A stretch of DNA of 64,000 nt from Rhodospirillaceae bacterium. GTDB taxonomy: Bacteria; Pseudomonadota; Alphaproteobacteria; CACIAM-22H2. This document shows positions 1-64,000 of the stretch, piece by piece (position 1 is the stretch's first letter; every line of letters starts with the position of its first letter). Location: the NCBI GenBank assembly GCA_022843945.1, contig JALHMR010000009.1, positions 62,001-126,000 on the forward strand. Reading direction: 5' to 3'. The notes under the pieces are model-generated. The model did no database searches, was not told the DNA's origin, and saw only the letters and a program-made list of their open reading frames with translations. A program made the position numbers and the translations under genes.

Positions 1-66
1 TTATAGATAGATCCCACAATGGCCCGGAAGGTTAACTTTCGTAGGCGGAGTCAAAATTCCTGACAA

Positions 67-95
67 TTGACGGCCGTTATGATTTTATTTACTAT
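67..95 (+). promoter_or_regulatory. Probable sigma-70 promoter for the SPOR-domain gene
   Basis: A -35 hexamer TTGACG (67-72) and a -10 hexamer TACTAT (90-95) are separated by 17 bases, close to the consensus. They lie in the unusually AT-rich stretch 1-180, in contrast with the GC-rich surroundings. The start codon at 190 follows about 95 bases later, with a purine-rich GCAGGGGG Shine-Dalgarno-like sequence just upstream of it. No other gene is seen in bases 1-189. Confidence 0.6.
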
Positions 96-189
96 GACTG
101 CGGTAAGTTATTGGTATCGCAATATATTGTGCTGATTTTACCAGCTTCCGCTATATCTAGGACTCGGCGGAAGTAAGCAGGGGGCCTCA

Positions 190-1401
190 ATGCCGTACGG
201 TGATCTTACCCCGTATCGCGATCCCAATGCCGTGGCGCGCAGTGCGTCCTGGCCGGAGCCGGCGGTCCGTCAGGGCCTGCGCGTCGGGATCGTCTCGCTC
301 GCTCTGGCGACCCTGATGGCGTTTGCCGCCGGCGTCGGCTCGACCGTCGTTTATTTCCAGTCGATCAACGAGGTGCCGCTGGCCGCGCTGCCGTTGATCG
401 AAGCCGATAAGACCCCCAGCCGCGTGCGCCCAGAAGGGCTGGACAGCAACGGCAACCGGCTGATGGCCTCGACCCCGGCACCGGCCAGCTCCGGCCTGCC
501 GTCGCCGATCTCCAGTGCCATGGCCGCCGCGACCGATCCCGCCGTCGATCTGGCACCGCAGGGTATCCCGGCGGCGCCGGAAATCGTCCCGCCGAGCGCC
601 GGCGCCGTCATCGAGCTGGCCCCGGCTGCGGAGCCCGCGGCCCCCGTTGTTGCCGCCCGCAAACCCGAACCCGAAATCGCCCCGACGCCGTCAGCCGAGC
701 AGTTCCGGCTGCAGCTGGCGACCATGCGCTCGGCCGAAGGCGCGCGCCAGGAGATGAGCCGCCTCAATGCCTTGTACGCCAGCCTGACACCGGCGCTGGA
801 GCTCAGCGTGCAGCGCCTCGAGCAGGGCGAGCGCGGCGTGTTCTACCGCGTCCTGTCCGACCCGGTGGGCGAGCGCAGCGACGCTTCCCAGCTGTGCGCC
901 ACGATCGCCGAGCGCCGCGGTCAGTGCCGGATCGTCGCCGTGGCCGGCGGCGGCCCGGTCGTCGCCCAGGCGCCGAAACCCATTGTGCCGGCGCCGGTTA
1001 TCGCCGCCCCGGCGCCTGCACCAACCCCGGTCGCTCCCGCCGCTGTTGCCGCCGCGCCGCCACCGCCGCAAGTCAATCTCGCCGCGCCGGTCATCGCCGC
1101 CAAGACGGCCGCCATGGAGACCGCCGCCAACAGCAATGGCGCCAGCGGCGTGCGCGCCCAGCTGGGCTCGATGCGCTCGCCCGAAGGGGCGGCCCGCGAG
1201 CTCGCGCGGCTGAAGGAAGTCCACGCCGACGCCCTGACCAGCACCGACCTGTCGGTTTCCAAGATCGATCAAGGTGATCGCGGCGTGTTCTACCGCATCC
1301 TGACGGCGCCGCTGCCGGATCGCGCCTCGGCCAGCGAATTCTGCAAGAGCCTGGGACCGCAGCACGGCTGCGTGCTGATCCCGCAGCGCCCCAGCGCCTG
1401 A
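190..1401 (+). CDS. Membrane-anchored protein with two SPOR domains
   Basis: A 403-residue envelope protein. A short cytoplasmic N-terminus is followed by one transmembrane helix at about residues 33-57, then a long Ala/Pro-rich linker typical of periplasmic spacers. Two SPOR-like modules follow, near residues 169-250 and 320-400. Each has the pattern RxQLxxMRSxEGA...L...GVFYR(V/I)L, and the two are clearly duplicates of each other. SPOR domains bind denuded glycan strands of septal peptidoglycan, so a role at the division site is likely. Most SPOR proteins carry a single C-terminal domain; a second one separated by another Ala/Pro linker is less usual. The gene has its own promoter and is convergent with the CinA-type gene that follows. 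Confidence 0.8.
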   Translation: MPYGDLTPYRDPNAVARSASWPEPAVRQGLRVGIVSLALATLMAFAAGVGSTVVYFQSINEVPLAALPLIEADKTPSRVRPEGLDSNGNRLMASTPAPASSGLPSPISSAMAAATDPAVDLAPQGIPAAPEIVPPSAGAVIELAPAAEPAAPVVAARKPEPEIAPTPSAEQFRLQLATMRSAEGARQEMSRLNALYASLTPALELSVQRLEQGERGVFYRVLSDPVGERSDASQLCATIAERRGQCRIVAVAGGGPVVAQAPKPIVPAPVIAAPAPAPTPVAPAAVAAAPPPPQVNLAAPVIAAKTAAMETAANSNGASGVRAQLGSMRSPEGAARELARLKEVHADALTSTDLSVSKIDQGDRGVFYRILTAPLPDRASASEFCKSLGPQHGCVLIPQRPSA

Positions 1402-1408
1402 AAGCGAT

Positions 1409-1903
1409 CTAGCGCGCGGCCTGTCGTAGCAGCGCCAGCGCCAGGGCCACCGCCTGGCGGCGGATCGAGGCGCGATTGCCTTTGAAAACCCGGCGTTTGT
1501 GAACCGTCTTGCGCCCCGTCCGGGCGCAGCCGAAATGCACCAGCCCGACCGGCTTGCCCGGCGTGGCGCCGCCCGGGCCGGCGATCCCCGTCACCGAGAC
1601 AGAAAGCTCGACCCGGGCCCGGCGGCGGGCGCCTTCGGCCATCTCGCGGGCGACGATTTCGCTGACCGCGCCGTGCTTTGCCAGCGAAGCCTGACGCACG
1701 CCGAGAAGCTCGTGCTTGGCGGCATTGGAATAGGTGACGAAGCCGCGCTCGACGACGTCCGACGAGCCCGCGATCTCGGTCAGCACGCCGGCGATCAGCC
1801 CGCCGGTGCAGGATTCGGCCGTGGCCAGCCGCAGGCCCCGCCGCCGACAGGCCCGAAGAACCCTGCCGGCCTCAGCCGCCAAGTCGCGCCAGGAAGAATT
1901 CAC
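1409..1903 (-). CDS. pncC: CinA C-terminal-domain protein (nicotinamide-nucleotide amidohydrolase, PncC type)
   Basis: About 164 residues, matching the stand-alone CinA C-terminal domain that deamidates nicotinamide mononucleotide to nicotinate mononucleotide in pyridine-nucleotide salvage. Family signatures visible are LATAESCTGG near the N-terminus, the segment VVERGFVTYSNAAKHELLGV, and SVTGIAGPGGATPGKPVG. No ATG fits the domain boundary. GTG at 1901-1903 or 1904-1906, or TTG at 1880-1882, are the plausible starts, and all of them overlap the end of pgpA, whose stop is at 1872. An in-frame ATG further upstream (1999) would add unrelated residues antiparallel to no known domain, so it was not used. 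Third gene of the ispDF-pgpA-cinA minus-strand operon. Confidence 0.8.
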   Translation of the reverse strand: MNSSWRDLAAEAGRVLRACRRRGLRLATAESCTGGLIAGVLTEIAGSSDVVERGFVTYSNAAKHELLGVRQASLAKHGAVSEIVAREMAEGARRRARVELSVSVTGIAGPGGATPGKPVGLVHFGCARTGRKTVHKRRVFKGNRASIRRQAVALALALLRQAAR

Positions 1904-2399
1904 CACCAAGCTCCATGACGAGGAAACCGACGAGACCTGCATAAAGCCCGGCCACCAGGTCGTCGAGCATGACGCCGAGGCCGCCATGGACATGGGCATC
2001 GGCCCAGTTGGCCGGAAACGGCTTCACGATATCCGCCGCCCGGAACAGGAAGAAGGCGATCGCCCAGGCCCACCAGGTGAAGGGCACGAAGAGCAGGGTG
2101 AGGAGCATCCCGGCCACCTCGTCGATCACGATATAGCCGGGGTCGCGGACGTCACCACCGGCCACCAGCCGTTCCGAGGCCCAGATGCCGATGAGGCTGA
2201 CTGCCGCCGTCGCAGCCAGTAGACCCCACCAGCCGCCGGCCGCCACGGCCAGCCAGGCGAGGGGCAGGGCGGCCAGCGATCCCCAGGTGCCCGAGGCCAT
2301 CGGTGCCAGGCCGACCCCGAACCAGGTGACGATCAGCGTCTCGGGACGGCTGAGCGGCCAGTCCGGCGGCAGCGATCCGGGTCTGAGCTTGAGCTTCAT
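1872..2399 (-). CDS. pgpA: Phosphatidylglycerophosphatase A
   Basis: A 175-residue integral membrane enzyme that removes the phosphate from phosphatidylglycerophosphate to give phosphatidylglycerol. It begins MKLKLRPGS. PgpA signatures are [33 protein letters not shown] and [16 protein letters not shown], with three or four hydrophobic helices between them. The ATG at 2397-2399 overlaps the ispDF stop in an ATGA arrangement, indicating translational coupling. Its 3' end overlaps the start region of the CinA-type gene. A longer in-frame extension upstream lies inside ispDF and is only a shadow of it. Confidence 0.9.
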
Positions 2400-3574
2400 G
2401 TCGGCGGCGGAATCCGCACGGTCGCCGTCGCCTGGGCGGCGATGCCCTCGCGCCGGCCGGTGAAGCCAAGCCCTTCGGTGGTCGTTGCTTTGACCGAGCA
2501 GCGGCCGGGCTCGATGCCCAGGATCTCGGCCAGCCGCCGCACCATCGCCTCGCGGTGGGGACTGACCTTGGGCGCCTCGCAGATCAGGGTGACGTCGACA
2601 TTGACGATCCGCCCGCCCGCCTGGCGCACCAGCGCCGCCGCGTGGGCCAAGAAGGGGGCTGAGTCGGCGCCCCGCCAGCGCGCCTCGCCGGGCGGGAAGT
2701 GCTGCCCGATATCGCCCGCCCCGATGGCCCCGAGCAGCGCATCGGTCAGGGCGTGCAGGCCGACATCGGCATCGGAATGGCCCTCGAGCGCCCGGCTGTG
2801 CGGCACCTTCACGCCGCACAGCATGACGGCATTGCCGGCGGCAAAGCGATGGACGTCGTAGCCCTGGCCGACCCGCATTTCGAGCGCCGCCTCGGCCAGC
2901 CGCGCGGCGCGCCGCAGGTCGTCCTCGGTGGTGATCTTGGTGTTGTCCTCGCTGCCGGTGACGAGCATTACCCCTAGTCCGGCGGCGGCCGCTACCTCGG
3001 CATCATCCAGAAGGTCGCGTCCGGCAGCACTGCGGTGAGCTGCCAAAATTTCCTCAAAATGGAAGCCTTGCGGGGTTTGGGCACGCCAAAGGCCGTGCCG
3101 CTCTATGCTACCGGCGACGAGGCCACCGAGCGGGCTCGTGTCGCTCGCCCGCTTGAGCGCGTCCACGACGGGCAGAGCGGCAATTGCGCCCATGCCCTTG
3201 TGCATCGCAAGGCCGTCGAGAACGCCTTTAATGATTGAAGCGCTGACGAAGGGGCGCGCCCCGTCGTGAATGAGCACCTGCGCCGGCGCGATTTCGGCAA
3301 GACTTTCCAGGCCGAGGCGCACGGATTCCTGCCGGCTAGCGCCGCCGTTCACCGGCGGCAGCAGATCGAAGCCCGCCGCAGCTTCGTCATAGAGGGCACG
3401 GTCGGCGGGATGAATCACGGCGCGCACCGCCGTGATTCGCGGATGATCGCGAAAAGCTGCAAGGCTGTGGCGCAGCACGGGCACGCCACCCAGGTCGCGG
3501 TACTGCTTGGGCACCTCGCCGCCGAAACGCGTGCCGCGGCCCGCCGCGACGATGAGCGCGATGCAGCCGGTCAT
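2396..3574 (-). CDS. ispDF: Bifunctional IspD/IspF (MEP-pathway isoprenoid enzyme)
   Basis: A 392-residue fusion catalysing two steps of the non-mevalonate isoprenoid pathway. Residues 1 to about 225 are IspD, the 2-C-methyl-D-erythritol 4-phosphate cytidylyltransferase, with the nucleotide-binding [13 protein letters not shown] and PKQY motifs. About 232 to 392 are IspF, the 2,4-cyclodiphosphate synthase, beginning [12 protein letters not shown] with the DVH zinc ligands and containing [19 protein letters not shown]. The fusion is characteristic of alphaproteobacteria and a few other groups. It is the first gene of the operon with pgpA and the CinA gene. In relatives the divergent neighbour is normally dusB; here dusB is 38 kb away. 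Confidence 0.95.
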
Positions 3575-3637
3575 TGTCTCGACGCCTTGGCTCCGGCATC
3601 CTGCCGGCGCGCAGCGTCATCAGTCGGGGGAAGTGGC

Positions 3638-3925
3638 ATGGTCGCGTATATCGTGGTCGATTGCGAGGTTCTCGATCCGGCCAAGTACGAGGAATACAAG
3701 AAACTGGCGCCCGAGGCGATTGCCAAGCACGGGGGCAAGTACCTGGCGCGCGGCGGGCAGACGGCGATGCTCGAGGGCGACTGGCGGCCGAACCGCATCG
3801 TCATCCTTGAATTTCCGACGCTCGAAGCGGCACGGCGCTTCTATACCTCGGTCGAATACACGGCGGCGCGCCGGGCCCGGGCGGGGGCCGCGAAAATGGA
3901 GATTATCGCCGTGGAGGGAGTCTGA
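3638..3925 (+). CDS. DUF1330 family protein
   Basis: A 95-residue small cytoplasmic protein of the DUF1330 family (dimeric alpha/beta-barrel, ferredoxin-like fold). The N-terminal MVAYIVVDCEVLDPAKYEEY and the central PNRIVILEFPTLEAARRFY followed by YTAARRARAGAA are diagnostic. Members are widespread and their function is not established. The ATG at 3638 was chosen because the family begins here and because a purine-rich GGGGGAAG lies just before it; the open frame further upstream is antisense to ispDF. It is divergent from ispDF and convergent with the dienelactone hydrolase gene. Confidence 0.85.
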   Translation: MVAYIVVDCEVLDPAKYEEYKKLAPEAIAKHGGKYLARGGQTAMLEGDWRPNRIVILEFPTLEAARRFYTSVEYTAARRARAGAAKMEIIAVEGV

Positions 3926-3941
3926 GCCCGGCGGATGAAGA

Positions 3942-4655
3942 TCAGCCGTAGAGGGTCTTCGCCAGGAAATCGCTGGTGCGCTTGTTGGCGATGCGCGCGT
4001 TCTCGGCGTTGAAGTTCTTGCCGCCCTCGCGCGCGAAGGCGTGGTTCATGCCGGGATACTTGTGCAGCGTCATCAGCGGATTCTTGCCGAGCACCACCTG
4101 GATCTTGTCCTGCACGTCGTGGGGCACGAACTGATCTTCCTCCGCGATATGCAGCATCAGCGGCTTCTTGATCTTGGAGGCCTCGTTGAGCGCCGCGTCG
4201 AGCGCCACGGGATAGAAGCCGACCGAGATGTCGATCGTCGTGCGGGCCGACATCAGGTAGGCGAGCTTGCCGCCGAGGCAGTAGCCGACGGCGCCGACCT
4301 TGCCCGAGCAGCCGGGTGTGCGGCGCAACTCGTCCATGGTCGAGCCGAGATCCTCGACGCCCTTGTTCTGATCGAAGCGCTGGAACAGCGAGAAGGCGAG
4401 GTCCCATTCCTGCTGGGTCTTGTCGGTGATCTGGATGCCCGGCTTGATACGCCAGAAGAGATCCGGGCAGAGCACGACGTAGCCCTGCTTGGCGTAGTCG
4501 TCGGCCAGCCGGCGCATCACGTCGTTGACGCCGAAGATTTCCTGGATCAAGACGATGCCCGGCATGTTCTTGACGCCAGGGGGCGGGGCCTGCGGACGGG
4601 CCAAATAGGCTTTGAACGTGCCGCCGAATTTTCCTTTGACCGTGACCTCGGGCAT
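3942..4655 (-). CDS. Dienelactone hydrolase family protein
   Basis: A 237-residue alpha/beta-hydrolase of the carboxymethylenebutenolidase family. The Cys-Asp-His triad is visible: Cys126 in GYCLGG, Asp174 in AEEDQFVP and His205 in PGMNHAFAR. The conserved Glu39 in LIQEIFG, which positions the nucleophile, is also present. Family members hydrolyse dienelactone in chlorocatechol degradation, but many stand-alone copies have other ester substrates, and nothing nearby suggests aromatic degradation. There is no signal peptide, so it is cytoplasmic. Monocistronic on the minus strand. Confidence 0.85.
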   Translation of the reverse strand: MPEVTVKGKFGGTFKAYLARPQAPPPGVKNMPGIVLIQEIFGVNDVMRRLADDYAKQGYVVLCPDLFWRIKPGIQITDKTQQEWDLAFSLFQRFDQNKGVEDLGSTMDELRRTPGCSGKVGAVGYCLGGKLAYLMSARTTIDISVGFYPVALDAALNEASKIKKPLMLHIAEEDQFVPHDVQDKIQVVLGKNPLMTLHKYPGMNHAFAREGGKNFNAENARIANKRTSDFLAKTLYG

Positions 4656-4751
4656 CCGACCCTCGAAAATTTTAGCTAATTCGTTGAATCTACAAGGAAA
4701 CAGAGCATAATAATCAACTGCAATGAAAGCAATGCACTAAAAGTTATGAAC

Positions 4752-4772
4752 ATATCCACAGGCTTATCCACC
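4752..4772 (+). promoter_or_regulatory. Two adjacent DnaA-box-like nonamers
   Basis: The nonamers ATATCCACA (4752-4760) and TTATCCACC (4764-4772) each match the DnaA box TTATCCACA at 8 of 9 positions. They are in direct orientation, 12 bases apart, in an AT-rich intergenic region (4656-4790) that is otherwise without a gene. They might mark DnaA-controlled expression of a neighbouring gene. Two boxes alone do not make an origin, and chance matches are possible. Confidence 0.35.
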
Positions 4773-4806
4773 TGTATGGGGGCCGCCGGCCGCGGTTCCT
4801 CGGGGC

Positions 4807-4812
4807 TATAGT
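4807..4812 (+). promoter_or_regulatory. Possible -10 element giving a leaderless mRNA
   Basis: TATAGT lies six bases before the ATG at 4819, so transcription would begin at or next to the start codon. No Shine-Dalgarno sequence is present before this ATG. A clear -35 element is not seen. The same string CTATAGTCCGCCG occurs upstream of the dehydrogenase gene at 58833, where a good -35 is also found. Confidence 0.35.
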
Positions 4813-4818
4813 CCGCCG

Positions 4819-5652
4819 ATGTCGACCTCCCTTTTGCTGAGCGTGGTGGCCCTGGCGGCGCTGGTCCCGGCCGCGGTGGCCCCCCAGGTGCGCGCCGGTG
4901 GCGGGACCGGCGGCGCGACAGACAGTCCACAGGGTGCGCTGTTCTGGGTGCTGCTGGCCGTGGCGATCGCCGGGCCGCTGCTCTGGGTGGTCGTCCAGCT
5001 CGGCCATAGCTGGCGTACGGGCCTCGCCGCCGCCCTCTGGCTGTCGGTCGCCGTCAGCCTGCTGCTCTTTGCCCTCGTCGCCGCGACCCAGCGCGCCGCC
5101 TGGCGCCTGGCGCCCCTGCTGCTCTGCTATCTCTTTCTGCTCGGCGTGCTGGCCACCATCTGGCAGCACGCGCCGGAACGGCCGATACCCGGCGATCCGC
5201 CGCCGGCCTGGCTGCAGGCGCATATCCTGGTGGCGGTCGCGGCCTATGGCCTGCTGACCCTGGCCGCCGTCGCCGGCGCCGCGGTCTTCCTGCAGGAGCG
5301 GGCGCTGAAGCTCAAGCGGACCTCGCGCTTCTCCCATCAATTGCCATCGGTGGCGGAAGGAGAGCGGCTGCAGGCCCGGCTGCTGATGGCCAGCGAGGTC
5401 GTGCTGGCGGTGGCGCTGATCACCGGCATGACCATCGAATGGATCGAGCGCCGGACGCTGCTGCGCCTCGATCACAAGACGGTCCTCTCGCTGCTCACCT
5501 TCGGCGTGATCGCGCTGCTGATGTATCTCCACTATCGCGGCGGCATCAGCGGGCGGCGGGCCGCGCGCTACGTCCTCTTCGCCTACCTCCTGCTGACGCT
5601 GGCGTATCCCGGGGTGAAGTTCGTCACGGACGTGGTGATCGGCAGCGCCTGA
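4819..5652 (+). CDS. CcsA/YpjD-like cytochrome c assembly membrane protein
   Basis: A 277-residue polytopic inner-membrane protein with about eight hydrophobic helices. The layout resembles the cytochrome-c-assembly (CcsA/ResC/YpjD/HemX-like) family. The helix beginning AWLQAHILVAVAAYGLLTLAAV carries a His, and a later helix carries YLHYRGG, positions comparable to the haem-liganding histidines of that family. The conserved tryptophan-rich WWD loop of true CcsA proteins is not seen, so YpjD-like is the better label. The function of YpjD proteins is not settled; a link to haem or to magnesium/cobalt tolerance has been proposed. It appears to be transcribed from a leaderless start just downstream of the DnaA-like boxes. 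Confidence 0.65.
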   Translation: MSTSLLLSVVALAALVPAAVAPQVRAGGGTGGATDSPQGALFWVLLAVAIAGPLLWVVVQLGHSWRTGLAAALWLSVAVSLLLFALVAATQRAAWRLAPLLLCYLFLLGVLATIWQHAPERPIPGDPPPAWLQAHILVAVAAYGLLTLAAVAGAAVFLQERALKLKRTSRFSHQLPSVAEGERLQARLLMASEVVLAVALITGMTIEWIERRTLLRLDHKTVLSLLTFGVIALLMYLHYRGGISGRRAARYVLFAYLLLTLAYPGVKFVTDVVIGSA

Positions 5653-5687
5653 TCGCCGATTTTCCGGTATTAATAGCATCACGTTCA

Positions 5688-6323
5688 ATGGATTCTGCGA
5701 CGCTCGCGATGACCCATGCCCGCCGCTATTTCGAAGAGGCCGCCGCCATCCTCCAGCAGCTCGACGCGGCGGCGGTGGACCGCCTGGCCGGCGAGCTCGC
5801 GGCCCTGCGTGAGCGGGGCGGCCGGCTGTTCCTGCTCGGTGTCGGCGGCAGCGCCGCCAATTGCAGCCATGCGGTGAACGACTTCCGCAAGCTGTGCGGC
5901 ATCGAAGCCTATACGCCGGTCGACAATGTCTCCGAGCTCACGGCCCGGACCAACGACGAGGGCTGGGATTCGGTTTTCTCGGAATGGCTGAAGGTCAGCA
6001 AGGCCAACGCCAAGGACGCGATCTTCGTCTTCTCGGTCGGCGGCGGCGATGCCGAGCGCAACGTCAGCCCGAACCTGGTCAAAGGCATCCAGGAGGCCAA
6101 GGCCCGCGGCCTCAAGGTTTTCGGCGTGGTCGGCCGCGACGGCGGCTACACGCGCAAGGCCGGCGACACCGTGATCGTCGTGCCGACCGTCGAGGCCAGT
6201 CGCGTGACGCCGCATACCGAGGCGTTTCACGCCGTCGTCTGGCATTGCCTCGTCTCGCACCCGGCGCTGCAGATCGTGGCAACGAAGTGGGAAAGCGTCG
6301 CGCGCCCGGTCCCCGCGCGATGA
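5688..6323 (+). CDS. GmhA-like SIS-domain sugar-phosphate isomerase
   Basis: A 211-residue SIS-fold protein. The sugar-phosphate loop is GVGGSAANCSH (residues 51-61). The C-terminal helix HTEAFHAVVWH (about 176-186) places Glu178 and His181 like the catalytic Glu/His pair of GmhA, which converts sedoheptulose 7-phosphate to D-glycero-D-manno-heptose 7-phosphate. It is first in a tight plus-strand operon and overlaps a GmhB-like phosphatase by ATGA; a transaldolase follows. This supports isomerisation of a C7 or C8 ketose phosphate. An ATG at 5709 is an alternative start. The exact substrate cannot be read from the sequence. Confidence 0.8.
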   Translation: MDSATLAMTHARRYFEEAAAILQQLDAAAVDRLAGELAALRERGGRLFLLGVGGSAANCSHAVNDFRKLCGIEAYTPVDNVSELTARTNDEGWDSVFSEWLKVSKANAKDAIFVFSVGGGDAERNVSPNLVKGIQEAKARGLKVFGVVGRDGGYTRKAGDTVIVVPTVEASRVTPHTEAFHAVVWHCLVSHPALQIVATKWESVARPVPAR

Positions 6324-6901
6324 GCCGCGCCGCCGTGTTCCTCGACCGCGACGGCGTGCTCAACCGGGCCGTGGTGCGCGACGGCAAACCCTATCCGCCG
6401 CAGACGCTGGACGAGTTTGAGATCCTGCCGGGCGTCGAGGCCGCCGCCCGACGGCTGAAGGAAGAAGGCTTCACCCTGGTCCTCGCCACCAACCAGCCGG
6501 ATGTCGCCAAGGGCATCCAGACGCGCGACACCATCGAGACGATGCACGATCACCTGCGCGCCCGCGTGCCGCTCGACGCGATCAAGGTCTGCTGGTGCGT
6601 CGAAGGTCCGGCCTGCGACTGCTACAAGCCGAAGGCCGGCATGCTGATCGAGGCGGCGGCTGAACTCGATCTCGACCTGTCGCGCAGCTACATGGTCGGC
6701 GACCGCTGGCGCGACGTCGGCGCCGGCCGCAGCGCCGGCTGCTTCACGATATTCATCGACCGCGGCTACGACGAAGCCCTGCGCGACAGGCCGGATGCGG
6801 TGTGTGCCGATCTCGGCGAGGCTGCTTCCCTGATCCTGGCCCGCAATCATTCGACCCTGATGAACGCGGCGACCGCGCAGCAAAAAGGCGCGCCGCCATG
6901 A
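6320..6901 (+). CDS. GmhB-like HAD phosphatase (histidinol-phosphatase/heptose-bisphosphatase group)
   Basis: A 193-residue HAD enzyme of the GmhB type. Motif I is FLDRDGVLN (8-16), motif II lies in LATNQPD, motif III is the Lys of CYKPKAGM and motif IV is GDRWRD. GmhB removes the 7-phosphate of heptose 1,7-bisphosphate. The zinc loop reads C-x-C-x5-C-x-C instead of the usual C-x-H-x5-C-x-C, so one ligand is changed from His to Cys. ATGA overlaps at both ends couple it to the isomerase and to the transaldolase. A second GmhB domain is fused to a nucleotidyltransferase at 34339-35544, where the standard C-x-H loop is kept. Confidence 0.85.
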   Translation: MSRAAVFLDRDGVLNRAVVRDGKPYPPQTLDEFEILPGVEAAARRLKEEGFTLVLATNQPDVAKGIQTRDTIETMHDHLRARVPLDAIKVCWCVEGPACDCYKPKAGMLIEAAAELDLDLSRSYMVGDRWRDVGAGRSAGCFTIFIDRGYDEALRDRPDAVCADLGEAASLILARNHSTLMNAATAQQKGAPP

Positions 6902-7638
6902 GGAGCAGTGACTTGAAGATCAAGCTTTTTGCCGACGGCGCCGATCTCGCCGGCATGAAGGCGATGTATGCCAACCCGGCGATCAAGGGTTTCACCACCA
7001 ATCCGACGCTGATGCGCAAGGCCGGGATCGCCGACTACAAGGCCTTCGCGCTCGAGGTGCTGAAGGCGATCCCGGATCGCCCGGTGTCATTCGAGGTCTT
7101 CGCCGACGACCTTGGCGAGATGGCGGTGCAGGCGCGCGAGATCGCGACCTGGGGCCGCAACGTCAACGTCAAGATCCCGGTGACCAACTCCCAGCGCGTG
7201 TTCTGCGGGCCGGTGATCCGCGAGCTTTCGGCGGCTGGCATCCAGGTCAACGTCACCGCCGTGTTCACGCCCGAGCAGGTCAGGGGTATCGCCGAATGCC
7301 TGTCGCGCGACACGCCGGCCATCGTCTCGGTCTTCGCCGGCCGTATCGCCGATACCGGTCGCGACCCGATCCCGGTGCTGAAGGAATGCGGCCGCCTGCT
7401 GGCCGGCCGGCCCAGGGCCGAGCTGCTCTGGGCGAGCCCGCGCGAGGTGCTCAACGTGGTCCATGCCGAGGAGGCGGGCTGCCACATCATCACCGCGACC
7501 AACGATATCCTGGCGAAGCTCGGCCTGTTCGGTAAGGATCTGGCCGACTACTCGCTGGAGACGGTGCAGATGTTCTACAAGGACGCCGCTGCGGCCGGAT
7601 ACAGCATCGCAGCGTCCGCCGCCAAGAAGGCGTCCTGA
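6898..7638 (+). CDS. Transaldolase family protein
   Basis: A 246-residue class I aldolase-fold protein. GFTTNPTL (31-38) and the Schiff-base lysine Lys92 in NVNVKIPVTNSQ identify the transaldolase/TalC-like family; VNVTAVFTPEQV supports this. Its length (246) is nearer the short TalC/FsaA forms than the approximately 315-residue TalB. Transaldolases move a dihydroxyacetone unit and can make sedoheptulose 7-phosphate; the lincomycin enzyme LmbR makes an octulose 8-phosphate. Its place after GmhA-like and GmhB-like genes suggests it supplies the ketose precursor of the cluster's sugar. Confidence 0.85.
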   Translation: MRSSDLKIKLFADGADLAGMKAMYANPAIKGFTTNPTLMRKAGIADYKAFALEVLKAIPDRPVSFEVFADDLGEMAVQAREIATWGRNVNVKIPVTNSQRVFCGPVIRELSAAGIQVNVTAVFTPEQVRGIAECLSRDTPAIVSVFAGRIADTGRDPIPVLKECGRLLAGRPRAELLWASPREVLNVVHAEEAGCHIITATNDILAKLGLFGKDLADYSLETVQMFYKDAAAAGYSIAASAAKKAS

Positions 7639-7678
7639 GCCCGACACCTGCCACAAGAAGAACAAGACGGAGTTCGAG

Positions 7679-8689
7679 TTGGCTTCCCCGGAATTGCGCA
7701 ATGTCCTGATAACGGGCGGTGCCGGCTACGTCGGCACGCGGCTGACGCCCCAGCTGCTGGCCGCCGGCTACAACGTCACCGTCTACGATGCGATGTATTT
7801 CGGCTGCGAGCTCAAGCCGCAGGCGCGGCTCAAGCTCGTTGAAGGGGATATCCGCGACACCGCCCGGTTGCGCGAGCAGCTGTGGGGCGTGGACGCGGTC
7901 ATCCATCTCGCCTGCATCTCCAACGATCCGAGCTTCGAGCTCGACGAAGCCCTGTCGAAGACGATCAACTTCGACTGCTTCGAGCCGCTGGTCGTGGCGG
8001 CAAAGGAGCAGGGGGTGCGGCGATTCATCTACGCCTCCTCGAGCTCGGTCTACGGCGTGTCCGACGAGCCGGAAGTGCGCGAGGACCATCCGCTGCTGCC
8101 GATCACGCTCTACAACAAGTTCAAGGGCCTGTGCGAGCCGCTGCTGTTCAAGCACCAGGCGCCGGACTTCACCTGCGTGACCATCCGCCCCGCGACGGTC
8201 TGCGGCTTCAGCCCGCGCATGCGCCTCGACCTCAGCGTCAACATCCTGACCAACCACGCGGTCAATGCCGGCAAGATCACGGTCTACGGCGGCCAGCAGA
8301 AGCGCCCGAACCTGCACATCCAGGATATGTGCGATCTCTACCAGCTGCTGCTCGGGATCGAGGATTCCAGGATCGCCGGGCAGACCTTCAACGCGGGCTA
8401 TCAGAACCAGACGATCATGGAGATCGCCCAGGCGGTGAAGCGCGTGGTCCAGGAGGAGTTTCCCGAGCGCGGCGAGATCGAGATCGTCACCACGCCGACC
8501 AACGACATCCGCTCCTATCACATCAATTCCGACAAGATTACGGCCACCATCGGCTTCAAGCCCAAGCGCGGGATCGAGGACGCGGCGCGCGAGCTGTGCC
8601 GCGCGATGAAGGACGGCAAGCTGCCGGGCAGCCTGGACGACGACCGCTACTCGAACGTCAAGGTGCTCCGGCGCCGGAAGATCGCCTGA
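7679..8689 (+). CDS. NAD-dependent epimerase/dehydratase family protein
   Basis: An extended-SDR nucleotide-sugar enzyme of about 336 residues. The Rossmann motif GGAGYVGT is near the N-terminus; the catalytic triad is Ser in ASSSSVYG and YxxxK in YNKFK. No ATG is available near the fold boundary. TTG at 7679 is the likely start, with GACGGAG about eight bases upstream. LACISNDPSFELDEALSKTINF resembles proteins annotated as NAD-dependent sugar epimerases in surface-glycan clusters. It follows the transaldolase in the same operon, and the next gene is another family member. The substrate, possibly the activated heptose or octose, is inferred from context. Confidence 0.8.
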   Translation: MASPELRNVLITGGAGYVGTRLTPQLLAAGYNVTVYDAMYFGCELKPQARLKLVEGDIRDTARLREQLWGVDAVIHLACISNDPSFELDEALSKTINFDCFEPLVVAAKEQGVRRFIYASSSSVYGVSDEPEVREDHPLLPITLYNKFKGLCEPLLFKHQAPDFTCVTIRPATVCGFSPRMRLDLSVNILTNHAVNAGKITVYGGQQKRPNLHIQDMCDLYQLLLGIEDSRIAGQTFNAGYQNQTIMEIAQAVKRVVQEEFPERGEIEIVTTPTNDIRSYHINSDKITATIGFKPKRGIEDAARELCRAMKDGKLPGSLDDDRYSNVKVLRRRKIA

Positions 8690-8740
8690 TGCCTCTTTAT
8701 GACCGGCTCACGCGCAGCCGCCACGCCAACCCTACGCGTT

Positions 8741-8772
8741 CGCCGGCAGGCACGCCTCCGCGTGCCTGGGCG
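8741..8772 (+). other. Strong intra-operon hairpin
   Basis: CAGGCACGC (8747-8755) and GCGTGCCTG (8760-8768) form a perfect nine-pair stem with a four-base loop. After a two-base bulge, CGCC (8741-8744) pairs with GGCG (8769-8772). It lies in the 100-base gap between two epimerase genes of one operon. No U-run follows, so it is not a classical terminator. It could adjust downstream expression or protect the upstream mRNA. Confidence 0.5.
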
Positions 8773-8789
8773 ACTCACGGCTGGCGCCT

Positions 8790-9797
8790 GTGAGCAATAG
8801 GCCAATGGCGGTGGTCACCGGGGGGGCGGGCTTCATCGGCAGCCACATGACCGATCTGCTGGTGGATCGCGGCTTCGCGGTGCGGGTCATCGACAGCCTG
8901 GTGGGCGGGCGCGAGGCCAATCTCAAGCAGCATGCCGCCAATCCGGACGTCGCCTTCGAGCGGCGCGACATCCGTGGCCTGGCGCCGGATGACACGCTGT
9001 TCGCCGGCGCCCGGTACGTGTTCCACTACGCCGGTATCGGCGACATCGTGCCCTCGATCGAGCGGCCCAGCGAATACATGTCGACCAACGTCCAGGGCAC
9101 CGTCGCGGTGCTCGAGGCGGCGCGGCACGCCAAGGTGCAGAAGCTCGTCTACTCCGCGTCCTCGTCGTGTTACGGCCTCGCCGCCACGCCGACGCGCGAG
9201 GACCATCCTATTGCTCCCCAGTATCCGTATGCGCTTTCGAAATACCAGGGCGAGCAGGCGATGTTCCACTGGGGCCAGGTCTACAGGCTGCCGGTGAACT
9301 CGGTGCGTATCTTCAATGCCTACGGCACGCGTTCGCGCACCTCGGGCGCCTACGGCGCCGTGTTCGGCGTCTTCCTGCGCCAGAAGCTGGCCGGCACGCC
9401 CTTCACCGTCGTCGGCGACGGCACGCAGCGCCGCGACTTCGTCTATGCCACCGATGTCGCCGCGGCCTTCTTCGCCGCCGCCGATACGCCGATGACCAAC
9501 CAGGTCTGGAATCTCGGCTCCGGCAATCCGCAATCGGTCAACCGCCTGGTCGAGCTGCTCGGCGGGGAGCGGGTGACCATCCCCAAGCGGCCGGGCGAGC
9601 CGGACGTGACATGGGCGGATATCGGCAAACTCCAGCGGGAGCTTGGCTGGTCGCCCAAGGTGTCCTTCGAGGAAGGGGTTGCCAAGATCGTCGCGGAAAT
9701 CGATTACTGGCGGGAGGCTCCGTTGTGGACGCCCGAGTCGATTGCCCAGGCGACCGATACCTGGTTTCGCATGCTGTCCACCGGCCCCCGCGGCTGA
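8790..9797 (+). CDS. NAD-dependent UDP-glucose 4-epimerase-like protein
   Basis: A 335-residue extended SDR. GGAGFIGSH (NAD-binding), SASSSCYG and YALSK (catalytic Ser and YxxxK) and the C-terminal VNRLVELLGG and ADIGKLQRELGWSPK, typical of UDP-glucose 4-epimerase relatives, are present. It begins with GTG at 8790; the next in-frame ATG (8805) is an alternative. It probably acts on a nucleotide-activated sugar from the neighbouring HldE-like enzyme; C4 or C6 stereochemistry cannot be told from sequence. Thirteen bases separate it from the next gene. Confidence 0.85.
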   Translation: MSNRPMAVVTGGAGFIGSHMTDLLVDRGFAVRVIDSLVGGREANLKQHAANPDVAFERRDIRGLAPDDTLFAGARYVFHYAGIGDIVPSIERPSEYMSTNVQGTVAVLEAARHAKVQKLVYSASSSCYGLAATPTREDHPIAPQYPYALSKYQGEQAMFHWGQVYRLPVNSVRIFNAYGTRSRTSGAYGAVFGVFLRQKLAGTPFTVVGDGTQRRDFVYATDVAAAFFAAADTPMTNQVWNLGSGNPQSVNRLVELLGGERVTIPKRPGEPDVTWADIGKLQRELGWSPKVSFEEGVAKIVAEIDYWREAPLWTPESIAQATDTWFRMLSTGPRG

Positions 9798-9809
9798 GCA
9801 GAGCGGTTC

Positions 9810-11360
9810 ATGATCGACGAGAAGCTCAAGAGCAAGATCAAGACGGCGGCGGAGGTCGCGGCGATCCTCGGGCCGCGGCCGCGCGAGCGCAAGGTGATCA
9901 TGTGCCACGGCACATTCGACATCGTGCATCCGGGACATCTGCGGCATCTGATGTTCGCCAAGAGCAAGGCGGACACCTTGGTCGTCAGCCTGACCAGCGA
10001 CGCGCATATCCAGAAGGCGAATTTCCGGCCCTTCGTGCCGGAGCAGCTGCGGGCGATCAACCTGGCGGCCTTCGAGATGGTCGATTTCGTGATCATCGAC
10101 CCGGAGCCCAAGCCGCTCGCCAACCTGGCGGTCGTCGAGCCCGATTTCTTCGCCAAGGGCTACGAGTACGGCGGCGACGGCAAGATCGATCCGCGGACCC
10201 AGGAGGAGATCGACGTCCTCAGCGGCTACGGCGGGGAGATCATCTTCACCCCGGGCGACATCGTCTTCTCGTCCTCGTCGATCATCGAGGGCACGCCGCC
10301 CAACCTGTCGATCGAGAAGCTCCTGACCCTGCTCGACGCCGAGGGCCTGACGCTGGCTGATCTGCGCGGCGCGCTCGACAAGTTCAAGGGCCTCGCCGTC
10401 CATGTCGTCGGCGACACGATCGTCGACGGCTACACCCACACGACGCTGATCGGCGGCAACACCAAGACGCCGACCTTCTCGGTCCGCTTCGACCGGCAGA
10501 CGAACTATGTCGGCGGGGCGGGGATCGTCGCCAAGCATCTCAAGGCGGCGGGCGCCGAGGTCGTGTTCACCACGGTGCTGGGCGACGATCCGCTCAGGGA
10601 TTTCGTGCTCAAGGATCTCAAGGCCGCGGGCGTGCGGGTCAATGCGATCATCGACCGCACCCGGCCGACCACCCACAAGAACGCCTTCATCGCCGGCGGC
10701 TACCGCCTGCTCAAGGTCGACACGCTGGACAACCGCGCCATCGGCGGCCGCGTCTTCGACCAGGTGCGCGAGAAGGTGGCGCAGGACAAGAGCAAGGTCG
10801 TCGTCTTCAGCGATTTCCGCCACGGCGTCTTCAACCGCAACACCATTCCGGCGCTGATCGCGGCGATTCCCAAGGGCGCCTATCGCGTCGCCGACAGCCA
10901 GGTCGCCACCCGCTGGGGCAACATCCTCGAATTCAAGGGCTTCGACCTGATCACGCCGAACGAGCGCGAGGCGCGCTTTTCGCTCGGCGACCAGGATTCG
11001 GTGGTCCGCCCGCTGGCCCTCAAGCTCTACGAGCAGGCCCAGTGCAAGACGCTGATGCTCAAGCTCGGCGAGCGCGGCATGATCACCTACCGCTCGCTGC
11101 CCAAGGCCGAGCGCGACGTGCGCGCCTTCTTCGTCGTCGACAGCTTCGCCGACCGGGTGGTCGACGCCATCGGCTCCGGCGACGCGCTGCTCTCCTACGC
11201 CACCCTGACCATGGCGGCGACCGGCAACGAGGTCATGGCGGCGGTCCTCGGCTCGATGGCCGCCGCCGTCGAGTGCGAGGTCGACGGCAACGTGCCGGTG
11301 AAGCCGAGCGACGTGCTGGCGAAGCTCGAGCGCGCCGAAAAACTGATCAACTACGGCTAG
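9810..11360 (+). CDS. HldE-like bifunctional sugar nucleotidyltransferase/PfkB kinase with reversed domain order
   Basis: A 516-residue fusion. Residues 1 to about 170 are a cytidylyltransferase-like domain with CHGTFDIVHPGH (HxGH at 40-43), the type that attaches AMP or CMP to sugar 1-phosphates. About 180 to 516 are a PfkB/ribokinase-fold kinase with GGAGIVAKHLKAAGAEV, the general-base motif DAIGSGDALLS near residue 453, and an NxxE-like TPNEREA. E. coli HldE makes ADP-heptose with the kinase first and the adenylyltransferase last; here the order is the opposite. With the GmhA-like and GmhB-like genes upstream this gives a full ADP/CDP-heptose-type route. Nucleotide and sugar specificity are not proven. 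Confidence 0.85.
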   Translation: MIDEKLKSKIKTAAEVAAILGPRPRERKVIMCHGTFDIVHPGHLRHLMFAKSKADTLVVSLTSDAHIQKANFRPFVPEQLRAINLAAFEMVDFVIIDPEPKPLANLAVVEPDFFAKGYEYGGDGKIDPRTQEEIDVLSGYGGEIIFTPGDIVFSSSSIIEGTPPNLSIEKLLTLLDAEGLTLADLRGALDKFKGLAVHVVGDTIVDGYTHTTLIGGNTKTPTFSVRFDRQTNYVGGAGIVAKHLKAAGAEVVFTTVLGDDPLRDFVLKDLKAAGVRVNAIIDRTRPTTHKNAFIAGGYRLLKVDTLDNRAIGGRVFDQVREKVAQDKSKVVVFSDFRHGVFNRNTIPALIAAIPKGAYRVADSQVATRWGNILEFKGFDLITPNEREARFSLGDQDSVVRPLALKLYEQAQCKTLMLKLGERGMITYRSLPKAERDVRAFFVVDSFADRVVDAIGSGDALLSYATLTMAATGNEVMAAVLGSMAAAVECEVDGNVPVKPSDVLAKLERAEKLINYG

Positions 11361-11367
11361 GCCGGCG

Positions 11368-12297
11368 ATGCGGGTGGTGGTCATCGGCTACGGCGTCCAG
11401 GGTCGCAAACGCGCCCTTGTCGCCGGCGGCGATCTCGTGGCGACGGTCGACCCCCAGGCCGGCGAGGCCAGCCACCGGCGGCTCGCCGACGTTCCCGACG
11501 GAACCTACGACGCCGCCCTGGTCTGTACGCCCGACGCGGCGAAGCCGGCCCTGCTCGCGGAACTGCTGGCGCGCGGCAAGCATGTGCTGGTCGAAAAGCC
11601 GCTGCTGGCCGGAGAGGCGGAGCTGCAGCGTCTGGCCGATCTGGCGGCCAAGCACCGGGTGGTCTGCTACACGGCCTACAACCATCGCTTCGAGCCGCAT
11701 TGGGCGCGGCTGGCCGCGGTCCTGCGCGAGGGCGGCCTAGGCCGGATCTATCACGCGCGGCTGTTCTACGGGAACGGCACGGCGCGGCAGGTGCGGGACT
11801 CCCCGTGGCGCGACAGCGGCTCGGGTGTCATCCACGATCTCGGCTCGCATCTCCTCGATCTCTGCCGCTTCTGGTTTCCCGATATCGCCGGCGGCGTCCG
11901 GCTGCTGGCCGCGCACCGGTTCGAGAACCGCGCGCCCGATCACGCGATTTTCACGCTTGACGGTCCGCCCTTCGTCGAAGCCGAGGTCAGTCTCCTAAGT
12001 TGGCGGAACGATTTCACCGCCGACGTGTTCGGTGAGCGTGGCAGTGGGCATATCCGATCGCTGTGCAAGTGGGGTCCCAGTACCATCACCCTGCGGACGC
12101 GCGTCCTGCCGAGCGGCCGGCCGCTGGAGGAGGGGGATACCCTTACCCAGGACGACCCGACCTGGGCAGCCGAGTACGCTCATTTCCAGGCGCTATGTGC
12201 CGCCGGCGGGCCGTCGAGCTTCGCCAACGACATCTGGATCGGCCGGGCGCTGGCCGAGCTGGCCGGGAAGGCCACGATTGGAGAGAAGGGGGCATGA
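11368..12297 (+). CDS. Gfo/Idh/MocA family oxidoreductase
   Basis: A 309-residue NAD(P)-dependent sugar oxidoreductase. The N-terminal Rossmann motif is GYGVQG, the signature EKP occurs in VLVEKPLLAG, and YNHRFEP is typical of the family. The second domain carries DLGSHLLDLCRFW, where the His is the usual substrate-side residue. Family members oxidise or reduce ring positions of (nucleotide) sugars, for example at C3 before transamination. No aminotransferase is seen in the island, so simple keto/hydroxyl inversion is more likely. It overlaps the next gene by ATGA. Confidence 0.8.
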   Translation: MRVVVIGYGVQGRKRALVAGGDLVATVDPQAGEASHRRLADVPDGTYDAALVCTPDAAKPALLAELLARGKHVLVEKPLLAGEAELQRLADLAAKHRVVCYTAYNHRFEPHWARLAAVLREGGLGRIYHARLFYGNGTARQVRDSPWRDSGSGVIHDLGSHLLDLCRFWFPDIAGGVRLLAAHRFENRAPDHAIFTLDGPPFVEAEVSLLSWRNDFTADVFGERGSGHIRSLCKWGPSTITLRTRVLPSGRPLEEGDTLTQDDPTWAAEYAHFQALCAAGGPSSFANDIWIGRALAELAGKATIGEKGA

Positions 12298-13574
12298 GCG
12301 ATAAGCCGCTCACCGTCGGCTTCGCCGGGCTGACCCATCTCGGCATCGTCTCGTCGGCCGCGGCGGCCGCCAAGGGCGTCAAGGTCTGCGCCTACGACCG
12401 CACCATGACGCAGGTCGCGGCGCTGAAACGCGGCGAGCTGCCGGTCCATGAGCCCGGCCTGCCGGAGTTGGTGAAGGAGCACGCCGAGCGGCTGACCTAT
12501 ACCTCGACGGCGGCCGACCTCGCCCATTGCGACGTCATCTACGTCTGCCCGGACGTGCCGACCGACGACAAAGGCCGCAGCGACCTCTCGTCCCTCAAGC
12601 CGTTGCTCGACGATGTCGCGGCCGCTGCCCGCAAGGAAGCCGTGCTCGTCGTACTCAGCCAGGTGCCGCCGGGCTTTACCCGGAAGAACGCCCCCCAGGG
12701 CCGGCCGGTCTATTACCAGGTCGAGACGCTGATCTTCGGCCAGGCGGTCGAGCGGGCGCTCAAGCCCGAGCGCATCATCATCGGCTGCGCCGATCCGGCG
12801 GCACCGCTGCCGCCGGCCCTCGCCACCTATCTCGGCCTGTTCGGCTGCCCGATCCTGCCGATGCGCTACGAGAGCGCCGAGCTCGCCAAGATCACCATCA
12901 ACCTGTTCCTGGCCTCCTCGGTGAGCACCACCAACATGGTCGCCGAGCTGTGCGAGAAGCTGGGCGCCGACTGGTCGGAGATCGCGCCGGCCCTGAAACT
13001 CGACCGGCGCATCGGGCCGCATGCCTATCTCGCACCCGGGCTGGGGATTGCCGGCGGCAATCTCGAGCGCGACCTCGCCACGGCGCAGCAACTGGCCGAG
13101 GCCAATGACACCGATGCCGGCGTGGTCGCGGCCTGGCTGGGCAACAGCCGGCGGCGGCGCGACTGGGCGCTGCAGAAGCTGGAGGAGCTGGTCCTCGCCA
13201 AGCAGCCCGATGCGCGCCTGGCGCTGCTCGGCCTGGCCTACAAGCAGGACACGAAGTCGACCCGCAACTCGGCGGCGCTGGCGCTGCTGACGGCGCTGCC
13301 GAAACTGAAGATCCGCGCCTTCGATCCGCAGGTACAGGTGGATCCATCCTTCCACCCGGCGCTCGAGCAGGCGAGCGACGCGCTCGATGCCTGCACGGGT
13401 GCCGATGCGCTGCTGGTCATGACGCCCTGGCCGGAGTTCGGCAAGCTCGATCCGGTGGCCATCGCCCAGAGCCTGCGCGGCAAGCTGGTCATCGACCCTT
13501 ACGGCGTGCTTGATGCGTCGGCCTGCAAGCGCGCCGGCCTGGCGCATTACGTGCTCGGCCGCGGCGCGGCCTGA
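12294..13574 (+). CDS. UDP-glucose/GDP-mannose dehydrogenase family protein lacking the catalytic Cys
   Basis: A 426-residue protein with the three-domain layout of nucleotide-sugar 6-dehydrogenases: N-terminal NAD domain, central helical domain with SAELAKITINLFLAS, and C-terminal substrate domain with LLGLAYKQDTKSTRNS. In active enzymes a loop reads GxGxGGSCFPKD and its Cys carries the thiohemiacetal. Here the aligned loop is GLGIAGGNLERD, so Cys is replaced by Asn (codon 13059-13061). A true two-step oxidation to a uronic acid is therefore doubtful. The Lys and Asn of the helix motif are kept. It may perform only alcohol oxidation, an epimerisation via a keto intermediate, or another role. 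Last gene of the first island operon. Confidence 0.8.
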   Translation: MSDKPLTVGFAGLTHLGIVSSAAAAAKGVKVCAYDRTMTQVAALKRGELPVHEPGLPELVKEHAERLTYTSTAADLAHCDVIYVCPDVPTDDKGRSDLSSLKPLLDDVAAAARKEAVLVVLSQVPPGFTRKNAPQGRPVYYQVETLIFGQAVERALKPERIIIGCADPAAPLPPALATYLGLFGCPILPMRYESAELAKITINLFLASSVSTTNMVAELCEKLGADWSEIAPALKLDRRIGPHAYLAPGLGIAGGNLERDLATAQQLAEANDTDAGVVAAWLGNSRRRRDWALQKLEELVLAKQPDARLALLGLAYKQDTKSTRNSAALALLTALPKLKIRAFDPQVQVDPSFHPALEQASDALDACTGADALLVMTPWPEFGKLDPVAIAQSLRGKLVIDPYGVLDASACKRAGLAHYVLGRGAA

Positions 13575-13587
13575 GCGGCGCAACTGG

Positions 13588-14700
13588 TCAGATGAAGTTG
13601 ATGTGCGCCGGCGGCGTGATGGTCGGCTGGCGCAGGTTGATCTCGCCCTTGACGTGGGCGTCGAGCGCCTCGTTCACCTTGTGCTGCAGGCAGAGCGTGC
13701 CGCACATGTTCTGGGCGTTGAACTCGGGCGAGGCGAGGTAGTTCATCACTTCCCAGTAATGCTCGCTTTCCCAGATGTCGCGGAAGCGCGTTTCGCAGAT
13801 GTTGCCGAGGTGGAATTTCTTGTAGCGCTCGTTGAAGAACTGGCTGCAGGTGGTCACCAGGCCGGTGCCGGAGAGCTGCAGGAAGAAGGGCGGGCCGTAG
13901 CAGCGCTGGTAGGTGCGCTGGCCGTTGGCCTTGATCTTCGACCATTTGACGACGACCTTGTACTCGTCATCGGAATAGCTCTCGGCTTCCTTGAGCTGGT
14001 CCTCGAGCTTGGCGTAGCCGGCATAGTCGACGCCCAGCGCGCCGTCCTCGTTGTCGCTGCAATGCTTGAGCACGACGTAATCGGGGCGCAGCTCCTTGCC
14101 GAGCCTGGCCAGCGGGATGATCTGGTCCTCGTATTCGGGCATCACGACCATCTGCATGCCGATGGTCACGTCGAGCTTGTTGCGCCGCTTGATCTCGACC
14201 ATGTCGCGGATGTTCTGGCAGACGCGCTCGAACCACTCTTCCTTGACGCCCATGATCTCGGCGTAGCGCTTGGGCTCGCCAGCCGAGAAGTTGACGCGCA
14301 GGTAGGTGAGGTGGGGCAGGAGCTGCTCGGCCCGGCGCTTGGTCAGCAGGAAGCCGTTGGTCGCCGTGGCCATGGTGATGCCGAGCTCGCTGCCGCGGGT
14401 GATGCAGTCCACGTAGAGCGGCGAGATCGAGCTTTCGCCGTCACCGACCAGGCTGATGCCGCGCACGCCGATCTCGGCGGCGTCCTCGAGGAACGAATTG
14501 ACGATGCCCTTGTCCATCGTCCGGCGCTCGTTCTCCTGCAGCATGGCGTAGCAGAAGTGGCAGCCGTAGTTGCACGAGCGGGTCAGCGCGATATCGACGG
14601 TGATCGGGGCGATGCGCTCGCCGCGTTCCCACGCCTCCACGCGATCCATGTGCCATTGGATCTTCGTACCGTCGAGGATCAGCTCGGGGGAAACAGGCAT
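13588..14700 (-). CDS. Radical SAM protein with SPASM-like C-terminus
   Basis: A 370-residue radical-SAM enzyme. Cys43, Cys47 and Cys50 in RSCNYGCHFC bind the catalytic 4Fe-4S cluster with S-adenosylmethionine. The following GISLVGDGESSISP is the usual SAM-binding 'GGE'-like strand. The C-terminal part contains Cys residues in QRCYGPPFF, VTTCSQFF, GNIC and QNMCGTLCLQ, the pattern of an auxiliary SPASM/twitch cluster domain. Such enzymes oxidise or epimerise peptides and sugars. It stands alone on the minus strand within the sugar island, so a sugar substrate (for example dehydrogenation or epimerisation) is a reasonable inference. Confidence 0.8.
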   Translation of the reverse strand: MPVSPELILDGTKIQWHMDRVEAWERGERIAPITVDIALTRSCNYGCHFCYAMLQENERRTMDKGIVNSFLEDAAEIGVRGISLVGDGESSISPLYVDCITRGSELGITMATATNGFLLTKRRAEQLLPHLTYLRVNFSAGEPKRYAEIMGVKEEWFERVCQNIRDMVEIKRRNKLDVTIGMQMVVMPEYEDQIIPLARLGKELRPDYVVLKHCSDNEDGALGVDYAGYAKLEDQLKEAESYSDDEYKVVVKWSKIKANGQRTYQRCYGPPFFLQLSGTGLVTTCSQFFNERYKKFHLGNICETRFRDIWESEHYWEVMNYLASPEFNAQNMCGTLCLQHKVNEALDAHVKGEINLRQPTITPPAHINFI

Positions 14701-14738
14701 CGGGACTCTTGAGCGAGTGGAGGGGGCTTTGTAGCAGC

Positions 14739-14744
14739 ATTATA
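14739..14744 (-). promoter_or_regulatory. Candidate -10 element of the radical SAM gene
   Basis: A perfect TATAAT reads on the minus strand about 39 bases before the radical-SAM start codon, in the 191-base divergent gap 14701-14891. A convincing -35 hexamer at the right distance is not seen, so an activator may be needed. Nothing else is recognised in this gap. Confidence 0.4.
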
Positions 14745-14891
14745 TACCCAAATGGTAGGTTGCTTACGCGGCAGGTGACGGCCCGCGCGAAATCGCGTTA
14801 GCCTGACACCCCGCCCCGCAGAGTCGCTCATGCCGCCATCCCCGCCGGTTTACCGTCCGCAAGGCCGCCGCCGAGACGCGGAGCCGGGGCT

Positions 14892-16184
14892 GTGAAGCGG
14901 GTTTTCATCCCGTTCGACCTGCCGTCGTTCGAATACATCAATTCCAACCACCCGCTGCCGGCCAGCCTGATCGAGCCGCGCTACGACGGTATCGAGTTCG
15001 TGCGCGCCGGGCCGCCGTCCGACCTGCCGGTGGGCGGTGCGGGCGTCTTCCGGCAGGCCGGCGAGCTTGCCGCGCAGCTCGAGCCGCATCGCTCCCGCAT
15101 GGTCGGCTTCGATGCCCGGGTCTTCGAGTTCATGCTCAGCCGCGACCTCGGCTCGCAGGCGCGAACCGACACGACCGCCGATCTCGCCTATTTCCACACC
15201 GCGCCGATGCATTTCAACCAGATGCCCTGGTTCATGCATCTCGAGAACGTCACTCCGCTCTTCCACCCCATGCTGGCCCAGGGCGACAGCCAGCAGATCG
15301 GGCTGCGCGACATCCCTGGCTACTGGTTCGTGCGCACGATGCTTGAATCGCCGCGCTGTCGCGGGCTGTTCACCAACCTCGCCCTGACCAAGGCGCAGGT
15401 CGAGCGCATCTTCGACAGCGAGGCCATCGCCCGCAAGACGCACCATGTCCGCGCCGGGCCGTATTTCACGCCCGCCGAGGATGCGAAGATCAGCGCCGCG
15501 GTCGAAGCCAAGCGCACGAAGGAGGAGGTGGATATCCTGTTCACCAACTCCTGGCACCAGCGCTGGCCCAATTTCTTCCTGCGCGGCGGGCCCGAGCTCG
15601 TCGTCGGCTTCCTGTCGATGGTCGAGCAGTTTCCCAACGCGCGCCTGACCTTGCGCACGGTATGGCCCGACATCCTTCAGGGCTCGGAGATCGAGAAGCG
15701 GGTGCGCAGCCACCCGCGCATCACGCTGGTCGAGCACAAGCTGTCGGATGAGGAGATGCTCGAGCTTTATATGCGCGCCGATGTCTTCGCCCTCGACGCC
15801 GCCAGCCTGCATTCGGTCTCGGTCCTGCGGGCGATGTATTGCGGGGCGACCTGTATCGTCTCGGACGCGCCCGGCTACGAGGAGTACCTGACGGACGGCG
15901 AGTCGGGCATCGTCATGCCCGGGCGGCGCGCCGCGGTCTACTCCGAGGATCCGGTATCGGGCTGGATCCGCGATGACTTCAAGCCGATGTACAGCATGGA
16001 CAACACCCGGGTGAAGCTCATGGCGGACCTGCTCTCGGCGCTCTGCGGCAATGCGACGATGCGCCGCACGCTCGGCATGAACGCCCGCCGCAGCGTCATG
16101 GAGCGCAACAGCTTCGCCGGCTGGCAACGCGGCTTTGAAACCCTGCTGCGCTCTGCCCTCGATACCCCCCGTGAACGGACCTGA
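14892..16184 (+). CDS. Glycosyltransferase, GT-B fold (group 1-like)
   Basis: A 430-residue protein starting at GTG 14892. The C-terminal half has the glycosyltransferase group 1 pattern: EEMLELYMRADVFALDAASLHSVSVLRAMYCGATCIVSDAPGYEEYL spread over about residues 288-335, with a nucleotide-sugar-binding Glu (GYEEYLTDGESG). The N-terminal half is less conserved. No signal peptide or membrane helix is seen, so it is cytosolic or peripheral. It is one of only two transferase-like genes in the island, and it precedes an RmlC-type epimerase with a six-base gap. Donor and acceptor are unknown. Confidence 0.7.
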   Translation: MKRVFIPFDLPSFEYINSNHPLPASLIEPRYDGIEFVRAGPPSDLPVGGAGVFRQAGELAAQLEPHRSRMVGFDARVFEFMLSRDLGSQARTDTTADLAYFHTAPMHFNQMPWFMHLENVTPLFHPMLAQGDSQQIGLRDIPGYWFVRTMLESPRCRGLFTNLALTKAQVERIFDSEAIARKTHHVRAGPYFTPAEDAKISAAVEAKRTKEEVDILFTNSWHQRWPNFFLRGGPELVVGFLSMVEQFPNARLTLRTVWPDILQGSEIEKRVRSHPRITLVEHKLSDEEMLELYMRADVFALDAASLHSVSVLRAMYCGATCIVSDAPGYEEYLTDGESGIVMPGRRAAVYSEDPVSGWIRDDFKPMYSMDNTRVKLMADLLSALCGNATMRRTLGMNARRSVMERNSFAGWQRGFETLLRSALDTPRERT

Positions 16185-16190
16185 ACGCCG

Positions 16191-16736
16191 ATGAAATTCA
16201 ATCCCGCCCCGATCGCCGGGGTCTTCACCATCGACCTGCAGCCGATCGCCGACGAGCGCGGCTTCTTCTCGCGGGTGTTCTGCACCGAGGAGTTCAAGGC
16301 GCACGGCCTGGAACCGGTCGTCATGCAAATGAACAACTCGTTCAACCGGGACCAGGGGACCTTGCGTGGACTGCATTACCAGCTGGCCCCGGCGGCCGAG
16401 GTCAAGATCGTGCGCTGCACGGCCGGAGCGCTATGGGATGTGGTGCTCGATATGCGCGAGGGCTCGCCGACCTTCGGCCAGTATTTCGGCGCCGACCTGA
16501 CGGCCGAGAACCGGCGGATGATGTACATCCCGCGCGGTTTCGCGCACGGCATCTTCACCCTCGCGCCGAATACCGAGGCGATTTACCTCGTCTCGCATCC
16601 CTATACGCCGGCGGCGGAGCGCGGCGTGCGCTGGGACGATCCGAAATTCGCCATCCGCTGGCCCGGCAAACCGGTGGTGATCTCGGAAAAGGACCAGAAG
16701 CACCCGTCTTTCGACCCGGCCATCCACCTGCGCTAG
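16191..16736 (+). CDS. rfbC: dTDP-4-dehydrorhamnose 3,5-epimerase family protein (RmlC)
   Basis: A 181-residue cupin epimerase of standard length. The catalytic His is in GTLRGLHYQ, the general-acid Tyr position is kept in SHPYTPAAERG, and RWDDP follows. RmlC inverts C3 and C5 of a 4-keto-6-deoxy nucleotide sugar. No rmlA, rmlB or rmlD lies in the window, so the substrate may instead be the GDP- or dTDP-4-keto sugar made by the GMD-like dehydratase at 19495. Compare the second homologue at 27103, which has lost the Tyr. Confidence 0.85.
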   Translation: MKFNPAPIAGVFTIDLQPIADERGFFSRVFCTEEFKAHGLEPVVMQMNNSFNRDQGTLRGLHYQLAPAAEVKIVRCTAGALWDVVLDMREGSPTFGQYFGADLTAENRRMMYIPRGFAHGIFTLAPNTEAIYLVSHPYTPAAERGVRWDDPKFAIRWPGKPVVISEKDQKHPSFDPAIHLR

Positions 16737-16758
16737 GCCAGCCGCGGCGGTGACGGGT

Positions 16759-17454
16759 CTAGCGCCGCTCCGCGGTCATCTCGGGACCGAAGCCGGTAAA
16801 GATGAACGACATGAGGTGGTGCGAGGAGACGAAGGGCTCGAAATTGAGCTCCGGGTTCGCCTCGCGAAACTCGCGCCAGGCCCGCCGCTGGCCGCGCGCG
16901 GGGCTGTTGAAGTAGCAGGTCCAGTCGTCGAAGGCGACGACGGTTCCCAGCTGCAGGAACGGCGGCAGGAACTTCAGCACCGGCACGGTCGATTCATAGA
17001 GATCGCAATCGATGTAGATGATCGAGGCGCGGCGCGGCAGCAGCTGGCGCTGCAGCTCCGGAGTCAGCGAGCGGTCGTAGAAGCCCTTGACGGTCTTGAG
17101 GCGGGGCCGCGGCATGCCGGCGCCGACCACGATGTCGACGAAAGCCTGCTCGCCCATGCTGAAATCGCCGGCCTTCCAGCCGGGATGGGCGTCGACCGGG
17201 TCCGGCTCGGGCAGACCCTCGAAGGAATCAAAGGCGACATAGGTGAAGTTGAAGTTGTGCCGCGTGTGCCGCCAGCAGAAGCGCATCGTGCGCCCCTTGT
17301 AGCTGCCGAACTCGAAGTAGTAGCCGTTGGCCAGACGCTCTTCGAAGTTCGTATAAAGAAAATGGGTGGCGGAGAGATAGAATTTCTCGCGGCTGCCGAG
17401 ATCGAACGGCTGGTACTCGGTCTCGAACCAGATGTCTTTTTCGCTTTTCGCCAT
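16759..17454 (-). CDS. TylF/MycF-type (macrocin O-) methyltransferase
   Basis: A 231-residue class I SAM-dependent methyltransferase resembling TylF/MycF, which O-methylate sugar hydroxyls of macrolides and also occur in glycan clusters. Visible signatures are YYFEFGSYKGRTM (SAM motif I with an extra preceding Glu), AFDSFEGLPEPD, the metal-binding-like IIYIDCDLYEST and VVAFDDWTCYF. The Asp residues in the last two segments match the Mg-binding site of this family. It lies alone on the minus strand inside the island. O-methylation of the island's sugar is the likely role. Confidence 0.8.
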   Translation of the reverse strand: MAKSEKDIWFETEYQPFDLGSREKFYLSATHFLYTNFEERLANGYYFEFGSYKGRTMRFCWRHTRHNFNFTYVAFDSFEGLPEPDPVDAHPGWKAGDFSMGEQAFVDIVVGAGMPRPRLKTVKGFYDRSLTPELQRQLLPRRASIIYIDCDLYESTVPVLKFLPPFLQLGTVVAFDDWTCYFNSPARGQRRAWREFREANPELNFEPFVSSHHLMSFIFTGFGPEMTAERR

Positions 17455-17605
17455 ATCCGGGCTTTCCGTGACGGAGGCATTCGCGCGGGCAGGGGAATCG
17501 GGCCACGTGCGACCCCCTCAGAATAGCATGCGCGGTCTCGGCTGGACCAAGGCGGCGAAGCAGGACAATATCGGATGCGTCGCCTGATTCTTGGATTCCG
17601 GGGCC

Positions 17606-18475
17606 ATGAAGATCAACATCTGCGTGCCGGCCAACGACGTCTCCTGCTATCGCATCCTGTTGCTGCTCTACTACCACGCGCTGTCGAGCCTCGGGCACAC
17701 GGTCATCTTCTCCCACGGGCAGGTGCTGAACGGGTATTTCAACCTGTTCATCCAGCACACGCTGTTCGACGAGAACCAGCTCAACGCGCTGCGCGCCGGG
17801 AACATCAGCTTCGGCTATGCGAGCACGGAGAACCTGAGCGCCACGGGGTTTGCCCATCGCCCCTTCCACAACGAAGCGGAGAAGCAGCACTGGCATAACT
17901 TCGCGCGCTCGTGCCGCGTCGTCTTCTGCCACTACCTGGACGAGTTCGAAGTGTATTCGGAGCTCACCGACAAGGCGGTCTATACGCCCTTCGGCTTCCA
18001 CGAAAAGATCCAGGAGCTTTCTCCGGCCGATGAGAAGCTGCTGGATGTCTATTTCTTCGGTTCGGTGGCCAACGAGCCCTTGCGCGCCGAGCAGCTTCAG
18101 CGGCTGGCGCAGGCCGGGCTCAGCCTGGCCTATCACGAGATCGGGGCCTCGGATCTCATGCGCAATTCCTTCATCGCGGCGGCCAAGATCAACCTCAATC
18201 TCGTCCACCGGCCGAGCTGGCGGCATATCTCCTATCGCGTCCCCTGGCTGGCCAACAACCGCATCTGCCCGGTCTCGACGCGCTGTCTCGACCGGGAGGG
18301 GTATTTGAAATACGCCCACACGGTGTCCGCCGAGGAGCTGGTCGAGCGCTGCCGGGCGTATATTGACACCGGGGAATACGCACGCGCCGGCGATGAAGCC
18401 TATGAGCGCCTGCGCAACGAGCCCATGACGCGCACGCTCGAACGCGCCTTCGATACGATCCGCATCACGACCTGA
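17606..18475 (+). CDS. Glycosyltransferase-like protein (GT-B, CgeB-like)
   Basis: A 289-residue protein of uncertain family. The N-terminus MKINICVPANDVSCYRIL and the middle KLLDVYFFGSVANEPLRAEQ look like the domain boundary of a GT-B transferase. The segment AKINLNLVHRPSW...YRVPWLANNRICPVST resembles the CgeB-like 'N-x-NLH...R...E/A' donor-site region. There is no membrane segment. ATG 17606 is preferred over the TTG at 17591 because the predicted first beta strand starts right after it. It is followed eight bases later by a PhyH-type oxygenase. Labelled as a transferase with moderate confidence only. Confidence 0.5.
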   Translation: MKINICVPANDVSCYRILLLLYYHALSSLGHTVIFSHGQVLNGYFNLFIQHTLFDENQLNALRAGNISFGYASTENLSATGFAHRPFHNEAEKQHWHNFARSCRVVFCHYLDEFEVYSELTDKAVYTPFGFHEKIQELSPADEKLLDVYFFGSVANEPLRAEQLQRLAQAGLSLAYHEIGASDLMRNSFIAAAKINLNLVHRPSWRHISYRVPWLANNRICPVSTRCLDREGYLKYAHTVSAEELVERCRAYIDTGEYARAGDEAYERLRNEPMTRTLERAFDTIRITT

Positions 18476-18482
18476 GCGGGGA

Positions 18483-19238
18483 ATGGCGATGAACGACGAA
18501 CAGCGATACCTCTTCGACGTCCAGGGCTATCTGGTCCTCAAGAACGTGTTGTCGCCCGAGGCCGTCAAAGCCTGCAACGCGGCGCTCTCGCGCATCGAGG
18601 CGATGCCTGCGGAGCAGTATCCCGATCCGCTGCTGCTGGCCAAGCCGCGCGACAAGACCGAGCTTTACCTGGCGAACATCATCGAGGCGGATCCCGCCTT
18701 CTACCCGCTGATCGACGTGCCGGAGGTCGTCGACGTCATCCGGGAAGTCTCGCTGGGCCTGTTCCGGCTCAACCACACCTACGCGATCTATCGCTGGGGC
18801 GAGGGCTTCACGCCGCTGCACATGGGGGGCTACCCGCTCCATCCCAAGGCGACCTATTCGAGCCAGAACGGGCAGATGTTCTCGCTGCTGACCAAGGCCG
18901 TCTTTCCGATGCTCAATCACGGCACGGAGGACGGCTGTTTCGCCGTCATTCCCGGCTCGCACAAGGCGATCTTCCGCCGGCCGTGGGGCGCTCACCCGGA
19001 CGAGAATCCGGGGCTTATTCCGCTGCCGGCCGGGCCCGGCGATGCCGTGATCTTCACCGAGGCGCTGGCCCACGGCAGCGTGGTCAACAAATCGGGCCGG
19101 CCGCGGCGCACCGTGTACCTCTGCTACAGCGTCGGTTACATGCCGGACTGGACCAAGCTCGGGCTGCATTTCAGCCCCGGCTTCGCCGACAAACTGACCC
19201 CGGCCCAGCGCGAGATCGTCCGCCTCAAAGTCGACTGA
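18483..19238 (+). CDS. Phytanoyl-CoA dioxygenase (PhyH)-like protein, variant metal site
   Basis: A 251-residue protein with the PhyH-type Fe(II)/2-oxoglutarate oxygenase pattern: N-terminal FDVQGYLVLKNVLSPE, EDGCFAVIPGSHK, GDAVIFTEALAHGSVVNKSG (distal His) and an Arg-rich RRTVYL strand for 2-oxoglutarate. The proximal HxD motif is not evident; the corresponding place reads PLHMGG. This is a variant also met in some bacterial PhyH-like proteins, so iron binding needs checking. ATG 18489 is an alternative start. It sits behind the glycosyltransferase-like gene and probably hydroxylates or desaturates a sugar or lipid group. Confidence 0.7.
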   Translation: MAMNDEQRYLFDVQGYLVLKNVLSPEAVKACNAALSRIEAMPAEQYPDPLLLAKPRDKTELYLANIIEADPAFYPLIDVPEVVDVIREVSLGLFRLNHTYAIYRWGEGFTPLHMGGYPLHPKATYSSQNGQMFSLLTKAVFPMLNHGTEDGCFAVIPGSHKAIFRRPWGAHPDENPGLIPLPAGPGDAVIFTEALAHGSVVNKSGRPRRTVYLCYSVGYMPDWTKLGLHFSPGFADKLTPAQREIVRLKVD

Positions 19239-19327
19239 GCCGGCGGGGCGGGGGCCTGCGCCAGCGCCTGCGGCGGTAGCGAATCACCGCGTCGGCGTAA
19301 CGTTATGGTAAAATTAACCAATTCCCA

Positions 19328-19333
19328 TATAAT
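19328..19333 (+). promoter_or_regulatory. Candidate -10 element for the large 11-gene operon
   Basis: A perfect TATAAT lies in the AT-rich core (about 19300-19345) of the 256-base gap before the GMD-like gene. No good -35 hexamer is found 16-18 bases upstream. The sequence GAATCACCGCG occurs twice in this gap (19281 and 19344). A possible 18-codon ORF with a GGGGGATC ribosome-binding-like sequence runs 19373-19429, but has no other support. Confidence 0.35.
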
Positions 19334-19494
19334 TTTAGCTTCCGAATCACCGCGGGTGGCCCGGGGGATCGAATGAACGCGCAGGGACCGATGTTTACTG
19401 CCGCCATTTCAGGTCGTTCCGCGCGCTAACCGCCCCAACAGACACGACACGGGCGCGGGGTCGCGTGCCTGATCGATCGAGGCGAGACGACACG

Positions 19495-20487
19495 ATGGCA
19501 GAGCGCATCCTGATCACGGGCATTACCGGCTTCGTCGGCTCTCATCTCGCCGATTTCGTCACCGGCCTGGGCAGCAACTACAAGGTCTACGGGACCAAGC
19601 GCTGGCACCTGTCGCGCCAGGACCATATCCGCCATCTGCTCGACCGGATCGAGCTGGTCGACTGCGACCTGACCGACGCCATCGGCGTGCGCGCGCTCAT
19701 GGACAAGGTTCAGCCGGATCGCATCTTCCACTGCGCGGCGGAGAGTTTCGTCAGCCCGTCCTGGCAGAACCCGCACCGCTACATGAACGTCAATTACCAC
19801 ACGACGGTGAACCTGCTGGACTGCCTGCGCGCCGACAAATCGAAGGCGCCGCTGCATCTGCCGGGTTCGGGCGAGGAATACGGCGATATCAGCGAGGCCG
19901 AGCTGCCGATCACGCCGGAAACGGTGCTGCGGCCGGTGAACCCCTACGCCGTCACCAAGATCGCCCAGGACCTCATCGGCTACGTCTACTGGGCGTCCTA
20001 CGGCGTCAACGTCATCCGCACCCGCGCCTTCAATCACGAAGGGCCGCGCCGCGACAAGGTGTTCGGCATCCCGTGGTACGCCTACCAGGTCGCCATGGTC
20101 GAGGCCGGCAAGATGCCGCCGCTGCTCAAGGTCGGGCACATCGACGATCGCCGGAATTTCACCCACGTGCTCGACATGGTCGAGGCGTATTGGATCGCCA
20201 GCACCAAGTGCAAGCCGGGTGAGCTCTACCTTGTCGGCTCGGAAGCGCCGGAGACGATCTACACCTTCCGCCAGGCGCTGGAGATGCTGATCGGCATGTC
20301 GAAGGTCAAGGGCATCCGCCACGAGACCGATCCGCAATATGTCCGGCCGACGCAGGTTCCTCGCCTGATCGCCGATACCAGCAAGTTCCGCAAGGCGACC
20401 GGCTGGGAGCCGAAGATCCCGTTCCAGCGCATCCTGTCGGAGACCCTCGACTATTGGCGCATGCGCGTCGCCCAGGGCACGGCGTGA
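19495..20487 (+). CDS. GDP-mannose 4,6-dehydratase-like NAD-dependent enzyme
   Basis: A 330-residue extended SDR. The cofactor motif is GITGFVGSHL, followed by FHCAAESFVSPSW, SGEEYGD and the catalytic YAVTK, with RAFNHEGPRR typical of GDP-mannose 4,6-dehydratases and their relatives (GMD, and the GDP-heptose dehydratase DmhA). ATG 19495 is the first in-frame start that leaves a normal N-terminus. It is immediately followed by an HddA-type kinase gene, which makes an activated D-manno-heptose (or octose) a plausible substrate; GDP-mannose is the conservative alternative. First gene of an 11-gene operon running to 29549. Confidence 0.8.
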   Translation: MAERILITGITGFVGSHLADFVTGLGSNYKVYGTKRWHLSRQDHIRHLLDRIELVDCDLTDAIGVRALMDKVQPDRIFHCAAESFVSPSWQNPHRYMNVNYHTTVNLLDCLRADKSKAPLHLPGSGEEYGDISEAELPITPETVLRPVNPYAVTKIAQDLIGYVYWASYGVNVIRTRAFNHEGPRRDKVFGIPWYAYQVAMVEAGKMPPLLKVGHIDDRRNFTHVLDMVEAYWIASTKCKPGELYLVGSEAPETIYTFRQALEMLIGMSKVKGIRHETDPQYVRPTQVPRLIADTSKFRKATGWEPKIPFQRILSETLDYWRMRVAQGTA

Positions 20488-20532
20488 ACTGCGCATGACG
20501 CGACGGTCATCCATGGCGGGGAGGAGCGGGCG

Positions 20533-21612
20533 GTGAAAGCCGATCGCAAGACCGCGTTCGCGGCGCGCTCGGCGCTGGCCGCGCCGCATATCCCGCGATG
20601 GTCCGCGTCGGCGCCGAAATTCGTCGTGACCGCGGCGCCGCTGCGCATCAGCTTTGCCGGCGGCGGCTCGGACCTGCCGGAATTCTATCGCAGCGATTTT
20701 GGCGCCGTGCTCAGCACGACGATCGACAAGTTCATCTACGTCACGGTGAAGCGGCACGGCGCGCTGTTCACCGAGAACTACCGCCTGAACTACTTCTCGA
20801 GCGAGCACGTCCAGCGCCTCGACGAGATCGAGAACGCGATCATCCGCGAATGCCTGCGCCTGGTGCCGCTCGACCCGCCGCTCTACATCAGCACGGTCGG
20901 CGATCTGCCGGCCTCATCGGGCCTCGGCAGCTCGAGCAGCTTCGCCGTCGGCCTGATCAGCGCGCTGCACGCCATGCGCGGCGAGCGCGCGCCGCCGGTG
21001 CGCATCTACGAGGAAGCGGCCGAAGTCGAGATCGAGATCCTGAAGCGGCCGATCGGCAAGCAGGACCACGCGGCCGCGGCCTTCGGCGGCCTCAACTACA
21101 TCCGCTTCCGCTCGGACGACAGCATCGCCCTCGAGCCGCTCAATCTCGGGCCGCACGAGATCGACCACGTCTTCAAGAATCTGCAGTTCTTCTGGACCGG
21201 TATCACGCGCGACGCCGGTCAGATCCTTGCCGAACAGCAGAGCAACACGGCGGGCAAGCTGGTGCCCGATCTCAAGGAGATTCGCGATCAGGCGCACGAG
21301 CTGCGCAACCTGATGCGCGATTCTCTGGACATGGAGGCTTTCGGCGGCGTTCTCGACCGCGGCTGGCAACTCAAGCGCGGCCTCGCCACCAATATCACCA
21401 ACCCGCAGATCGACGCCTGGTACGACGCGGCGCGCGCCGCCGGTGCCTGGGGCGGCAAGCTGATGGGAGCCGGCGGCGGCGGATTCCTGCTCTTCGTGAC
21501 GCCGCCCGAGTTGCACTCCAAGGTGCGTGCCGCCCTGCGCGGCCTCGAGGAAGTCCCGATCGCCTTCGAGCCGACGGGCGTGCGTCTGCTGCTGCCGCCC
21601 GCCAGCGAGTAG
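20533..21612 (+). CDS. hddA: HddA-like GHMP kinase (heptose 7-phosphate 1-kinase type)
   Basis: A GHMP-superfamily kinase of up to 359 residues. The substrate loop APLRISFAGGGSDLPEF, the ATP loop LPASSGLGSSSSFAVGL and the C-terminal MGAGGGGFLLF are all typical of D-glycero-alpha-D-manno-heptose 7-phosphate kinase (HddA) and of the lincomycin octose kinase LmbP. Homologues usually begin close to the APLRIS strand; a downstream GTG in FVVTAAPLRIS may be the real start, and the first 35 residues encoded from GTG 20533 could be untranslated. The product would be a sugar 1,7- (or 1,8-) bisphosphate for the GmhB domain. Confidence 0.85.
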   Translation: MKADRKTAFAARSALAAPHIPRWSASAPKFVVTAAPLRISFAGGGSDLPEFYRSDFGAVLSTTIDKFIYVTVKRHGALFTENYRLNYFSSEHVQRLDEIENAIIRECLRLVPLDPPLYISTVGDLPASSGLGSSSSFAVGLISALHAMRGERAPPVRIYEEAAEVEIEILKRPIGKQDHAAAAFGGLNYIRFRSDDSIALEPLNLGPHEIDHVFKNLQFFWTGITRDAGQILAEQQSNTAGKLVPDLKEIRDQAHELRNLMRDSLDMEAFGGVLDRGWQLKRGLATNITNPQIDAWYDAARAAGAWGGKLMGAGGGGFLLFVTPPELHSKVRAALRGLEEVPIAFEPTGVRLLLPPASE

Positions 21613-21617
21613 GGACG

Positions 21618-22574
21618 ATGTCCCGCGCCATCGCCGAACCGATTCTGGTCACCGGAGCGTCCGGCATTGTCGGCGCCAACCTTGTCCACGAGCTGGTCAA
21701 GGGCGGCTACCGGCCGCATGCGCTGATGCGCGAGACGAGCAGCCGGATGCGGCTGGCGCCGGTTGCCGACCGGGTCGGCATCGTCACCAGCGACCTGCTG
21801 GAGGCGGAGCACCTGCGCGACGCGGTCGGCGCCCTGGCGCCCCGGACGGTCTTCCATCTGGCCACCAGCATTTTCAATCCGCCGCGCCTGACGTCGGCCG
21901 AGCATCTCGAGATCAACACCCTGGGAGCACTCAACCTGCTCGAGGCGCTGCGCGACATGCGCGGCTGCCGGGTCGTGGTCACGAATTCGGCGGCGATCTA
22001 CGGTGGCGGCCGGCGCATTCCCGAAACGGCGCCGCTGCAGCCGTCGACGGTCTACGGCGCGACCAAGGCGGCCGCCGGGCTTCTGGCGCAGACCTACGCG
22101 CGTCTTTACGGGCTGAGCCTGGTCGAGCTGCGGCTGTTCACGACCTATGGGCCGTGGGAGCGTCCGGCGCGTCTGGTGCCCGATGCCATTCTCTCGGCGC
22201 TGGGCGGCCGCGATCTTCAGATCAGCGGCGGCACCCAGGAGCGCGATTTCGTCTACAGCGAGGACGCGAGCGAGGCGCTCATGCTGGCCGGCTCGGCCGA
22301 CGTCGCCTCCGGCTCGGTCTTTAATATCAGCTCCGGCCACGGCATGAAGATCGCCGACATGGCGCGCACCATTCTCGACCTGATGGGCAACCCGGTCGAG
22401 CTCAAGATCGGCGCGCGCCAGATGCGGCCGGATGAGATCATGGAAATTTCCGGCGACAACTCGGCGGCCGCCAGCGGCCTTGGCTGGCGTCCCCGGCACG
22501 ATCTGCGCGCCGGGCTGGAAAAGACCATCGCCTGGTATCGCTCGAACCGCGAACTAGCCCTCCAATTGAGCTGA
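21618..22574 (+). CDS. NAD-dependent epimerase/dehydratase family protein
   Basis: A 318-residue extended SDR. GASGIVGANL binds the cofactor; Ser in TNSAAIYGG and YGATK form the active site. The C-terminal RPDEIMEISGDNSAAASGLGW is the usual substrate-domain end. Five bases after the kinase stop and five before the methyltransferase start, it belongs to the same operon. It could be a 4-reductase or an epimerase acting after the GMD-like dehydratase; sequence alone does not decide. Confidence 0.8.
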   Translation: MSRAIAEPILVTGASGIVGANLVHELVKGGYRPHALMRETSSRMRLAPVADRVGIVTSDLLEAEHLRDAVGALAPRTVFHLATSIFNPPRLTSAEHLEINTLGALNLLEALRDMRGCRVVVTNSAAIYGGGRRIPETAPLQPSTVYGATKAAAGLLAQTYARLYGLSLVELRLFTTYGPWERPARLVPDAILSALGGRDLQISGGTQERDFVYSEDASEALMLAGSADVASGSVFNISSGHGMKIADMARTILDLMGNPVELKIGARQMRPDEIMEISGDNSAAASGLGWRPRHDLRAGLEKTIAWYRSNRELALQLS

Positions 22575-22579
22575 GTGTC

Positions 22580-23812
22580 ATGACCCAAGCGCCGCGCAAT
22601 TGCCTTGTCTGCCGGTCAAACCGCGTCGAGCTGTTCCTCGATCTCGGATCGACGACGCTGGCCAACAAATTCCTGGCGCGCGACGAGCTGGGGGGGAAGG
22701 AGCCGGCCTATCCGTTGCGTGTCGGCTTCTGCCAGGACTGCGGCCATGTGCAGCTCCTCGATGCGGTGCCGCCGACCGCCATGTTCGACGACTATCTCTA
22801 CATCTCCTCGGCCTCGGACACGCTGAAGGGCCATCTGACGGGCCTCGCCGATACCGTTGTCGAGCGCCGCAAGCTGCCGAAGGGGTCTTTCGTCGTCGAT
22901 ATCGGCTCGAATGACGGCACCCTGCTGTCGGGCTACAAGCGCCACGGCATGAAGATGCTGGGCGTCGATCCGGCGGCCAACCTGGCCGAGCGCGCGCGCG
23001 CCATCGGGGTCGAGACGCTGACCGCCTATTTCGGGCCGGAGACGGCGCGCAAGGTGCGCGAGACGCACGGCGTTGCAGCGGCGATCACGGCGACCAACGT
23101 GTTCCCGCATCTGCCCGATCTTCCCGGCCTGGTGAAGGGCCTGGATGTGCTGCTCGCCGAGGACGGTCTTTTCGTTCTCGAGGCGCACTATCTCCAGGAC
23201 CTTCTCGACGCGGTCGCCTTCGATACGGTCTATCACGAGCATTGCTCCTATTGGGCGCTGGGCCCGATGACGCGCCTGTTCGGCGATCACGGCTTCGAGA
23301 TCGTCGATGTCGAGCGCCTGCCGATCCATCACGGCCAGCTGCGCGCCTGGGTCGGCCGTCGCGGCCGCCACAAGGTCAATCCGCGTGTCGAAGCCCTGCT
23401 GGCCGATGAGCGGGCCAAGGGCATCGACAAGATCGAGACCTACCGCGCCTTCGCCCAGCGGGCCCTGGCTCTCAAGACCGAGCTCAACCGGGTCGTCGAC
23501 AAGCTGCTGGCCGAGCGCAAGACGATTGCCGCCTACGGCGCGCCGGCCAAAGGCAACACGCTGCTGACCTTCCTGGGTCTCGGCCCCGATCGCATTTCCT
23601 ACATTGCCGACCGTTCGCCGCTGAAACAGGGCCGCTATACGCCCGGCACGCACATACCGGTCGTGCCGCCCGAGCGGCTGCTGGCCGACCAGCCCGATTA
23701 CGCGCTGCTGCTCGCCTGGAACTTCGCCGACGAGATCATGGCGCAGCAGGCGGAGTACCGCCGGCGCGGCGGCCGCTTCATCGTGCCCGTTCCCGAAGTC
23801 CGCGTCCTCTGA
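22580..23812 (+). CDS. Sugar C-methyltransferase-like protein (TylCIII/TcaB9 architecture)
   Basis: A 410-residue three-domain methyltransferase. The N-terminal zinc finger has Cys8, Cys11, Cys53 and Cys56. The central SAM domain has VVDIGSNDGTLLSGY. The conserved catalytic stretch is VYHEHCSYW. The C-terminal Rossmann-like domain contains AAYGAPAKGNTLL. This is the architecture of NDP-4-keto-sugar C3-methyltransferases such as TcaB9 and TylCIII, which make branched-chain deoxysugars. It therefore implies a keto-sugar intermediate, consistent with the dehydratase-type genes upstream in the operon. Confidence 0.85.
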   Translation: MTQAPRNCLVCRSNRVELFLDLGSTTLANKFLARDELGGKEPAYPLRVGFCQDCGHVQLLDAVPPTAMFDDYLYISSASDTLKGHLTGLADTVVERRKLPKGSFVVDIGSNDGTLLSGYKRHGMKMLGVDPAANLAERARAIGVETLTAYFGPETARKVRETHGVAAAITATNVFPHLPDLPGLVKGLDVLLAEDGLFVLEAHYLQDLLDAVAFDTVYHEHCSYWALGPMTRLFGDHGFEIVDVERLPIHHGQLRAWVGRRGRHKVNPRVEALLADERAKGIDKIETYRAFAQRALALKTELNRVVDKLLAERKTIAAYGAPAKGNTLLTFLGLGPDRISYIADRSPLKQGRYTPGTHIPVVPPERLLADQPDYALLLAWNFADEIMAQQAEYRRRGGRFIVPVPEVRVL

Positions 23813-23840
23813 GCCGCCCCCACAGCCGCGAGATCGCCCC

Positions 23841-24560
23841 GTGCGCATTTCCCTGACCGACGACGACGGCAAGCCCGTCGATGCCTACAGCGAGGAGGGC
23901 CTGCGCGCCCTGGCCCATCTGTGGACCAAGGTCGCCTGCGAGCATCGCATGATGTACCAGCCGACCTGGTTGGGCATCCCGATCATCCAGTACGCCGAAG
24001 ACGTCGTCATGATGCAGGAGCTGATCTGGCGCCTGCGCCCGGACGTGATCGTGGAGACGGGCATTGCCCATGGCGGCTCGGCCATCTTCTACGCCTCGCT
24101 TCTCGAGCTGATCGGTCACGGCAAGGTCGTGTGCGTCGATATCGATATCCGGGCGCATAATCGCAAGGCGATCGAGGCGCATCCGATGAAGAGCCGCATC
24201 GAGCTCATTGAGGGCAGCTCGGTCGCGCCGGAGACCGTGGCCAAGGTCAAGGCGGCCGTCGGCAACGCCAAGAAGGTCCTGGTGACGCTCGATTCCAACC
24301 ACTCGGCCGCTCATGTGCGGCAGGAGATCCAGCTCTACGCGCCGCTGGTCTCCGACGACAGCTACCTCGTGGTGATGGACGGCGCGCAGGCCATCATGCA
24401 CGACATCCCGCGTGGCAAGGCCGAGTGGCAGCATGACAACCCCCTCGTCGCCATCGATGAATTTCTGAAGGCCAATCCGGCGTGGGAGAGCGATCCGCAT
24501 TTCACGCGGATGCTGGTGACGGCGAGCCCGCGGGGATATCTGCGGCGCGTTCGCCGCTGA
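23841..24560 (+). CDS. Cephalosporin hydroxylase (CmcI/RhlB)-family methyltransferase-like protein
   Basis: A 239-residue class I methyltransferase-fold protein of the CmcI family, named for a cephamycin enzyme. VIVETGIAHGGSAIFYAS is the SAM-binding motif, VCVDIDIRAHN the second, and VTLDSNHSAAHV a metal-site-like third. The name 'hydroxylase' is historical: crystal structures of CmcI show a methyltransferase fold. Members are frequent in surface-glycan clusters and are thought to O-methylate sugars. It starts with GTG at 23841, 28 bases after the preceding gene. Confidence 0.75.
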   Translation: MRISLTDDDGKPVDAYSEEGLRALAHLWTKVACEHRMMYQPTWLGIPIIQYAEDVVMMQELIWRLRPDVIVETGIAHGGSAIFYASLLELIGHGKVVCVDIDIRAHNRKAIEAHPMKSRIELIEGSSVAPETVAKVKAAVGNAKKVLVTLDSNHSAAHVRQEIQLYAPLVSDDSYLVVMDGAQAIMHDIPRGKAEWQHDNPLVAIDEFLKANPAWESDPHFTRMLVTASPRGYLRRVRR

Positions 24561-24567
24561 GCGGCCC

Positions 24568-25344
24568 ATGCCCCGGGGCAGCACCCATTCGGCGGGCCTG
24601 GCGGGCAAGCGCGTTCTGGTCACCGGCGCCGGCACCGGTATCGGTGCGGCCATAGCCCAGGCGCTCGGCGCGAGCGGCGCCGTCGTTGCCGTGCACTACC
24701 GGCGCAGCCGCCAGGAGGCCGGGGAAGTGGTCCGGCGCATCGTCGAGGGCGGCGGCAAGGCCGAGCTGTTCCAGGCCGATCTCACCAAGCGCGCCTCCCG
24801 CGAAGGGCTGATGCCCGCCGTCGTCCGCCGCCTGGGCGGCCTCGACATCCTGGTGAACAACGCCGGCTGGGTCGTCGACTACAAGGATTTCCGCCAGCTC
24901 CGCGACAAGGCCTGGGACCAGACGTTCGAACTCAACGCCAAGGCCGCTTTCTTCCTCGCCCAGGCCGCGTGGCCGCACCTGGAGAAGGCCGGCGGTGGGC
25001 GCATCGTCAACATCAGCACGGCCGCCGTCCGCTACAGCGGCGGCGCCAGCAGCGTCCACTACGTGGCCTCCAAGGCGGCGCTGGAAGCCGTGACCCTGAG
25101 CCTCGCCAAGATCGGCGCCCCGGCGAATATCCTGGTCAACGCGATCCGCTGCGGAGTCATCGCCACCGACATGCACACGCGCATCGCCGGCTACGACCGT
25201 GCGAAGTTCGTCAAGCGCGCCAAACAGGTGCCCTTGGGCCGTGCCGGCCAGCCGGAGGAGGTTGCCGGCCTGGTCAGCTACCTGGTGGGCGCCACCGGCG
25301 CCTTCGTGACCGGCCAGATCATCGCCATCTCGGGCGGGGATTGA
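24568..25344 (+). CDS. Short-chain dehydrogenase/reductase (SDR), copy 1
   Basis: A 258-residue classical SDR. TGAGTGIGAAI (cofactor), NNAG, the active-site Ser in NISTAAVRYSG and the Tyr/Lys in HYVASK are all present. It is closely similar to the SDR at 33539-34342, sharing TRIAGYD, PLGRAG and a C-terminal TGQII(A/S)(I/V)SGGD. It probably reduces or oxidises a keto group on the island's sugar or on an acyl side chain. It is in the 11-gene operon between the CmcI-like gene and another epimerase. Confidence 0.85.
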   Translation: MPRGSTHSAGLAGKRVLVTGAGTGIGAAIAQALGASGAVVAVHYRRSRQEAGEVVRRIVEGGGKAELFQADLTKRASREGLMPAVVRRLGGLDILVNNAGWVVDYKDFRQLRDKAWDQTFELNAKAAFFLAQAAWPHLEKAGGGRIVNISTAAVRYSGGASSVHYVASKAALEAVTLSLAKIGAPANILVNAIRCGVIATDMHTRIAGYDRAKFVKRAKQVPLGRAGQPEEVAGLVSYLVGATGAFVTGQIIAISGGD

Positions 25345-25352
25345 GTTCCGTC

Positions 25353-26243
25353 ATGCGCCTGTTCGTCTCCGGCATGGGAAGCTTCATCGGTCGCGAGCTG
25401 GTCCGCCAGTGCGAGGCACGGGGCGTCGCCACCGCCGGCATCGACCTGGTTGCCACGGGACAGCCTGGCACGGCGGTGGGCGATATCCGCGACAAGCAGG
25501 TCGGCAGCGCGATCCCGGACGGCACCGATGCGGTGGTCCATCTCGCGGCGCTGTCGCGCGACCCGGATTGCCGCGGCCGCATCGGCCCCTGCTTCGATGC
25601 CAATGTCATGGGCACGCTCAATCTTGCCGAGGCGGCGGTGGCGCGCGGCGTGCGCCAGCTCATCTTCGCCTCGAGCGAATGGGTCTATGCCAAGTTCCCG
25701 CCCGGCGGCGAAGCGGACGAAGTTACGCCGATCAGCGTCGCGGACCATGAATCGGAATACGCGCTCTCGAAGACCGTCGCCGAAGCGGCGCTCAAGGTGT
25801 TCGCGGCACGGACCGGATGTGCCGTCACGCTGCTGCGCTTCGGGATCGTCTACGGGCCGCGGCGCGAGAACTGGTCGGCGGTCGAGGCGCTGACCGATTC
25901 AGTGGCACGGAACGACGTGGTCAAGGTCGGCTCGCGCGCCACCGCGCGGCGCTTCATCCATGTGCGCGACATCGCCGGCGGGATTCTCGCCGCCACCGGG
26001 AGAAGCGGCTGCGAGATCTTCAATATCCAGGGGCCCAGGCTGGTATCGCTGGGCGATGTCATCGAGACGGCGGGGCGGGTGCTCGGCCGGCGGCCGCGGA
26101 TCGAGGAGACGGCGCCCGGCTCGCCCAGCGTGCGGCCAGTGGCCTCGTCGCGCAGCGAGCAGGCGCTGGGCTGGAAGGCCGCGATCGGCATCGAGGAGGG
26201 AATCCGCGACGTCGCGGATTTCCTCGGGCTGGTCCGCTCATGA
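25353..26243 (+). CDS. NAD(P)-dependent epimerase/dehydratase family protein
   Basis: A 296-residue extended SDR. GMGSFIGREL is a slightly unusual cofactor motif; the active site is Ser in ASSEWVY and YALSK. RFGIVYGPR and RRFIHVRDIAGG are family segments. ATG 25353 is eight bases past the SDR stop. It overlaps the following methyltransferase by ATGA, showing coupling. Reaction unknown; probably a 4-keto-sugar reductase or epimerase. Confidence 0.8.
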   Translation: MRLFVSGMGSFIGRELVRQCEARGVATAGIDLVATGQPGTAVGDIRDKQVGSAIPDGTDAVVHLAALSRDPDCRGRIGPCFDANVMGTLNLAEAAVARGVRQLIFASSEWVYAKFPPGGEADEVTPISVADHESEYALSKTVAEAALKVFAARTGCAVTLLRFGIVYGPRRENWSAVEALTDSVARNDVVKVGSRATARRFIHVRDIAGGILAATGRSGCEIFNIQGPRLVSLGDVIETAGRVLGRRPRIEETAPGSPSVRPVASSRSEQALGWKAAIGIEEGIRDVADFLGLVRS

Positions 26244-27106
26244 ACGGGATCCGCCCGTCGAGCGGCGCCAAGGCCTGCCTGGTCTGCGGCGATACGCGCT
26301 GGTCGGAGGTCCGTTCCTACGCCAGCCCCGACGTTTACGAGAAAACCGTCGGCGTTACAGCCGAGGGCTATTGGCGCCAGTGGGTGAAATGCGACGGCTG
26401 CGGCCTGCACTATTCGCGCTATTCGCGCGGCGACGGCGTGCTCGACGATCTCTATCGCGCGGACTATCGCGACAAGGCCGCGGCCTGGCGCGGCGGCGCC
26501 TCGACGCGCGACATCTTCGCCAAGGTCATCGCCCTGCCGCCCGAACAATCCGAGACCAAGGAGCGGGTGGCCTGGATCAAGGGCGAGATCGCCGCGCTTG
26601 AAGCGGCGGGCATCGTCAAGCGCCGCGCCGGGGCGCGCCGGCTGCTGGATATCGGCGGCGCCACCGGGGTGTTCGCCTACGAGTTCCGCGACGCCGAGTG
26701 GCTGAGCCACGTCATCGACCCGGCGGAGACCGGCCGGTTCCTTGAAACCGATCACGGCATACCCTACCGCCAGCAGGATTACGCGCCCGGCGCCTTCGAT
26801 GCCCCTTTTGACCTCGTCTCGATGATCTTCGTGCTCGAGCATCTGCGCGAACCGGAGGCGGCGCTGCGGGCGGCCCGCGACGACGTGACGGCCGGTGGGC
26901 TGCTCTACATCGAGGTTCCGGACGCCCTGGCCTTCGCCCACAAGCCGCCGGAAGACGACATCTTCTGCTCCTGCCATCTCTGGATGTTCGATCCGCTGTC
27001 GCTGACCGCGTTGATCCATCGCGCCGGCTTCGAAGTGGCGTCGCTGCGCCGGACGACGACCCGGCGCGGGCATCTGGCGCTGCGAGCGCTGGCGGTGCGG
27101 CCATGA
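26240..27106 (+). CDS. Class I SAM-dependent methyltransferase with N-terminal zinc-finger-like region
   Basis: A 288-residue protein. Cys13/Cys16 (CLVC) and Cys51/Cys54 (CDGC) form a likely zinc site as in sugar methyltransferases. The SAM motif is LLDIGGATGVFAYEF, and the post-motif FVLEHLREPEAAL is typical of the Methyltransf_23 group. ATGA overlaps join it to the gene before and the gene after. Like the enzyme at 22580 it has an N-terminal CxxC pair, but it lacks the C-terminal Rossmann domain. O- or C-methylation of an activated sugar is the likely role. Confidence 0.8.
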   Translation: MNGIRPSSGAKACLVCGDTRWSEVRSYASPDVYEKTVGVTAEGYWRQWVKCDGCGLHYSRYSRGDGVLDDLYRADYRDKAAAWRGGASTRDIFAKVIALPPEQSETKERVAWIKGEIAALEAAGIVKRRAGARRLLDIGGATGVFAYEFRDAEWLSHVIDPAETGRFLETDHGIPYRQQDYAPGAFDAPFDLVSMIFVLEHLREPEAALRAARDDVTAGGLLYIEVPDALAFAHKPPEDDIFCSCHLWMFDPLSLTALIHRAGFEVASLRRTTTRRGHLALRALAVRP

Positions 27107-27678
27107 GCGGGGCGCGCTTCGCCCTCAAGGAACGGCCGCTGGCCGGTGCGTTCGAGGTGGCGCTCGACGCGTATCGCGACGAGCGCGGCACGCTTCTGCG
27201 CGCCTTCGACGGCGACGTGATGGCGGCGGCCGGGGTCTCGTTTTCCCTGATGCAGCATGTCGTGCACACGACCGCGCAGCGCAACGTGGTGCGCGGCCTG
27301 CATGTGCAGGCGCCGCCGGCTACCGAAGCCAAGCTCATCGTGCCGCTCGCCGGCCGCATGTTCTGGGTCTTCGTCGACCTGCGGCGGGGGAGCAAGACCT
27401 TCGGACGCTGGGATTCGCTGGAGCTCGATGCCGAGGCCGGGCGCGGCCTCCTGGTGCCGCGGGGCTTCGCCCATGGCTGCCTGTCGCTGACCGGCAACGT
27501 GACGCTCAGCATCCTCTCGGATCAGCGTTTCCAGCCCGAGCACGGCGCCGGAATCCGTTGGGACGATCCCGAGATCGGCATCGCCTGGCCGTCGCTCGGC
27601 ACGCCACCGGCGCTGTCGGCCGAGCATGCGGGCTATCCGACGTTTCGCGACTTCGTCGCGCGAATTGGGGCATTGTAG
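27103..27678 (+). CDS. RmlC-family sugar epimerase-like protein, catalytic Tyr replaced by Phe
   Basis: A 191-residue cupin of the dTDP-4-dehydrorhamnose 3,5-epimerase family. The catalytic His is kept in VVRGLHVQ (codon 27301-27303), and GIRWDDP closes the fold. The position of the catalytic Tyr reads SDQRFQPEHG, so Tyr is replaced by Phe (codon 27529-27531). In RmlC relatives this Tyr is the general acid; its absence is linked in several families to a changed epimerisation pattern or to isomerase activity. With the intact RmlC at 16191 the island may therefore carry two different stereochemical steps. ATGA overlap with the preceding gene. Confidence 0.75.
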   Translation: MSGARFALKERPLAGAFEVALDAYRDERGTLLRAFDGDVMAAAGVSFSLMQHVVHTTAQRNVVRGLHVQAPPATEAKLIVPLAGRMFWVFVDLRRGSKTFGRWDSLELDAEAGRGLLVPRGFAHGCLSLTGNVTLSILSDQRFQPEHGAGIRWDDPEIGIAWPSLGTPPALSAEHAGYPTFRDFVARIGAL

Positions 27679-27681
27679 GCC

Positions 27682-28611
27682 ATGGCCAGACCCAACGAAG
27701 CCGAGTGGGCGCTCGCAGCCGATGTCCTGCGCGTCCGGCTTTCGCAGCTGCTCATCAACGAGGGGCTGAAGCGGCGCGAGTTCAAGGTCCCGGTCCACCT
27801 GGCGCTTGGCCATGAAGCGATCGCCACGGCGGTCAGCGCGGCGATGGGCACGCCCGACGCTCTGTGCCTCACCCATCGCAACCTGCACTACAACCTGGCG
27901 CGCGGCAGCTCGCTCGCCGCGGAAATCGCCGAGCTGCGTTTGGAGACGAGCGGCGTGTCGGGCGGCGCCATGGGTTGCATGAACATGATCAACCCCAAGG
28001 CCGGCATCCCTTACTCGTCGAGCATCCTCGGCAACTGCCTGAGCGTGTCGACCGGCGTGGCACTGGCCAGCACGGTGACGCGCGACGGCTCCGTGACCTT
28101 CGTCGCGACCGGCGACGGCGCGATCGAGGAGGGCTCGTTCTGGGAGACGCTCGAATTCCACAAATCCTTCGCGCTCCCGGCCATCGTCGTGGTGGAGAAT
28201 AACGGCTGGGCGATGTGGACGAAGATCGACGAGCGCCGCTGCCCGATCGATATCGCCAGCGCCGCCAAGGCGTTCGACGCGCCGTATGTGCGGCTGGCCG
28301 GCAACGATGTCGTCGCCTATGCCGAGACGCTGAGCCGGCTGCGTGACGGCATGACCGGGAAACCGGGACCGGTGGTGGTCGAGGTCGCCCTGTCGACGCT
28401 CGGGGATATCCACGTCCCGGTGGCCGGCGGGGCGCCGCGATACGTCAACTATCACCACGGCCCGGCGCCGGAGACGACGCTGGCGGACTGGCCGGTGCTG
28501 CGCGAGAGCGACGCCGACCCGGTCTTCGCGCTGACGCAGCGCTTCGACCGCGACCGGCTGCAGGCGCTGGCGCGCAGCCTGCGCGCGGAGCTCGATCCCC
28601 AATGTCGCTGA
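27682..28611 (+). CDS. Thiamine-diphosphate E1 alpha-like subunit, pair 1
   Basis: A 309-residue homologue of the alpha subunit of 2-oxo acid dehydrogenase E1 and of the N-terminal half of transketolase. The thiamine-diphosphate motif runs from GDGAIEEG to VVVENN. The usual GGSMH loop reads GGAMGCMNM, so the loop His is absent. The next gene (10-base overlap) encodes the matching beta subunit. No lipoyl acyltransferase or E3 gene is near, so it probably works as a stand-alone ketol or acyl transferase on a sugar or small ketoacid. It is shorter than the second alpha subunit at 37670. Confidence 0.8.
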   Translation: MARPNEAEWALAADVLRVRLSQLLINEGLKRREFKVPVHLALGHEAIATAVSAAMGTPDALCLTHRNLHYNLARGSSLAAEIAELRLETSGVSGGAMGCMNMINPKAGIPYSSSILGNCLSVSTGVALASTVTRDGSVTFVATGDGAIEEGSFWETLEFHKSFALPAIVVVENNGWAMWTKIDERRCPIDIASAAKAFDAPYVRLAGNDVVAYAETLSRLRDGMTGKPGPVVVEVALSTLGDIHVPVAGGAPRYVNYHHGPAPETTLADWPVLRESDADPVFALTQRFDRDRLQALARSLRAELDPQCR

Positions 28612-29549
28612 CCTATATCAGCCACATCAACGCGCTGATCCGCGCCCGCGTCGAGCGGACGCCGAAGCTCGTCTGCTACGGCCAGAACATCACCGCCGGC
28701 TCCTGCCTGTCGGGCCTGACGCGCGACCTCAAGCCCGGGCCGGATAGCCGCGTCATCAACACGCAGAACAGCGAGTACACGCTGATCGGTCTGGGCTTCG
28801 GGCTGATGATGCGCGGCGTGTCCGGCATCTACTTCATGAAGCAGCAGGACTTCCTGCTCTTCGGGCTCGATCACCTGGTCAATACCTGGAACGTGGTGCG
28901 CACGCTCAATCCGTCCGCCTCGTACACGGCGCTGAGCATCGTGGTCGATAGCGGCTACGAGGGCCCGCAGTCACGGCTCAACAATTTCGCCGATTTCTGC
29001 TCGATGGCCCGCGTCCAGGGCTACGCCATCACCAACCACGACGACGCCGCCATCGTCCTCGACCGGCACCTGGTGGCGCCGGGGTTCCGGCTGATCGGCG
29101 TCAGCCAGCGGCTGTTCCGCGAGACGCCGCTCCATTTCGACGGGGCGGCGGCCGCCGATCCGGCGGGCACCGTGGTGCGCTATGCCGGCGGCACGGACGC
29201 GACCATCGTCTGCTTCAACTTCAGCCTGCCGCAGGGCGCCGGGCTGCACCGGGCGCTGGCGACGAGCAGGATCAGCGCGTCGCTGTTCTCGGCCCCCGGC
29301 ATGCTGATCGACGATTGGAGTGCCATCCTCGCCGATGTCGGGCGGACGCGGCGGCTGGTGATCCTCGACGATAGCCGGAGCAGCCATAAGACCTCGCAGC
29401 AGCTCGAGCTGGCGGCGCGCCGCGCCGGGGCGGCGGACACCATCGTGGTGCGCGAACGCTCGGCGGCGGACCAGGTTTTTGCGCCCAATGCCGACACCTT
29501 CACCGTCGACGCCGCCGGCGTTGCCCGGGAGCTCGGCCGCAAGGCTTGA
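28602..29549 (+). CDS. Thiamine-diphosphate E1 beta-like subunit (transketolase C-terminal type), pair 1
   Basis: A 315-residue beta-subunit homologue. The cofactor-activating Glu is visible in NTQNSEYTLIGLGFGL, matching the TPISEQG segment of pyruvate-dehydrogenase beta chains. The C-terminal domain has DATIVCFNFSLPQGAG and RRLVILDDSRSSH. It overlaps the alpha subunit by 10 bases, indicating coupled translation and a heterotetramer. It is quite diverged from the second beta chain at 38735, so the two pairs probably have different substrates. Last gene of the 11-gene operon; the next gene is convergent. Confidence 0.8.
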   Translation: MSLTYISHINALIRARVERTPKLVCYGQNITAGSCLSGLTRDLKPGPDSRVINTQNSEYTLIGLGFGLMMRGVSGIYFMKQQDFLLFGLDHLVNTWNVVRTLNPSASYTALSIVVDSGYEGPQSRLNNFADFCSMARVQGYAITNHDDAAIVLDRHLVAPGFRLIGVSQRLFRETPLHFDGAAAADPAGTVVRYAGGTDATIVCFNFSLPQGAGLHRALATSRISASLFSAPGMLIDDWSAILADVGRTRRLVILDDSRSSHKTSQQLELAARRAGAADTIVVRERSAADQVFAPNADTFTVDAAGVARELGRKA

Positions 29550-29558
29550 GAGCTCGCG

Positions 29559-30488
29559 CTAGCGCGGCGCGGCGAGCAGGGCGCGAAGCTCTTCCGTAAC
29601 GATCTGTAGGGAAGACCGGCGCGGCTTGTGCCCGGCGGCGGCGGCTTGGCGACAGTCGCTGGGCGCGGTCGGCTTCGCCAGGCGGGCAGGGGAGCTTTCG
29701 GGCACGGGTGTGTAGTCCACGCCGAGACCGAACTGGCGGCTGACCTGCTCCAGGAGTTCGAGCTTGCCGACAGGTGCGGCGCTGTAGATGTCGTAGGCGC
29801 CATTGGCTGGCGGCGATACCAGGAAGGTCTCGATCAAGCCGGCAAGCTCTTCGTGGTCGATGTAGTCGCGCACCATATCGACGGGCGAGGTGCGGAACCG
29901 CGTGCCTTTGACGACCGCGTCGGCAAGCTCCGACAGGAAGAAGCTGCCGCCCAGCGGGATGAAGCGGCTGAAATAGCCGAAGATGCGGATGTCGTAGATC
30001 GCCAGGTCGCGATGCGCCCGATGCTTGGCCTCGGCGACGAGCTTGGCCAGGGGATAGAAATTTGCCGGGTCCGGCGCGTTCACCGGCCAGGGGAAGACCG
30101 CGTTCCGGCGCACCGGCCACGGCGTGCCGAAGCCATAGACCGCCCCGGTGCTCATGAAGAAATAGGCCGTCCGCGGATGGCGGCGGACATGGTCCGTCAC
30201 CCGGTTGTCGAGTGTCTCGGTGATCCGGAACAGGTCGGCGCCCAAGGCAATCTGCTTGGCGCGTTCGCCGTCGCCTGCCGCATTGACGACGGCGTCGTAA
30301 GCTTCGTCTTCGAACCGATCGAGCGGCGTGATCGCGTCGAGGCCGGGGCGCGCGATCGTCGCGAGATCGCGCAGAGCGTCGGGGCGTCGCGCCACCAGGC
30401 GCAGCCGGTGGGCCGGATTGCGCGCCAGGACGGAGGCCAGGCCGCGCCCGATCTGGCCGTTCGCGCCGAGGATTGCGATGACGGCCAT
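29559..30488 (-). CDS. NAD-dependent epimerase/dehydratase family protein, diverged
   Basis: A 309-residue extended-SDR protein. LGANGQIGRGL is a variant cofactor motif; FMSTGAVYGFG supplies the Ser/Thr and FYPLAKLV the YxxxK. The middle contains FGYFSRFIPLGGSFFLSEL and a C-terminal DYIDHEELAGLIETF. It is more diverged than the other five family members of the island. It is translated behind the PhyH gene at 30498-31388 with a nine-base gap. Likely a sugar reductase or epimerase; function unresolved. Confidence 0.7.
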   Translation of the reverse strand: MAVIAILGANGQIGRGLASVLARNPAHRLRLVARRPDALRDLATIARPGLDAITPLDRFEDEAYDAVVNAAGDGERAKQIALGADLFRITETLDNRVTDHVRRHPRTAYFFMSTGAVYGFGTPWPVRRNAVFPWPVNAPDPANFYPLAKLVAEAKHRAHRDLAIYDIRIFGYFSRFIPLGGSFFLSELADAVVKGTRFRTSPVDMVRDYIDHEELAGLIETFLVSPPANGAYDIYSAAPVGKLELLEQVSRQFGLGVDYTPVPESSPARLAKPTAPSDCRQAAAAGHKPRRSSLQIVTEELRALLAAPR

Positions 30489-30497
30489 TCGGCGGCG

Positions 30498-31388
30498 TCA
30501 GTAACTCGCGGTCGCGTGGCGGGCGGCAACACCGCTCGGCCCGCTCTCCTGGATCCGTGTCGGCGCGCCAGCGATGTCGTAGGCGATCGCCGAGTCCCGC
30601 TGCTCGCGCGGCAGATCCGCGGTCGGGGCAAAGCGGATCTCGAAGTTGCGGCGCTGGCCACGCATCCCGGGACGGGTATAGGTCCGGTGCACCACCCGCG
30701 AGGTGAGCAACAGGACATCGCCGAGGTCGAGCTCCGGATGCCAGGTATTCTCCAGGTTGAAAACCGCCCTGGCCATCTCCTCGCTGATCTCGAGATTGCC
30801 GTACAGCTTGCCCTGGGTTGACGGGTCGCCGTGCGGAAGAATGCCCGTCAGGCTCCAGGGCACGAATTCGACCGACGGCGCATCCCGGCCGCAGGGGTCG
30901 AGCGGGAACCAGAAATTCAACACCGTGACGTCGTGCAGGCGCATCACGGCGCTGTCCTGGTGGAAGGGAACCGGCCTTTCGCTCTGCGTGGCCTGCTGGC
31001 GCCTTGTGTGGGTCGTCGGCAGGAGCAGGGACACACGCGGGCCCAGGAGCCCGCGAACGACGTCGACCAGCGGCGTGCGGAGCACGGCATCGATCATGTG
31101 ATCGGCAAGTCGCGTCCCGTCGGCAAGCGTGTACTCGTCGTGCTCGAGGGGGCGGAGAATCCCGTAGCGGTGGCAGCGCTTCAGGTCATCCTCGGACAGC
31201 GTGCCCTCGGCCGCGCGCCGGTCCATTTCGGCGTAGAGCTCGGCCAGGCGATCGCGAAATAGCGTGGCCCGCGAGCGGTCATGGGCGCCCCGGATCAGGC
31301 AGCAGCCATGGGTCCGCAGGGTCGCCACGACCTCGCCGGGGGAGCTTTGCCCGGCCGAGAACGTTAACTTTGTATCAAATTTTACCAT
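30498..31388 (-). CDS. Phytanoyl-CoA dioxygenase (PhyH)-family 2-oxoglutarate oxygenase
   Basis: A 296-residue Fe(II)/2-oxoglutarate oxygenase. The metal triad is clear: HQD in VPFHQDSAVM and the distal His in SRVVHRTYTRP. The 2-oxoglutarate Arg is in RRNFEIRFAP. LLLPTTHTRRQQATQSERP and RLHDVTVLNFWFPLDP are family segments. Such enzymes hydroxylate, epoxidise or oxidise small molecules and sugar-linked groups. First gene of a two-gene minus-strand unit with an epimerase-like gene. Upstream is the promoter region shared divergently with the B12 radical-SAM gene. Confidence 0.8.
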   Translation of the reverse strand: MVKFDTKLTFSAGQSSPGEVVATLRTHGCCLIRGAHDRSRATLFRDRLAELYAEMDRRAAEGTLSEDDLKRCHRYGILRPLEHDEYTLADGTRLADHMIDAVLRTPLVDVVRGLLGPRVSLLLPTTHTRRQQATQSERPVPFHQDSAVMRLHDVTVLNFWFPLDPCGRDAPSVEFVPWSLTGILPHGDPSTQGKLYGNLEISEEMARAVFNLENTWHPELDLGDVLLLTSRVVHRTYTRPGMRGQRRNFEIRFAPTADLPREQRDSAIAYDIAGAPTRIQESGPSGVAARHATASY

Positions 31389-31492
31389 GTATCCTGCATA
31401 GCTTGAGCCACGCTATCGCCCTGATTCCGTCCCGCGTTCCAGGTGTATATCACATGCCAAGCCCTTGCCATCGCTGGACGAACCGACACGGC

Positions 31493-31521
31493 TTGACGGA
31501 AGGCCCCAAACTGGTTACCTT
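31493..31521 (+). promoter_or_regulatory. Probable promoter of the B12-radical-SAM gene
   Basis: TTGACG (31493-31498) and TACCTT (31516-31521) are 17 bases apart, 57 bases before the ATG at 31579. AGAAAGGGA just upstream of that ATG is a good Shine-Dalgarno sequence. The rest of the 190-base divergent gap (31389-31578) holds no recognisable gene. Confidence 0.45.
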
Positions 31522-31578
31522 TCAAAGACTTGGGCAGAACGCCCTGTTCGTCATCGTCCCCAGAAAGGGAACCCACTG

Positions 31579-33483
31579 ATGGCACCCGTTACGTCGTTAT
31601 TGGCCCGGCCTCCGGCGAAGCCTGATTCGGCCGCCGTTCGCGCGTTCCTCGACAAGATTTTTCCCCGCGGCAAGATCGAGCGCGTCCTTCTGGTCAATCC
31701 GCCGGATGGAACCTCGGAGCTGTTCCGGATCGGAACGGCGCGCCGGCGCCGCTACACGAACTATCCTCCGTACGGGCTCGGCGTGATTGCGCAGCATCTG
31801 CGCGCCATCGGTGTCGAGCCGCGCGTCCTCAACCTCAACCATGAGGTCCTGCAGGCGGCGCGACTGGCCTCGACCGAGGAAGATTTCAGCTACGACAAGA
31901 TCTGGCAGGACAAGCTCAGCGAAGCGATCGCCGAGTTCGGTCCGGACCTCATCGGCGTGACCTGCATGTTCACGATGACCCATCTGTCGCTGAAGCGCGT
32001 CTGCGAGCACGCGTCGCTGACCGGCGTCCCGGTGGCCATCGGCGGCGTTCACGTCACCAACGATGTCGAGCGCGTGCTCGATGATATTCCCTGGGCCCGG
32101 ATCGCGTTCCTGCGCGAAGGCGACCTCGCCATCAAGCGCTTCTGCCGGGCGGTCGCCGGCGAGGAAGACTTCGATCAGCTGGGGCAGGTCATTCTCGACA
32201 GCGGCCCGGAGCGGTTCCGCTTCACCCGCGAGTGTCAGCCCGATGCGGCTGAAATGGACGTGATCCCGGCCTACGAGCTTCTCGACGTCTCGAACCTGTC
32301 GCGCGAAGGGGTGATCGGCAACTTCCACGGCTTCCGAACCCCCGATACGCGCTTTGCAACCGTGCTCTCGAACCGCGGCTGCCGCGCCCAGTGCACCTTC
32401 TGCAGCGTTCGTAACTTCAACGGCAAGACCGTGCGCCAGCGCTCGGTCGACTCGGTGCTCGACGAACTCAGCATGCTCCGCCACGAGCACGGCATCGGCC
32501 ATTTCGTGTGGCTCGACGACGATCTGCTGAAGGATGATGCCCGTGCCCTGGCACTGTTCAACGGCATGGTCCGACGCAATCTCGGCATGACCTGGGACGC
32601 GACCAACGGCGTTATCGCCGCCTCGTGCTCGGACGAGATCGTGCACGCCATGCGCGACAGCGGCTGCATCGCCCTCAATATCGGCATGGAATCCGGCAAC
32701 CCGACGGTCCTCCGCCAGGTGAAGAAGCCCGGCACGCTGAAGAACTTCCTCGCGGCCGCCGAAGTGTTCCATCGCTATCCGGAAATCCACGCGCGGGTTT
32801 TTTTGATGATCGGTTTCCCCGGCGAGACCATGGGGATGATCAACGATACGATCAACGTCGCGCGCCAGATGGATCTCGACTGGTACGGGATCACGACGCT
32901 GCAGCCGCTGCCCAACACGCCCATCTACGATTCCATGGTCGAGCAGGGCCTGATCCAGGGCGTCGGCAGCCAGGAAGTGCGCTTCAACTCCGGCGCCTAC
33001 GGCAAGCAGGACGAAGTTGATCTCGGCGTGCGCCTGGCGACCAAGAATTTCGCCGACGCGTTCGCCTCAATCCCGCTCGATGCGATCCCGAACAAGCAGC
33101 AGCTCCAGGACATCTGGTTCTTCATGAACTACCACCTCAATTTCCACCGGCTGTTCTCCGAGACCCGGCCGATGAAGATCGAGCAGCAGTTCATGAACCT
33201 GCGCGCCCTGTCCGACGTCATCTCGCCGGAGCACGGCCTCGCGCTCTATTTCACCGGCTACCTGCAGCACAAGCTGCACGGCCGGATCGACCCGGACATC
33301 GTCGACCGGCTGTCGGCCAAGCTCGATGCGTCGGAGTACTGGCGGGAGCGCTTTAGCGCGTTCGGCCTGTCGCCCGACGACCTCCGGAACGCCAATTTCC
33401 GGAACAAGGAGATCCCGCGCCTTCTTCCGGGCCAGCTTCCGAGCGACCATCGCCGTTACGAGGACACCGTTACCGAGGCATAG
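31579..33483 (+). CDS. B12-binding-domain radical SAM protein
   Basis: A 634-residue radical-SAM protein of the cobalamin-dependent type. Residues about 30-210 form a B12-binding-like Rossmann fold (PPYGLGVIAQHLRA, DLIGVTCMFTM, VAIGGVHVT). The radical-SAM core follows with Cys268, Cys272 and Cys275 in NRGCRAQCTFC. The long C-terminal region (about 470-634) has no family I recognise. B12-radical-SAM enzymes methylate unactivated carbons or perform rearrangements; a sugar carbon is an attractive target here but unproven. The ATG at 31579 was chosen for its Shine-Dalgarno sequence; the frame is open further upstream. Confidence 0.8.
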   Translation: MAPVTSLLARPPAKPDSAAVRAFLDKIFPRGKIERVLLVNPPDGTSELFRIGTARRRRYTNYPPYGLGVIAQHLRAIGVEPRVLNLNHEVLQAARLASTEEDFSYDKIWQDKLSEAIAEFGPDLIGVTCMFTMTHLSLKRVCEHASLTGVPVAIGGVHVTNDVERVLDDIPWARIAFLREGDLAIKRFCRAVAGEEDFDQLGQVILDSGPERFRFTRECQPDAAEMDVIPAYELLDVSNLSREGVIGNFHGFRTPDTRFATVLSNRGCRAQCTFCSVRNFNGKTVRQRSVDSVLDELSMLRHEHGIGHFVWLDDDLLKDDARALALFNGMVRRNLGMTWDATNGVIAASCSDEIVHAMRDSGCIALNIGMESGNPTVLRQVKKPGTLKNFLAAAEVFHRYPEIHARVFLMIGFPGETMGMINDTINVARQMDLDWYGITTLQPLPNTPIYDSMVEQGLIQGVGSQEVRFNSGAYGKQDEVDLGVRLATKNFADAFASIPLDAIPNKQQLQDIWFFMNYHLNFHRLFSETRPMKIEQQFMNLRALSDVISPEHGLALYFTGYLQHKLHGRIDPDIVDRLSAKLDASEYWRERFSAFGLSPDDLRNANFRNKEIPRLLPGQLPSDHRRYEDTVTEA

Positions 33484-33538
33484 CCGACGCCCCTGTTGAT
33501 CCGGTACGCTTGCCGCGAATCGTTCTGGAGCGCGTCCT

Positions 33539-34342
33539 ATGCCTGCGTCCTCTCCCGGCGGCCCTTTTATCCGCTTCGATCGCGACCACGCCAATCTGCG
33601 GGGTAAGCGCGTCCTGGTGACCGGCGCCGGCCGCGGCATGGGTCTGGCCATCGCCGAAGCCTTCGCCGCGGCGGGAGCCACCGTCGCCGCCCATCATCTG
33701 CAGCCTCAGGCCGAGGTCGACGAGGCGCTGAAGGTCCTGCGGGGCCACGGCGGACGAGCGGAGGGGTTCAAGGCCAATCTTCTCGAGCCGGGTTCGCCGG
33801 AGACGCTTGTCAGCGAGGTGGCGGCGGCGCTGGGCGGCATCGACGTGCTGGTCAACAATGCCGGGGGCATCGCGCAGTACACGGATTTCCGCGAACTGCC
33901 GATCGAGGAGTGGAACCTGTCCCTGGCGCTCAACGCAACGGCGCCGTTTCTGCTGTCCCGCGCGGTCTGGCCGCATATGCAGAAGGCCGGCGGCGGACGC
34001 ATCGTCAATATCTCCAGTTGCTCGGTCGGGCACGGCGGCAGCGGCTCGTCGCTGCATTACGTGACGGGAAAGGCGGCGATCGAGGCCATCACCAAGACGC
34101 TCGCCAAGGCCGGTGCCAAGGACAACATCCTGGTCAACGCCGTTCGGCCGGGCGTCATCGATACCGGGATGAGCACGCGCATCGCCGGCTATGACGAAGC
34201 CCGCTACAAGGCGCGGCTGGCGATGATCCCGCTGGGACGGGCCGGCTCTCCCCACGAGATCGCCGGCATGGTCGCGTTCCTGGCCTCGAGCGGCGGCGAT
34301 TTCATGACCGGCCAGATCATCAGCGTCTCAGGCGGCGACTAG
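33539..34342 (+). CDS. Short-chain dehydrogenase/reductase (SDR), copy 2
   Basis: A 267-residue classical SDR with TGAGRGMGLAI, NNAG, Ser in NISSCSVGHGG and HYVTGK. It is a close paralogue of the SDR at 24568-25344. It follows the B12-radical-SAM gene by 55 bases. Its stop and that of the convergent HddC-GmhB gene are the two readings of the same CTAG at 34339-34342. Probably a keto-sugar or keto-acyl reductase of the same pathway. Confidence 0.85.
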   Translation: MPASSPGGPFIRFDRDHANLRGKRVLVTGAGRGMGLAIAEAFAAAGATVAAHHLQPQAEVDEALKVLRGHGGRAEGFKANLLEPGSPETLVSEVAAALGGIDVLVNNAGGIAQYTDFRELPIEEWNLSLALNATAPFLLSRAVWPHMQKAGGGRIVNISSCSVGHGGSGSSLHYVTGKAAIEAITKTLAKAGAKDNILVNAVRPGVIDTGMSTRIAGYDEARYKARLAMIPLGRAGSPHEIAGMVAFLASSGGDFMTGQIISVSGGD

Positions 34343-35544
34343 GGCGGCCGGTCGAGCAGCTCCGCCGCCGCGCGCGCGAGCGGCATCGCTTCGTCGATCA
34401 TGCGAAAACGGCAACCGGCGGCCGCGGCGGCTTCGCCGTCGCGCGTGTCGTCGCCCAGGAACCAGCTCCGCGACAGGTCGAAGTGATGCTCGCGCTGGGC
34501 CTGGAACAGCATGCCGGGCTTGGGCTTGCGGCAGTCGCAGTTGTCGTCCCAGTGATGGGGGCAGTGATAGATGGCGTCGATCCGGCCGCCTGTGGCTTCG
34601 GCGTCGCGGGTCATATGGGCATGGATCTCGGCGAGGTCGGCCTCGCTCATGGCACCCCGCGCGATGCCGGCCTGGTTGGTGATGACGATGATGCGCCAGC
34701 CGGCGGCGGCGAAACGCGCGATTGCCTGGCGCGCATCCGGCATCCACTGCCATTCCGCCCAGCTCCGCACATAGGTGCCTTGCGGCATCTTGCGATTGAG
34801 CACGCCGTCGCGATCGAGGAGTACCGTCGGGCGGAAGCGCAGGAACTCGGCCGTGATCGGCAGCCGCTTGTGATCGCCGACGCTGTAGTAGCGGTGGTCC
34901 GTGCGGTAGGCGAGCAACTGTCGCTCCGCCACGAGCTGCGGGTACAAGGTCTTCTCGAAGGAGATGTTCTCGCCGCGCGGCAGGCGCGCGACCGTGTCCT
35001 TGCGTACGATCATGAAGCCGATATCGACGCCGCTGAGGTCGGCTTCGGTGCGCGACTTGTCGTAGAGCGCGACGCGGTTGTCGGCACCGATCCGCAGGTT
35101 GTCGCGCGTATAGCCGTCGCGGTTGTTGTAGACCGTGACCAGCATCTCGGCGCCGGCTGCGGTGTAGGCCTGCCACATCCTGTCGAACGGCATCGGCCAG
35201 TAGTTGTCGCAGTAGAGCAGGAGAAAGACGGGGTCGAGCCGGTCGATCGCTCTCGTGATGCGCAGGCCGGTCTCGTCGTCGACCGGCGATACGGCATAGT
35301 CGATGGCGACACCCCAGCGTGTGCCGTCGCCGAAATGCTCCCTGACAACCTCCGGAAGATAGCCGAGCAGCAGGAGGATCCGGCGGAAGCCCTGGTCGCG
35401 CAGCTGCTCGATCAGGTATTCGAGGAACGGCCGGCCGTGAAACTCGATCATCGGCTTGGGCCGGGTGTCGGTGAGGGGCTTCAGACGGGTACCCCGTCCA
35501 CCGGCGAGGATCACGGCCTGGGTGGGCCGCTCCGGGAGACTCAC
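34339..35544 (-). CDS. hddC: Fused HddC-like nucleotidyltransferase and GmhB-like phosphatase
   Basis: A 401-residue two-domain protein. Residues 1 to about 225 are a nucleotidyltransferase with AVILAGGRGTRLKPLTDTRP and the second Lys in RPKPMIEF, most like D-glycero-alpha-D-manno-heptose 1-phosphate guanylyltransferase (HddC). About 240 to 401 are a GmhB phosphatase with VLLDRDGVLN, VITNQAG, the zinc loop HCPHHWDDNCDC, RKPKPGM and FLGDDTRDGEAA. The two final activation steps of the GDP-D-manno-heptose route (dephosphorylation and guanylylation) are thus in one chain. It forms a minus-strand pair with the downstream-transcribed partner's upstream gene, overlapping the PhyH gene at 35541 by ATGA. 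The kinase HddA is at 20533. Confidence 0.88.
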   Translation of the reverse strand: MSLPERPTQAVILAGGRGTRLKPLTDTRPKPMIEFHGRPFLEYLIEQLRDQGFRRILLLLGYLPEVVREHFGDGTRWGVAIDYAVSPVDDETGLRITRAIDRLDPVFLLLYCDNYWPMPFDRMWQAYTAAGAEMLVTVYNNRDGYTRDNLRIGADNRVALYDKSRTEADLSGVDIGFMIVRKDTVARLPRGENISFEKTLYPQLVAERQLLAYRTDHRYYSVGDHKRLPITAEFLRFRPTVLLDRDGVLNRKMPQGTYVRSWAEWQWMPDARQAIARFAAAGWRIIVITNQAGIARGAMSEADLAEIHAHMTRDAEATGGRIDAIYHCPHHWDDNCDCRKPKPGMLFQAQREHHFDLSRSWFLGDDTRDGEAAAAAGCRFRMIDEAMPLARAAAELLDRPP

Positions 35545-36551
35545 GGCTCGACCATCAGCCGGTTGATGTACTTGTGGCGGAGCGTTTCCGGGATGCGGCC
35601 GGCCAGCGCGCCGCGCGGCAGCGGCATGATGCTGTCGCGATAGTTGGTCAGGTTCTTGTACAGTCCGTAGCGGAACCAGACGACCAGGCGGTTGGACTTC
35701 GGGATATCGCCCTTGTGCAGGCCGTAGGTGTCCTCGATCACGGCGCTGCCGGCCTCGGCGGTCACCGTGTCGATGGCCCCGGTAAACAGATGTGCACAGG
35801 GCTCGTTCAGGTCGGCGTTCTCGGCGAACAGCCCGTCGAAATCGACCTTCGGCATCTTCTCCGGCTGGCCGGCGAACTGCTGCTGCCAGGCCGCCGTCTT
35901 CTCGGCGAAGACCTTGTTCATCATCTCGATGCGATGGGTGCCGGGGATGTAGTAGTGCGCGCCGTTCTCCGGCGTGAGATCGGTGAGAAACAGGAACATG
36001 GTGCAGAAGCGGAAGTCATCGAAGTCGCGATGGAAGGTCTGGATGCCGGGCCACGGCCGGTTCTGGGCCGGGAAGCTCCAGAAGGCGTTGACCGAATAGA
36101 GCGTCGGCGGGCAGCCGAGATAGCTCTCGACCAGCGACAGGATGTCCTCGCGGTTGGCGAGCTCGGGCAGGAACGGCGCGTTGAGCACGTCGGCGATGGT
36201 GTAGGAGCCGTAATGGCCGCGCTCGGCGCATTGCTCGATGGTGCGCGGCGTGCCGTCGCTTTTGCCGGCGACATGCGCGGCGAAGCAGGGGCGCGAGCGG
36301 AAATAGGCGTGCACGGCCTCGACCTGGTCGCGCTCGAGCACGCGGCCCAGCTGGGCGATGCCGCGGTTGCGCAGCATGTGCGGCTTGGTGTCATAGGCGC
36401 CGGGTGCGGGACTGCGCATGGTGTCCGGCAGCAGCCGGTTGGTCTGGTCGACCAGGAGCTGGGCCACCGTGGGCCGGGCGCGGTAATGCATGCCCAGCTG
36501 AATATCGGTGAGGACCTTGCTGAGCCGTAGCGCGTCGAGTTCGCCAAACAT
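35541..36551 (-). CDS. Phytanoyl-CoA dioxygenase (PhyH)-family protein
   Basis: A 336-residue 2-oxoglutarate oxygenase homologue. HxD is in QTFHRDFDDF and the distal His in YGLHKGD; an Arg-rich NRLVVWFRYGLYKN strand could bind 2-oxoglutarate. YIPGTHR is a family segment. The ATG at 36549-36551 (MFGELDALRL) is preferred over an upstream start whose extra residues look like noncoding translation. First gene of the pair with the HddC-GmhB fusion, to which it is coupled by an ATGA overlap; oxidation of the GDP-sugar product is a plausible role. Confidence 0.8.
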   Translation of the reverse strand: MFGELDALRLSKVLTDIQLGMHYRARPTVAQLLVDQTNRLLPDTMRSPAPGAYDTKPHMLRNRGIAQLGRVLERDQVEAVHAYFRSRPCFAAHVAGKSDGTPRTIEQCAERGHYGSYTIADVLNAPFLPELANREDILSLVESYLGCPPTLYSVNAFWSFPAQNRPWPGIQTFHRDFDDFRFCTMFLFLTDLTPENGAHYYIPGTHRIEMMNKVFAEKTAAWQQQFAGQPEKMPKVDFDGLFAENADLNEPCAHLFTGAIDTVTAEAGSAVIEDTYGLHKGDIPKSNRLVVWFRYGLYKNLTNYRDSIMPLPRGALAGRIPETLRHKYINRLMVEP

Positions 36552-36673
36552 CCGAGTCGGGGCCGGGGCAATTAAAACCGACGCAAAGTATACACCAAGA
36601 CCGCCGGGCGGTGAGGCCGCTGGGGCAGCGTAGCTTTGCAATGGCCGGTCTAATTGGCTAGGGTCGCGGCTCC

Positions 36674-37561
36674 ATGGGAAAGCTGACGATCGTCCTCACC
36701 GGCGCAAGCTCGGGCATCGGTGCCGCGTTGACGCAGGCGTTGGCCGCGGATGGCCACCGGCTGTTCGTCTGCGCCCGCCGCATGGAGCGCCTGAACCGGA
36801 TCACCGAGGGTGGCAAGCTGGCCACCGCGATCGCCTGCGATGTCTCGCGTGAGGACGAGGTCATGCGTCTCGCCGCCACGGTGCGCGAGGCCGCGGGCAG
36901 CGTGCAGGCCCTGATCAACTGCGCCGGGCTGTATGGGGCGATCGGTCCGGCGACCGAGGTCGACAGCACCGCCTGGTGGAGCACGGTCGCCACCAATCTT
37001 CACGGCACCTTCCTGATGACCAAGCACATCGTGCCGCTGATGAGGCCGGCGGACCGGCCGCGGATCCTCAATTTTGCCGGTGGGGGCGCCTTTCAGCCGC
37101 TGCCGCGCTATTCGGCCTATGCCGTGTCGAAGGCCGCCATCGTGCGCTTCACGGAGACCACGGCGGTCGAGCTCGCCGACCGCAACATCGCCGTCAACGC
37201 CGTGGCGCCCGGCTTCGTGGTCACCGAGATCCACGACGCGACGCTCGCCGCCGGCCCCGATGCCGCCGGCGCCCGGATGTACGCGATGACCCAGGAGAAG
37301 ATGGTGCAGGGCGCGATCCCGATGTCGGTGCCGATCGCCCTGGTGCGCTATCTCCTCTCGGAAAAGGCGGCCGGGCTCACCGGCAAGACGATCAGCGCCA
37401 GCTTCGACCCGTGGGGCAGCAAGCCCTTCGATGAGCAGATCGAAGCGATCAACGCCTCGCCGCTCTACACCATGCAGCGGGTCAATCTGGTCGAGCTGCC
37501 GCCCGACGATCGGCTGCGCCAAAGCCTGAGCCAGGCGGCTTCCGTAAAGGCAAGCAATTGA
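36674..37561 (+). CDS. SDR family NAD(P)-dependent oxidoreductase
   Basis: A 295-residue SDR. TGASSGIGAAL, NCAG, a Ser-poor NFAGGGAFQPL strand and the YAVSK active site are present; the catalytic Ser position seems to be Gly or Ala, which is worth noting. The C-terminal 60 residues (SFDPWGSKPFDEQIEAINAS and onward) extend beyond the classical fold. It precedes the second thiamine-diphosphate pair and starts the last island transcription unit. Confidence 0.75.
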   Translation: MGKLTIVLTGASSGIGAALTQALAADGHRLFVCARRMERLNRITEGGKLATAIACDVSREDEVMRLAATVREAAGSVQALINCAGLYGAIGPATEVDSTAWWSTVATNLHGTFLMTKHIVPLMRPADRPRILNFAGGGAFQPLPRYSAYAVSKAAIVRFTETTAVELADRNIAVNAVAPGFVVTEIHDATLAAGPDAAGARMYAMTQEKMVQGAIPMSVPIALVRYLLSEKAAGLTGKTISASFDPWGSKPFDEQIEAINASPLYTMQRVNLVELPPDDRLRQSLSQAASVKASN

Positions 37562-37669
37562 CCGGCCATATAAATTCAGGTCGGCGCACGATGCGTCCGT
37601 CGGCTATTATTTCGTCTTGCGGACTCCGGTAAGCCGCGAAACAGGACGCTAGAAGGCAATATCCCACGC

Positions 37670-38731
37670 ATGACAAATGCCAGCAATACCGCCGCCGCGC
37701 ACACGCCGCTCTACCGCATGATGCGGCTGATCCGGCGCGCCGAAGAGATCCTGATGGAGGAATACCATCCGGCGGACCAGATGCGCTGCCCGATCCATTT
37801 CTGCGTCGGGCAGGAAGCCATGCCGGCGGCGCTCTCGACCCTGATGCAGCCCGACGACGTGGTCATGTCGCACCACCGCTCGCATGGCTACTACCTCGCC
37901 AAGGGCGCGCCGCTCGATGCCATGGTGGCCGAGTTCTACGGCAAGGCGACCGGCTCCAACGGCGGCCTCGCCGGCTCGCAGGAGCTGTCGCACGAGGAGG
38001 CGCGCTTCTACAGCGGCACCATCCTCTCCGGCATGTTCGCCATGGCGAATGGCAGCGCCTTCGCCCAGAAATACGACGAGACCAGCGGCCTGACCGTGGC
38101 CGTGATCGGCGACGGCGGCATGGAGGAGGGCATCGTCTTCGAGGCGCTCAACCTCGCGGCGGTGTTCAAGCTGCCGGTGCTGTTCGTCTGCGAGAACAAT
38201 CTTTATTCCGCGCATACGCGCATCGACATCCGCTCGAAGTCCGAGACGCTGATCGCGCGCGCCAAGGCCTTCGAGGTCGAGACCCGGCTGCTCGACGGCA
38301 ACGACGCCGTGCTGCTGCAGCAGCAGCTCGCCGACATCGTGCGCGGCATCCGGGCCGGCAACGGCCCGCACTTCGTCGAGGTCACGACCTATCGCACCTG
38401 CGGCCATGTCGGGCCCGAGAACGACGATGTGCTGGGCTACCGGACGCCGGAAGAGCTGGGCAAGTGGAAGCAGCGCGATCCGGTGGCCAGCCTGCGCGCC
38501 ACGCTGCTGGCCGGCGGCGTGGCTTCAAGCGAGATCGAGAAGATCGACGGCGACATCGACCGCCAAGTCCGCCGGGCGATCGACAGCGCCAAGGGGGCGG
38601 CGTTCCCGGATTTCGAGAAGGCGCTCTCCCTGAACTGGGCGAACTCCTATTCACCGGTGGTGGCCAAGTTCGAGAGCGCGCGCGCCGCCTTCGACGGCCA
38701 CCAGAACGAAACCAAGCTCAAGCCGTACTGA
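37670..38731 (+). CDS. Thiamine-diphosphate E1 alpha-like subunit, pair 2
   Basis: A 353-residue pyruvate-dehydrogenase-E1-alpha-like protein of the normal family length. The thiamine-diphosphate motif spans GDGGMEEG to LFVCENN. HHRSHGYYLAKG matches the start of the active-site region, but the usual GGSMH loop reads GGLAGSQEL, so the loop His is lost. The beta subunit starts three bases after its stop. As in pair 1, no E2 or E3 component is encoded nearby. Role inferred as a two-subunit transketolase- or decarboxylase-like enzyme on a sugar precursor; acetoin-type or branched-chain dehydrogenase is the alternative. Confidence 0.82.
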   Translation: MTNASNTAAAHTPLYRMMRLIRRAEEILMEEYHPADQMRCPIHFCVGQEAMPAALSTLMQPDDVVMSHHRSHGYYLAKGAPLDAMVAEFYGKATGSNGGLAGSQELSHEEARFYSGTILSGMFAMANGSAFAQKYDETSGLTVAVIGDGGMEEGIVFEALNLAAVFKLPVLFVCENNLYSAHTRIDIRSKSETLIARAKAFEVETRLLDGNDAVLLQQQLADIVRGIRAGNGPHFVEVTTYRTCGHVGPENDDVLGYRTPEELGKWKQRDPVASLRATLLAGGVASSEIEKIDGDIDRQVRRAIDSAKGAAFPDFEKALSLNWANSYSPVVAKFESARAAFDGHQNETKLKPY

Positions 38732-38734
38732 GAC

Positions 38735-39751
38735 ATGACCCAGGCAACCCTCAAGAAACAGGCGGCGGCGATGCCGGCGACTTCCAAGCTCAATTTCGGC
38801 CAGGCGATCAACGCCGCGACGCGCCAAGCCATGGAGCTCGACCCCAAGGTCTTCCTCTACGGCCTCGGCGTCGACAGCAAGGTCGGCATCTTCGGCTCGA
38901 CCGCGGGCCTGGCCGACAAGTTCGGCAAGAAGCGGGTCTTCGACACGCCGGTGTCGGAGCAGGCGCTGACCGCCATGGCGGCCGGTGCCGCGACCACCGG
39001 CCTGCGCCCGGTGCTCGTGCATCAGCGGCTCGACTTCATGCTCTACACCATGGATCAGATCGTCAACTGGATCAGCCTGTGGCACTTCAAGTCCGCCGGC
39101 GCCTCCAAGATGCCGCTGACCATCCGCATGATCGTCGGCAAGGGCTGGGGGCAGGGTCCGCAGCACGCCAAGAGCCTGCACACCTGGTTCGCCCATATCC
39201 CGGGCCTCCAGGTGGTGATTCCCGGCTCGCCCTATGACGCCAAGGGTCTGCTGCTCTCCAGCATCATGAGCAACGATCCGACCCTGTTCATCGAGGGCCG
39301 CTCGCTCTACTCGATGGAGGAAGAGGTTCCGGACGCGCCGTATTACATCAAGCTGGGCGAGGCGCTGGTGCGCCGCCCCGGCAAGGACGTGACGCTGGTC
39401 ACCTTCGGCTCGATGGTGCCGCAGTCGCTGCAGGCGGCGAACGCGTTGGCCGAGCACGGCGTCGATGCCGAAGTCATCGACCTGCGCTGCCTGATGCCGC
39501 TCGACATGGACACCGTCCTCAAATCGGTGGCCAAGACCGGCCGCCTGGTGGTCGCCGAGCCGGGCTGGAAGTCCTACGGCGCCGCCGCCGAGATCATCAC
39601 CGGCGTGGTCGAGAACCTCGCCCTCAAGGCGCCGGCCAAGCGCGTGACCTGGCCGCACGGCCATGTGCCGACCAGCGCACCCCTCGAGGCGAAGTTCTAT
39701 CCGACGACGAACGACATCGTCGCGGCCTGCAAGGCAGTCGCGGGCCGCTGA
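38735..39751 (+). CDS. Thiamine-diphosphate E1 beta-like subunit, pair 2
   Basis: A 338-residue E1-beta/transketolase-C-terminal homologue. The cofactor-activating Glu is in VFDTPVSEQALTAMA; KDVTLVTFGSMVPQSL and the EPGWKSYGAAAEI region mark the C-terminal domain. It is more like ordinary pyruvate or acetoin dehydrogenase beta chains than the beta subunit at 28602. Coupled to the alpha gene by a three-base gap. Confidence 0.82.
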   Translation: MTQATLKKQAAAMPATSKLNFGQAINAATRQAMELDPKVFLYGLGVDSKVGIFGSTAGLADKFGKKRVFDTPVSEQALTAMAAGAATTGLRPVLVHQRLDFMLYTMDQIVNWISLWHFKSAGASKMPLTIRMIVGKGWGQGPQHAKSLHTWFAHIPGLQVVIPGSPYDAKGLLLSSIMSNDPTLFIEGRSLYSMEEEVPDAPYYIKLGEALVRRPGKDVTLVTFGSMVPQSLQAANALAEHGVDAEVIDLRCLMPLDMDTVLKSVAKTGRLVVAEPGWKSYGAAAEIITGVVENLALKAPAKRVTWPHGHVPTSAPLEAKFYPTTNDIVAACKAVAGR

Positions 39752-39782
39752 TCGCGGCGCGTCCGCTCAAACGGGGGCCTGA

Positions 39783-40478
39783 ATGAGCAGCGAAACGCGC
39801 CAGGCTTGGGACGGGGTGGTGGCCCTGCTGTCGGGCCAGACCCTGCCGCTCGGGCCGGTGACCACGGATCGCTATCTCGGCGACCCCAAGCGCCTGTGCT
39901 TCTTCCTGTCGCGCTACAAGTTCGCCGGCAAGATGATGAAGCGCTGCCAGCGCGTGGTCGATATCGGCTGCGGCGACGGCATCGGCACCGTGTCGCTGAT
40001 CGCCGATACCAGGGCCGAGGTCCTCGGCCTCGATTTCGATGCGCCCCAGATCGCCTATGCCAACGCCACGCTGGTTCCCGCCCTCGAAGCGGTCAATCCG
40101 GCGGCCAAGGGCCGCTTGAAATTCGAATGCCGCGACATCCTGACCAGCGGCGCCCTGGCCGACAAGCGTGACGGGCTGGTATCGATGGACGTCATCGAGC
40201 ACATCGCGCCGAAAGCGGAGACGGCGTTCCTCGAAGCCTGCCGCGACAGCCTGTCCGATCGCGGCGTGGCGCTGATCGGCACGCCCAACGATTTCGCCAG
40301 CCCCTACGCCTCGAAGCACAGCCAGGCCGGGCACATCAACCTGTTCACGCCCGACCGCCTGCAGGAGACCCTGGAGCGCCATTTCAGCCGCGTCTTCCTG
40401 TTCTCGATGAACGACGAGATGGTGCATACCGGCTTCGACAAGATGGCGCATTACCTGATGGCGCTGGCCGTCAAGTAA
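39783..40478 (+). CDS. Class I SAM-dependent methyltransferase
   Basis: A 231-residue methyltransferase. VVDIGCGDGIGTVSLI is the SAM motif, LGLDFDAPQI the acidic strand, and MDVIEHI the motif III segment. GTPNDFASPYASKHSQAGHINLF is typical of the UbiG/Methyltransf_23 type in glycan clusters. It follows the thiamine-diphosphate beta gene by about 30 bases and precedes an uncharacterised protein. Substrate unknown. Confidence 0.8.
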   Translation: MSSETRQAWDGVVALLSGQTLPLGPVTTDRYLGDPKRLCFFLSRYKFAGKMMKRCQRVVDIGCGDGIGTVSLIADTRAEVLGLDFDAPQIAYANATLVPALEAVNPAAKGRLKFECRDILTSGALADKRDGLVSMDVIEHIAPKAETAFLEACRDSLSDRGVALIGTPNDFASPYASKHSQAGHINLFTPDRLQETLERHFSRVFLFSMNDEMVHTGFDKMAHYLMALAVK

Positions 40479-40501
40479 GCCCCGGTAAGGAACTCGGTCC
40501 C

Positions 40502-41860
40502 GTGAGCGAAGAGATCATCGACTACGACCACCATGCCGCGGTCTTCGAGGACAGCCTCGTCACCAAGCTGCGCGGCAACGTGCCGAAGGAGAAATATCTC
40601 GAGCTCTGGGTGCCGGATGCCGATCCGGTCACCGGCGTGCTCAACATGATCGACGCCGCCTTCGAGGCGGGCCGCCGCTCGATCGCCATCCGCGTCAGCC
40701 AGAAGCTCATGCCCAAGGACCGCTGGGCACAGCTGCGCTCGCTGGGCCTGGCGCTCGGCGGTTTCGCGCTCGAGGATACCGGCGATGCCCTGATCGTCCG
40801 CGCCTCCGGCATCACGGCTTTCGAGGCACGGACCTCGGAGACCGCGCGGGACGCCGGCGCCAAGTCCCAGATCTGGGCCGGCGTGGTCGGCGCGCCGAAG
40901 CTTTCGGCGGACCAGAAATACGTTCAGGACCAGCTGACGACGCTGCAGGCGGCGCAAGCCGGCGGCAAGGAAGCCGTGGCCATCGATCTCGCCGCCGCGC
41001 CCAGCGCCTCGGCCGGCGACCGGCTCAAGGCGCGGATCGCCGAGTACGGCGCGGTCGCGGTCTCGGGCACGACGGCGACCGTGACCCTCGACCCGGCCTT
41101 GAAAACCGTTGCCGACTTGGCGCCGGCCTTCCGCCGCCGGGCCCTGGACGCCGCGCGCAAGATCCTGCGCGAGGGCGAGCCACGAGCGGGCAGCGACGAG
41201 ATCGTGATCGAGGCCGAGATCGACGGCGTGCATATGGCGGTTTCGGTCGAGACCGGCAAGCAGCGGATCATCCGCCAGGCCCGCCATCGTGGAGCCAGCA
41301 AGCCGTCGGAGCGGGCGGCGATCGATCTGTTCTGCGCCATCATGGAAGGCCTGCCCATCCAGGAAGCGGCGGAGCATGCCGGGGTGAAGCTGCTCGACGC
41401 GCTGCGCGAGAAGGGCTTCCCGCGCCCGGTCCGCGGCATCATGGGCTTCCGCAATACCGGGCCGGCGTTCAACCGCCCGGTGGAGCTGGCGCGCGCGATC
41501 TACCGGGCCTACGCCGGGAAGACCGGCTTCGAGCCGCCGATCAATTTCTTCGAGGCGCCGCCGTCGCAGGCCTGGATGCAGCTCTCCCGCGACGAGCAGG
41601 CCCGGCGTATCCAGGCCTGTCTGGCCGAATTCCTGCGCGGTATCGGGCGGCCGGAAGAGGACATGCAGCTCGAAAGCCTGCAGCTCAACACCAAGCGTTA
41701 TCCGGTGCGCGTCTTCATCCTCTACGCGAAGACGGTGGCCTACGGCGACAAGCCGCGGCTCATGATGGCCTTCGAGCGCCGCCTCAAGGACACGGTGGAA
41801 CTGCGACTGCAGGTCTATAACCAGGAGATGGCCGACAAGAGCCCGCTGCGGCGGCTCTAG
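40502..41860 (+). CDS. Uncharacterised 452-residue protein
   Basis: I do not recognise this protein. It starts with GTG at 40502, 23 bases after the methyltransferase. The N-terminal 150 residues contain short alpha/beta stretches (LELWVPDADPVTGVLNMID). The middle region (about 230-310) has EIVIEAEIDGVHMAVSVETGK and a helical IDLFCAIMEGLPIQEAAEH, faintly recalling the NifU/SufE fold, but the Cys ligands of iron-sulfur scaffolds are absent. There is no signal peptide or membrane helix. The C-terminal part (about 370-440) has QLESLQLNTKRYPVRVFILYAKT. Its position at the end of the island unit suggests a role with the sugar genes, without proof. Confidence 0.7.
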   Translation: MSEEIIDYDHHAAVFEDSLVTKLRGNVPKEKYLELWVPDADPVTGVLNMIDAAFEAGRRSIAIRVSQKLMPKDRWAQLRSLGLALGGFALEDTGDALIVRASGITAFEARTSETARDAGAKSQIWAGVVGAPKLSADQKYVQDQLTTLQAAQAGGKEAVAIDLAAAPSASAGDRLKARIAEYGAVAVSGTTATVTLDPALKTVADLAPAFRRRALDAARKILREGEPRAGSDEIVIEAEIDGVHMAVSVETGKQRIIRQARHRGASKPSERAAIDLFCAIMEGLPIQEAAEHAGVKLLDALREKGFPRPVRGIMGFRNTGPAFNRPVELARAIYRAYAGKTGFEPPINFFEAPPSQAWMQLSRDEQARRIQACLAEFLRGIGRPEEDMQLESLQLNTKRYPVRVFILYAKTVAYGDKPRLMMAFERRLKDTVELRLQVYNQEMADKSPLRRL

Positions 41861-41888
41861 CCTCGAATCCCCGGCCGCATTTTCCGTG

Positions 41889-41917
41889 TTGCGCTGCAAC
41901 AAAATGAGCGGTAGGCT
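41889..41917 (+). promoter_or_regulatory. Candidate promoter of the dusB-ntr operon
   Basis: TTGCGC (41889-41894) and TAGGCT (41912-41917) are 17 bases apart, 27 bases before the dusB ATG. The -35 lies in the inverted repeat TTGC-GCT-GCAA (41889-41899). No sigma-54 promoter (GG-N10-GC with consensus flanks) is seen. This 83-base gap is the right edge of the accessory island. Confidence 0.4.
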
Positions 41918-41943
41918 TTCCGCCTAAAGATTGTTCATTAATC

Positions 41944-42957
41944 ATGATTGCACAAAAATTAGGCATTCAGGTCGGGCCCGTTCCGCTGGCCGGTAACGTC
42001 ATCCTGGCTCCGATGTCCGGGGTCACGGATATGCCGTTCCGCCGCCTGGTGAAGCGCATGGGGGCCGGCTTGGTGGTTTCCGAGATGATCGCCAGCCAGG
42101 CGATGGTCCGGGAGAACCGCCAGACCCTGCTGATGATCAAGAACACGCCGGAGGAGTTCCCGATGGCGGTTCAGCTCGCCGGCTGCGAGCCGGAGGTCAT
42201 GGCCGAGGCCGCCCGCCTCAACGAGGACCGGGGCGCCGCGATCATCGACATCAATTTCGGCTGCCCGGTGAAGAAGGTGGTCAATGGCCATGCCGGCTCG
42301 GCGCTGATGCGCGACGAGATCCAGGCCGCGCGCATCCTCGAGGCCACCGTCAAGGCGGTGAAGCTGCCGGTGACCCTCAAAATGCGCATGGGCTGGGACC
42401 ATTCCAGCCTGAATGCTCCGCGGTTGGCCAAGATCGCGGAGGAGTGCGGCATCCGCATGATCACCGTGCATGGCCGCACGCGGTGCCAGTTCTACGACGG
42501 GACGGCCAACTGGGCCTTCGTGCGCCAGGTCAAGGAAGCGGTCTCGCTGCCGGTGATCTGCAACGGCGATATCACGACCTTCGAGGCGGCGCGCGAGGCG
42601 CTCGACGCCTCGGGAGCCGACGGCATCATGATCGGCCGCGGCGCCTACGGGCGGCCGTGGTTCCCGCAGCAGGTCATGCATTTCCTGGCCACCGGCGAGA
42701 AGCTGCCTGATCCGCCGGCGGCCGAGCGCCTGGCCATCATCCTCGAGCATTACGACGCCATGCTCTCGCATTACGGTCGCGAGCCGGGCCTGCGCATGGC
42801 GCGCAAGCATCTCGGCTGGTACGCCAAGGGCTTCCCTGGGGCGGCCGAATTCCGGGGCAATGTCGTGCGGCTGACCGATCCCGCTGCAGTACGCGAAGCG
42901 CTGCGCGCCGCCTGGGCCCCGGTCATCGAGGCCGACAGCCTGAAGGTGGCCGCCTGA
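41944..42957 (+). CDS. dusB: tRNA-dihydrouridine synthase B
   Basis: A 337-residue FMN enzyme that reduces uridine to dihydrouridine in tRNA. The TIM barrel begins [14 protein letters not shown], then [28 protein letters not shown] (with the catalytic Cys of the GCP motif), TVHGRTR and [13 protein letters not shown]. In alphaproteobacteria this gene (formerly nifR3) leads the ntrBC operon. Its stop shares a base with the ntrB start (TGATG), so the two are translationally coupled. Confidence 0.95.
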
Positions 42958-44078
42958 TGGCTGGTCCCGCGGTCGTGAGCCAGGTGCGGCGGCTGCGGCC
43001 GCAGACCGATATGACGGCGGTGCTGGCGGCTCTGCCGGATGCCGTGCTGCTCGTGGCGCCGGACAATTCAATCGTTTACGTCAACCCGGCGGCCGAGACC
43101 TTCTTCGCGGCCGGCGCGCCTGTCCTGTGCGGCGCCCAGGTCACCGAGCTGGTGCCCGAGGACAGCCCGGTGGCGGCCATCCTCGCCCAGGTCCGCCGCT
43201 CCGGGGCTAGCGTTTCCGAGGAGGAAGTGGCGATCGAGAATCCGCGTATCGGCGCCCATATCGTGACGCTGCAGGCAGCGCCGGTCTCGGATATCGGCAA
43301 TACCATCATCCTGAGCATTCACGAGCGCTCCATCGCCCACAAGATCGACCGCCAGCTGGTGCATCGGGGTGCCGCGCGCTCGGTCACCGCCATGGCGGCG
43401 ATGCTGGCCCACGAGGTTAAGAACCCGCTCTCCGGCATCCGCGGCGCCGCCCAGCTGCTCGAAGGCTCGGTATCCAGCGCCAAGGACCGCGAGCTGACGC
43501 GCCTGATCTGCGACGAGGCCGACCGCATCGTGAAGCTGGTGGACCGCATGGAGGTGTTCTCGGACGCGCGCCCGATCGAGCGCCAGGCGGTCAACATCCA
43601 CCAGGTGCTGGAGCACGTCCGGCTGGTCGCCCAGAACGGCTTTGCCCGGCACGTAAAGTTTGACGAAAACTACGATCCTTCGCTGCCCCCGGTCCTCGGC
43701 AACCGCGACCAACTCGTCCAGGTTTTCCTTAACCTGGTGAAGAACGCCGCCGAGGCGGTGCCCGAGCAGGGCGGGGAAATCGTCATCTCCACGGCTTACC
43801 GGCACGGGATTCGCATGGCGATCCCGGGCAGCGAGGCACGCTTGAAGTTGCCACTCGTGGTGGGCATTCAGGACAACGGGGCGGGGATTCCGGAGGATAT
43901 CCGGGCTCACCTCTTCGACCCTTTTGTCACGTCCAAAATCAACGGAACCGGCCTGGGTCTTGCATTGGTGGCCAAGATCATTGGCGATCATGGCGGTGTC
44001 ATAGAATTTGACAGCCAGCCACGCCGAACGATCTTCCGCGTAATGCTCCCTATCGATGAAGGAGGGGAGCAGGGGTAG
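42957..44078 (+). CDS. ntrB: Nitrogen-regulation sensor histidine kinase/phosphatase NtrB
   Basis: A 373-residue cytosolic sensor kinase. An N-terminal PAS domain (about 20-125) is followed by the H-box [18 protein letters not shown], the N-box [10 protein letters not shown], and ATP motifs [10 protein letters not shown] and GTGLGLAL. It phosphorylates and dephosphorylates NtrC under control of the PII protein GlnB. There is no membrane segment. Directly followed by ntrC. Confidence 0.95.
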
Positions 44079-44084
44079 TGCAAC

Positions 44085-45533
<1,449 letters not shown>

Positions 45534-45607
45534 GCCGCGTCGAGGGTTGGCTTGGGCTGGGTGCCAATCGACCTCGACGAAGGGCCAACAACCAACCGCA
45601 GAATGGG

Positions 45608-47893
45608 ATGACCGCCGAGACAGCGGCTTTTCGCGCCTCTTGGACACGCCGCCTGCTCGACTGGGCCCATCAAGCCGGTCTGTCGCGCAAGCTCGCGGTC
45701 GCGCTTGCCGTGGCGGCGGTCGCTTCCGGCGTGGTCACCTATGCGGTGATCACCGACCAGGGGTTCACGCCGAACCCCCGCACGGTCCTTTTCCTCCAGC
45801 TGCTCAATCTCATCCTGCTGCTGCTCCTGGGCGCGGTCGTCGCCCGGCGCATCGTCCTGCTCTGGGCCGAACGCCGTCGCGGCCTGGCCGGCTCGAAGCT
45901 GCATGTCCAGCTCGTCGTCCTGTTCAGCGCGGTGGCGGTGGCCCCGGCCATCGTCATGGCCGTGTTCTCGGCGCTGTTCTTCAACCTCGGCATCGAGGCC
46001 TGGTTCAGCGAGCGCACGCGCGTCGCCGTGCGCGAGTCATTGGTCGTGGCCAACGCCTATCTCGAGGAGCACCGCAACCTGATCCGCGGCGATATCCTCG
46101 CCATGGCCGCGGACCTCAATCGCGAGGCGGCGACGGTCGCCAACAGCCAGCGGGCCTTCCAGCAGCTGGTCAACACCCAGGCCCTGCTGCGCTCGCTGCC
46201 CGAGGCGGTCGTCTTCGATCCCCAGGGGCGCATCTACGCCAGCGTCAACCTGACGCAGGTGCCGCAATCAGGCGTCGTGCCGCGTTGGGCGATGGAACGG
46301 GCGCATGACGGGCAACTCGTGCTGTTCAGCCCCGATGCCGAAGAGAGCGATCGTGAAGGGCTGGGCGCCAGCGACCGCGTGCGCGCCATCCTGCGGCTTG
46401 AAGATTTCGACAATGTGTACTTGATGGTCGGCCGCGTGGTCGATCCCAAGGTCGCCGGCCACCTGGATCGCACCAGGCAGGCCGTTGAGGCGTACGAGAC
46501 CGTGGAAGGGCGGCGCTCGGGTCTGCAGATCACCTTTGCCCTGATGTTCGTGGTCGTCGCCTTGCTGCTGCTGTTCGCTGCGGTCTGGGTCGGTCTGGTG
46601 CTGGCCACGCGCCTGGCCCGGCCGATCGCCGAGCTCATCGGCGCCGCCGAGAAAGTCCGCTCGGGCGATCTGGCGGCGCGCGTGCCCGAGCAGGCGGCGG
46701 CCAACGAGATGGGCTCGCTGAGCCGCGCCTTTAACCGCATGACCAGCCAGCTCGAAGGACAGCGCCGCGAACTTGTCGAAGCCAATCGTCAGCTCGACGA
46801 TCGCCGGCGCTTCACCGAAGCGGTGCTGTCGGGAGTGTCTTCCGGCGTCATCGGCCTCGACGAAAGCGGTCGCATCAACCTGCCCAACCGCACGGCCTCG
46901 ATGCTCCTGGGCGCGACGATGGACCGCCTGATCGGCGCCGATTTCAGTGAACTCGTGCCGGAAATGGCTGCGCTGCTCGATGCCGCGCGGGCCAATCCCG
47001 ACCGTCCGGTGGAAGGGCAGGTGTCGCTGCTGCGCGACGGGCGCCGCCGTACGCTCCTGGTGCGTATCGCGACCCAGCTGCTCGAGCACGGCGCGCGTGG
47101 CTACGTCGTCACCTTCGACGACATCTCCGAGCTCGAAGCGGCGCAGCGCAAGGCCGCCTGGTCGGACGTGGCGCGGCGCATCGCCCACGAGATCAAGAAC
47201 CCGCTGACGCCGATCCAGCTCTCGGCCGAGCGGCTCAAGCGCAAATACATGAGCGAGATCAAGAGCGACCCGGAGACGTTCCGCATCTGCACCGAGACCA
47301 TCGTGCGCCAGGTCGGCGATATCGGCCGCATGGTCGACGAGTTCTCTTCCTTCGCCCGCATGCCGGCCCCCCAGATCCGCGAGGAGGACCTGGGCGAGCT
47401 GGTGCGCCAGACGGTCTTCCTGCAGCGCAACGCCCGCCACGAGATCAGCTTCGAGATGAAGCTGCCGGAGCAGCCGGTGCGGATCAGCCTCGATCCCCGG
47501 CAGATCGGCCAGGCGCTGACGAATTTGCTGCAGAATGCGATCGATGCCATCGAGGGACGCGAGCCGCCGGCCGACGGGACAGCGCTGCCGCGGGGCGAGG
47601 TTATGGCGCGTCTGGAAGTCATCGACGGCCGGCCGGTGGTCGCGGTAGAGGACAACGGCCGCGGTCTGCCCAAGGATAATCGCGAGCGGCTGACCGAGCC
47701 CTACGTGACGACCCGGACAAAGGGAACCGGACTTGGGCTGGCGATCGTTAAGAAAATCATGGAAGATCACCACGGGGAACTGGTTCTCGAGGATCGTCCG
47801 GGCGGCGGGACACGCGTCAGCCTGGTTTTTGCACCGGCGGATGGGGCCGCCGACACGCCAACGTTGAGTAGGGCCGCCGCGCATGGCGCATGA
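45608..47893 (+). CDS. ntrY: Membrane-bound sensor histidine kinase NtrY
   Basis: A 761-residue multidomain kinase. Three or four transmembrane helices lie in residues 28-110 and another near 305-330, bracketing a periplasmic region. Then come a HAMP domain (LARPIAELIGAAEKVRSGDLAA), a PAS domain, the H-box RRIAHEIKNPLTPIQLSAE, the N-box TNLLQNAIDAIEG and the ATP motifs DNGRGLPKD and GTGLGLAI. It pairs with NtrX in nitrogen, redox and envelope regulation in alphaproteobacteria. Its end overlaps ntrX by 11 bases. Confidence 0.93.
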   Translation: MTAETAAFRASWTRRLLDWAHQAGLSRKLAVALAVAAVASGVVTYAVITDQGFTPNPRTVLFLQLLNLILLLLLGAVVARRIVLLWAERRRGLAGSKLHVQLVVLFSAVAVAPAIVMAVFSALFFNLGIEAWFSERTRVAVRESLVVANAYLEEHRNLIRGDILAMAADLNREAATVANSQRAFQQLVNTQALLRSLPEAVVFDPQGRIYASVNLTQVPQSGVVPRWAMERAHDGQLVLFSPDAEESDREGLGASDRVRAILRLEDFDNVYLMVGRVVDPKVAGHLDRTRQAVEAYETVEGRRSGLQITFALMFVVVALLLLFAAVWVGLVLATRLARPIAELIGAAEKVRSGDLAARVPEQAAANEMGSLSRAFNRMTSQLEGQRRELVEANRQLDDRRRFTEAVLSGVSSGVIGLDESGRINLPNRTASMLLGATMDRLIGADFSELVPEMAALLDAARANPDRPVEGQVSLLRDGRRRTLLVRIATQLLEHGARGYVVTFDDISELEAAQRKAAWSDVARRIAHEIKNPLTPIQLSAERLKRKYMSEIKSDPETFRICTETIVRQVGDIGRMVDEFSSFARMPAPQIREEDLGELVRQTVFLQRNARHEISFEMKLPEQPVRISLDPRQIGQALTNLLQNAIDAIEGREPPADGTALPRGEVMARLEVIDGRPVVAVEDNGRGLPKDNRERLTEPYVTTRTKGTGLGLAIVKKIMEDHHGELVLEDRPGGGTRVSLVFAPADGAADTPTLSRAAAHGA

Positions 47894-49289
47894 CATCCTG
47901 ATCGTCGATGACGAAGCCGATATTCGGATGCTGATCAGCGGTATCCTGGAGGACGACGGCCATCAGACGCGGGCGGCGGCGGATTCGACGGCGACGGTCG
48001 AGGCCATCCGCACGCGCCGGCCCAGCCTGGTGATCCTCGATATCTGGCTGCAGGGCAGCCCGATGGACGGGCTGGAGACGCTCGACGTCATCAAGCGTGA
48101 CCATCCGGATCTGCCGGTCGTCGTGATCAGCGGCCACGGCAACATCGAGACGGCCGTCTCCTCGATCAAGCGCGGCGCCTACGATTTCATCGAGAAGCCC
48201 TTCAAGGCCGACCGGCTGCTGCTGGTGGTCGAGCGCGCCATCGAGGCGGCGCGGCTGCGCCGCGAGAACGAAGAGCTCAAGCTGCGGGCCGGTGGGCCGG
48301 TCGAGCTGGTTGGTGCCTCGGCCCTGATCCACACCGTGCGCCAGGCGATCGACAAGGTGGCGCCGACAGGCAGCCGCGTGCTGATCACGGGGCTTGCCGG
48401 CACCGGCAAGGAGGTCGTGGCGCGCCTGATCCATGCCCGCTCGCGCCGCGCCGATGCGCCCTTCGTGGTTTTGAACTGCGCCAGCATGCGGCCCGAGCGC
48501 ATGGAACCGGAGCTGTTCGGCATCGAGGCCGGTGTCGACGGGGCGGACAGCCCGCCCAAGATCGGCACCTTCGAGCAGGCGCATGCCGGCACGCTGTTCC
48601 TCGACGAGGTCGCCGACATGCCGCTGGAGACCCAGGGCAAGATCGTGCGTGTCCTGCAGGAGCAGACCTTCGAGCGGGTCGGCGGCCGCCAGCGCGTCTC
48701 GGTCGATGTCCGGGTGATCGCCTCGACCAACCGCGACCTCATGGCCGCGATGTCGGCGGGCCGCTTCCGCGAGGATCTCTACTACCGCCTCAACGTCGTG
48801 CCGGTGCGCGTGCCGGCGTTGCGCGATCGGCGCGAGGATATTCCGCTGCTCGCCGCGTATTTCATGGACCGCGCCGCGGCCTCGGCCGGGCTGCCGGCCC
48901 GCATCCTCAGCGAGGACGCGATCGCCGCCCTCCAGGCCTATGAATGGCCGGGCAATGTGCGCGAGCTGCGCAACGTCATCGAGCGCCTGCTGATCCTGGC
49001 GCCCGGCGATCCGACGCAGCCGATCCGCGCCGACATGCTGCCGCCCGAGCTCGGCACGGTGGTGCCGGCCACGCTCAAGGGCGACCGTAGCGCCGAGATC
49101 ATGGCGCTGCCGCTGCGCGAGGCGCGCGAGCTGTTCGAACGTCAGTACCTGCTGGCCCAGGTCACGCGCTTCGGCGGCAACATCTCGCGCACCGCGGCCT
49201 TCGTCGGCATGGAGCGCTCGGCGCTCCACCGCAAACTCAAGATGCTCGGCGTCCACGGCAGCGAACGCGCCTCGACGCTTGATTCCTGA
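47883..49289 (+). CDS. ntrX: Response regulator NtrX with degenerate sigma-54 contact loop
   Basis: A 468-residue NtrC-family regulator. The receiver has VDDEADI and LVILDIWLQG. The AAA+ domain has Walker A GLAGTGKEVVARL and Walker B GTLFLDEVADMP. At the place of GAFTGA it reads GIEAGVDGADSPPK, so the sigma-54-contacting motif is missing. The C-terminal Fis-type helix-turn-helix (NISRTAAFVGMERSALHRKL) is intact. It may therefore regulate sigma-70 promoters, as suggested for other alphaproteobacterial NtrX proteins. Confidence 0.92.
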   Translation: MAHDILIVDDEADIRMLISGILEDDGHQTRAAADSTATVEAIRTRRPSLVILDIWLQGSPMDGLETLDVIKRDHPDLPVVVISGHGNIETAVSSIKRGAYDFIEKPFKADRLLLVVERAIEAARLRRENEELKLRAGGPVELVGASALIHTVRQAIDKVAPTGSRVLITGLAGTGKEVVARLIHARSRRADAPFVVLNCASMRPERMEPELFGIEAGVDGADSPPKIGTFEQAHAGTLFLDEVADMPLETQGKIVRVLQEQTFERVGGRQRVSVDVRVIASTNRDLMAAMSAGRFREDLYYRLNVVPVRVPALRDRREDIPLLAAYFMDRAAASAGLPARILSEDAIAALQAYEWPGNVRELRNVIERLLILAPGDPTQPIRADMLPPELGTVVPATLKGDRSAEIMALPLREARELFERQYLLAQVTRFGGNISRTAAFVGMERSALHRKLKMLGVHGSERASTLDS

Positions 49290-49307
49290 TCCCGGGGGAG
49301 TTGCACG

Positions 49308-50168
49308 ATGTCCCGCGTCGCTTACGTCAACGGCCGCTATGTCCCGCATAGCGAGGCCCGGGTGCATATCGATGACCGCGGCTACCAGTTCGCCGACGGC
49401 GTTTACGAGGTCGTCGCCATCGTCGGCCAGCGCTTCGTCGACGAGGCGCCGCATCTCGACCGGCTGGAGCGCTCGCTCAAGGAGCTGCGTATGACCATGC
49501 CAATGTCGCGCCGTTCATTGGAACTCGTGCTTCGTGAGCTGGTGCGCCGCAACCGGGTGCGCAACGGCATCGTCTACATGCAGATGTCGCGCGCCGTGGC
49601 GCCGCGCGACCACCCGTTCCCCAAGCTGGCCAAGACCCAGGTCGTGGCCTGGGCGCGCAACAGCAAGCCGGCCCCCGCCTCGGTCGCCGAGGACGGGGTG
49701 AAGGCGATCACCATGCCCGACATCCGCTGGGGCCGCTGCGACATCAAGTCGACGGCGCTGCTGCCCAACGTGCTGGCCAAGCAGCTGGCGCGCGAGGCCG
49801 GGGCCTACGAGGCCTGGCTGGTCGACGAGGACGGCAACGTTACCGAGGGCAGCTCCAGCAATGCCTGGATCGTCACCTCGAAAGGCGAGCTGGTGACGCG
49901 CTCCACCGACGAGGCGATCCTGGCCGGCGTCACAAGGCGCACCGTGCACGAGCTGGCGAAGGAGGAGGGACTGCGTCTCGTCGAGCGCAAGTTCTCGCTC
50001 GCCGAGGCCAAGGGTGCGCGCGAGGCTTTCGTCACCTCGGCTTCGTCGCCGGTGGTGCCCGTGACCCAGATCGACGAGCAGGTGATCGGCAACGGCAAAC
50101 CCGGGTCCACGACGCTCAAGCTGCGCGAGCGCTACCTGCGTTACATGGTGGAGGCAGGCGTCGCTTGA
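49308..50168 (+). CDS. dat: D-amino-acid transaminase (class IV PLP enzyme)
   Basis: A 286-residue fold-type IV aminotransferase. The PLP lysine is in CDIKSTALLPNVLAK; the N-terminal YVNGRYVPHSEARVHIDDRGYQFADGVYE and the phosphate-binding TEGSSSNAW are diagnostic. It converts D-alanine and 2-oxoglutarate to D-glutamate and pyruvate, feeding peptidoglycan precursors. dat next to the ntr and hfq genes is a common alphaproteobacterial arrangement. It overlaps the HAD gene that follows. Confidence 0.9.
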   Translation: MSRVAYVNGRYVPHSEARVHIDDRGYQFADGVYEVVAIVGQRFVDEAPHLDRLERSLKELRMTMPMSRRSLELVLRELVRRNRVRNGIVYMQMSRAVAPRDHPFPKLAKTQVVAWARNSKPAPASVAEDGVKAITMPDIRWGRCDIKSTALLPNVLAKQLAREAGAYEAWLVDEDGNVTEGSSSNAWIVTSKGELVTRSTDEAILAGVTRRTVHELAKEEGLRLVERKFSLAEAKGAREAFVTSASSPVVPVTQIDEQVIGNGKPGSTTLKLRERYLRYMVEAGVA

Positions 50169-50830
50169 CCCTTCCCGCCGGCGTCGCCCGACCGCGCGCC
50201 ATCATCTTCGACTGGGACAACACGCTGGTCGACAACTGGGGCGCGATCTGCGCCGCCCTCAATGCGACCTTCCGGGCCTTCGGCAAGCCGGCCTGGACGC
50301 TGGAGGAGACCAAGGCGCGCGTGCGCCAGAGCCTGCGCGACAGCTTCCCCGGCATGTTCGGCGAACGCTGGCAGGAGGCGCGCGATATCTTCTACCGGCA
50401 TTTCGGCACCGATCACCTGACGACGCTCGAGGCCTTGCCGGGCGCCGCGGAGCTCCTGGCCGAGCTCGCCCGCGCCGGTTTCTATCTCGGCGTGGTCAGC
50501 AACAAGAACGGCACGGCGCTGCGCCGCGAGGCCGATCACCTCGGCTGGAGCAAGTACTTCGGCAAGGTCGTGGGTGCCACCGACGCCAAGCGCGACAAGC
50601 CCGCGCCCGATCCCGTGATTATGGCGCTGGAGCCGGCCGCCCTCTCGGCGGAGAGCACGGTATGGTTCGTGGGCGACACCGGGATCGACATGGAATGCGC
50701 CTATGCCGCCGGCTGCGTGCCGGTCCTGGTCACCCCAAAGGAGATTGATTTCAGCGAGTTCCAGGCCTTTCCGCCGAAAATCGCGGTGCCTGATCTAAAG
50801 CGGCTTGGAGTGCTGCTGCGGCCCCTGTAA
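50165..50830 (+). CDS. HAD-family phosphatase (phosphoglycolate-phosphatase-like)
   Basis: A 221-residue HAD hydrolase. Motif I is FDWDNTLVDNW, motif II is VVSNKNG, motif III is the Lys of AKRDKPAPDP and motif IV is GDTGIDMECA. Its helical cap (about 20-95) is of the Gph/beta-phosphoglucomutase type. TTG at 50165 was chosen: its TTGA overlap with the dat stop fits coupling, and no ATG or GTG lies near the fold start. Substrate unknown. Confidence 0.8.
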   Translation: MTLPAGVARPRAIIFDWDNTLVDNWGAICAALNATFRAFGKPAWTLEETKARVRQSLRDSFPGMFGERWQEARDIFYRHFGTDHLTTLEALPGAAELLAELARAGFYLGVVSNKNGTALRREADHLGWSKYFGKVVGATDAKRDKPAPDPVIMALEPAALSAESTVWFVGDTGIDMECAYAAGCVPVLVTPKEIDFSEFQAFPPKIAVPDLKRLGVLLRPL

Positions 50831-50842
50831 ATTAATCCCCGG

Positions 50843-50862
50843 CGCCCCAAATATGAGGGGCG
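50843..50862 (+). other. Hairpin in the hfq leader
   Basis: CGCCCC (50843-50848) pairs with GGGGCG (50857-50862) around an eight-base loop. A second smaller stem, GAGCC/GGGCTC-like, follows in the same leader. The 120-base gap before hfq could hold the 5' untranslated region in which these might act in control. There is no U-run. Confidence 0.35.
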
Positions 50863-50952
50863 TCGCAGCGGCAGCGGTTTAGTCGCGATGGGTCCCGTCG
50901 AAGGGGCCGTCTCGAGCCTGAAATCGGGCTCCAACACAAAAGGATAAGAGCG

Positions 50953-51201
50953 ATGACGGAAAAATCCCAGAATGTGCAGGATGTGTTTCTCAACCACATC
51001 CGCAAGAACAAGACCCCGGTCACCATCTTCCTGGTTAACGGCGTGAAGCTGCAGGGCATCGTGACCTGGTTCGACAATTTCTCCGTACTTCTCCGTCGCG
51101 ACGGGCATTCGCAGCTCGTCTACAAGCACGCGATCTCGACCGTGATGCCGAGCGGTCCGATCCAGCTGTTCGAAGGCGACAAGGAAGGCACAGACGGCTG
51201 A
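50953..51201 (+). CDS. hfq: RNA-binding protein Hfq
   Basis: A protein of 82 residues, the usual length. The Sm1 motif includes [22 protein letters not shown] and Sm2 includes [10 protein letters not shown]. It forms a hexameric ring that pairs small RNAs with mRNAs. AAAAGGATAAGAGCG before the ATG supplies the ribosome-binding site. hflX follows as in most proteobacteria. Confidence 0.97.
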
Positions 51202-51244
51202 GACAAGAAACCCGGGCGAGGGGGCGCGCGTCGCACGGCGGCGC

Positions 51245-52567
51245 GTGGACGGCGATGCTTTCGAGGCGCCGCCGCCGGCCTCCGGCCGCGCCCTCGTTCT
51301 CCATCCCGCGCTGCGCCGGCGGGACGAAGGGGCGCGTACGCCCGAGATGCGCCTGGAAGAGGCCGTCGGACTGGCCCGCGCCCTCGATCTCCAGGTGGTG
51401 GGCGCCGAGGTGGCGCGCTTTGCCGTCTATCGGCCCTCGACCCTGCTCGGGCAGGGGACCGTCGACAAATGGAAGGGCTTCATTGAGGCGGAGCATATCG
51501 AGGTCGCCGTCATCGACGGCCCGCTCTCGCCCATCCAGCAGCGCAACCTGGAGAAGGCCTGGAACTGCAAGGTCATCGACCGCACCGGCCTGATCCTCGA
51601 GATCTTCGCCGCGCGGGCGCGCACCGCCGAAGGCCGGCTCCAGGTCGAGCTGGCGCAGCTCATGTACCAGCGCAGCCGCCTGGTCCGCACCTGGACCCAC
51701 CTTGAGCGGCAGCGCGGCGGTTTCGGATTCCTCGCCGGCCCCGGTGAATCCCAGCTTGAATCCGATCGCCGCCAGCTCGGCGACCGCATCGTCCAGCTCA
51801 AGCGCGAGCTTGAGGGCGTGCGCCGGACGCGCGGGCTCCACCGCAAGGCGCGCCAGCGGGTGCCGTACCCCGTGGTGGCGCTGGTCGGCTACACCAACGC
51901 CGGCAAGTCGACGCTGTTCAACCGCCTGGTGGAAGGCCGGGTGCTGGCGGCCGACATGCTGTTCGCCACGCTCGATCCGACGATGCGGGCGCTCAAGCTG
52001 CCCTCGGGCCGGCAGGTCATCCTCTCCGATACCGTCGGCTTCATTTCCGACCTGCCGACCGATCTCGTGGCCGCCTTTCGCGCGACCCTTGAAGAAGTGC
52101 AGGGGGCCGACGTCGTGCTCCATGTGCGCGACGTCGCCCATCCGGACAGCGAGGCGCAGCGCCGCGACGTGCTCGGCGTCCTCGGCGATCTCGGCGTCGG
52201 CCTCAATTCAAGCGAGGGCAAGAGCGGGCAGCCGGTGCTCGAGATCCTCAACAAGGCCGACCTGCTGCCGCCGGATGCCCGCGAGACCATCGCCAACCAG
52301 GCCGGCCGCGACGAGAACAAGGTCATGGTCTCGGCCCTGACTGGCGAAGGCTGCGAGGACCTGCTGGCCGCCCTCGACCGGCTGCTGGCCGCCTCGCGTG
52401 AAGTTCTGGATGTCACCGTGGCGCTGGCCGACGGCGCCTCGCTCGCCTGGCTCTACCGGCATGGCAAGGTCCTCAAGCGCGAGGACGGTGACGACGTGGC
52501 GCGCCTGACGGTCAGTCTCGACGCCGCCGACCGCGCCCGTTTCGAGCATCGTCAAGCCGGTCGTTAA
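51245..52567 (+). CDS. hflX: Ribosome-associated GTPase HflX
   Basis: A 440-residue GTPase that splits stalled ribosomes. The N-terminal domain has STLLGQGTVDKWKGFI and the glycine-rich PGESQLESDRR. The G domain has Walker A GYTNAGKSTLFNRL, G3 DTVGFISDLP and NKADLL. It begins with GTG at 51245, 43 bases after hfq. In many alphaproteobacteria mazG follows closely; here mazG lies 11 kb away at the window edge. Confidence 0.93.
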   Translation: MDGDAFEAPPPASGRALVLHPALRRRDEGARTPEMRLEEAVGLARALDLQVVGAEVARFAVYRPSTLLGQGTVDKWKGFIEAEHIEVAVIDGPLSPIQQRNLEKAWNCKVIDRTGLILEIFAARARTAEGRLQVELAQLMYQRSRLVRTWTHLERQRGGFGFLAGPGESQLESDRRQLGDRIVQLKRELEGVRRTRGLHRKARQRVPYPVVALVGYTNAGKSTLFNRLVEGRVLAADMLFATLDPTMRALKLPSGRQVILSDTVGFISDLPTDLVAAFRATLEEVQGADVVLHVRDVAHPDSEAQRRDVLGVLGDLGVGLNSSEGKSGQPVLEILNKADLLPPDARETIANQAGRDENKVMVSALTGEGCEDLLAALDRLLAASREVLDVTVALADGASLAWLYRHGKVLKREDGDDVARLTVSLDAADRARFEHRQAGR

Positions 52568-52636
52568 GGGCTTTCTGCGGCACCCCCCTTGAGGCCGGCG
52601 CCGGCCCGGGGCATGCTTTCCCCATCAAGAACGCCT

Positions 52637-52658
52637 GCCGGGGTAGGGAAGCCCCGGC
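52637..52658 (+). other. Hairpin in the leader of the solute-binding protein gene
   Basis: GCCGGGG (52637-52643) and CCCCGGC (52652-52658) form a perfect seven-pair stem. A smaller inverted repeat AAAAC/GTTTT (52665-52679) encloses the GGGGA Shine-Dalgarno sequence just before the ATG at 52682, which could reduce ribosome access. Confidence 0.35.
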
Positions 52659-52681
52659 ACGGCCAAAACGGGGAGTTTTCC

Positions 52682-54259
52682 ATGCGTCGCACGCTTGCTG
52701 CTCTGGTCGTGGGTGCCGCCACCGCGTTGGCCCTGCCGGCCGATGCGAAGACGTTCCGCTGGGCGAATGCCGGCGACGTCAACTCGATGGATCCGTATGC
52801 CCGGAACGAGACGTTCCTGCTGACCTTCATGCACAACATCTACGAGCCGCTCCTGCAGCGCGACAAGAACCTGCAGCTGGAGCCGGGCCTGGCGGTCAAG
52901 TGGTCGCAGCCTTCGCCCACGGTCTGGCGCTTCGAGCTGCGGCCGAACGTCAAGTGGCATGACGGCTCGCCGTTCAGCGCCGACGACGTGGTCTTCTCGC
53001 TCGGCCGGGCCAACGGCGAAGGCTCGAACATGCGCGGCCACTTCGTCACCTTCAAGGAGGCGCGCAAGATCAACGACCTGACGGTCGAGGTCGAGACCAA
53101 GTATCCCGACCCGGTGATGGCCGACAAGCTGATGCAGATCGCCATCATGTCGAAGGCCTGGTCGGAGAAGAACAATTCGACGCGCTCGGCCGACCTGACC
53201 AAGAACGAAGAGAATTTCGCGACGCGCAACGCCATGGGCACCGGCCCGTTCATGCTGCGCAGCCGCGAGCCCGACGTGAAGACCGTGCTGGTGCCGAACC
53301 CCAACTGGTGGGGCAAGCCCGAGCATAACCTGACCCAGGTCGAGTTCTCGGTGATCGGCAATCCCGCGACCCGCGTCGCGGCGCTGCTCTCCGGCCAGAT
53401 CGACATGATGTACGAAGTACCGCCGCAGGATACGGCGCGCCTCAGCAACACGGCCGGCGTCAAGATCCACCAGGTGCCGGAGTTCCGCACCATCTTCCTC
53501 GGCTTCGACCAGATGCGCGACGAGCTGCTGTTCTCGAACGTCAAGGGCAAGAACCCGTTCAAGGACAAGCGCGTGCGCCAGGCCTTCTACCAGGCGATCG
53601 ACGTCGAGGCGATCAAACGCGCGACCATGCGCGGCCAGTCGGCGCCGACCGGCCTGATGGTGGCCCCGGGGACCAACGGTTTCGTGGCGGCGCTCAACAG
53701 CCGCTACCCGGTCGACATCCCGGGCGCCAAGAAGCTGCTGGCCGATGCCGGCTATCCCAACGGCTTCGAGGTCGACATGGATTGCCCGAACGACCGCTAT
53801 GTCAACGACGAGGCGATCTGCCAGGCGGCGGTGGCCATGCTGTCGCAGATCGGCGTCAAGGTGAACCTGGTCGCCCAGACCCGGGCCCGCTACTTCGCCA
53901 AGGTGCTCGGCCCCGGCTACAACACCAGCTTCTTCATGCTCGGCTGGACCCCCGGCGCCACCTACGACACGCACAACGTGTTCGAGCAGATCATGCAGAC
54001 GCGCGGCGGCGGCAAGGGCGGCTTCAACCTCGGCAACTACTCGAACAAGGAGTTCGACGAGTTGGCCAACAAGATCGAGCAGGAAACCGACAAGGCCAAG
54101 CGCGACGCGATGATCGTCCAGGCCCACAAGATCCATAAGGAGGATTTCGGCCACATCCCGCTGCATCAGCAGGTGGTGGTCTGGGCAGCGCGCGACAACA
54201 TCGAGCTGACCCAGCTCGCCGACAACTTCTTCCCGCTGCGCTACGTGCGGGTGAAGTGA
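52682..54259 (+). CDS. Periplasmic solute-binding protein of a peptide/nickel ABC transporter family (SBP_bac_5)
   Basis: A 525-residue secreted protein. The signal peptide is about residues 1-20 (MRRTLAALVVGAATALALPADA). SBP_bac_5 signatures are the cluster N-x-x-E-x-L-L near NIYEPLLQRD, PDVKWHDG-like PNVKWHDGSPFSADDV and NPNWWGKP. These proteins bind peptides, nickel complexes or oligosaccharides. The ATG at 52682 begins a canonical signal peptide; an upstream in-frame start would destroy it. No permease or ATPase gene is adjacent, so the partners must lie elsewhere. Its stop lies in a hairpin arm. Confidence 0.85.
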   Translation: MRRTLAALVVGAATALALPADAKTFRWANAGDVNSMDPYARNETFLLTFMHNIYEPLLQRDKNLQLEPGLAVKWSQPSPTVWRFELRPNVKWHDGSPFSADDVVFSLGRANGEGSNMRGHFVTFKEARKINDLTVEVETKYPDPVMADKLMQIAIMSKAWSEKNNSTRSADLTKNEENFATRNAMGTGPFMLRSREPDVKTVLVPNPNWWGKPEHNLTQVEFSVIGNPATRVAALLSGQIDMMYEVPPQDTARLSNTAGVKIHQVPEFRTIFLGFDQMRDELLFSNVKGKNPFKDKRVRQAFYQAIDVEAIKRATMRGQSAPTGLMVAPGTNGFVAALNSRYPVDIPGAKKLLADAGYPNGFEVDMDCPNDRYVNDEAICQAAVAMLSQIGVKVNLVAQTRARYFAKVLGPGYNTSFFMLGWTPGATYDTHNVFEQIMQTRGGGKGGFNLGNYSNKEFDELANKIEQETDKAKRDAMIVQAHKIHKEDFGHIPLHQQVVVWAARDNIELTQLADNFFPLRYVRVK

Positions 54260-54282
54260 CGGTTCGCGTAGCGAACCGTCAC
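54256..54282 (+). other. Perfect 12-pair hairpin overlapping a stop codon
   Basis: GTGACGGTTCGC (54256-54267) and GCGAACCGTCAC (54271-54282) pair completely around a three-base loop. The TGA stop of the solute-binding-protein gene (54257-54259) lies in the left arm. The right arm runs into the terminal repeat of the following intergenic element. No U-run follows; it may stop transcription only weakly or protect the transcript. Confidence 0.5.
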
Positions 54283-54420
54283 CCCGGACAAGCGAGCGAA
54301 ACGTGTATTCCGCGCGCGCAGGGTTGGCGTGGCGGCTGCGCGCGCGGGAAAAGGACTGGCGCGATCCGGGGTCCATGGTGCAAGCGGCACAATGGACCCC
54401 GGCTTTCGCCGGGGTGACGG
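54276..54420. repeat. Palindromic intergenic repeat, copy 1
   Basis: A 145-base element bounded by a perfect 12-base terminal inverted repeat, CCGTCACCCCGG/CCGGGGTGACGG. An inner inverted repeat CCGGGGTCCAT (54366-54376)/ATGGACCCCGG (54392-54402) is typical of dispersed alphaproteobacterial intergenic palindromes. Between the left end and the inner repeat lies a GC-rich hairpin module (54310-54347). It has no coding potential and lies between a solute-binding protein gene and groES. Copy 2 is at 57536-57672. Confidence 0.65.
54310..54347. repeat. GC hairpin module inside repeat copy 1
   Basis: CCGCGCGCGCAG (54310-54321) pairs with CTGCGCGCGCGG (54336-54347) around GGTTGGCGTGGCGG. The same module occurs in repeat copy 2 (57611-57650) with the fourth-from-loop pair changed from C-G to T-A, a compensatory change. 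Confidence 0.6.
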
Positions 54421-54445
54421 CCGGTTTTTCGAAGGGAGCGCGGCG

Positions 54446-54473
54446 TTGACAGGACGGCGCCGCGCCCTTAAAC
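54446..54473 (+). promoter_or_regulatory. Probable promoter of groES
   Basis: TTGACA (54446-54451) and TTAAAC (54468-54473) are 16 bases apart, 28 bases before the ATG. The -35 is perfect sigma-70 and also suits the alphaproteobacterial heat-shock sigma factor RpoH, but the -10 is weak. No CIRCE operator (TTAGCACTC-N9-GAGTGCTAA) is seen, so HrcA control is not supported. CGGAGG lies at the right distance for ribosome binding. Confidence 0.45.
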
Positions 54474-54501
54474 CGGCAGCATCATCTCTTTCGGAGGCTT
54501 C

Positions 54502-54795
54502 ATGGCCGTCAAGTTTCGCCCGCTGCACGATCGCGTCCTGGTCAAGGCGCTCGACAACGAGACCAAGACCAAGGGCGGCATCATCATTCCCGATACGGCC
54601 AAGGAAAAGCCGATGCAGGGCAAGGTCGTGGCCTGCGGCGCCGGCACGCGCGACGACAACGGCAAGCTGACGCCGATGGGCGTCAAGGTCGGCGATACCA
54701 TTCTCTACGGCAAATGGTCGGGCACCGAGGTCAAGATCGAGGGCGAAGACCTGCTGATCATGAAAGAGACCGACGTCCTCGGCGTGATCCAGTAA
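54502..54795 (+). CDS. groES: Co-chaperonin GroES, solitary
   Basis: A 97-residue protein of the usual length. [13 protein letters not shown] is the N-terminal signature, [15 protein letters not shown] the mobile loop for GroEL binding and [34 protein letters not shown] (in pieces) the barrel. It caps GroEL in ATP-driven folding. groEL, normally directly downstream, is absent: a strong terminator follows and then a TspO gene. The key residues look intact, so the protein is probably functional with a GroEL from elsewhere. Confidence 0.95.
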
Positions 54796-54817
54796 TCGGC
54801 CTCGTCGCCACAAGCGG

Positions 54818-54844
54818 GGCGGGCCTTCGGGTCCGCCTTTTTTT
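54818..54844 (+). terminator. Rho-independent terminator after groES
   Basis: GGCGGGCC (54818-54825), loop TTCG, and GGTCCGCC (54830-54837) form an eight-pair stem with one G-U pair, followed by seven T residues (54838-54844). The very stable TTCG tetraloop is typical. Confidence 0.9.
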
Positions 54845-54882
54845 ATTGCTCCTTTCTCCCGCCGCGCTCGTAACCAACCACT

Positions 54883-55365
54883 ATGCAGAAGGTATCCCGC
54901 CGCGACCTCGTTGCCCTGGCCGCCCTGGTCGCCGCGGTCACGCTGGTCGCGGTCGCCGGCTCGGCGGTGACCCTGCCGGCCATTCCGGGTTGGTATGCTG
55001 GGCTGGAAAAGCCATGGTTCACGCCGCCGAACGCCGCCTTTGGTCCCGTATGGACCACCCTCTATGCTCTCATGGCCTACGCGGCGTGGCGCGCCTGGCG
55101 GGTGGCGGGGCCGCAGCGCAGGCTCGTGCTGACCGTCTTTGCCGTGCAGCTCGGGCTCAACGCCCTCTGGTCGCAGTTGTTTTTCGGCGCGCGGCGCCCG
55201 GACCTCGCCCTGATCGAGGTCGTGCTGCTGTGGGCCGCCATTCTCTGGTCGATCCGGATCTTCGGCCGCCACGACCGGCTGGCGGCCGGATTGATGATCC
55301 CGTATCTCGCCTGGGTGTCGCTGGCCGTGGCCCTCAACGCCGCTGTGGTTCTGCTGAATTCGTAG
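54883..55365 (+). CDS. tspO: TspO/MBR family tryptophan-rich sensory protein
   Basis: A 160-residue membrane protein with five predicted helices. WYAGLEKPWFTPPN and AFGPVWTTLYALMAYA are the classic TspO signatures, and the loop LNALWSQLFFGARRPDLA is also conserved. TspO proteins bind porphyrins and influence stress responses or tetrapyrrole traffic; in Rhodobacter TspO is a negative regulator of photopigment genes. The ATG at 54883 is just past the groES terminator. Confidence 0.9.
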   Translation: MQKVSRRDLVALAALVAAVTLVAVAGSAVTLPAIPGWYAGLEKPWFTPPNAAFGPVWTTLYALMAYAAWRAWRVAGPQRRLVLTVFAVQLGLNALWSQLFFGARRPDLALIEVVLLWAAILWSIRIFGRHDRLAAGLMIPYLAWVSLAVALNAAVVLLNS

Positions 55366-55500
55366 TGATTTCAGGTTTCTAGCGCTACCCGCCGGCATGC
55401 GCGGCGAGCAACGCTGCCGCGCGCCGGCCTCGGCTTGCCGCCGCGCCAAGTGGCCGGCATGGTGGCCCGAACGAGCAAGACCGGTTGGGAGTCGACGCAT

Positions 55501-56703
55501 ATGACCCGGCGCAGCACCTGGACCGTCATCGTCTGCGGCGCGCTCATCCTGACCTTCGCCACGGGATTGCGGCAGGGCTTCGGCCTGTTCCTGCGGCCGA
55601 TGACCCTCGATCTTGGCATCGGTCGCGAAGTCTTCGCCTTCGGTATTGCGCTCAACAATCTTCTCTGGGGTGCGGCAGGCCCGTTCGCCGGCGCCATCGC
55701 CGACAAGTACGGCCCTGGCCGCGTCGCTGTGTTAGGCGGCCTGTCTTATGCGGCTGGTCTCGTGGTCCTCGGCTTGGCTAGCGACGGCACCTTCATCGTG
55801 CTCGGCAACGTGCTGATCGGCTTGGCACTCTCCGGCACCGGCTTCTCGGTGATCCTGGCCGCGGTGACGCGCGCCACCCCGCCGGAAAAGCGCAGCCTGG
55901 CCCTGGGCATCGTCACGGCCGGCGGCTCCTTCGGCCAGTTCTCGCTCATCCCCTACAGCTATCAGCTGCTGGAGAATTTCGGCTGGTCGTTTGCCTTGAT
56001 GATGATGGGCGCCACTGCGCTGTTCATGCTCCCGCTGGCGCGCGGTGTGGCCGGCTGGCAGGCCGATGCCCAGGCCCAAGGGGCGCAGTCGCTGCGTCAG
56101 GCGCTGCACGAAGCGTCGCGGCACAGCGGCTTCTGGCTGCTGACCGCCGGCTTTTTCGTCTGCGGCTTCCAGCTTGTCTTCGTCGGCACGCATTTGCCGG
56201 CCTTCCTTTCCGACCAGGCGATGCCCGCCTGGGTCGCGAGCTGGGCGCTGGCCCTGATCGGCCTGTTCAACATCATCGGCAGCTACACGGCGGGTGTGCT
56301 CGGCATCAAGCTGCGCAAGAAGTACGTGCTGGCCGGGATCTACCTGGCGCGCTCGGCGGCCTTCTTGTTGTTCATGATCCTGCCGCTGAGCCCGGCGAGC
56401 GTGCTGATCCTTGCCTCGCTGCTGGGACTGCTGTGGCTGAGCACCGTGCCGCTGACCAGCGGCCTTGTGGCCCAGATCTTCGGCCCCACCTACATGTCGA
56501 CGCTTTATGCTATTGTTTTCTTCAGCCACCAGGTGGGCAGCTTCCTGGGGGCTTGGCTGGGCGGTTTGATGTTCGACATGGTCGGATCCTACGACATCAT
56601 GTGGTGGCTGTGCATCGTGGCCGGCGTCTTCGCCGCAGCCATGCATTGGCCGATCGCCGATAAACCGATGCCACGTCTCGCCGCGGCTGGAGCGGCCACA
56701 TGA
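55501..56703 (+). CDS. MFS transporter
   Basis: A 400-residue major facilitator with twelve predicted helices. DKYGPGRVAVLGGLSYAAG is the loop after helix 2 with the family's D-x-x-G-R pattern. It resembles MFS carriers of the oxalate/formate antiporter (OFA) type and related bacterial permeases (GFGLFLRPM near helix 1, LLWGAAGPFAGAIADKYG). ATG at 55501 is preferred because the first helix starts soon after. Its stop overlaps a small ORF by ATGA. Substrate unknown. Confidence 0.8.
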   Translation: MTRRSTWTVIVCGALILTFATGLRQGFGLFLRPMTLDLGIGREVFAFGIALNNLLWGAAGPFAGAIADKYGPGRVAVLGGLSYAAGLVVLGLASDGTFIVLGNVLIGLALSGTGFSVILAAVTRATPPEKRSLALGIVTAGGSFGQFSLIPYSYQLLENFGWSFALMMMGATALFMLPLARGVAGWQADAQAQGAQSLRQALHEASRHSGFWLLTAGFFVCGFQLVFVGTHLPAFLSDQAMPAWVASWALALIGLFNIIGSYTAGVLGIKLRKKYVLAGIYLARSAAFLLFMILPLSPASVLILASLLGLLWLSTVPLTSGLVAQIFGPTYMSTLYAIVFFSHQVGSFLGAWLGGLMFDMVGSYDIMWWLCIVAGVFAAAMHWPIADKPMPRLAAAGAAT

Positions 56704-56819
56704 CCCTGCGCTACGGTGTCATCGCGGGCGCGACCCTGGTGTTCCTGGGCGCTACATGGCTGTGGGCCAAGAACGGCTCGGCCATCCTGCTCGATCTGGC
56801 GTGGGTGGGCTGCTTCTAA
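56700..56819 (+). CDS. Small membrane protein coupled to the MFS transporter
   Basis: A 39-codon ORF (MTLRYGVIAGATLVFLG...GCF) starting with an ATGA overlap on the MFS stop. It encodes one hydrophobic helix (about residues 6-22) and a second hydrophobic stretch (28-37). The overlap and the membrane character suggest a small accessory partner of the transporter. It was too short for automatic ORF lists. No family is recognised; expression is unproven. Confidence 0.5.
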   Translation: MTLRYGVIAGATLVFLGATWLWAKNGSAILLDLAWVGCF

Positions 56820-56861
56820 GCGTGTTGTAAATCCCTCATCGCCCCCGATTAGAAGAGCCGC

Positions 56862-57476
56862 ATGACCGACATCACCAGCGTCGCAGCGCTCGAAACGCTG
56901 TACGGCACTCCCAGCGCAGCCTCCACCGTCAAGGAAATCGACCACATCACGCCCGAGTACCGGGCCTATATCGAAGCGTCGCCGTTCCTGATCCTGGCGA
57001 CCGGCGGGCCGGAAGGGCTGGACTGCTCACCGCGCGGCGACCGCCGCGGCACGCTGGTGCGTATCACCGACGAGCGCACCGTGATGCTGCCGGACCGGCG
57101 CGGCAACAACCGCATCGACAGCTTGCGCAACATCGTGCGCGATCCGCGCGTGGCGCTGCTCTTCCTGATCCCGGGCCACGGCAACACGCTGCGCATCAAC
57201 GGCCGCGCCCGTATCACTGCCGACCCGGCGTTGCTGGACTCCTTCGTCATGGAAGGCAAGGCGCCGCGCTCGGTGACGGTGATTGCCGTGGAGACGGTCT
57301 ATTTTCAGTGCGCGCGGGCCATCATCCGCTCGGAGCTGTGGAATGCCGCCCGGCATGTGGCGCCCGAGACGCTGCCGACCGCCGGCGAGATCCTGGCGGC
57401 GCTCAGCAAGAACGAGGTCGGCGGTGAGCAGTACGACCGCGAATGGCCGGAGCGCGCGCGCCAGTCGATGTGGTGA
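56862..57476 (+). CDS. PPOX-class FMN-binding flavoprotein (MSMEG_1061 type)
   Basis: A 204-residue split-barrel protein of the pyridoxamine-phosphate-oxidase superfamily. SPFLILATGGPEGLDCSPRGDR, VMLPDRRGNNRIDSLRNIV and LFLIPGHGNTLRINGRA are signatures of the MSMEG_1061 subgroup. Such proteins bind FMN or F420 and may reduce quinone-like or other small molecules. There is no signal peptide. Monocistronic after the MFS gene pair. Confidence 0.8.
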   Translation: MTDITSVAALETLYGTPSAASTVKEIDHITPEYRAYIEASPFLILATGGPEGLDCSPRGDRRGTLVRITDERTVMLPDRRGNNRIDSLRNIVRDPRVALLFLIPGHGNTLRINGRARITADPALLDSFVMEGKAPRSVTVIAVETVYFQCARAIIRSELWNAARHVAPETLPTAGEILAALSKNEVGGEQYDREWPERARQSMW

Positions 57477-57535
57477 CGGTTTAGGGGCGCTGATCGTGTG
57501 GCGGTTGCGGCCGGCTATAAAGCGGTGTCATCCCG

Positions 57536-57672
57536 GACAAGCCGCGCTCTGGCGCGGCGCGATCCGGGATCCATCTTGCCACTAGAACCATGGACCCCGG
57601 CTTACTGGGTCCCGCGCGCGTAGGGTTGGTGTGGCGGCTACGCGCGCGGGGAAAATTGGCGCCGGGGTGACA
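57536..57672. repeat. Palindromic intergenic repeat, copy 2
   Basis: A 137-base element whose ends TGTCATCCCGG and CCGGGGTGACA are inverted repeats (10 of 11). The inner arms are CCGGGATCCAT (57564-57574) and ATGGACCCCGG (57590-57600). The GC hairpin module (57611-57650) lies to the right of the inner repeat, whereas in copy 1 it lies to the left. The 268-base gap 57477-57744 holds this repeat and no gene. Confidence 0.65.
57611..57650. repeat. GC hairpin module inside repeat copy 2
   Basis: CCCGCGCGCGTAG (57611-57623) and CTACGCGCGCGGG (57638-57650) pair perfectly over 13 positions around GGTTGGTGTGGCGG. The loop differs from copy 1 at one base, and the stem differs by a covarying pair. Confidence 0.6.
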
Positions 57673-57744
57673 GTCATTCTAGTTTTCGCGGCCACCGGCC
57701 AGAGCGGGCGATGCCTAGGTCGTGACGCCGAGCGCGCGCAGCTC

Positions 57745-58704
57745 TTAATCGACCTTGATTCCGGCGGCCTTGATGACCTCCGCCCATTTGGAGACTTCGG
57801 CGCGCAGGAAGGCGCCGGCTTCCTCGGTCTTGCCGGCCACGACCTCGGCCCCTTCCTTGTTCATGCGCTCGACGACGGAAGGCGAGCGCATGGCCTGCGT
57901 CACCTGCTGGTTGAGGGCCGCCACGGTCGCCGCCGGTGTCGAAGCGGGCGCCAGGATCGCCCACCAGGTGGTGAAGTCGTAGCCGGGCAGGCCGGCCTCA
58001 GCCATGGTTGGCACGTCGGGCAGGATCTTCGAGCGCGTGGTCCCGGTCACCGCAACGGCGCGGATGGCGTTGGCCTGCACCTGCGGCACCGCCGGCACGA
58101 TGTTGGGGAAGCTGAGCTGTACCTCGCCCGAGAGCACGGCGGTCATCGCCGGCCCGCCGCCCTGGTAGGGCACATGCACGATGTCGATCTTGCCCAGCGA
58201 TTTCATCAGCTCGGCCGGGATGTGCAGGTTGGTGCCGTTGCCGGCCGAGGAATAGTTGAGCCGGCCGGGCTGCGCCTTGGCGAGGTCCATCAGCTCCTTG
58301 AGACTCTTAGCCGGCACGGAAGGGTGCACGACCAGCAGCGAGGGCGAGCTGGCCAGTATCGACACCGGCTGGAAGTCCTTGGCTGGATCGTAGGGCACGG
58401 TGCGGAACAGCGACGGGTTCACCGCGAAGGGCAGGGTCTGCGCCAGCACGGTGGTGCCGTCGCCGGCGGCGCGTGCCACCAGCTCCGTGCCTATGTTGCC
58501 CGAGGCGCCGGGCCGGTTGTCGACGATGACATTGGCGCCGCTCTGCGCGGTCATCGCCTGGGCCAGCACGCGGGCCACGACGTCGACGCTGCCGCCCGGC
58601 GGGTAGGGGACGACGATGCGCAAGGGACGCCCCGTGCTTTGCGCCGCGGCGGGCAGGCCGATAAGGAGCGAGAGCAGGCCAAGAACGAGCGCGCGACGCA
58701 GCAT
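57745..58704 (-). CDS. Tripartite tricarboxylate transporter substrate-binding protein (Bug family)
   Basis: A 319-residue periplasmic binding protein. The signal peptide is about residues 1-21 (MLRRALVLGLLSLLIGLPAAA). RIVVPYPPGGSVDVVAR, VDNRPGASGNIG, SSAGNGTNLHIPAELM and VHVPYQGGGPAM are Bug/TctC signatures. It delivers organic acids to a TctAB membrane pair, but no tctA or tctB is nearby, which is usual for these abundant orphan proteins. Confidence 0.9.
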   Translation of the reverse strand: MLRRALVLGLLSLLIGLPAAAQSTGRPLRIVVPYPPGGSVDVVARVLAQAMTAQSGANVIVDNRPGASGNIGTELVARAAGDGTTVLAQTLPFAVNPSLFRTVPYDPAKDFQPVSILASSPSLLVVHPSVPAKSLKELMDLAKAQPGRLNYSSAGNGTNLHIPAELMKSLGKIDIVHVPYQGGGPAMTAVLSGEVQLSFPNIVPAVPQVQANAIRAVAVTGTTRSKILPDVPTMAEAGLPGYDFTTWWAILAPASTPAATVAALNQQVTQAMRSPSVVERMNKEGAEVVAGKTEEAGAFLRAEVSKWAEVIKAAGIKVD

Positions 58705-58763
58705 GGTTTCCTCCGGTGGTTGCCCTGTTTCTAGCGGGAAACGCGGCCCACCGGAACCCCCGG

Positions 58764-58792
58764 TTGAGGTGCCGTAGGCCCATCGCTATAGT
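58764..58792 (+). promoter_or_regulatory. Probable sigma-70 promoter of the hydroxyisobutyrate-dehydrogenase-like gene
   Basis: TTGAGG (58764-58769) and TATAGT (58787-58792) are separated by 17 bases, 40 bases before the ATG at 58833. GCAGGGAGCAGG gives a Shine-Dalgarno sequence. It lies in the divergent gap with the Bug-protein gene. Confidence 0.55.
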
Positions 58793-58832
58793 CCGCCGCG
58801 AATTTCCGTACTTTGGCAGGGAGCAGGCGAAC

Positions 58833-59702
58833 ATGGCAAAAGTGGCGTTTCTCGGGCTTGGCGTGATGGGTTTTCCGATGGCCGGGCACCTGGTCAAGGC
58901 CGGCCACGAAGTCACGGTCTACAACCGCACGGCCAAGAAGTCCGACGAGTGGGTCGCCAAGCACAAGGGCAAGAAGGCGGCCACGCCGGCCGAAGCGGCC
59001 AAAGGCCAGGAGATCGTCTTCTCCTGCGTCGGCAATGACGATGACCTGCGCTCGGTGATCTTCGGCGACAAGGGTGCGTTCGCCGGCATGGAGAAGGGCG
59101 CCATCCTCTGCGACCACACCACGGCCTCGGCCGACGTGGCGCGCGAGCTCGATGCCGAGGCCAAGAAGCGCGGCTTCGGCTTCCTCGATGCGCCGGTGTC
59201 GGGCGGGCAGGCGGGGGCGGAGAACGGCCAGCTCACCGTGATGGTCGGCGGCGAGGCGGCGACCTTCGCCAAGGCGGAGCCGGTGGCCAAGGTCTACGCC
59301 AAGGCGATCACCCATATGGGCCCGGCCGGCAGCGGCCAGCTGACCAAGATGGTCAACCAGATCTGCATCGCTGGTCTGGTGCAGGGCCTGTCCGAGGCGA
59401 TCAACTTCGCCAAGCGCTCGGGCCTCGACACCGACAAGGTGCTGGCCACCATCTCCAAGGGCGCGGCGCAGTCCTGGCAGATGGAGAACCGCTGGAAGAC
59501 CATGGCCGAGGGCAAGTTCGAGTTCGGCTTCGCCGTCGACTGGATGCGCAAGGACCTCGGCATCTGCCTCGCCGAGAGCAAGCGCAACAAGGCGCGGCTG
59601 CCGGTGACGGCGCTGGTCGACCAGTTCTACGCCCAGGTGCAGGCCCGCGGCGGCAACCGCTGGGACACGTCGAGCCTCGTGCATCTGCTGATGAAGGATT
59701 GA
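58833..59702 (+). CDS. NAD(P)-dependent beta-hydroxyacid dehydrogenase (3-hydroxyisobutyrate dehydrogenase family)
   Basis: A 289-residue enzyme. The cofactor motif is FLGLGVMGFPMAGHL, the substrate site FLDAPVSGGQAGAENGQL, and the catalytic Lys is in GQLTKMVNQ. This is the family of 3-hydroxyisobutyrate, tartronate semialdehyde and related dehydrogenases, so the exact acid is uncertain. Cytoplasmic. A palindromic repeat separates it from nudK. Confidence 0.88.
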   Translation: MAKVAFLGLGVMGFPMAGHLVKAGHEVTVYNRTAKKSDEWVAKHKGKKAATPAEAAKGQEIVFSCVGNDDDLRSVIFGDKGAFAGMEKGAILCDHTTASADVARELDAEAKKRGFGFLDAPVSGGQAGAENGQLTVMVGGEAATFAKAEPVAKVYAKAITHMGPAGSGQLTKMVNQICIAGLVQGLSEAINFAKRSGLDTDKVLATISKGAAQSWQMENRWKTMAEGKFEFGFAVDWMRKDLGICLAESKRNKARLPVTALVDQFYAQVQARGGNRWDTSSLVHLLMKD

Positions 59703-59716
59703 GGCAAGAGAAGAAC

Positions 59717-59792
59717 GTCACCCCCGCGAAAGCGGGGGCCCAGGGGCCATAAGCGCGCACTGACCCTGGATGCCCGCTTTCGCGGGCATGAC
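59717..59792. repeat. Palindromic intergenic repeat (CCCGCGAAAGCGGG type)
   Basis: A 76-base element. Each end is a self-complementary block, CCCCCGCGAAAGCGGGGG (59721-59738) and GCCCGCTTTCGCGGGC (59772-59787), and the ends are inverted copies of one another with outer GTCA/TGAC. It is a common alphaproteobacterial intergenic palindrome and is of a different type from the two longer repeats. Its right arm contains an ATG in frame with nudK that is probably not a start. Confidence 0.7.
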
Positions 59793-59811
59793 AGTCTTCC
59801 TGGATTGTCAC

Positions 59812-60405
59812 ATGCCCTCCGAATCTCCCAACGACCGCATCCGTATTCAGAAGGTCGAGACGCTCTCCGACGACTGGTACGTCCTCAAGAAGACCACCTT
59901 CGACATCCGGCGCCGCAACGGCACCTGGCAGACGATGAGCCGCGAGACCTACGATCGCGGCAACGGCGCCACCATCCTGCTCTACAGCCCGGCCAAGGGG
60001 ACGGTGGTGCTGACGCGCCAGTTCCGCTTTCCCTGCTTCGTCAACGGCCATGACGGCATGCTGATCGAGACCTGCGCCGGCCTGCTCGACGAACGCGATC
60101 CGGAAAGCGCCATCCGCAGCGAGACGGAGGAGGAGACCGGCTACCGGATCAGCAACGTGCGCAAGGTCTGGGAAGCCTTCATGAGCCCGGGCTCGGTCAC
60201 CGAGCGCGTGCATTTCTATGTCGGCGAGTACAGCGACGCGCAGAAGGTCTCGGACGGCGGCGGCCACGCCCACGAGGGCGAGGACATCGAGGTGCTGGAG
60301 ATCAAGCTGCCCGAGGCGCTGCGGATGATCGAGACCGGCGCCATCATGGACGGCAAGACGATCATGCTGCTGCACTACGCGGCGCTGAAGCGTCTGTGCG
60401 GGTGA
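59812..60405 (+). CDS. nudK: GDP-mannose pyrophosphatase NudK-like Nudix hydrolase
   Basis: A 197-residue Nudix protein. The Nudix-like helix reads GLLDERDPESAIRSETEEETGY, with the same IRxExxEETGY spacing as E. coli NudK, and the following EAFMSPGSVTERVHFYVGEYSD and GKTIMLLHYAAL are also NudK features. NudK cleaves GDP-mannose to GMP and mannose 1-phosphate. The ATG at 59812 is chosen because an upstream in-frame ATG (59770) lies in the palindromic repeat. Regulation of GDP-sugar levels, possibly including those made by the island, is a speculation. Confidence 0.85.
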   Translation: MPSESPNDRIRIQKVETLSDDWYVLKKTTFDIRRRNGTWQTMSRETYDRGNGATILLYSPAKGTVVLTRQFRFPCFVNGHDGMLIETCAGLLDERDPESAIRSETEEETGYRISNVRKVWEAFMSPGSVTERVHFYVGEYSDAQKVSDGGGHAHEGEDIEVLEIKLPEALRMIETGAIMDGKTIMLLHYAALKRLCG

Positions 60406-60537
60406 GCGCGGTCGCAGGGACCACCCCATCCGGCGATAGCGATAACGGGCGCGCGCCCTGCCTGCAATTCACGGTGCTATCGCCCTGGTTGCCACTGGTG
60501 TCATTATGCAACCTTCCCGAGACGGGCGGGGGGTGCG

Positions 60538-63519
60538 ATGGCTGTTTACGCAGCGCGCCGGTGGGCCGGGCTGAGCGCAATCCTTCTAGCGGGCTGGCTG
60601 AACTGCGCTCCGGTCGGGGCCTTGCCCGCCGGATCGGTTGATCTGGCATTCAACGCGGGCTTGGGACCCGGGCACAGCGAGTTTGTGCAGGATGTGGCCG
60701 TTCAAAGCGACGGCAAGATCGTCATTGCCGGGGGGTTCACCTCAGTCACCGGGGTAACCCGCAATCACGTGGCGCGGCTCAACAGCGACGGCTCGCTGGA
60801 CGCCGGTTTCAACCCGGCGCTCGGGCCGAGCGACTGGACTCAGGTGCTTGTTCTGCAAGCTGACGGCAAGGTGGTTGTCGCAGGCCAGTTTACGGCTTTA
60901 GGCATCCAGAACGGGCCTCGCGTCGTGCGTCTGAATTCGGACGGCTCTCTCGACCCAACCTTCCTTCATCCCAATACCGGTACCGACATAACGGGTATCC
61001 GTGCGCTCGCCGTTCAACCTGATGGCAAGCTTCTGGTCGGCGGAGATTTCCCCTCCTTCAATGGGCACAACCGCCGCCATCTCGTGCGCCTCGACGCCAA
61101 CGGCGCCGTCGACCTCAGCTTCGATGCCCAAATCGATGGTGTTCAGGTCAACAAAATCGCTGTTGAAAGCGCCGGGACGATCCTGGTCAGCGGCATGTTC
61201 CGGGATGCAACCGGCAACTTCGTGTTCAACCGGGTTCTCCGGCTCAATGCCGACGGATCGTTCAACCACAGTTTCGATATTGCCAGCCTCGAAGTGGTCG
61301 GCCTGACGGTTCAGGGCGACGGAAAAATCATCGTCGCCAGCTACGACATCAACAACCGCGAATACCGTATCCACAGGGTGAATCCGGATGGCGCGCCGGA
61401 CGGGGCGTTTTCGACCGTCATCGTACCGGGCCTGCGGACCAGCGGCTTTCGCGGGCAACCCCTGGCCCTCCAGGCCGACGGAAAGATCGTCTTCAGCGGC
61501 GAGTTCGCAGCCATCCAGGGCACGGCCCGCAACGACCTCGCACGCGTGGACCCGAATGGCGTCCTCGATGTCAGCTTCGACGCCGGAAGCGGCGTTGAGG
61601 GCGATCGGCCTTGGGTCCTGACGATGGCGCTGCAATCCGATGGCAAGCTCGTCATCGGCGGGGACTTCACCTCTGTGAATGGCATTGCCCGAAATCACGT
61701 CGCGCGCCTCCATGGCGAGGCCATCGTCTCGCGGCCCGACCTGGTCATTCGCAATACCTTTGGCACGGCGGCTGCCGGCGACAATGTCTACAACGCGACC
61801 GGCGACAGTCAGAGCCAGGCGCAACTCGTCGTGGCGGGCTTGCAGGCAAGCTACACGATCACGGTACAGAACGACGGCTCCACCGCCGACAGCTTCCATA
61901 TCGCCGGACCGGCCGGCAGTGCGGGCTGGGCGATCAACTATTTCGACGCACCGACGGGCGGCAACGACATCACCGCCCAGGTCACGGGCGGCGGATGGAG
62001 TACGGGCACGCTGGAAGCAGGGGAAGCGCGGGAGATCAGTATGGTTCTGACGCCCGCCGCCAGCCTGGCGGGCAACCTGCGCCTCGATGTGCTCCTGACG
62101 GCGGCCGGAACCAACGATCCGGCCGGCGTCGACGCGGTCCTCGCCAGCGCGACGACGGCGCTGCCGTTCCGGCCCGATCTGCTGATCCGCATGGCCGGCG
62201 AGAGCGATACCCAGCTCGTCGGCGGCAATATCTACAACGTGACGGGCCAGAACCAGCGCAAGACCCGGGCGATTCCGCTCGCCGGCACGACAAGCTTCGT
62301 GATCGCCGTGCAGAACGACAGCAACCGCGCGGACCGTTTCCGGTTGCGCGGCCTTGCCGGTCAGGCCGGCTGGAGCTTGCGCTACTTTGATGCCGCCAGC
62401 GGCGGGAGCGAGATCACCGTTGCGATCACCGGCAGCGGCTGGCTGTCGCGGCTTCTCGCTGCGGGGGAGAGCGCGCAGGTGCGGCTCGAGGTCGTGGCGG
62501 GCGCGACCGTGCCGGTCGGGGCGGGGGCGAATGTGCGGATCCTCGCGGCGTCCGTCGGAGACCCGAACCGGCAGGATGTCGTGCTGGCCTCGACGACCAT
62601 TCCCCGCGGCAACACGCTGATCACCGATCGGCATAACAACCGCATTATCGAGGTCAATGCCGACGGGGCCATCGTCTGGCAATTCGGCAACGGCAGTCCC
62701 GGCGCGGGCTCGAACCAGGTCAACTTCCCGTTGACGGCCGCTCCGCTGGGCACGGGCAACGTGCTCATCGCCGACAACCAGAATCACCGGGTCATCGAGG
62801 TGGCGCGGGACGGCACCATTGCCTGGCAGTTCGACAGCTCACACATCACCGGCGGCGCTCCCAACCGCTGGGGAATTCCCGTCGATGCCGAGCGGCTGGA
62901 GAATGGAAACACGCTGATCACGGCACTGGGCATCTATGACCCTTACACGCCCGACGCGAATTTCCATCATCTCATCGAGGTCACGCCGGGCAAGGCCATC
63001 GTCTGGGAATTCACGCGGCCCTATTCGGGTAGCTATCCCGACCCAATGTTCTCCGTCCGCCTGGCCAACGGCAACACGCTGATTACCGAAGCGCTCCAGC
63101 ATCACGTGATGGAAGTGACGCCATTGCTCAAACCCGTATGGCGGTTCGGGCGCCGGGGCGTCAGCGGCAGCACGGTCGACCGGCTTGACTATCCGCATTC
63201 GGCGGTGCGGCTGGCGAACGGCAACACGCTGATCAGCGATGGCTACAACAGCCGGGTGATGGAGGTCTCGGCCGCAGGCCGGCTCGTCTGGCAATACGGG
63301 ACGACCCGGCGCTTCGGTGCCGGCCCCAACGAACTGTCGCATCCCTGGAAGGCGTACCGGCTCGTCAACGGCAACACGCTGATGGTCGACAGCTACCGCG
63401 CCATCGAGGTCGACGCGCGCAGGAATGTCGTCTGGCAGTATGGCACCGGTTATGTGACCGGAAACGGGCCCAATCAGCTCAATATGCCGACCGATGCAAG
63501 GCGGATCGGGCGACAGTAA
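60538..63519 (+). CDS. Secreted protein with two beta-propellers separated by two Ig-like modules
   Basis: A 993-residue protein. The signal peptide is about residues 1-29. Residues about 30-400 hold seven delta-60-type repeats, each with a core like VQ-x-DGKI-x-(V/I)-x-G-x-F followed by VRLN-x-DGSLD-x-x-F. About 400-690 hold two copies of an approximately 140-residue module beginning RPDL(V/L)IR and containing QND...AD-F...GWxxxYFDA. About 695-993 hold six repeats of the type NGNTLI-x-D...(V/I)(I/M)EV...G-x-(I/V)W(Q/E)(F/Y)G, resembling NHL/arylsulfotransferase-like propellers. No anchor or secretion domain is seen. Binding or structural role at the cell surface is likely; no catalytic residues are recognised. 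Confidence 0.75.
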   Translation: MAVYAARRWAGLSAILLAGWLNCAPVGALPAGSVDLAFNAGLGPGHSEFVQDVAVQSDGKIVIAGGFTSVTGVTRNHVARLNSDGSLDAGFNPALGPSDWTQVLVLQADGKVVVAGQFTALGIQNGPRVVRLNSDGSLDPTFLHPNTGTDITGIRALAVQPDGKLLVGGDFPSFNGHNRRHLVRLDANGAVDLSFDAQIDGVQVNKIAVESAGTILVSGMFRDATGNFVFNRVLRLNADGSFNHSFDIASLEVVGLTVQGDGKIIVASYDINNREYRIHRVNPDGAPDGAFSTVIVPGLRTSGFRGQPLALQADGKIVFSGEFAAIQGTARNDLARVDPNGVLDVSFDAGSGVEGDRPWVLTMALQSDGKLVIGGDFTSVNGIARNHVARLHGEAIVSRPDLVIRNTFGTAAAGDNVYNATGDSQSQAQLVVAGLQASYTITVQNDGSTADSFHIAGPAGSAGWAINYFDAPTGGNDITAQVTGGGWSTGTLEAGEAREISMVLTPAASLAGNLRLDVLLTAAGTNDPAGVDAVLASATTALPFRPDLLIRMAGESDTQLVGGNIYNVTGQNQRKTRAIPLAGTTSFVIAVQNDSNRADRFRLRGLAGQAGWSLRYFDAASGGSEITVAITGSGWLSRLLAAGESAQVRLEVVAGATVPVGAGANVRILAASVGDPNRQDVVLASTTIPRGNTLITDRHNNRIIEVNADGAIVWQFGNGSPGAGSNQVNFPLTAAPLGTGNVLIADNQNHRVIEVARDGTIAWQFDSSHITGGAPNRWGIPVDAERLENGNTLITALGIYDPYTPDANFHHLIEVTPGKAIVWEFTRPYSGSYPDPMFSVRLANGNTLITEALQHHVMEVTPLLKPVWRFGRRGVSGSTVDRLDYPHSAVRLANGNTLISDGYNSRVMEVSAAGRLVWQYGTTRRFGAGPNELSHPWKAYRLVNGNTLMVDSYRAIEVDARRNVVWQYGTGYVTGNGPNQLNMPTDARRIGRQ

Positions 63520-63525
63520 GAAAGC

Positions 63526-64000
63526 TCAGCCGCCGGCCGCCGCGCGCTCGGCCTTCTTGGCCTCGTCCCACAGCGCGTCCATTTCCTGGAGCGTCGACTG
63601 CTCGGGCTTCTTGCCGCGGCTGGCCAGCATGTCCTCCACATGGCGGAAGCGGCGCTCGAACTTGCTCGTCGCCCGGCGCAGGGCTGTTTCGGCCTCGGCC
63701 CCGGCGAGGCGGGCGACGTTGACCACGGCGAAGAGCAGGTCGCCGATCTCCTCTTCGGTTCTCTCGGCGGCTTTCTCGGCGGTTTTGCCGGTGGTTTTCT
63801 CGGGGGGCGGCTCGGCGGGTTTCAGTTCGGCCCGCAGTTCGGCGATCTCTTCGGCCACCTTGTCGAGCGCCGGCAGGGCGTCGCCCCAGTCGAAGCCGAC
63901 GCGGCTGGCGCGCTTCTGGATCTTCTGGGCGCGGGTGAGGGCGGGGAGATTGACCGGCACGTTGGCCAGGGCGCTTGAATCATCGCCGGATTTTGCCTGC
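63526..64000 (-). CDS. mazG: MazG nucleoside-triphosphate pyrophosphohydrolase, 3' part (cut by window edge)
   Basis: At least 158 codons on the minus strand; the frame stays open to base 64000, so the N-terminal domain lies outside the window. RAQKIQKRASRVGFDWGD and the metal-binding-type KVAEEIAELRAEL and TEEEIGDLLFAVVNVARL are the C-terminal MazG domain; each EExxE/ExxD pair binds magnesium. MazG hydrolyses NTPs and (p)ppGpp-related pools. An in-frame GTG at 63960 is not the start, because the residues before it (SSALANVPVNLPALTRAQ) continue the family match. A 15-residue Lys/Glu/Pro-rich insertion (about 49-66 of the visible part) is a small oddity. Confidence 0.9.
   Translation of the reverse strand, partial: QAKSGDDSSALANVPVNLPALTRAQKIQKRASRVGFDWGDALPALDKVAEEIAELRAELKPAEPPPEKTTGKTAEKAAERTEEEIGDLLFAVVNVARLAGAEAETALRRATSKFERRFRHVEDMLASRGKKPEQSTLQEMDALWDEAKKAERAAAGG

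Follow-up and report, generated by a model that had tools for sequence, protein, structure and literature searches.

The window analysed here is a stretch of 64,000 nucleotides from the genome of a Rhodospirillaceae bacterium (contig JALHMR010000009.1, positions 62,001 to 126,000). It contains two open reading frames, both intact and overlapping by 10 bases, that resemble the alpha and beta subunits of thiamine diphosphate (ThDP)-dependent E1 enzymes and lie exactly where a previous sequence-only reading had placed them. That reading had called them the first such pair, correctly so, since a second E1 pair follows about 8 kb downstream (37670-39751). The pair and the genes that bear on its interpretation are arranged as follows:

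19465-20487, plus strand: GDP-sugar SDR, GDP-6-deoxy-lyxo-hexulose reductase/GDP-heptose 4,6-dehydratase-like (2pk3, 208 bits; 7us5, 168 bits)
20533-21612, plus strand: GHMP kinase, HddA-like, i.e., resembling D-glycero-D-manno-heptose 7-phosphate kinase (NF049969, 129 bits, short of the cut-off of 600; 3k85, 150 bits)
21618-22574, plus strand: extended SDR of the epimerase family (PF01370, 154 bits; 39-50% identity in three loci)
22580-23812, plus strand: sugar 3-C-methyltransferase-like protein (335 bits to a D-mycarose 3-C-methyltransferase structure)
23841-24560, plus strand: RMNT/CmcI-type O-methyltransferase (PF04989, 242 bits; relatives in 4 of 10 loci)
24568-25344, plus strand: classical SDR (48-50% identical relative in the Magnetospirillum and G087 loci)
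25353-26243, plus strand: extended SDR, nucleotide-sugar oxidoreductase/epimerase (41-51% identity; synteny)
26240-27106, plus strand: methyltransferase, Methyltransf_23 (no conserved counterpart at the other loci)
27103-27678, plus strand: RmlC-like sugar epimerase (PF00908, 150 bits)
27682-28611, plus strand: alpha subunit, E1-alpha-like, ThDP pyrophosphate domain, 309 residues (Pfam profile search, PF00676 E1_dh, 107 bits; AF2 model; 40-60% identity in 10 relatives)
28602-29549, plus strand: beta subunit, E1-beta-like, pyrimidine domain, activating Glu58, 315 residues (AF2 model; 39-54% identity in 10 relatives)
34339-35544, minus strand: nucleotidyltransferase fused to a HAD phosphatase, HddC/GmhB-like (41-64% identity in four loci)

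The structure of alpha predicted by AlphaFold (pLDDT 89) is closest to that of human PDH E1-alpha (E 8e-16). For beta, a Pfam search at 1e-3 returned no match, and the score against the PDH beta model is only 27 bits. Despite this, its predicted structure (pLDDT 87) finds PDH E1-beta 1w85_B as the closest entry in the PDB (E 5.6e-16), followed by human, Thermus, and branched-chain E1-beta, and the structure prediction therefore identifies it as an E1-beta beyond doubt.

The sequence-only reading had described the cofactor motif and the activating glutamate as kept. Indeed, the ThDP motif GDG(144-146)...ENN(172-174) of alpha and Glu58 of beta, as well as E149-E150 and R66 of alpha, are invariant in 11 out of 11 members of the family described below. 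Its observation of an altered GGSMH loop also holds, as the window's alpha has GGAMGCMN at this position; the family consensus is GSMN, and all 11 aligned members have G(S/C)MN. Two further blocks are constant across the family and differ from canonical E1, namely HRN..YN.AR in place of YR.HG in alpha, and K80-Q81-x-D83-F84 in beta. The PQHSQ motif of beta is replaced by (P/L)QS(S/R/C), with His changed to Ser in every member; the same histidine is kept in the alignment by the genome's own PDH and by seven other orphan E1-like pairs. The title of one PDB entry assigns a role in reductive acylation to His291-alpha and His146-beta' of branched-chain E1, and from the PQHSQ motif we take the lost beta histidine to occupy the position of His146. 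Since H258 of alpha, where two alignments differ, may substitute for the histidine of the canonical loop, we count a clear loss for just one of the two histidines of acylation.

A scan of 84,980 genomes revealed seven loci with a related beta (41-56% identical): Magnetospirillum sp. SS-4, a MAG labelled archaeon, a Thaumarchaeota MAG, a Nitrosopumilales MAG, Liptonbacteria, Omnitrophota, and one unassigned bacterium. Alpha lies directly upstream of beta in all of them and is 38-62% identical to the window's alpha. Three further members, G087, G540, and G799, were obtained by genome sampling, the first being from the same phylum as the window's genome. As the relatives are syntenic and spread across several phyla, the pair is more than a chance occurrence. 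When the query genomes are left out, the sampling frequency is 1/397, 1/249, and 1/284 genomes, i.e., less than 1%. In a concatenated alpha-beta tree, all 11 members fall into one clade with 100% ultrafast bootstrap, set apart from all other pairs by a stem of 2.14 substitutions per site. Judged by these sequences, the family is a separate, deep clade of E1-like enzymes in bacteria and archaea that was previously unlabelled. Its rarity and patchy spread suggest horizontal gene transfer. No members were found in viral contigs, a plasmid search matched only other E1-like proteins (23-33% identical), and the relatives within the same order are only canonical or other E1-like proteins (20-27% identical). 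A viral or phage origin was considered and rejected, as the phage matches listed are only 26-33% identical over partial stretches.

Nucleotide-sugar genes are present at every family locus, and heptose-type genes at nearly all. In 8 of the 10 relatives, an orthologue of the SDR at 25353-26243 immediately precedes alpha or is parted from it by an RmlC-like gene only; the orthologue is absent in Magnetospirillum, and the contig of locus L041 ends at that point. The window has both a methyltransferase and an RmlC-like gene in between, and G087 likewise has an RmlC-like gene there, with the order SDR-RmlC-alpha-beta in locus L046. Given that this SDR lacks the Glu of 4,6-dehydratases while conserving the S(S/T)EWVY and YALxK motifs, we expect it to be a reductase, dehydrogenase, or epimerase. 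The HddA-like kinase is found in 9 of the 10 family loci (30-58% identity) and in 31 of 150 Pseudomonadota genomes in a genome-level control, corresponding to a binomial value of 5.6e-6, which is rough because it ignores shared ancestry and the clustering of sugar genes and draws its control from Pseudomonadota only. Relatives of the 3-C-methyltransferase-like gene occur in 6 of the 10 loci (33-67%). The window, Magnetospirillum, and G087 have an entire set of genes in common, comprising the GDP-sugar SDR at 19465 (74-82% identical), the HddA-like kinase (54-58%), the SDR at 21618 (39-50%), the 3-C-methyltransferase-like gene (64-67%), and the HddC/GmhB fusion (61-64%). Curated families provide the best matches for the heptose enzymes, all of them below the cut-offs, and a GDP-heptose pathway at the locus is therefore likely rather than shown.

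A B12-binding radical SAM enzyme of the window (31579-33483) could possibly carry out further C-methylation; a 25% identical relative precedes the pair in G087, and in Magnetospirillum the pair is followed by a gene of similar appearance. Three PhyH-type dioxygenase genes belong to one cluster (18483-19238, plus strand; 30498-31388 and 35541-36641, minus strand). A radical SAM/SPASM protein (13588-14700, minus strand) is 57% identical to L059:4696-5799 in the G422 locus, and G422 and the window's genome, which have this protein in common, are very different in size and content.

The second orphan E1 pair of the window (37670-38731 and 38735-39751) belongs to a different family, having the PQH histidine in beta and GSQE in place of GSMH in alpha. 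Similar pairs are found in G799 (two), G422, G425, contig C2 of the same genome, and an Azospirillum plasmid; most of them have sugar or heptose genes close by. An SDR and a methyltransferase that flank the second-type pair in G799 are also conserved. On the Azospirillum lipoferum plasmid AZO_p6 (L056:5028-7041), the pair lies beside a DegT aminotransferase, an NAD(P)-dependent oxidoreductase, and a HAD-IIIA hydrolase, an arrangement that resembles a pathway with amination of a branch. Split transketolase-like pairs are located near second-type E1 pairs in the glycan loci L058 (G799), L059 (G422), and L060 (G425), the last confirmed by Pfam and the other two by weaker similarity.

The fold, the cofactor motifs, and the tandem genes are those of PDH and branched-chain E1, and it could be imagined that the pair serves as E1 in a 2-oxo acid dehydrogenase complex whose E2 is borrowed from another place in the genome. 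E2 genes do exist in the window's genome and in Magnetospirillum. However, although two of them are present in the window's genome (5.38 Mb, 96.7% complete), one lies beside the E1 of PDH and the other beside the E1 of OGDH, which extends to the whole genome the earlier observation that the pair has no E2 nearby. Among the other ten carriers, Magnetospirillum alone has E2 genes, and E2 (PF00198) is thus absent from 9 of the 11 carrier genomes, including G087, which is 96% complete. Completeness is unstated for most carrier MAGs, and single absences are weak evidence, but nine of them carry weight in combination. Assembly with a lipoyl E2 encoded elsewhere, named by the sequence-only reading as the finding that would speak against it, is thus contradicted for most of the family. 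In G087, G540, G421, G423, G424, and G426, alpha is also the sole strong E1_dh match. In addition to the E2 partner, the pair lacks the PQH histidine and the GGSMH loop; its alpha reaches 131.1 bits against TIGR03182, the curated equivalog of PDH E1 alpha with a cut-off of 393.85, and is 27% identical over 197 residues to the genome's own PDH alpha. The long stem of the separate clade and the sugar genes around the pair at every locus also argue against a borrowed E2. A role as a dehydrogenase component is therefore very unlikely, and we have rejected it.

A split transketolase that shuttles a two-carbon ketol unit from one sugar phosphate to another, e.g., to make sedoheptulose-7-phosphate for the adjoining heptose pathway, would fit the heptose genes near the pair, and it would likewise be a two-gene ThDP enzyme with the fold common to E1-beta and transketolase; split transketolases are indeed among the structural matches. 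We nevertheless consider this improbable, because alpha scores only 34.2 bits with the transketolase profile NF004559 (cut-off 488) compared to 131 bits with PDH E1 alpha, and because at least one related genome, G425, has distinct transketolase genes near its second-type E1 pair, in the form of a separate split transketolase pair at a locus with a GmhA-like gene; similar short pairs occur in G422 and G799. Moreover, next to its GmhA- and GmhB-like genes the window has a transaldolase-like one, and its genome holds other, longer transketolase-like E1_dh matches. Carboligation or decarboxylation could instead provide an acyloin or aldehyde as a non-sugar substituent of the glycan, since ThDP enzymes of the E1 fold also cleave and make acyloins such as acetoin (PMC12247030), and the methyltransferase, PhyH, and radical SAM genes of the window suggest heavy decoration. 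The tightest neighbour of the pair is, however, a nucleotide-sugar SDR rather than an acyl- or aldehyde-handling gene, and we regard this alternative, too, as unlikely.

There are precedents for E1-type enzymes that branch sugars. The KbDH-alpha/beta pair of kibdelomycin biosynthesis transfers acetyl from pyruvate to a ketone in vitro, and acetyl transfer from pyruvate by the E1-like pair of the aldgamycin pathway was shown by feeding and knockout (PMC12247030). The same role has been proposed for AviB1/AviB2 (avilamycin) and Pau11/Pau12 (PMC4753412), as well as for EvdU5/EvdS3 (PMC10338323). The sequence-only reading had made no reference to these pairs. Like these alpha-keto acid dehydrogenase 2 (aKADH2) pairs, the one studied here is a stand-alone two-subunit E1-like ThDP enzyme encoded within a nucleotide-sugar gene cluster. 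As compared by description rather than by sequence, the two groups differ in that aKADH2 pairs act on hexose or pentose sugars in antibiotic pathways of actinomycetes (about 120 clusters; PMC12247030), whereas the present family is found in glycan-type loci with GDP-heptose-type genes, and its hosts are Gram-negative bacteria, other phyla, and archaea. In surface polysaccharides and LPS, the known route to sugar branching is of the YerE type (PMC12247030, PMC4753412). YerE (yersiniose, LPS) places a C2 branch on a surface-polysaccharide sugar in its 4-keto nucleotide form, as would be expected here, but it is one flavoprotein chain from the decarboxylase superfamily, whereas the present enzyme consists of two E1-type chains. 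Searches of the open-licence literature for E1-type enzymes encoded in clusters for LPS, heptose, or archaeal glycans turned up no account of one.

We propose that the pair acts on its own as a carboligase and joins an acyl unit, probably the acetyl group of pyruvate, to a GDP-keto-heptose to yield a branched or longer sugar, and we assign this reading a probability of roughly 0.6. The sequence-only reading had suggested a stand-alone enzyme that transfers a two-carbon or acyl unit to a keto-sugar or extends the carbon chain. For the first part, namely that a two-subunit ThDP enzyme works by itself in sugar biosynthesis, the E2 absences, the sugar-gene context, and the lost beta histidine provide good support; the transfer itself we retain as a prediction. 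The 3-C-methyltransferase-like gene and the nearby GDP-sugar SDR imply a 4-keto nucleotide sugar, and for a ThDP carboligase in such a cluster, addition of an acyl carbanion to the ketone is the simplest reading. In the predicted scheme, which covers the quaternary structure as well as the donor, the acceptor, the product, and the sequence of steps, Glu58 of beta would activate ThDP for attack on a 2-oxo donor, most likely pyruvate, with release of CO2. The two-carbon carbanion would then add to the carbonyl group of an NDP-keto sugar, for which GDP-4-keto-(6-deoxy)heptose is the likeliest candidate. This acceptor would come from the enzymes encoded nearby, namely the kinase, the guanylyltransferase/phosphatase, and the GDP-sugar SDR, and the SDR just upstream would either generate the keto form of the acceptor or reduce the branch once it is in place. 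We expect a C-branched or lengthened sugar as the product, destined for a surface glycan. Pyruvate is favoured as the donor because the proven E1-type branching pairs use it (PMC12247030), but it is not assured, since N101 of alpha and K80-Q81 of beta are active-site residues unlike those of canonical E1.

More tentatively, the family as a whole may consist of E1-type enzymes that were transferred between bacteria and archaea and make C-branched or chain-extended heptoses, with nine carbons or more, for cell-surface glycans. For annotation, the family is a trap, as its genes would otherwise imply pyruvate dehydrogenase in genomes that lack E2. If the family-wide reading is true, an E1-type sugar-branching enzyme would be found here for the first time outside antibiotic pathways, and for the first time in archaea. 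An E1-type family in glycan loci would extend this branching chemistry to the cell surfaces of bacteria and archaea, and would predict unknown higher-carbon sugars together with a new class of C-C bond-forming catalysts.
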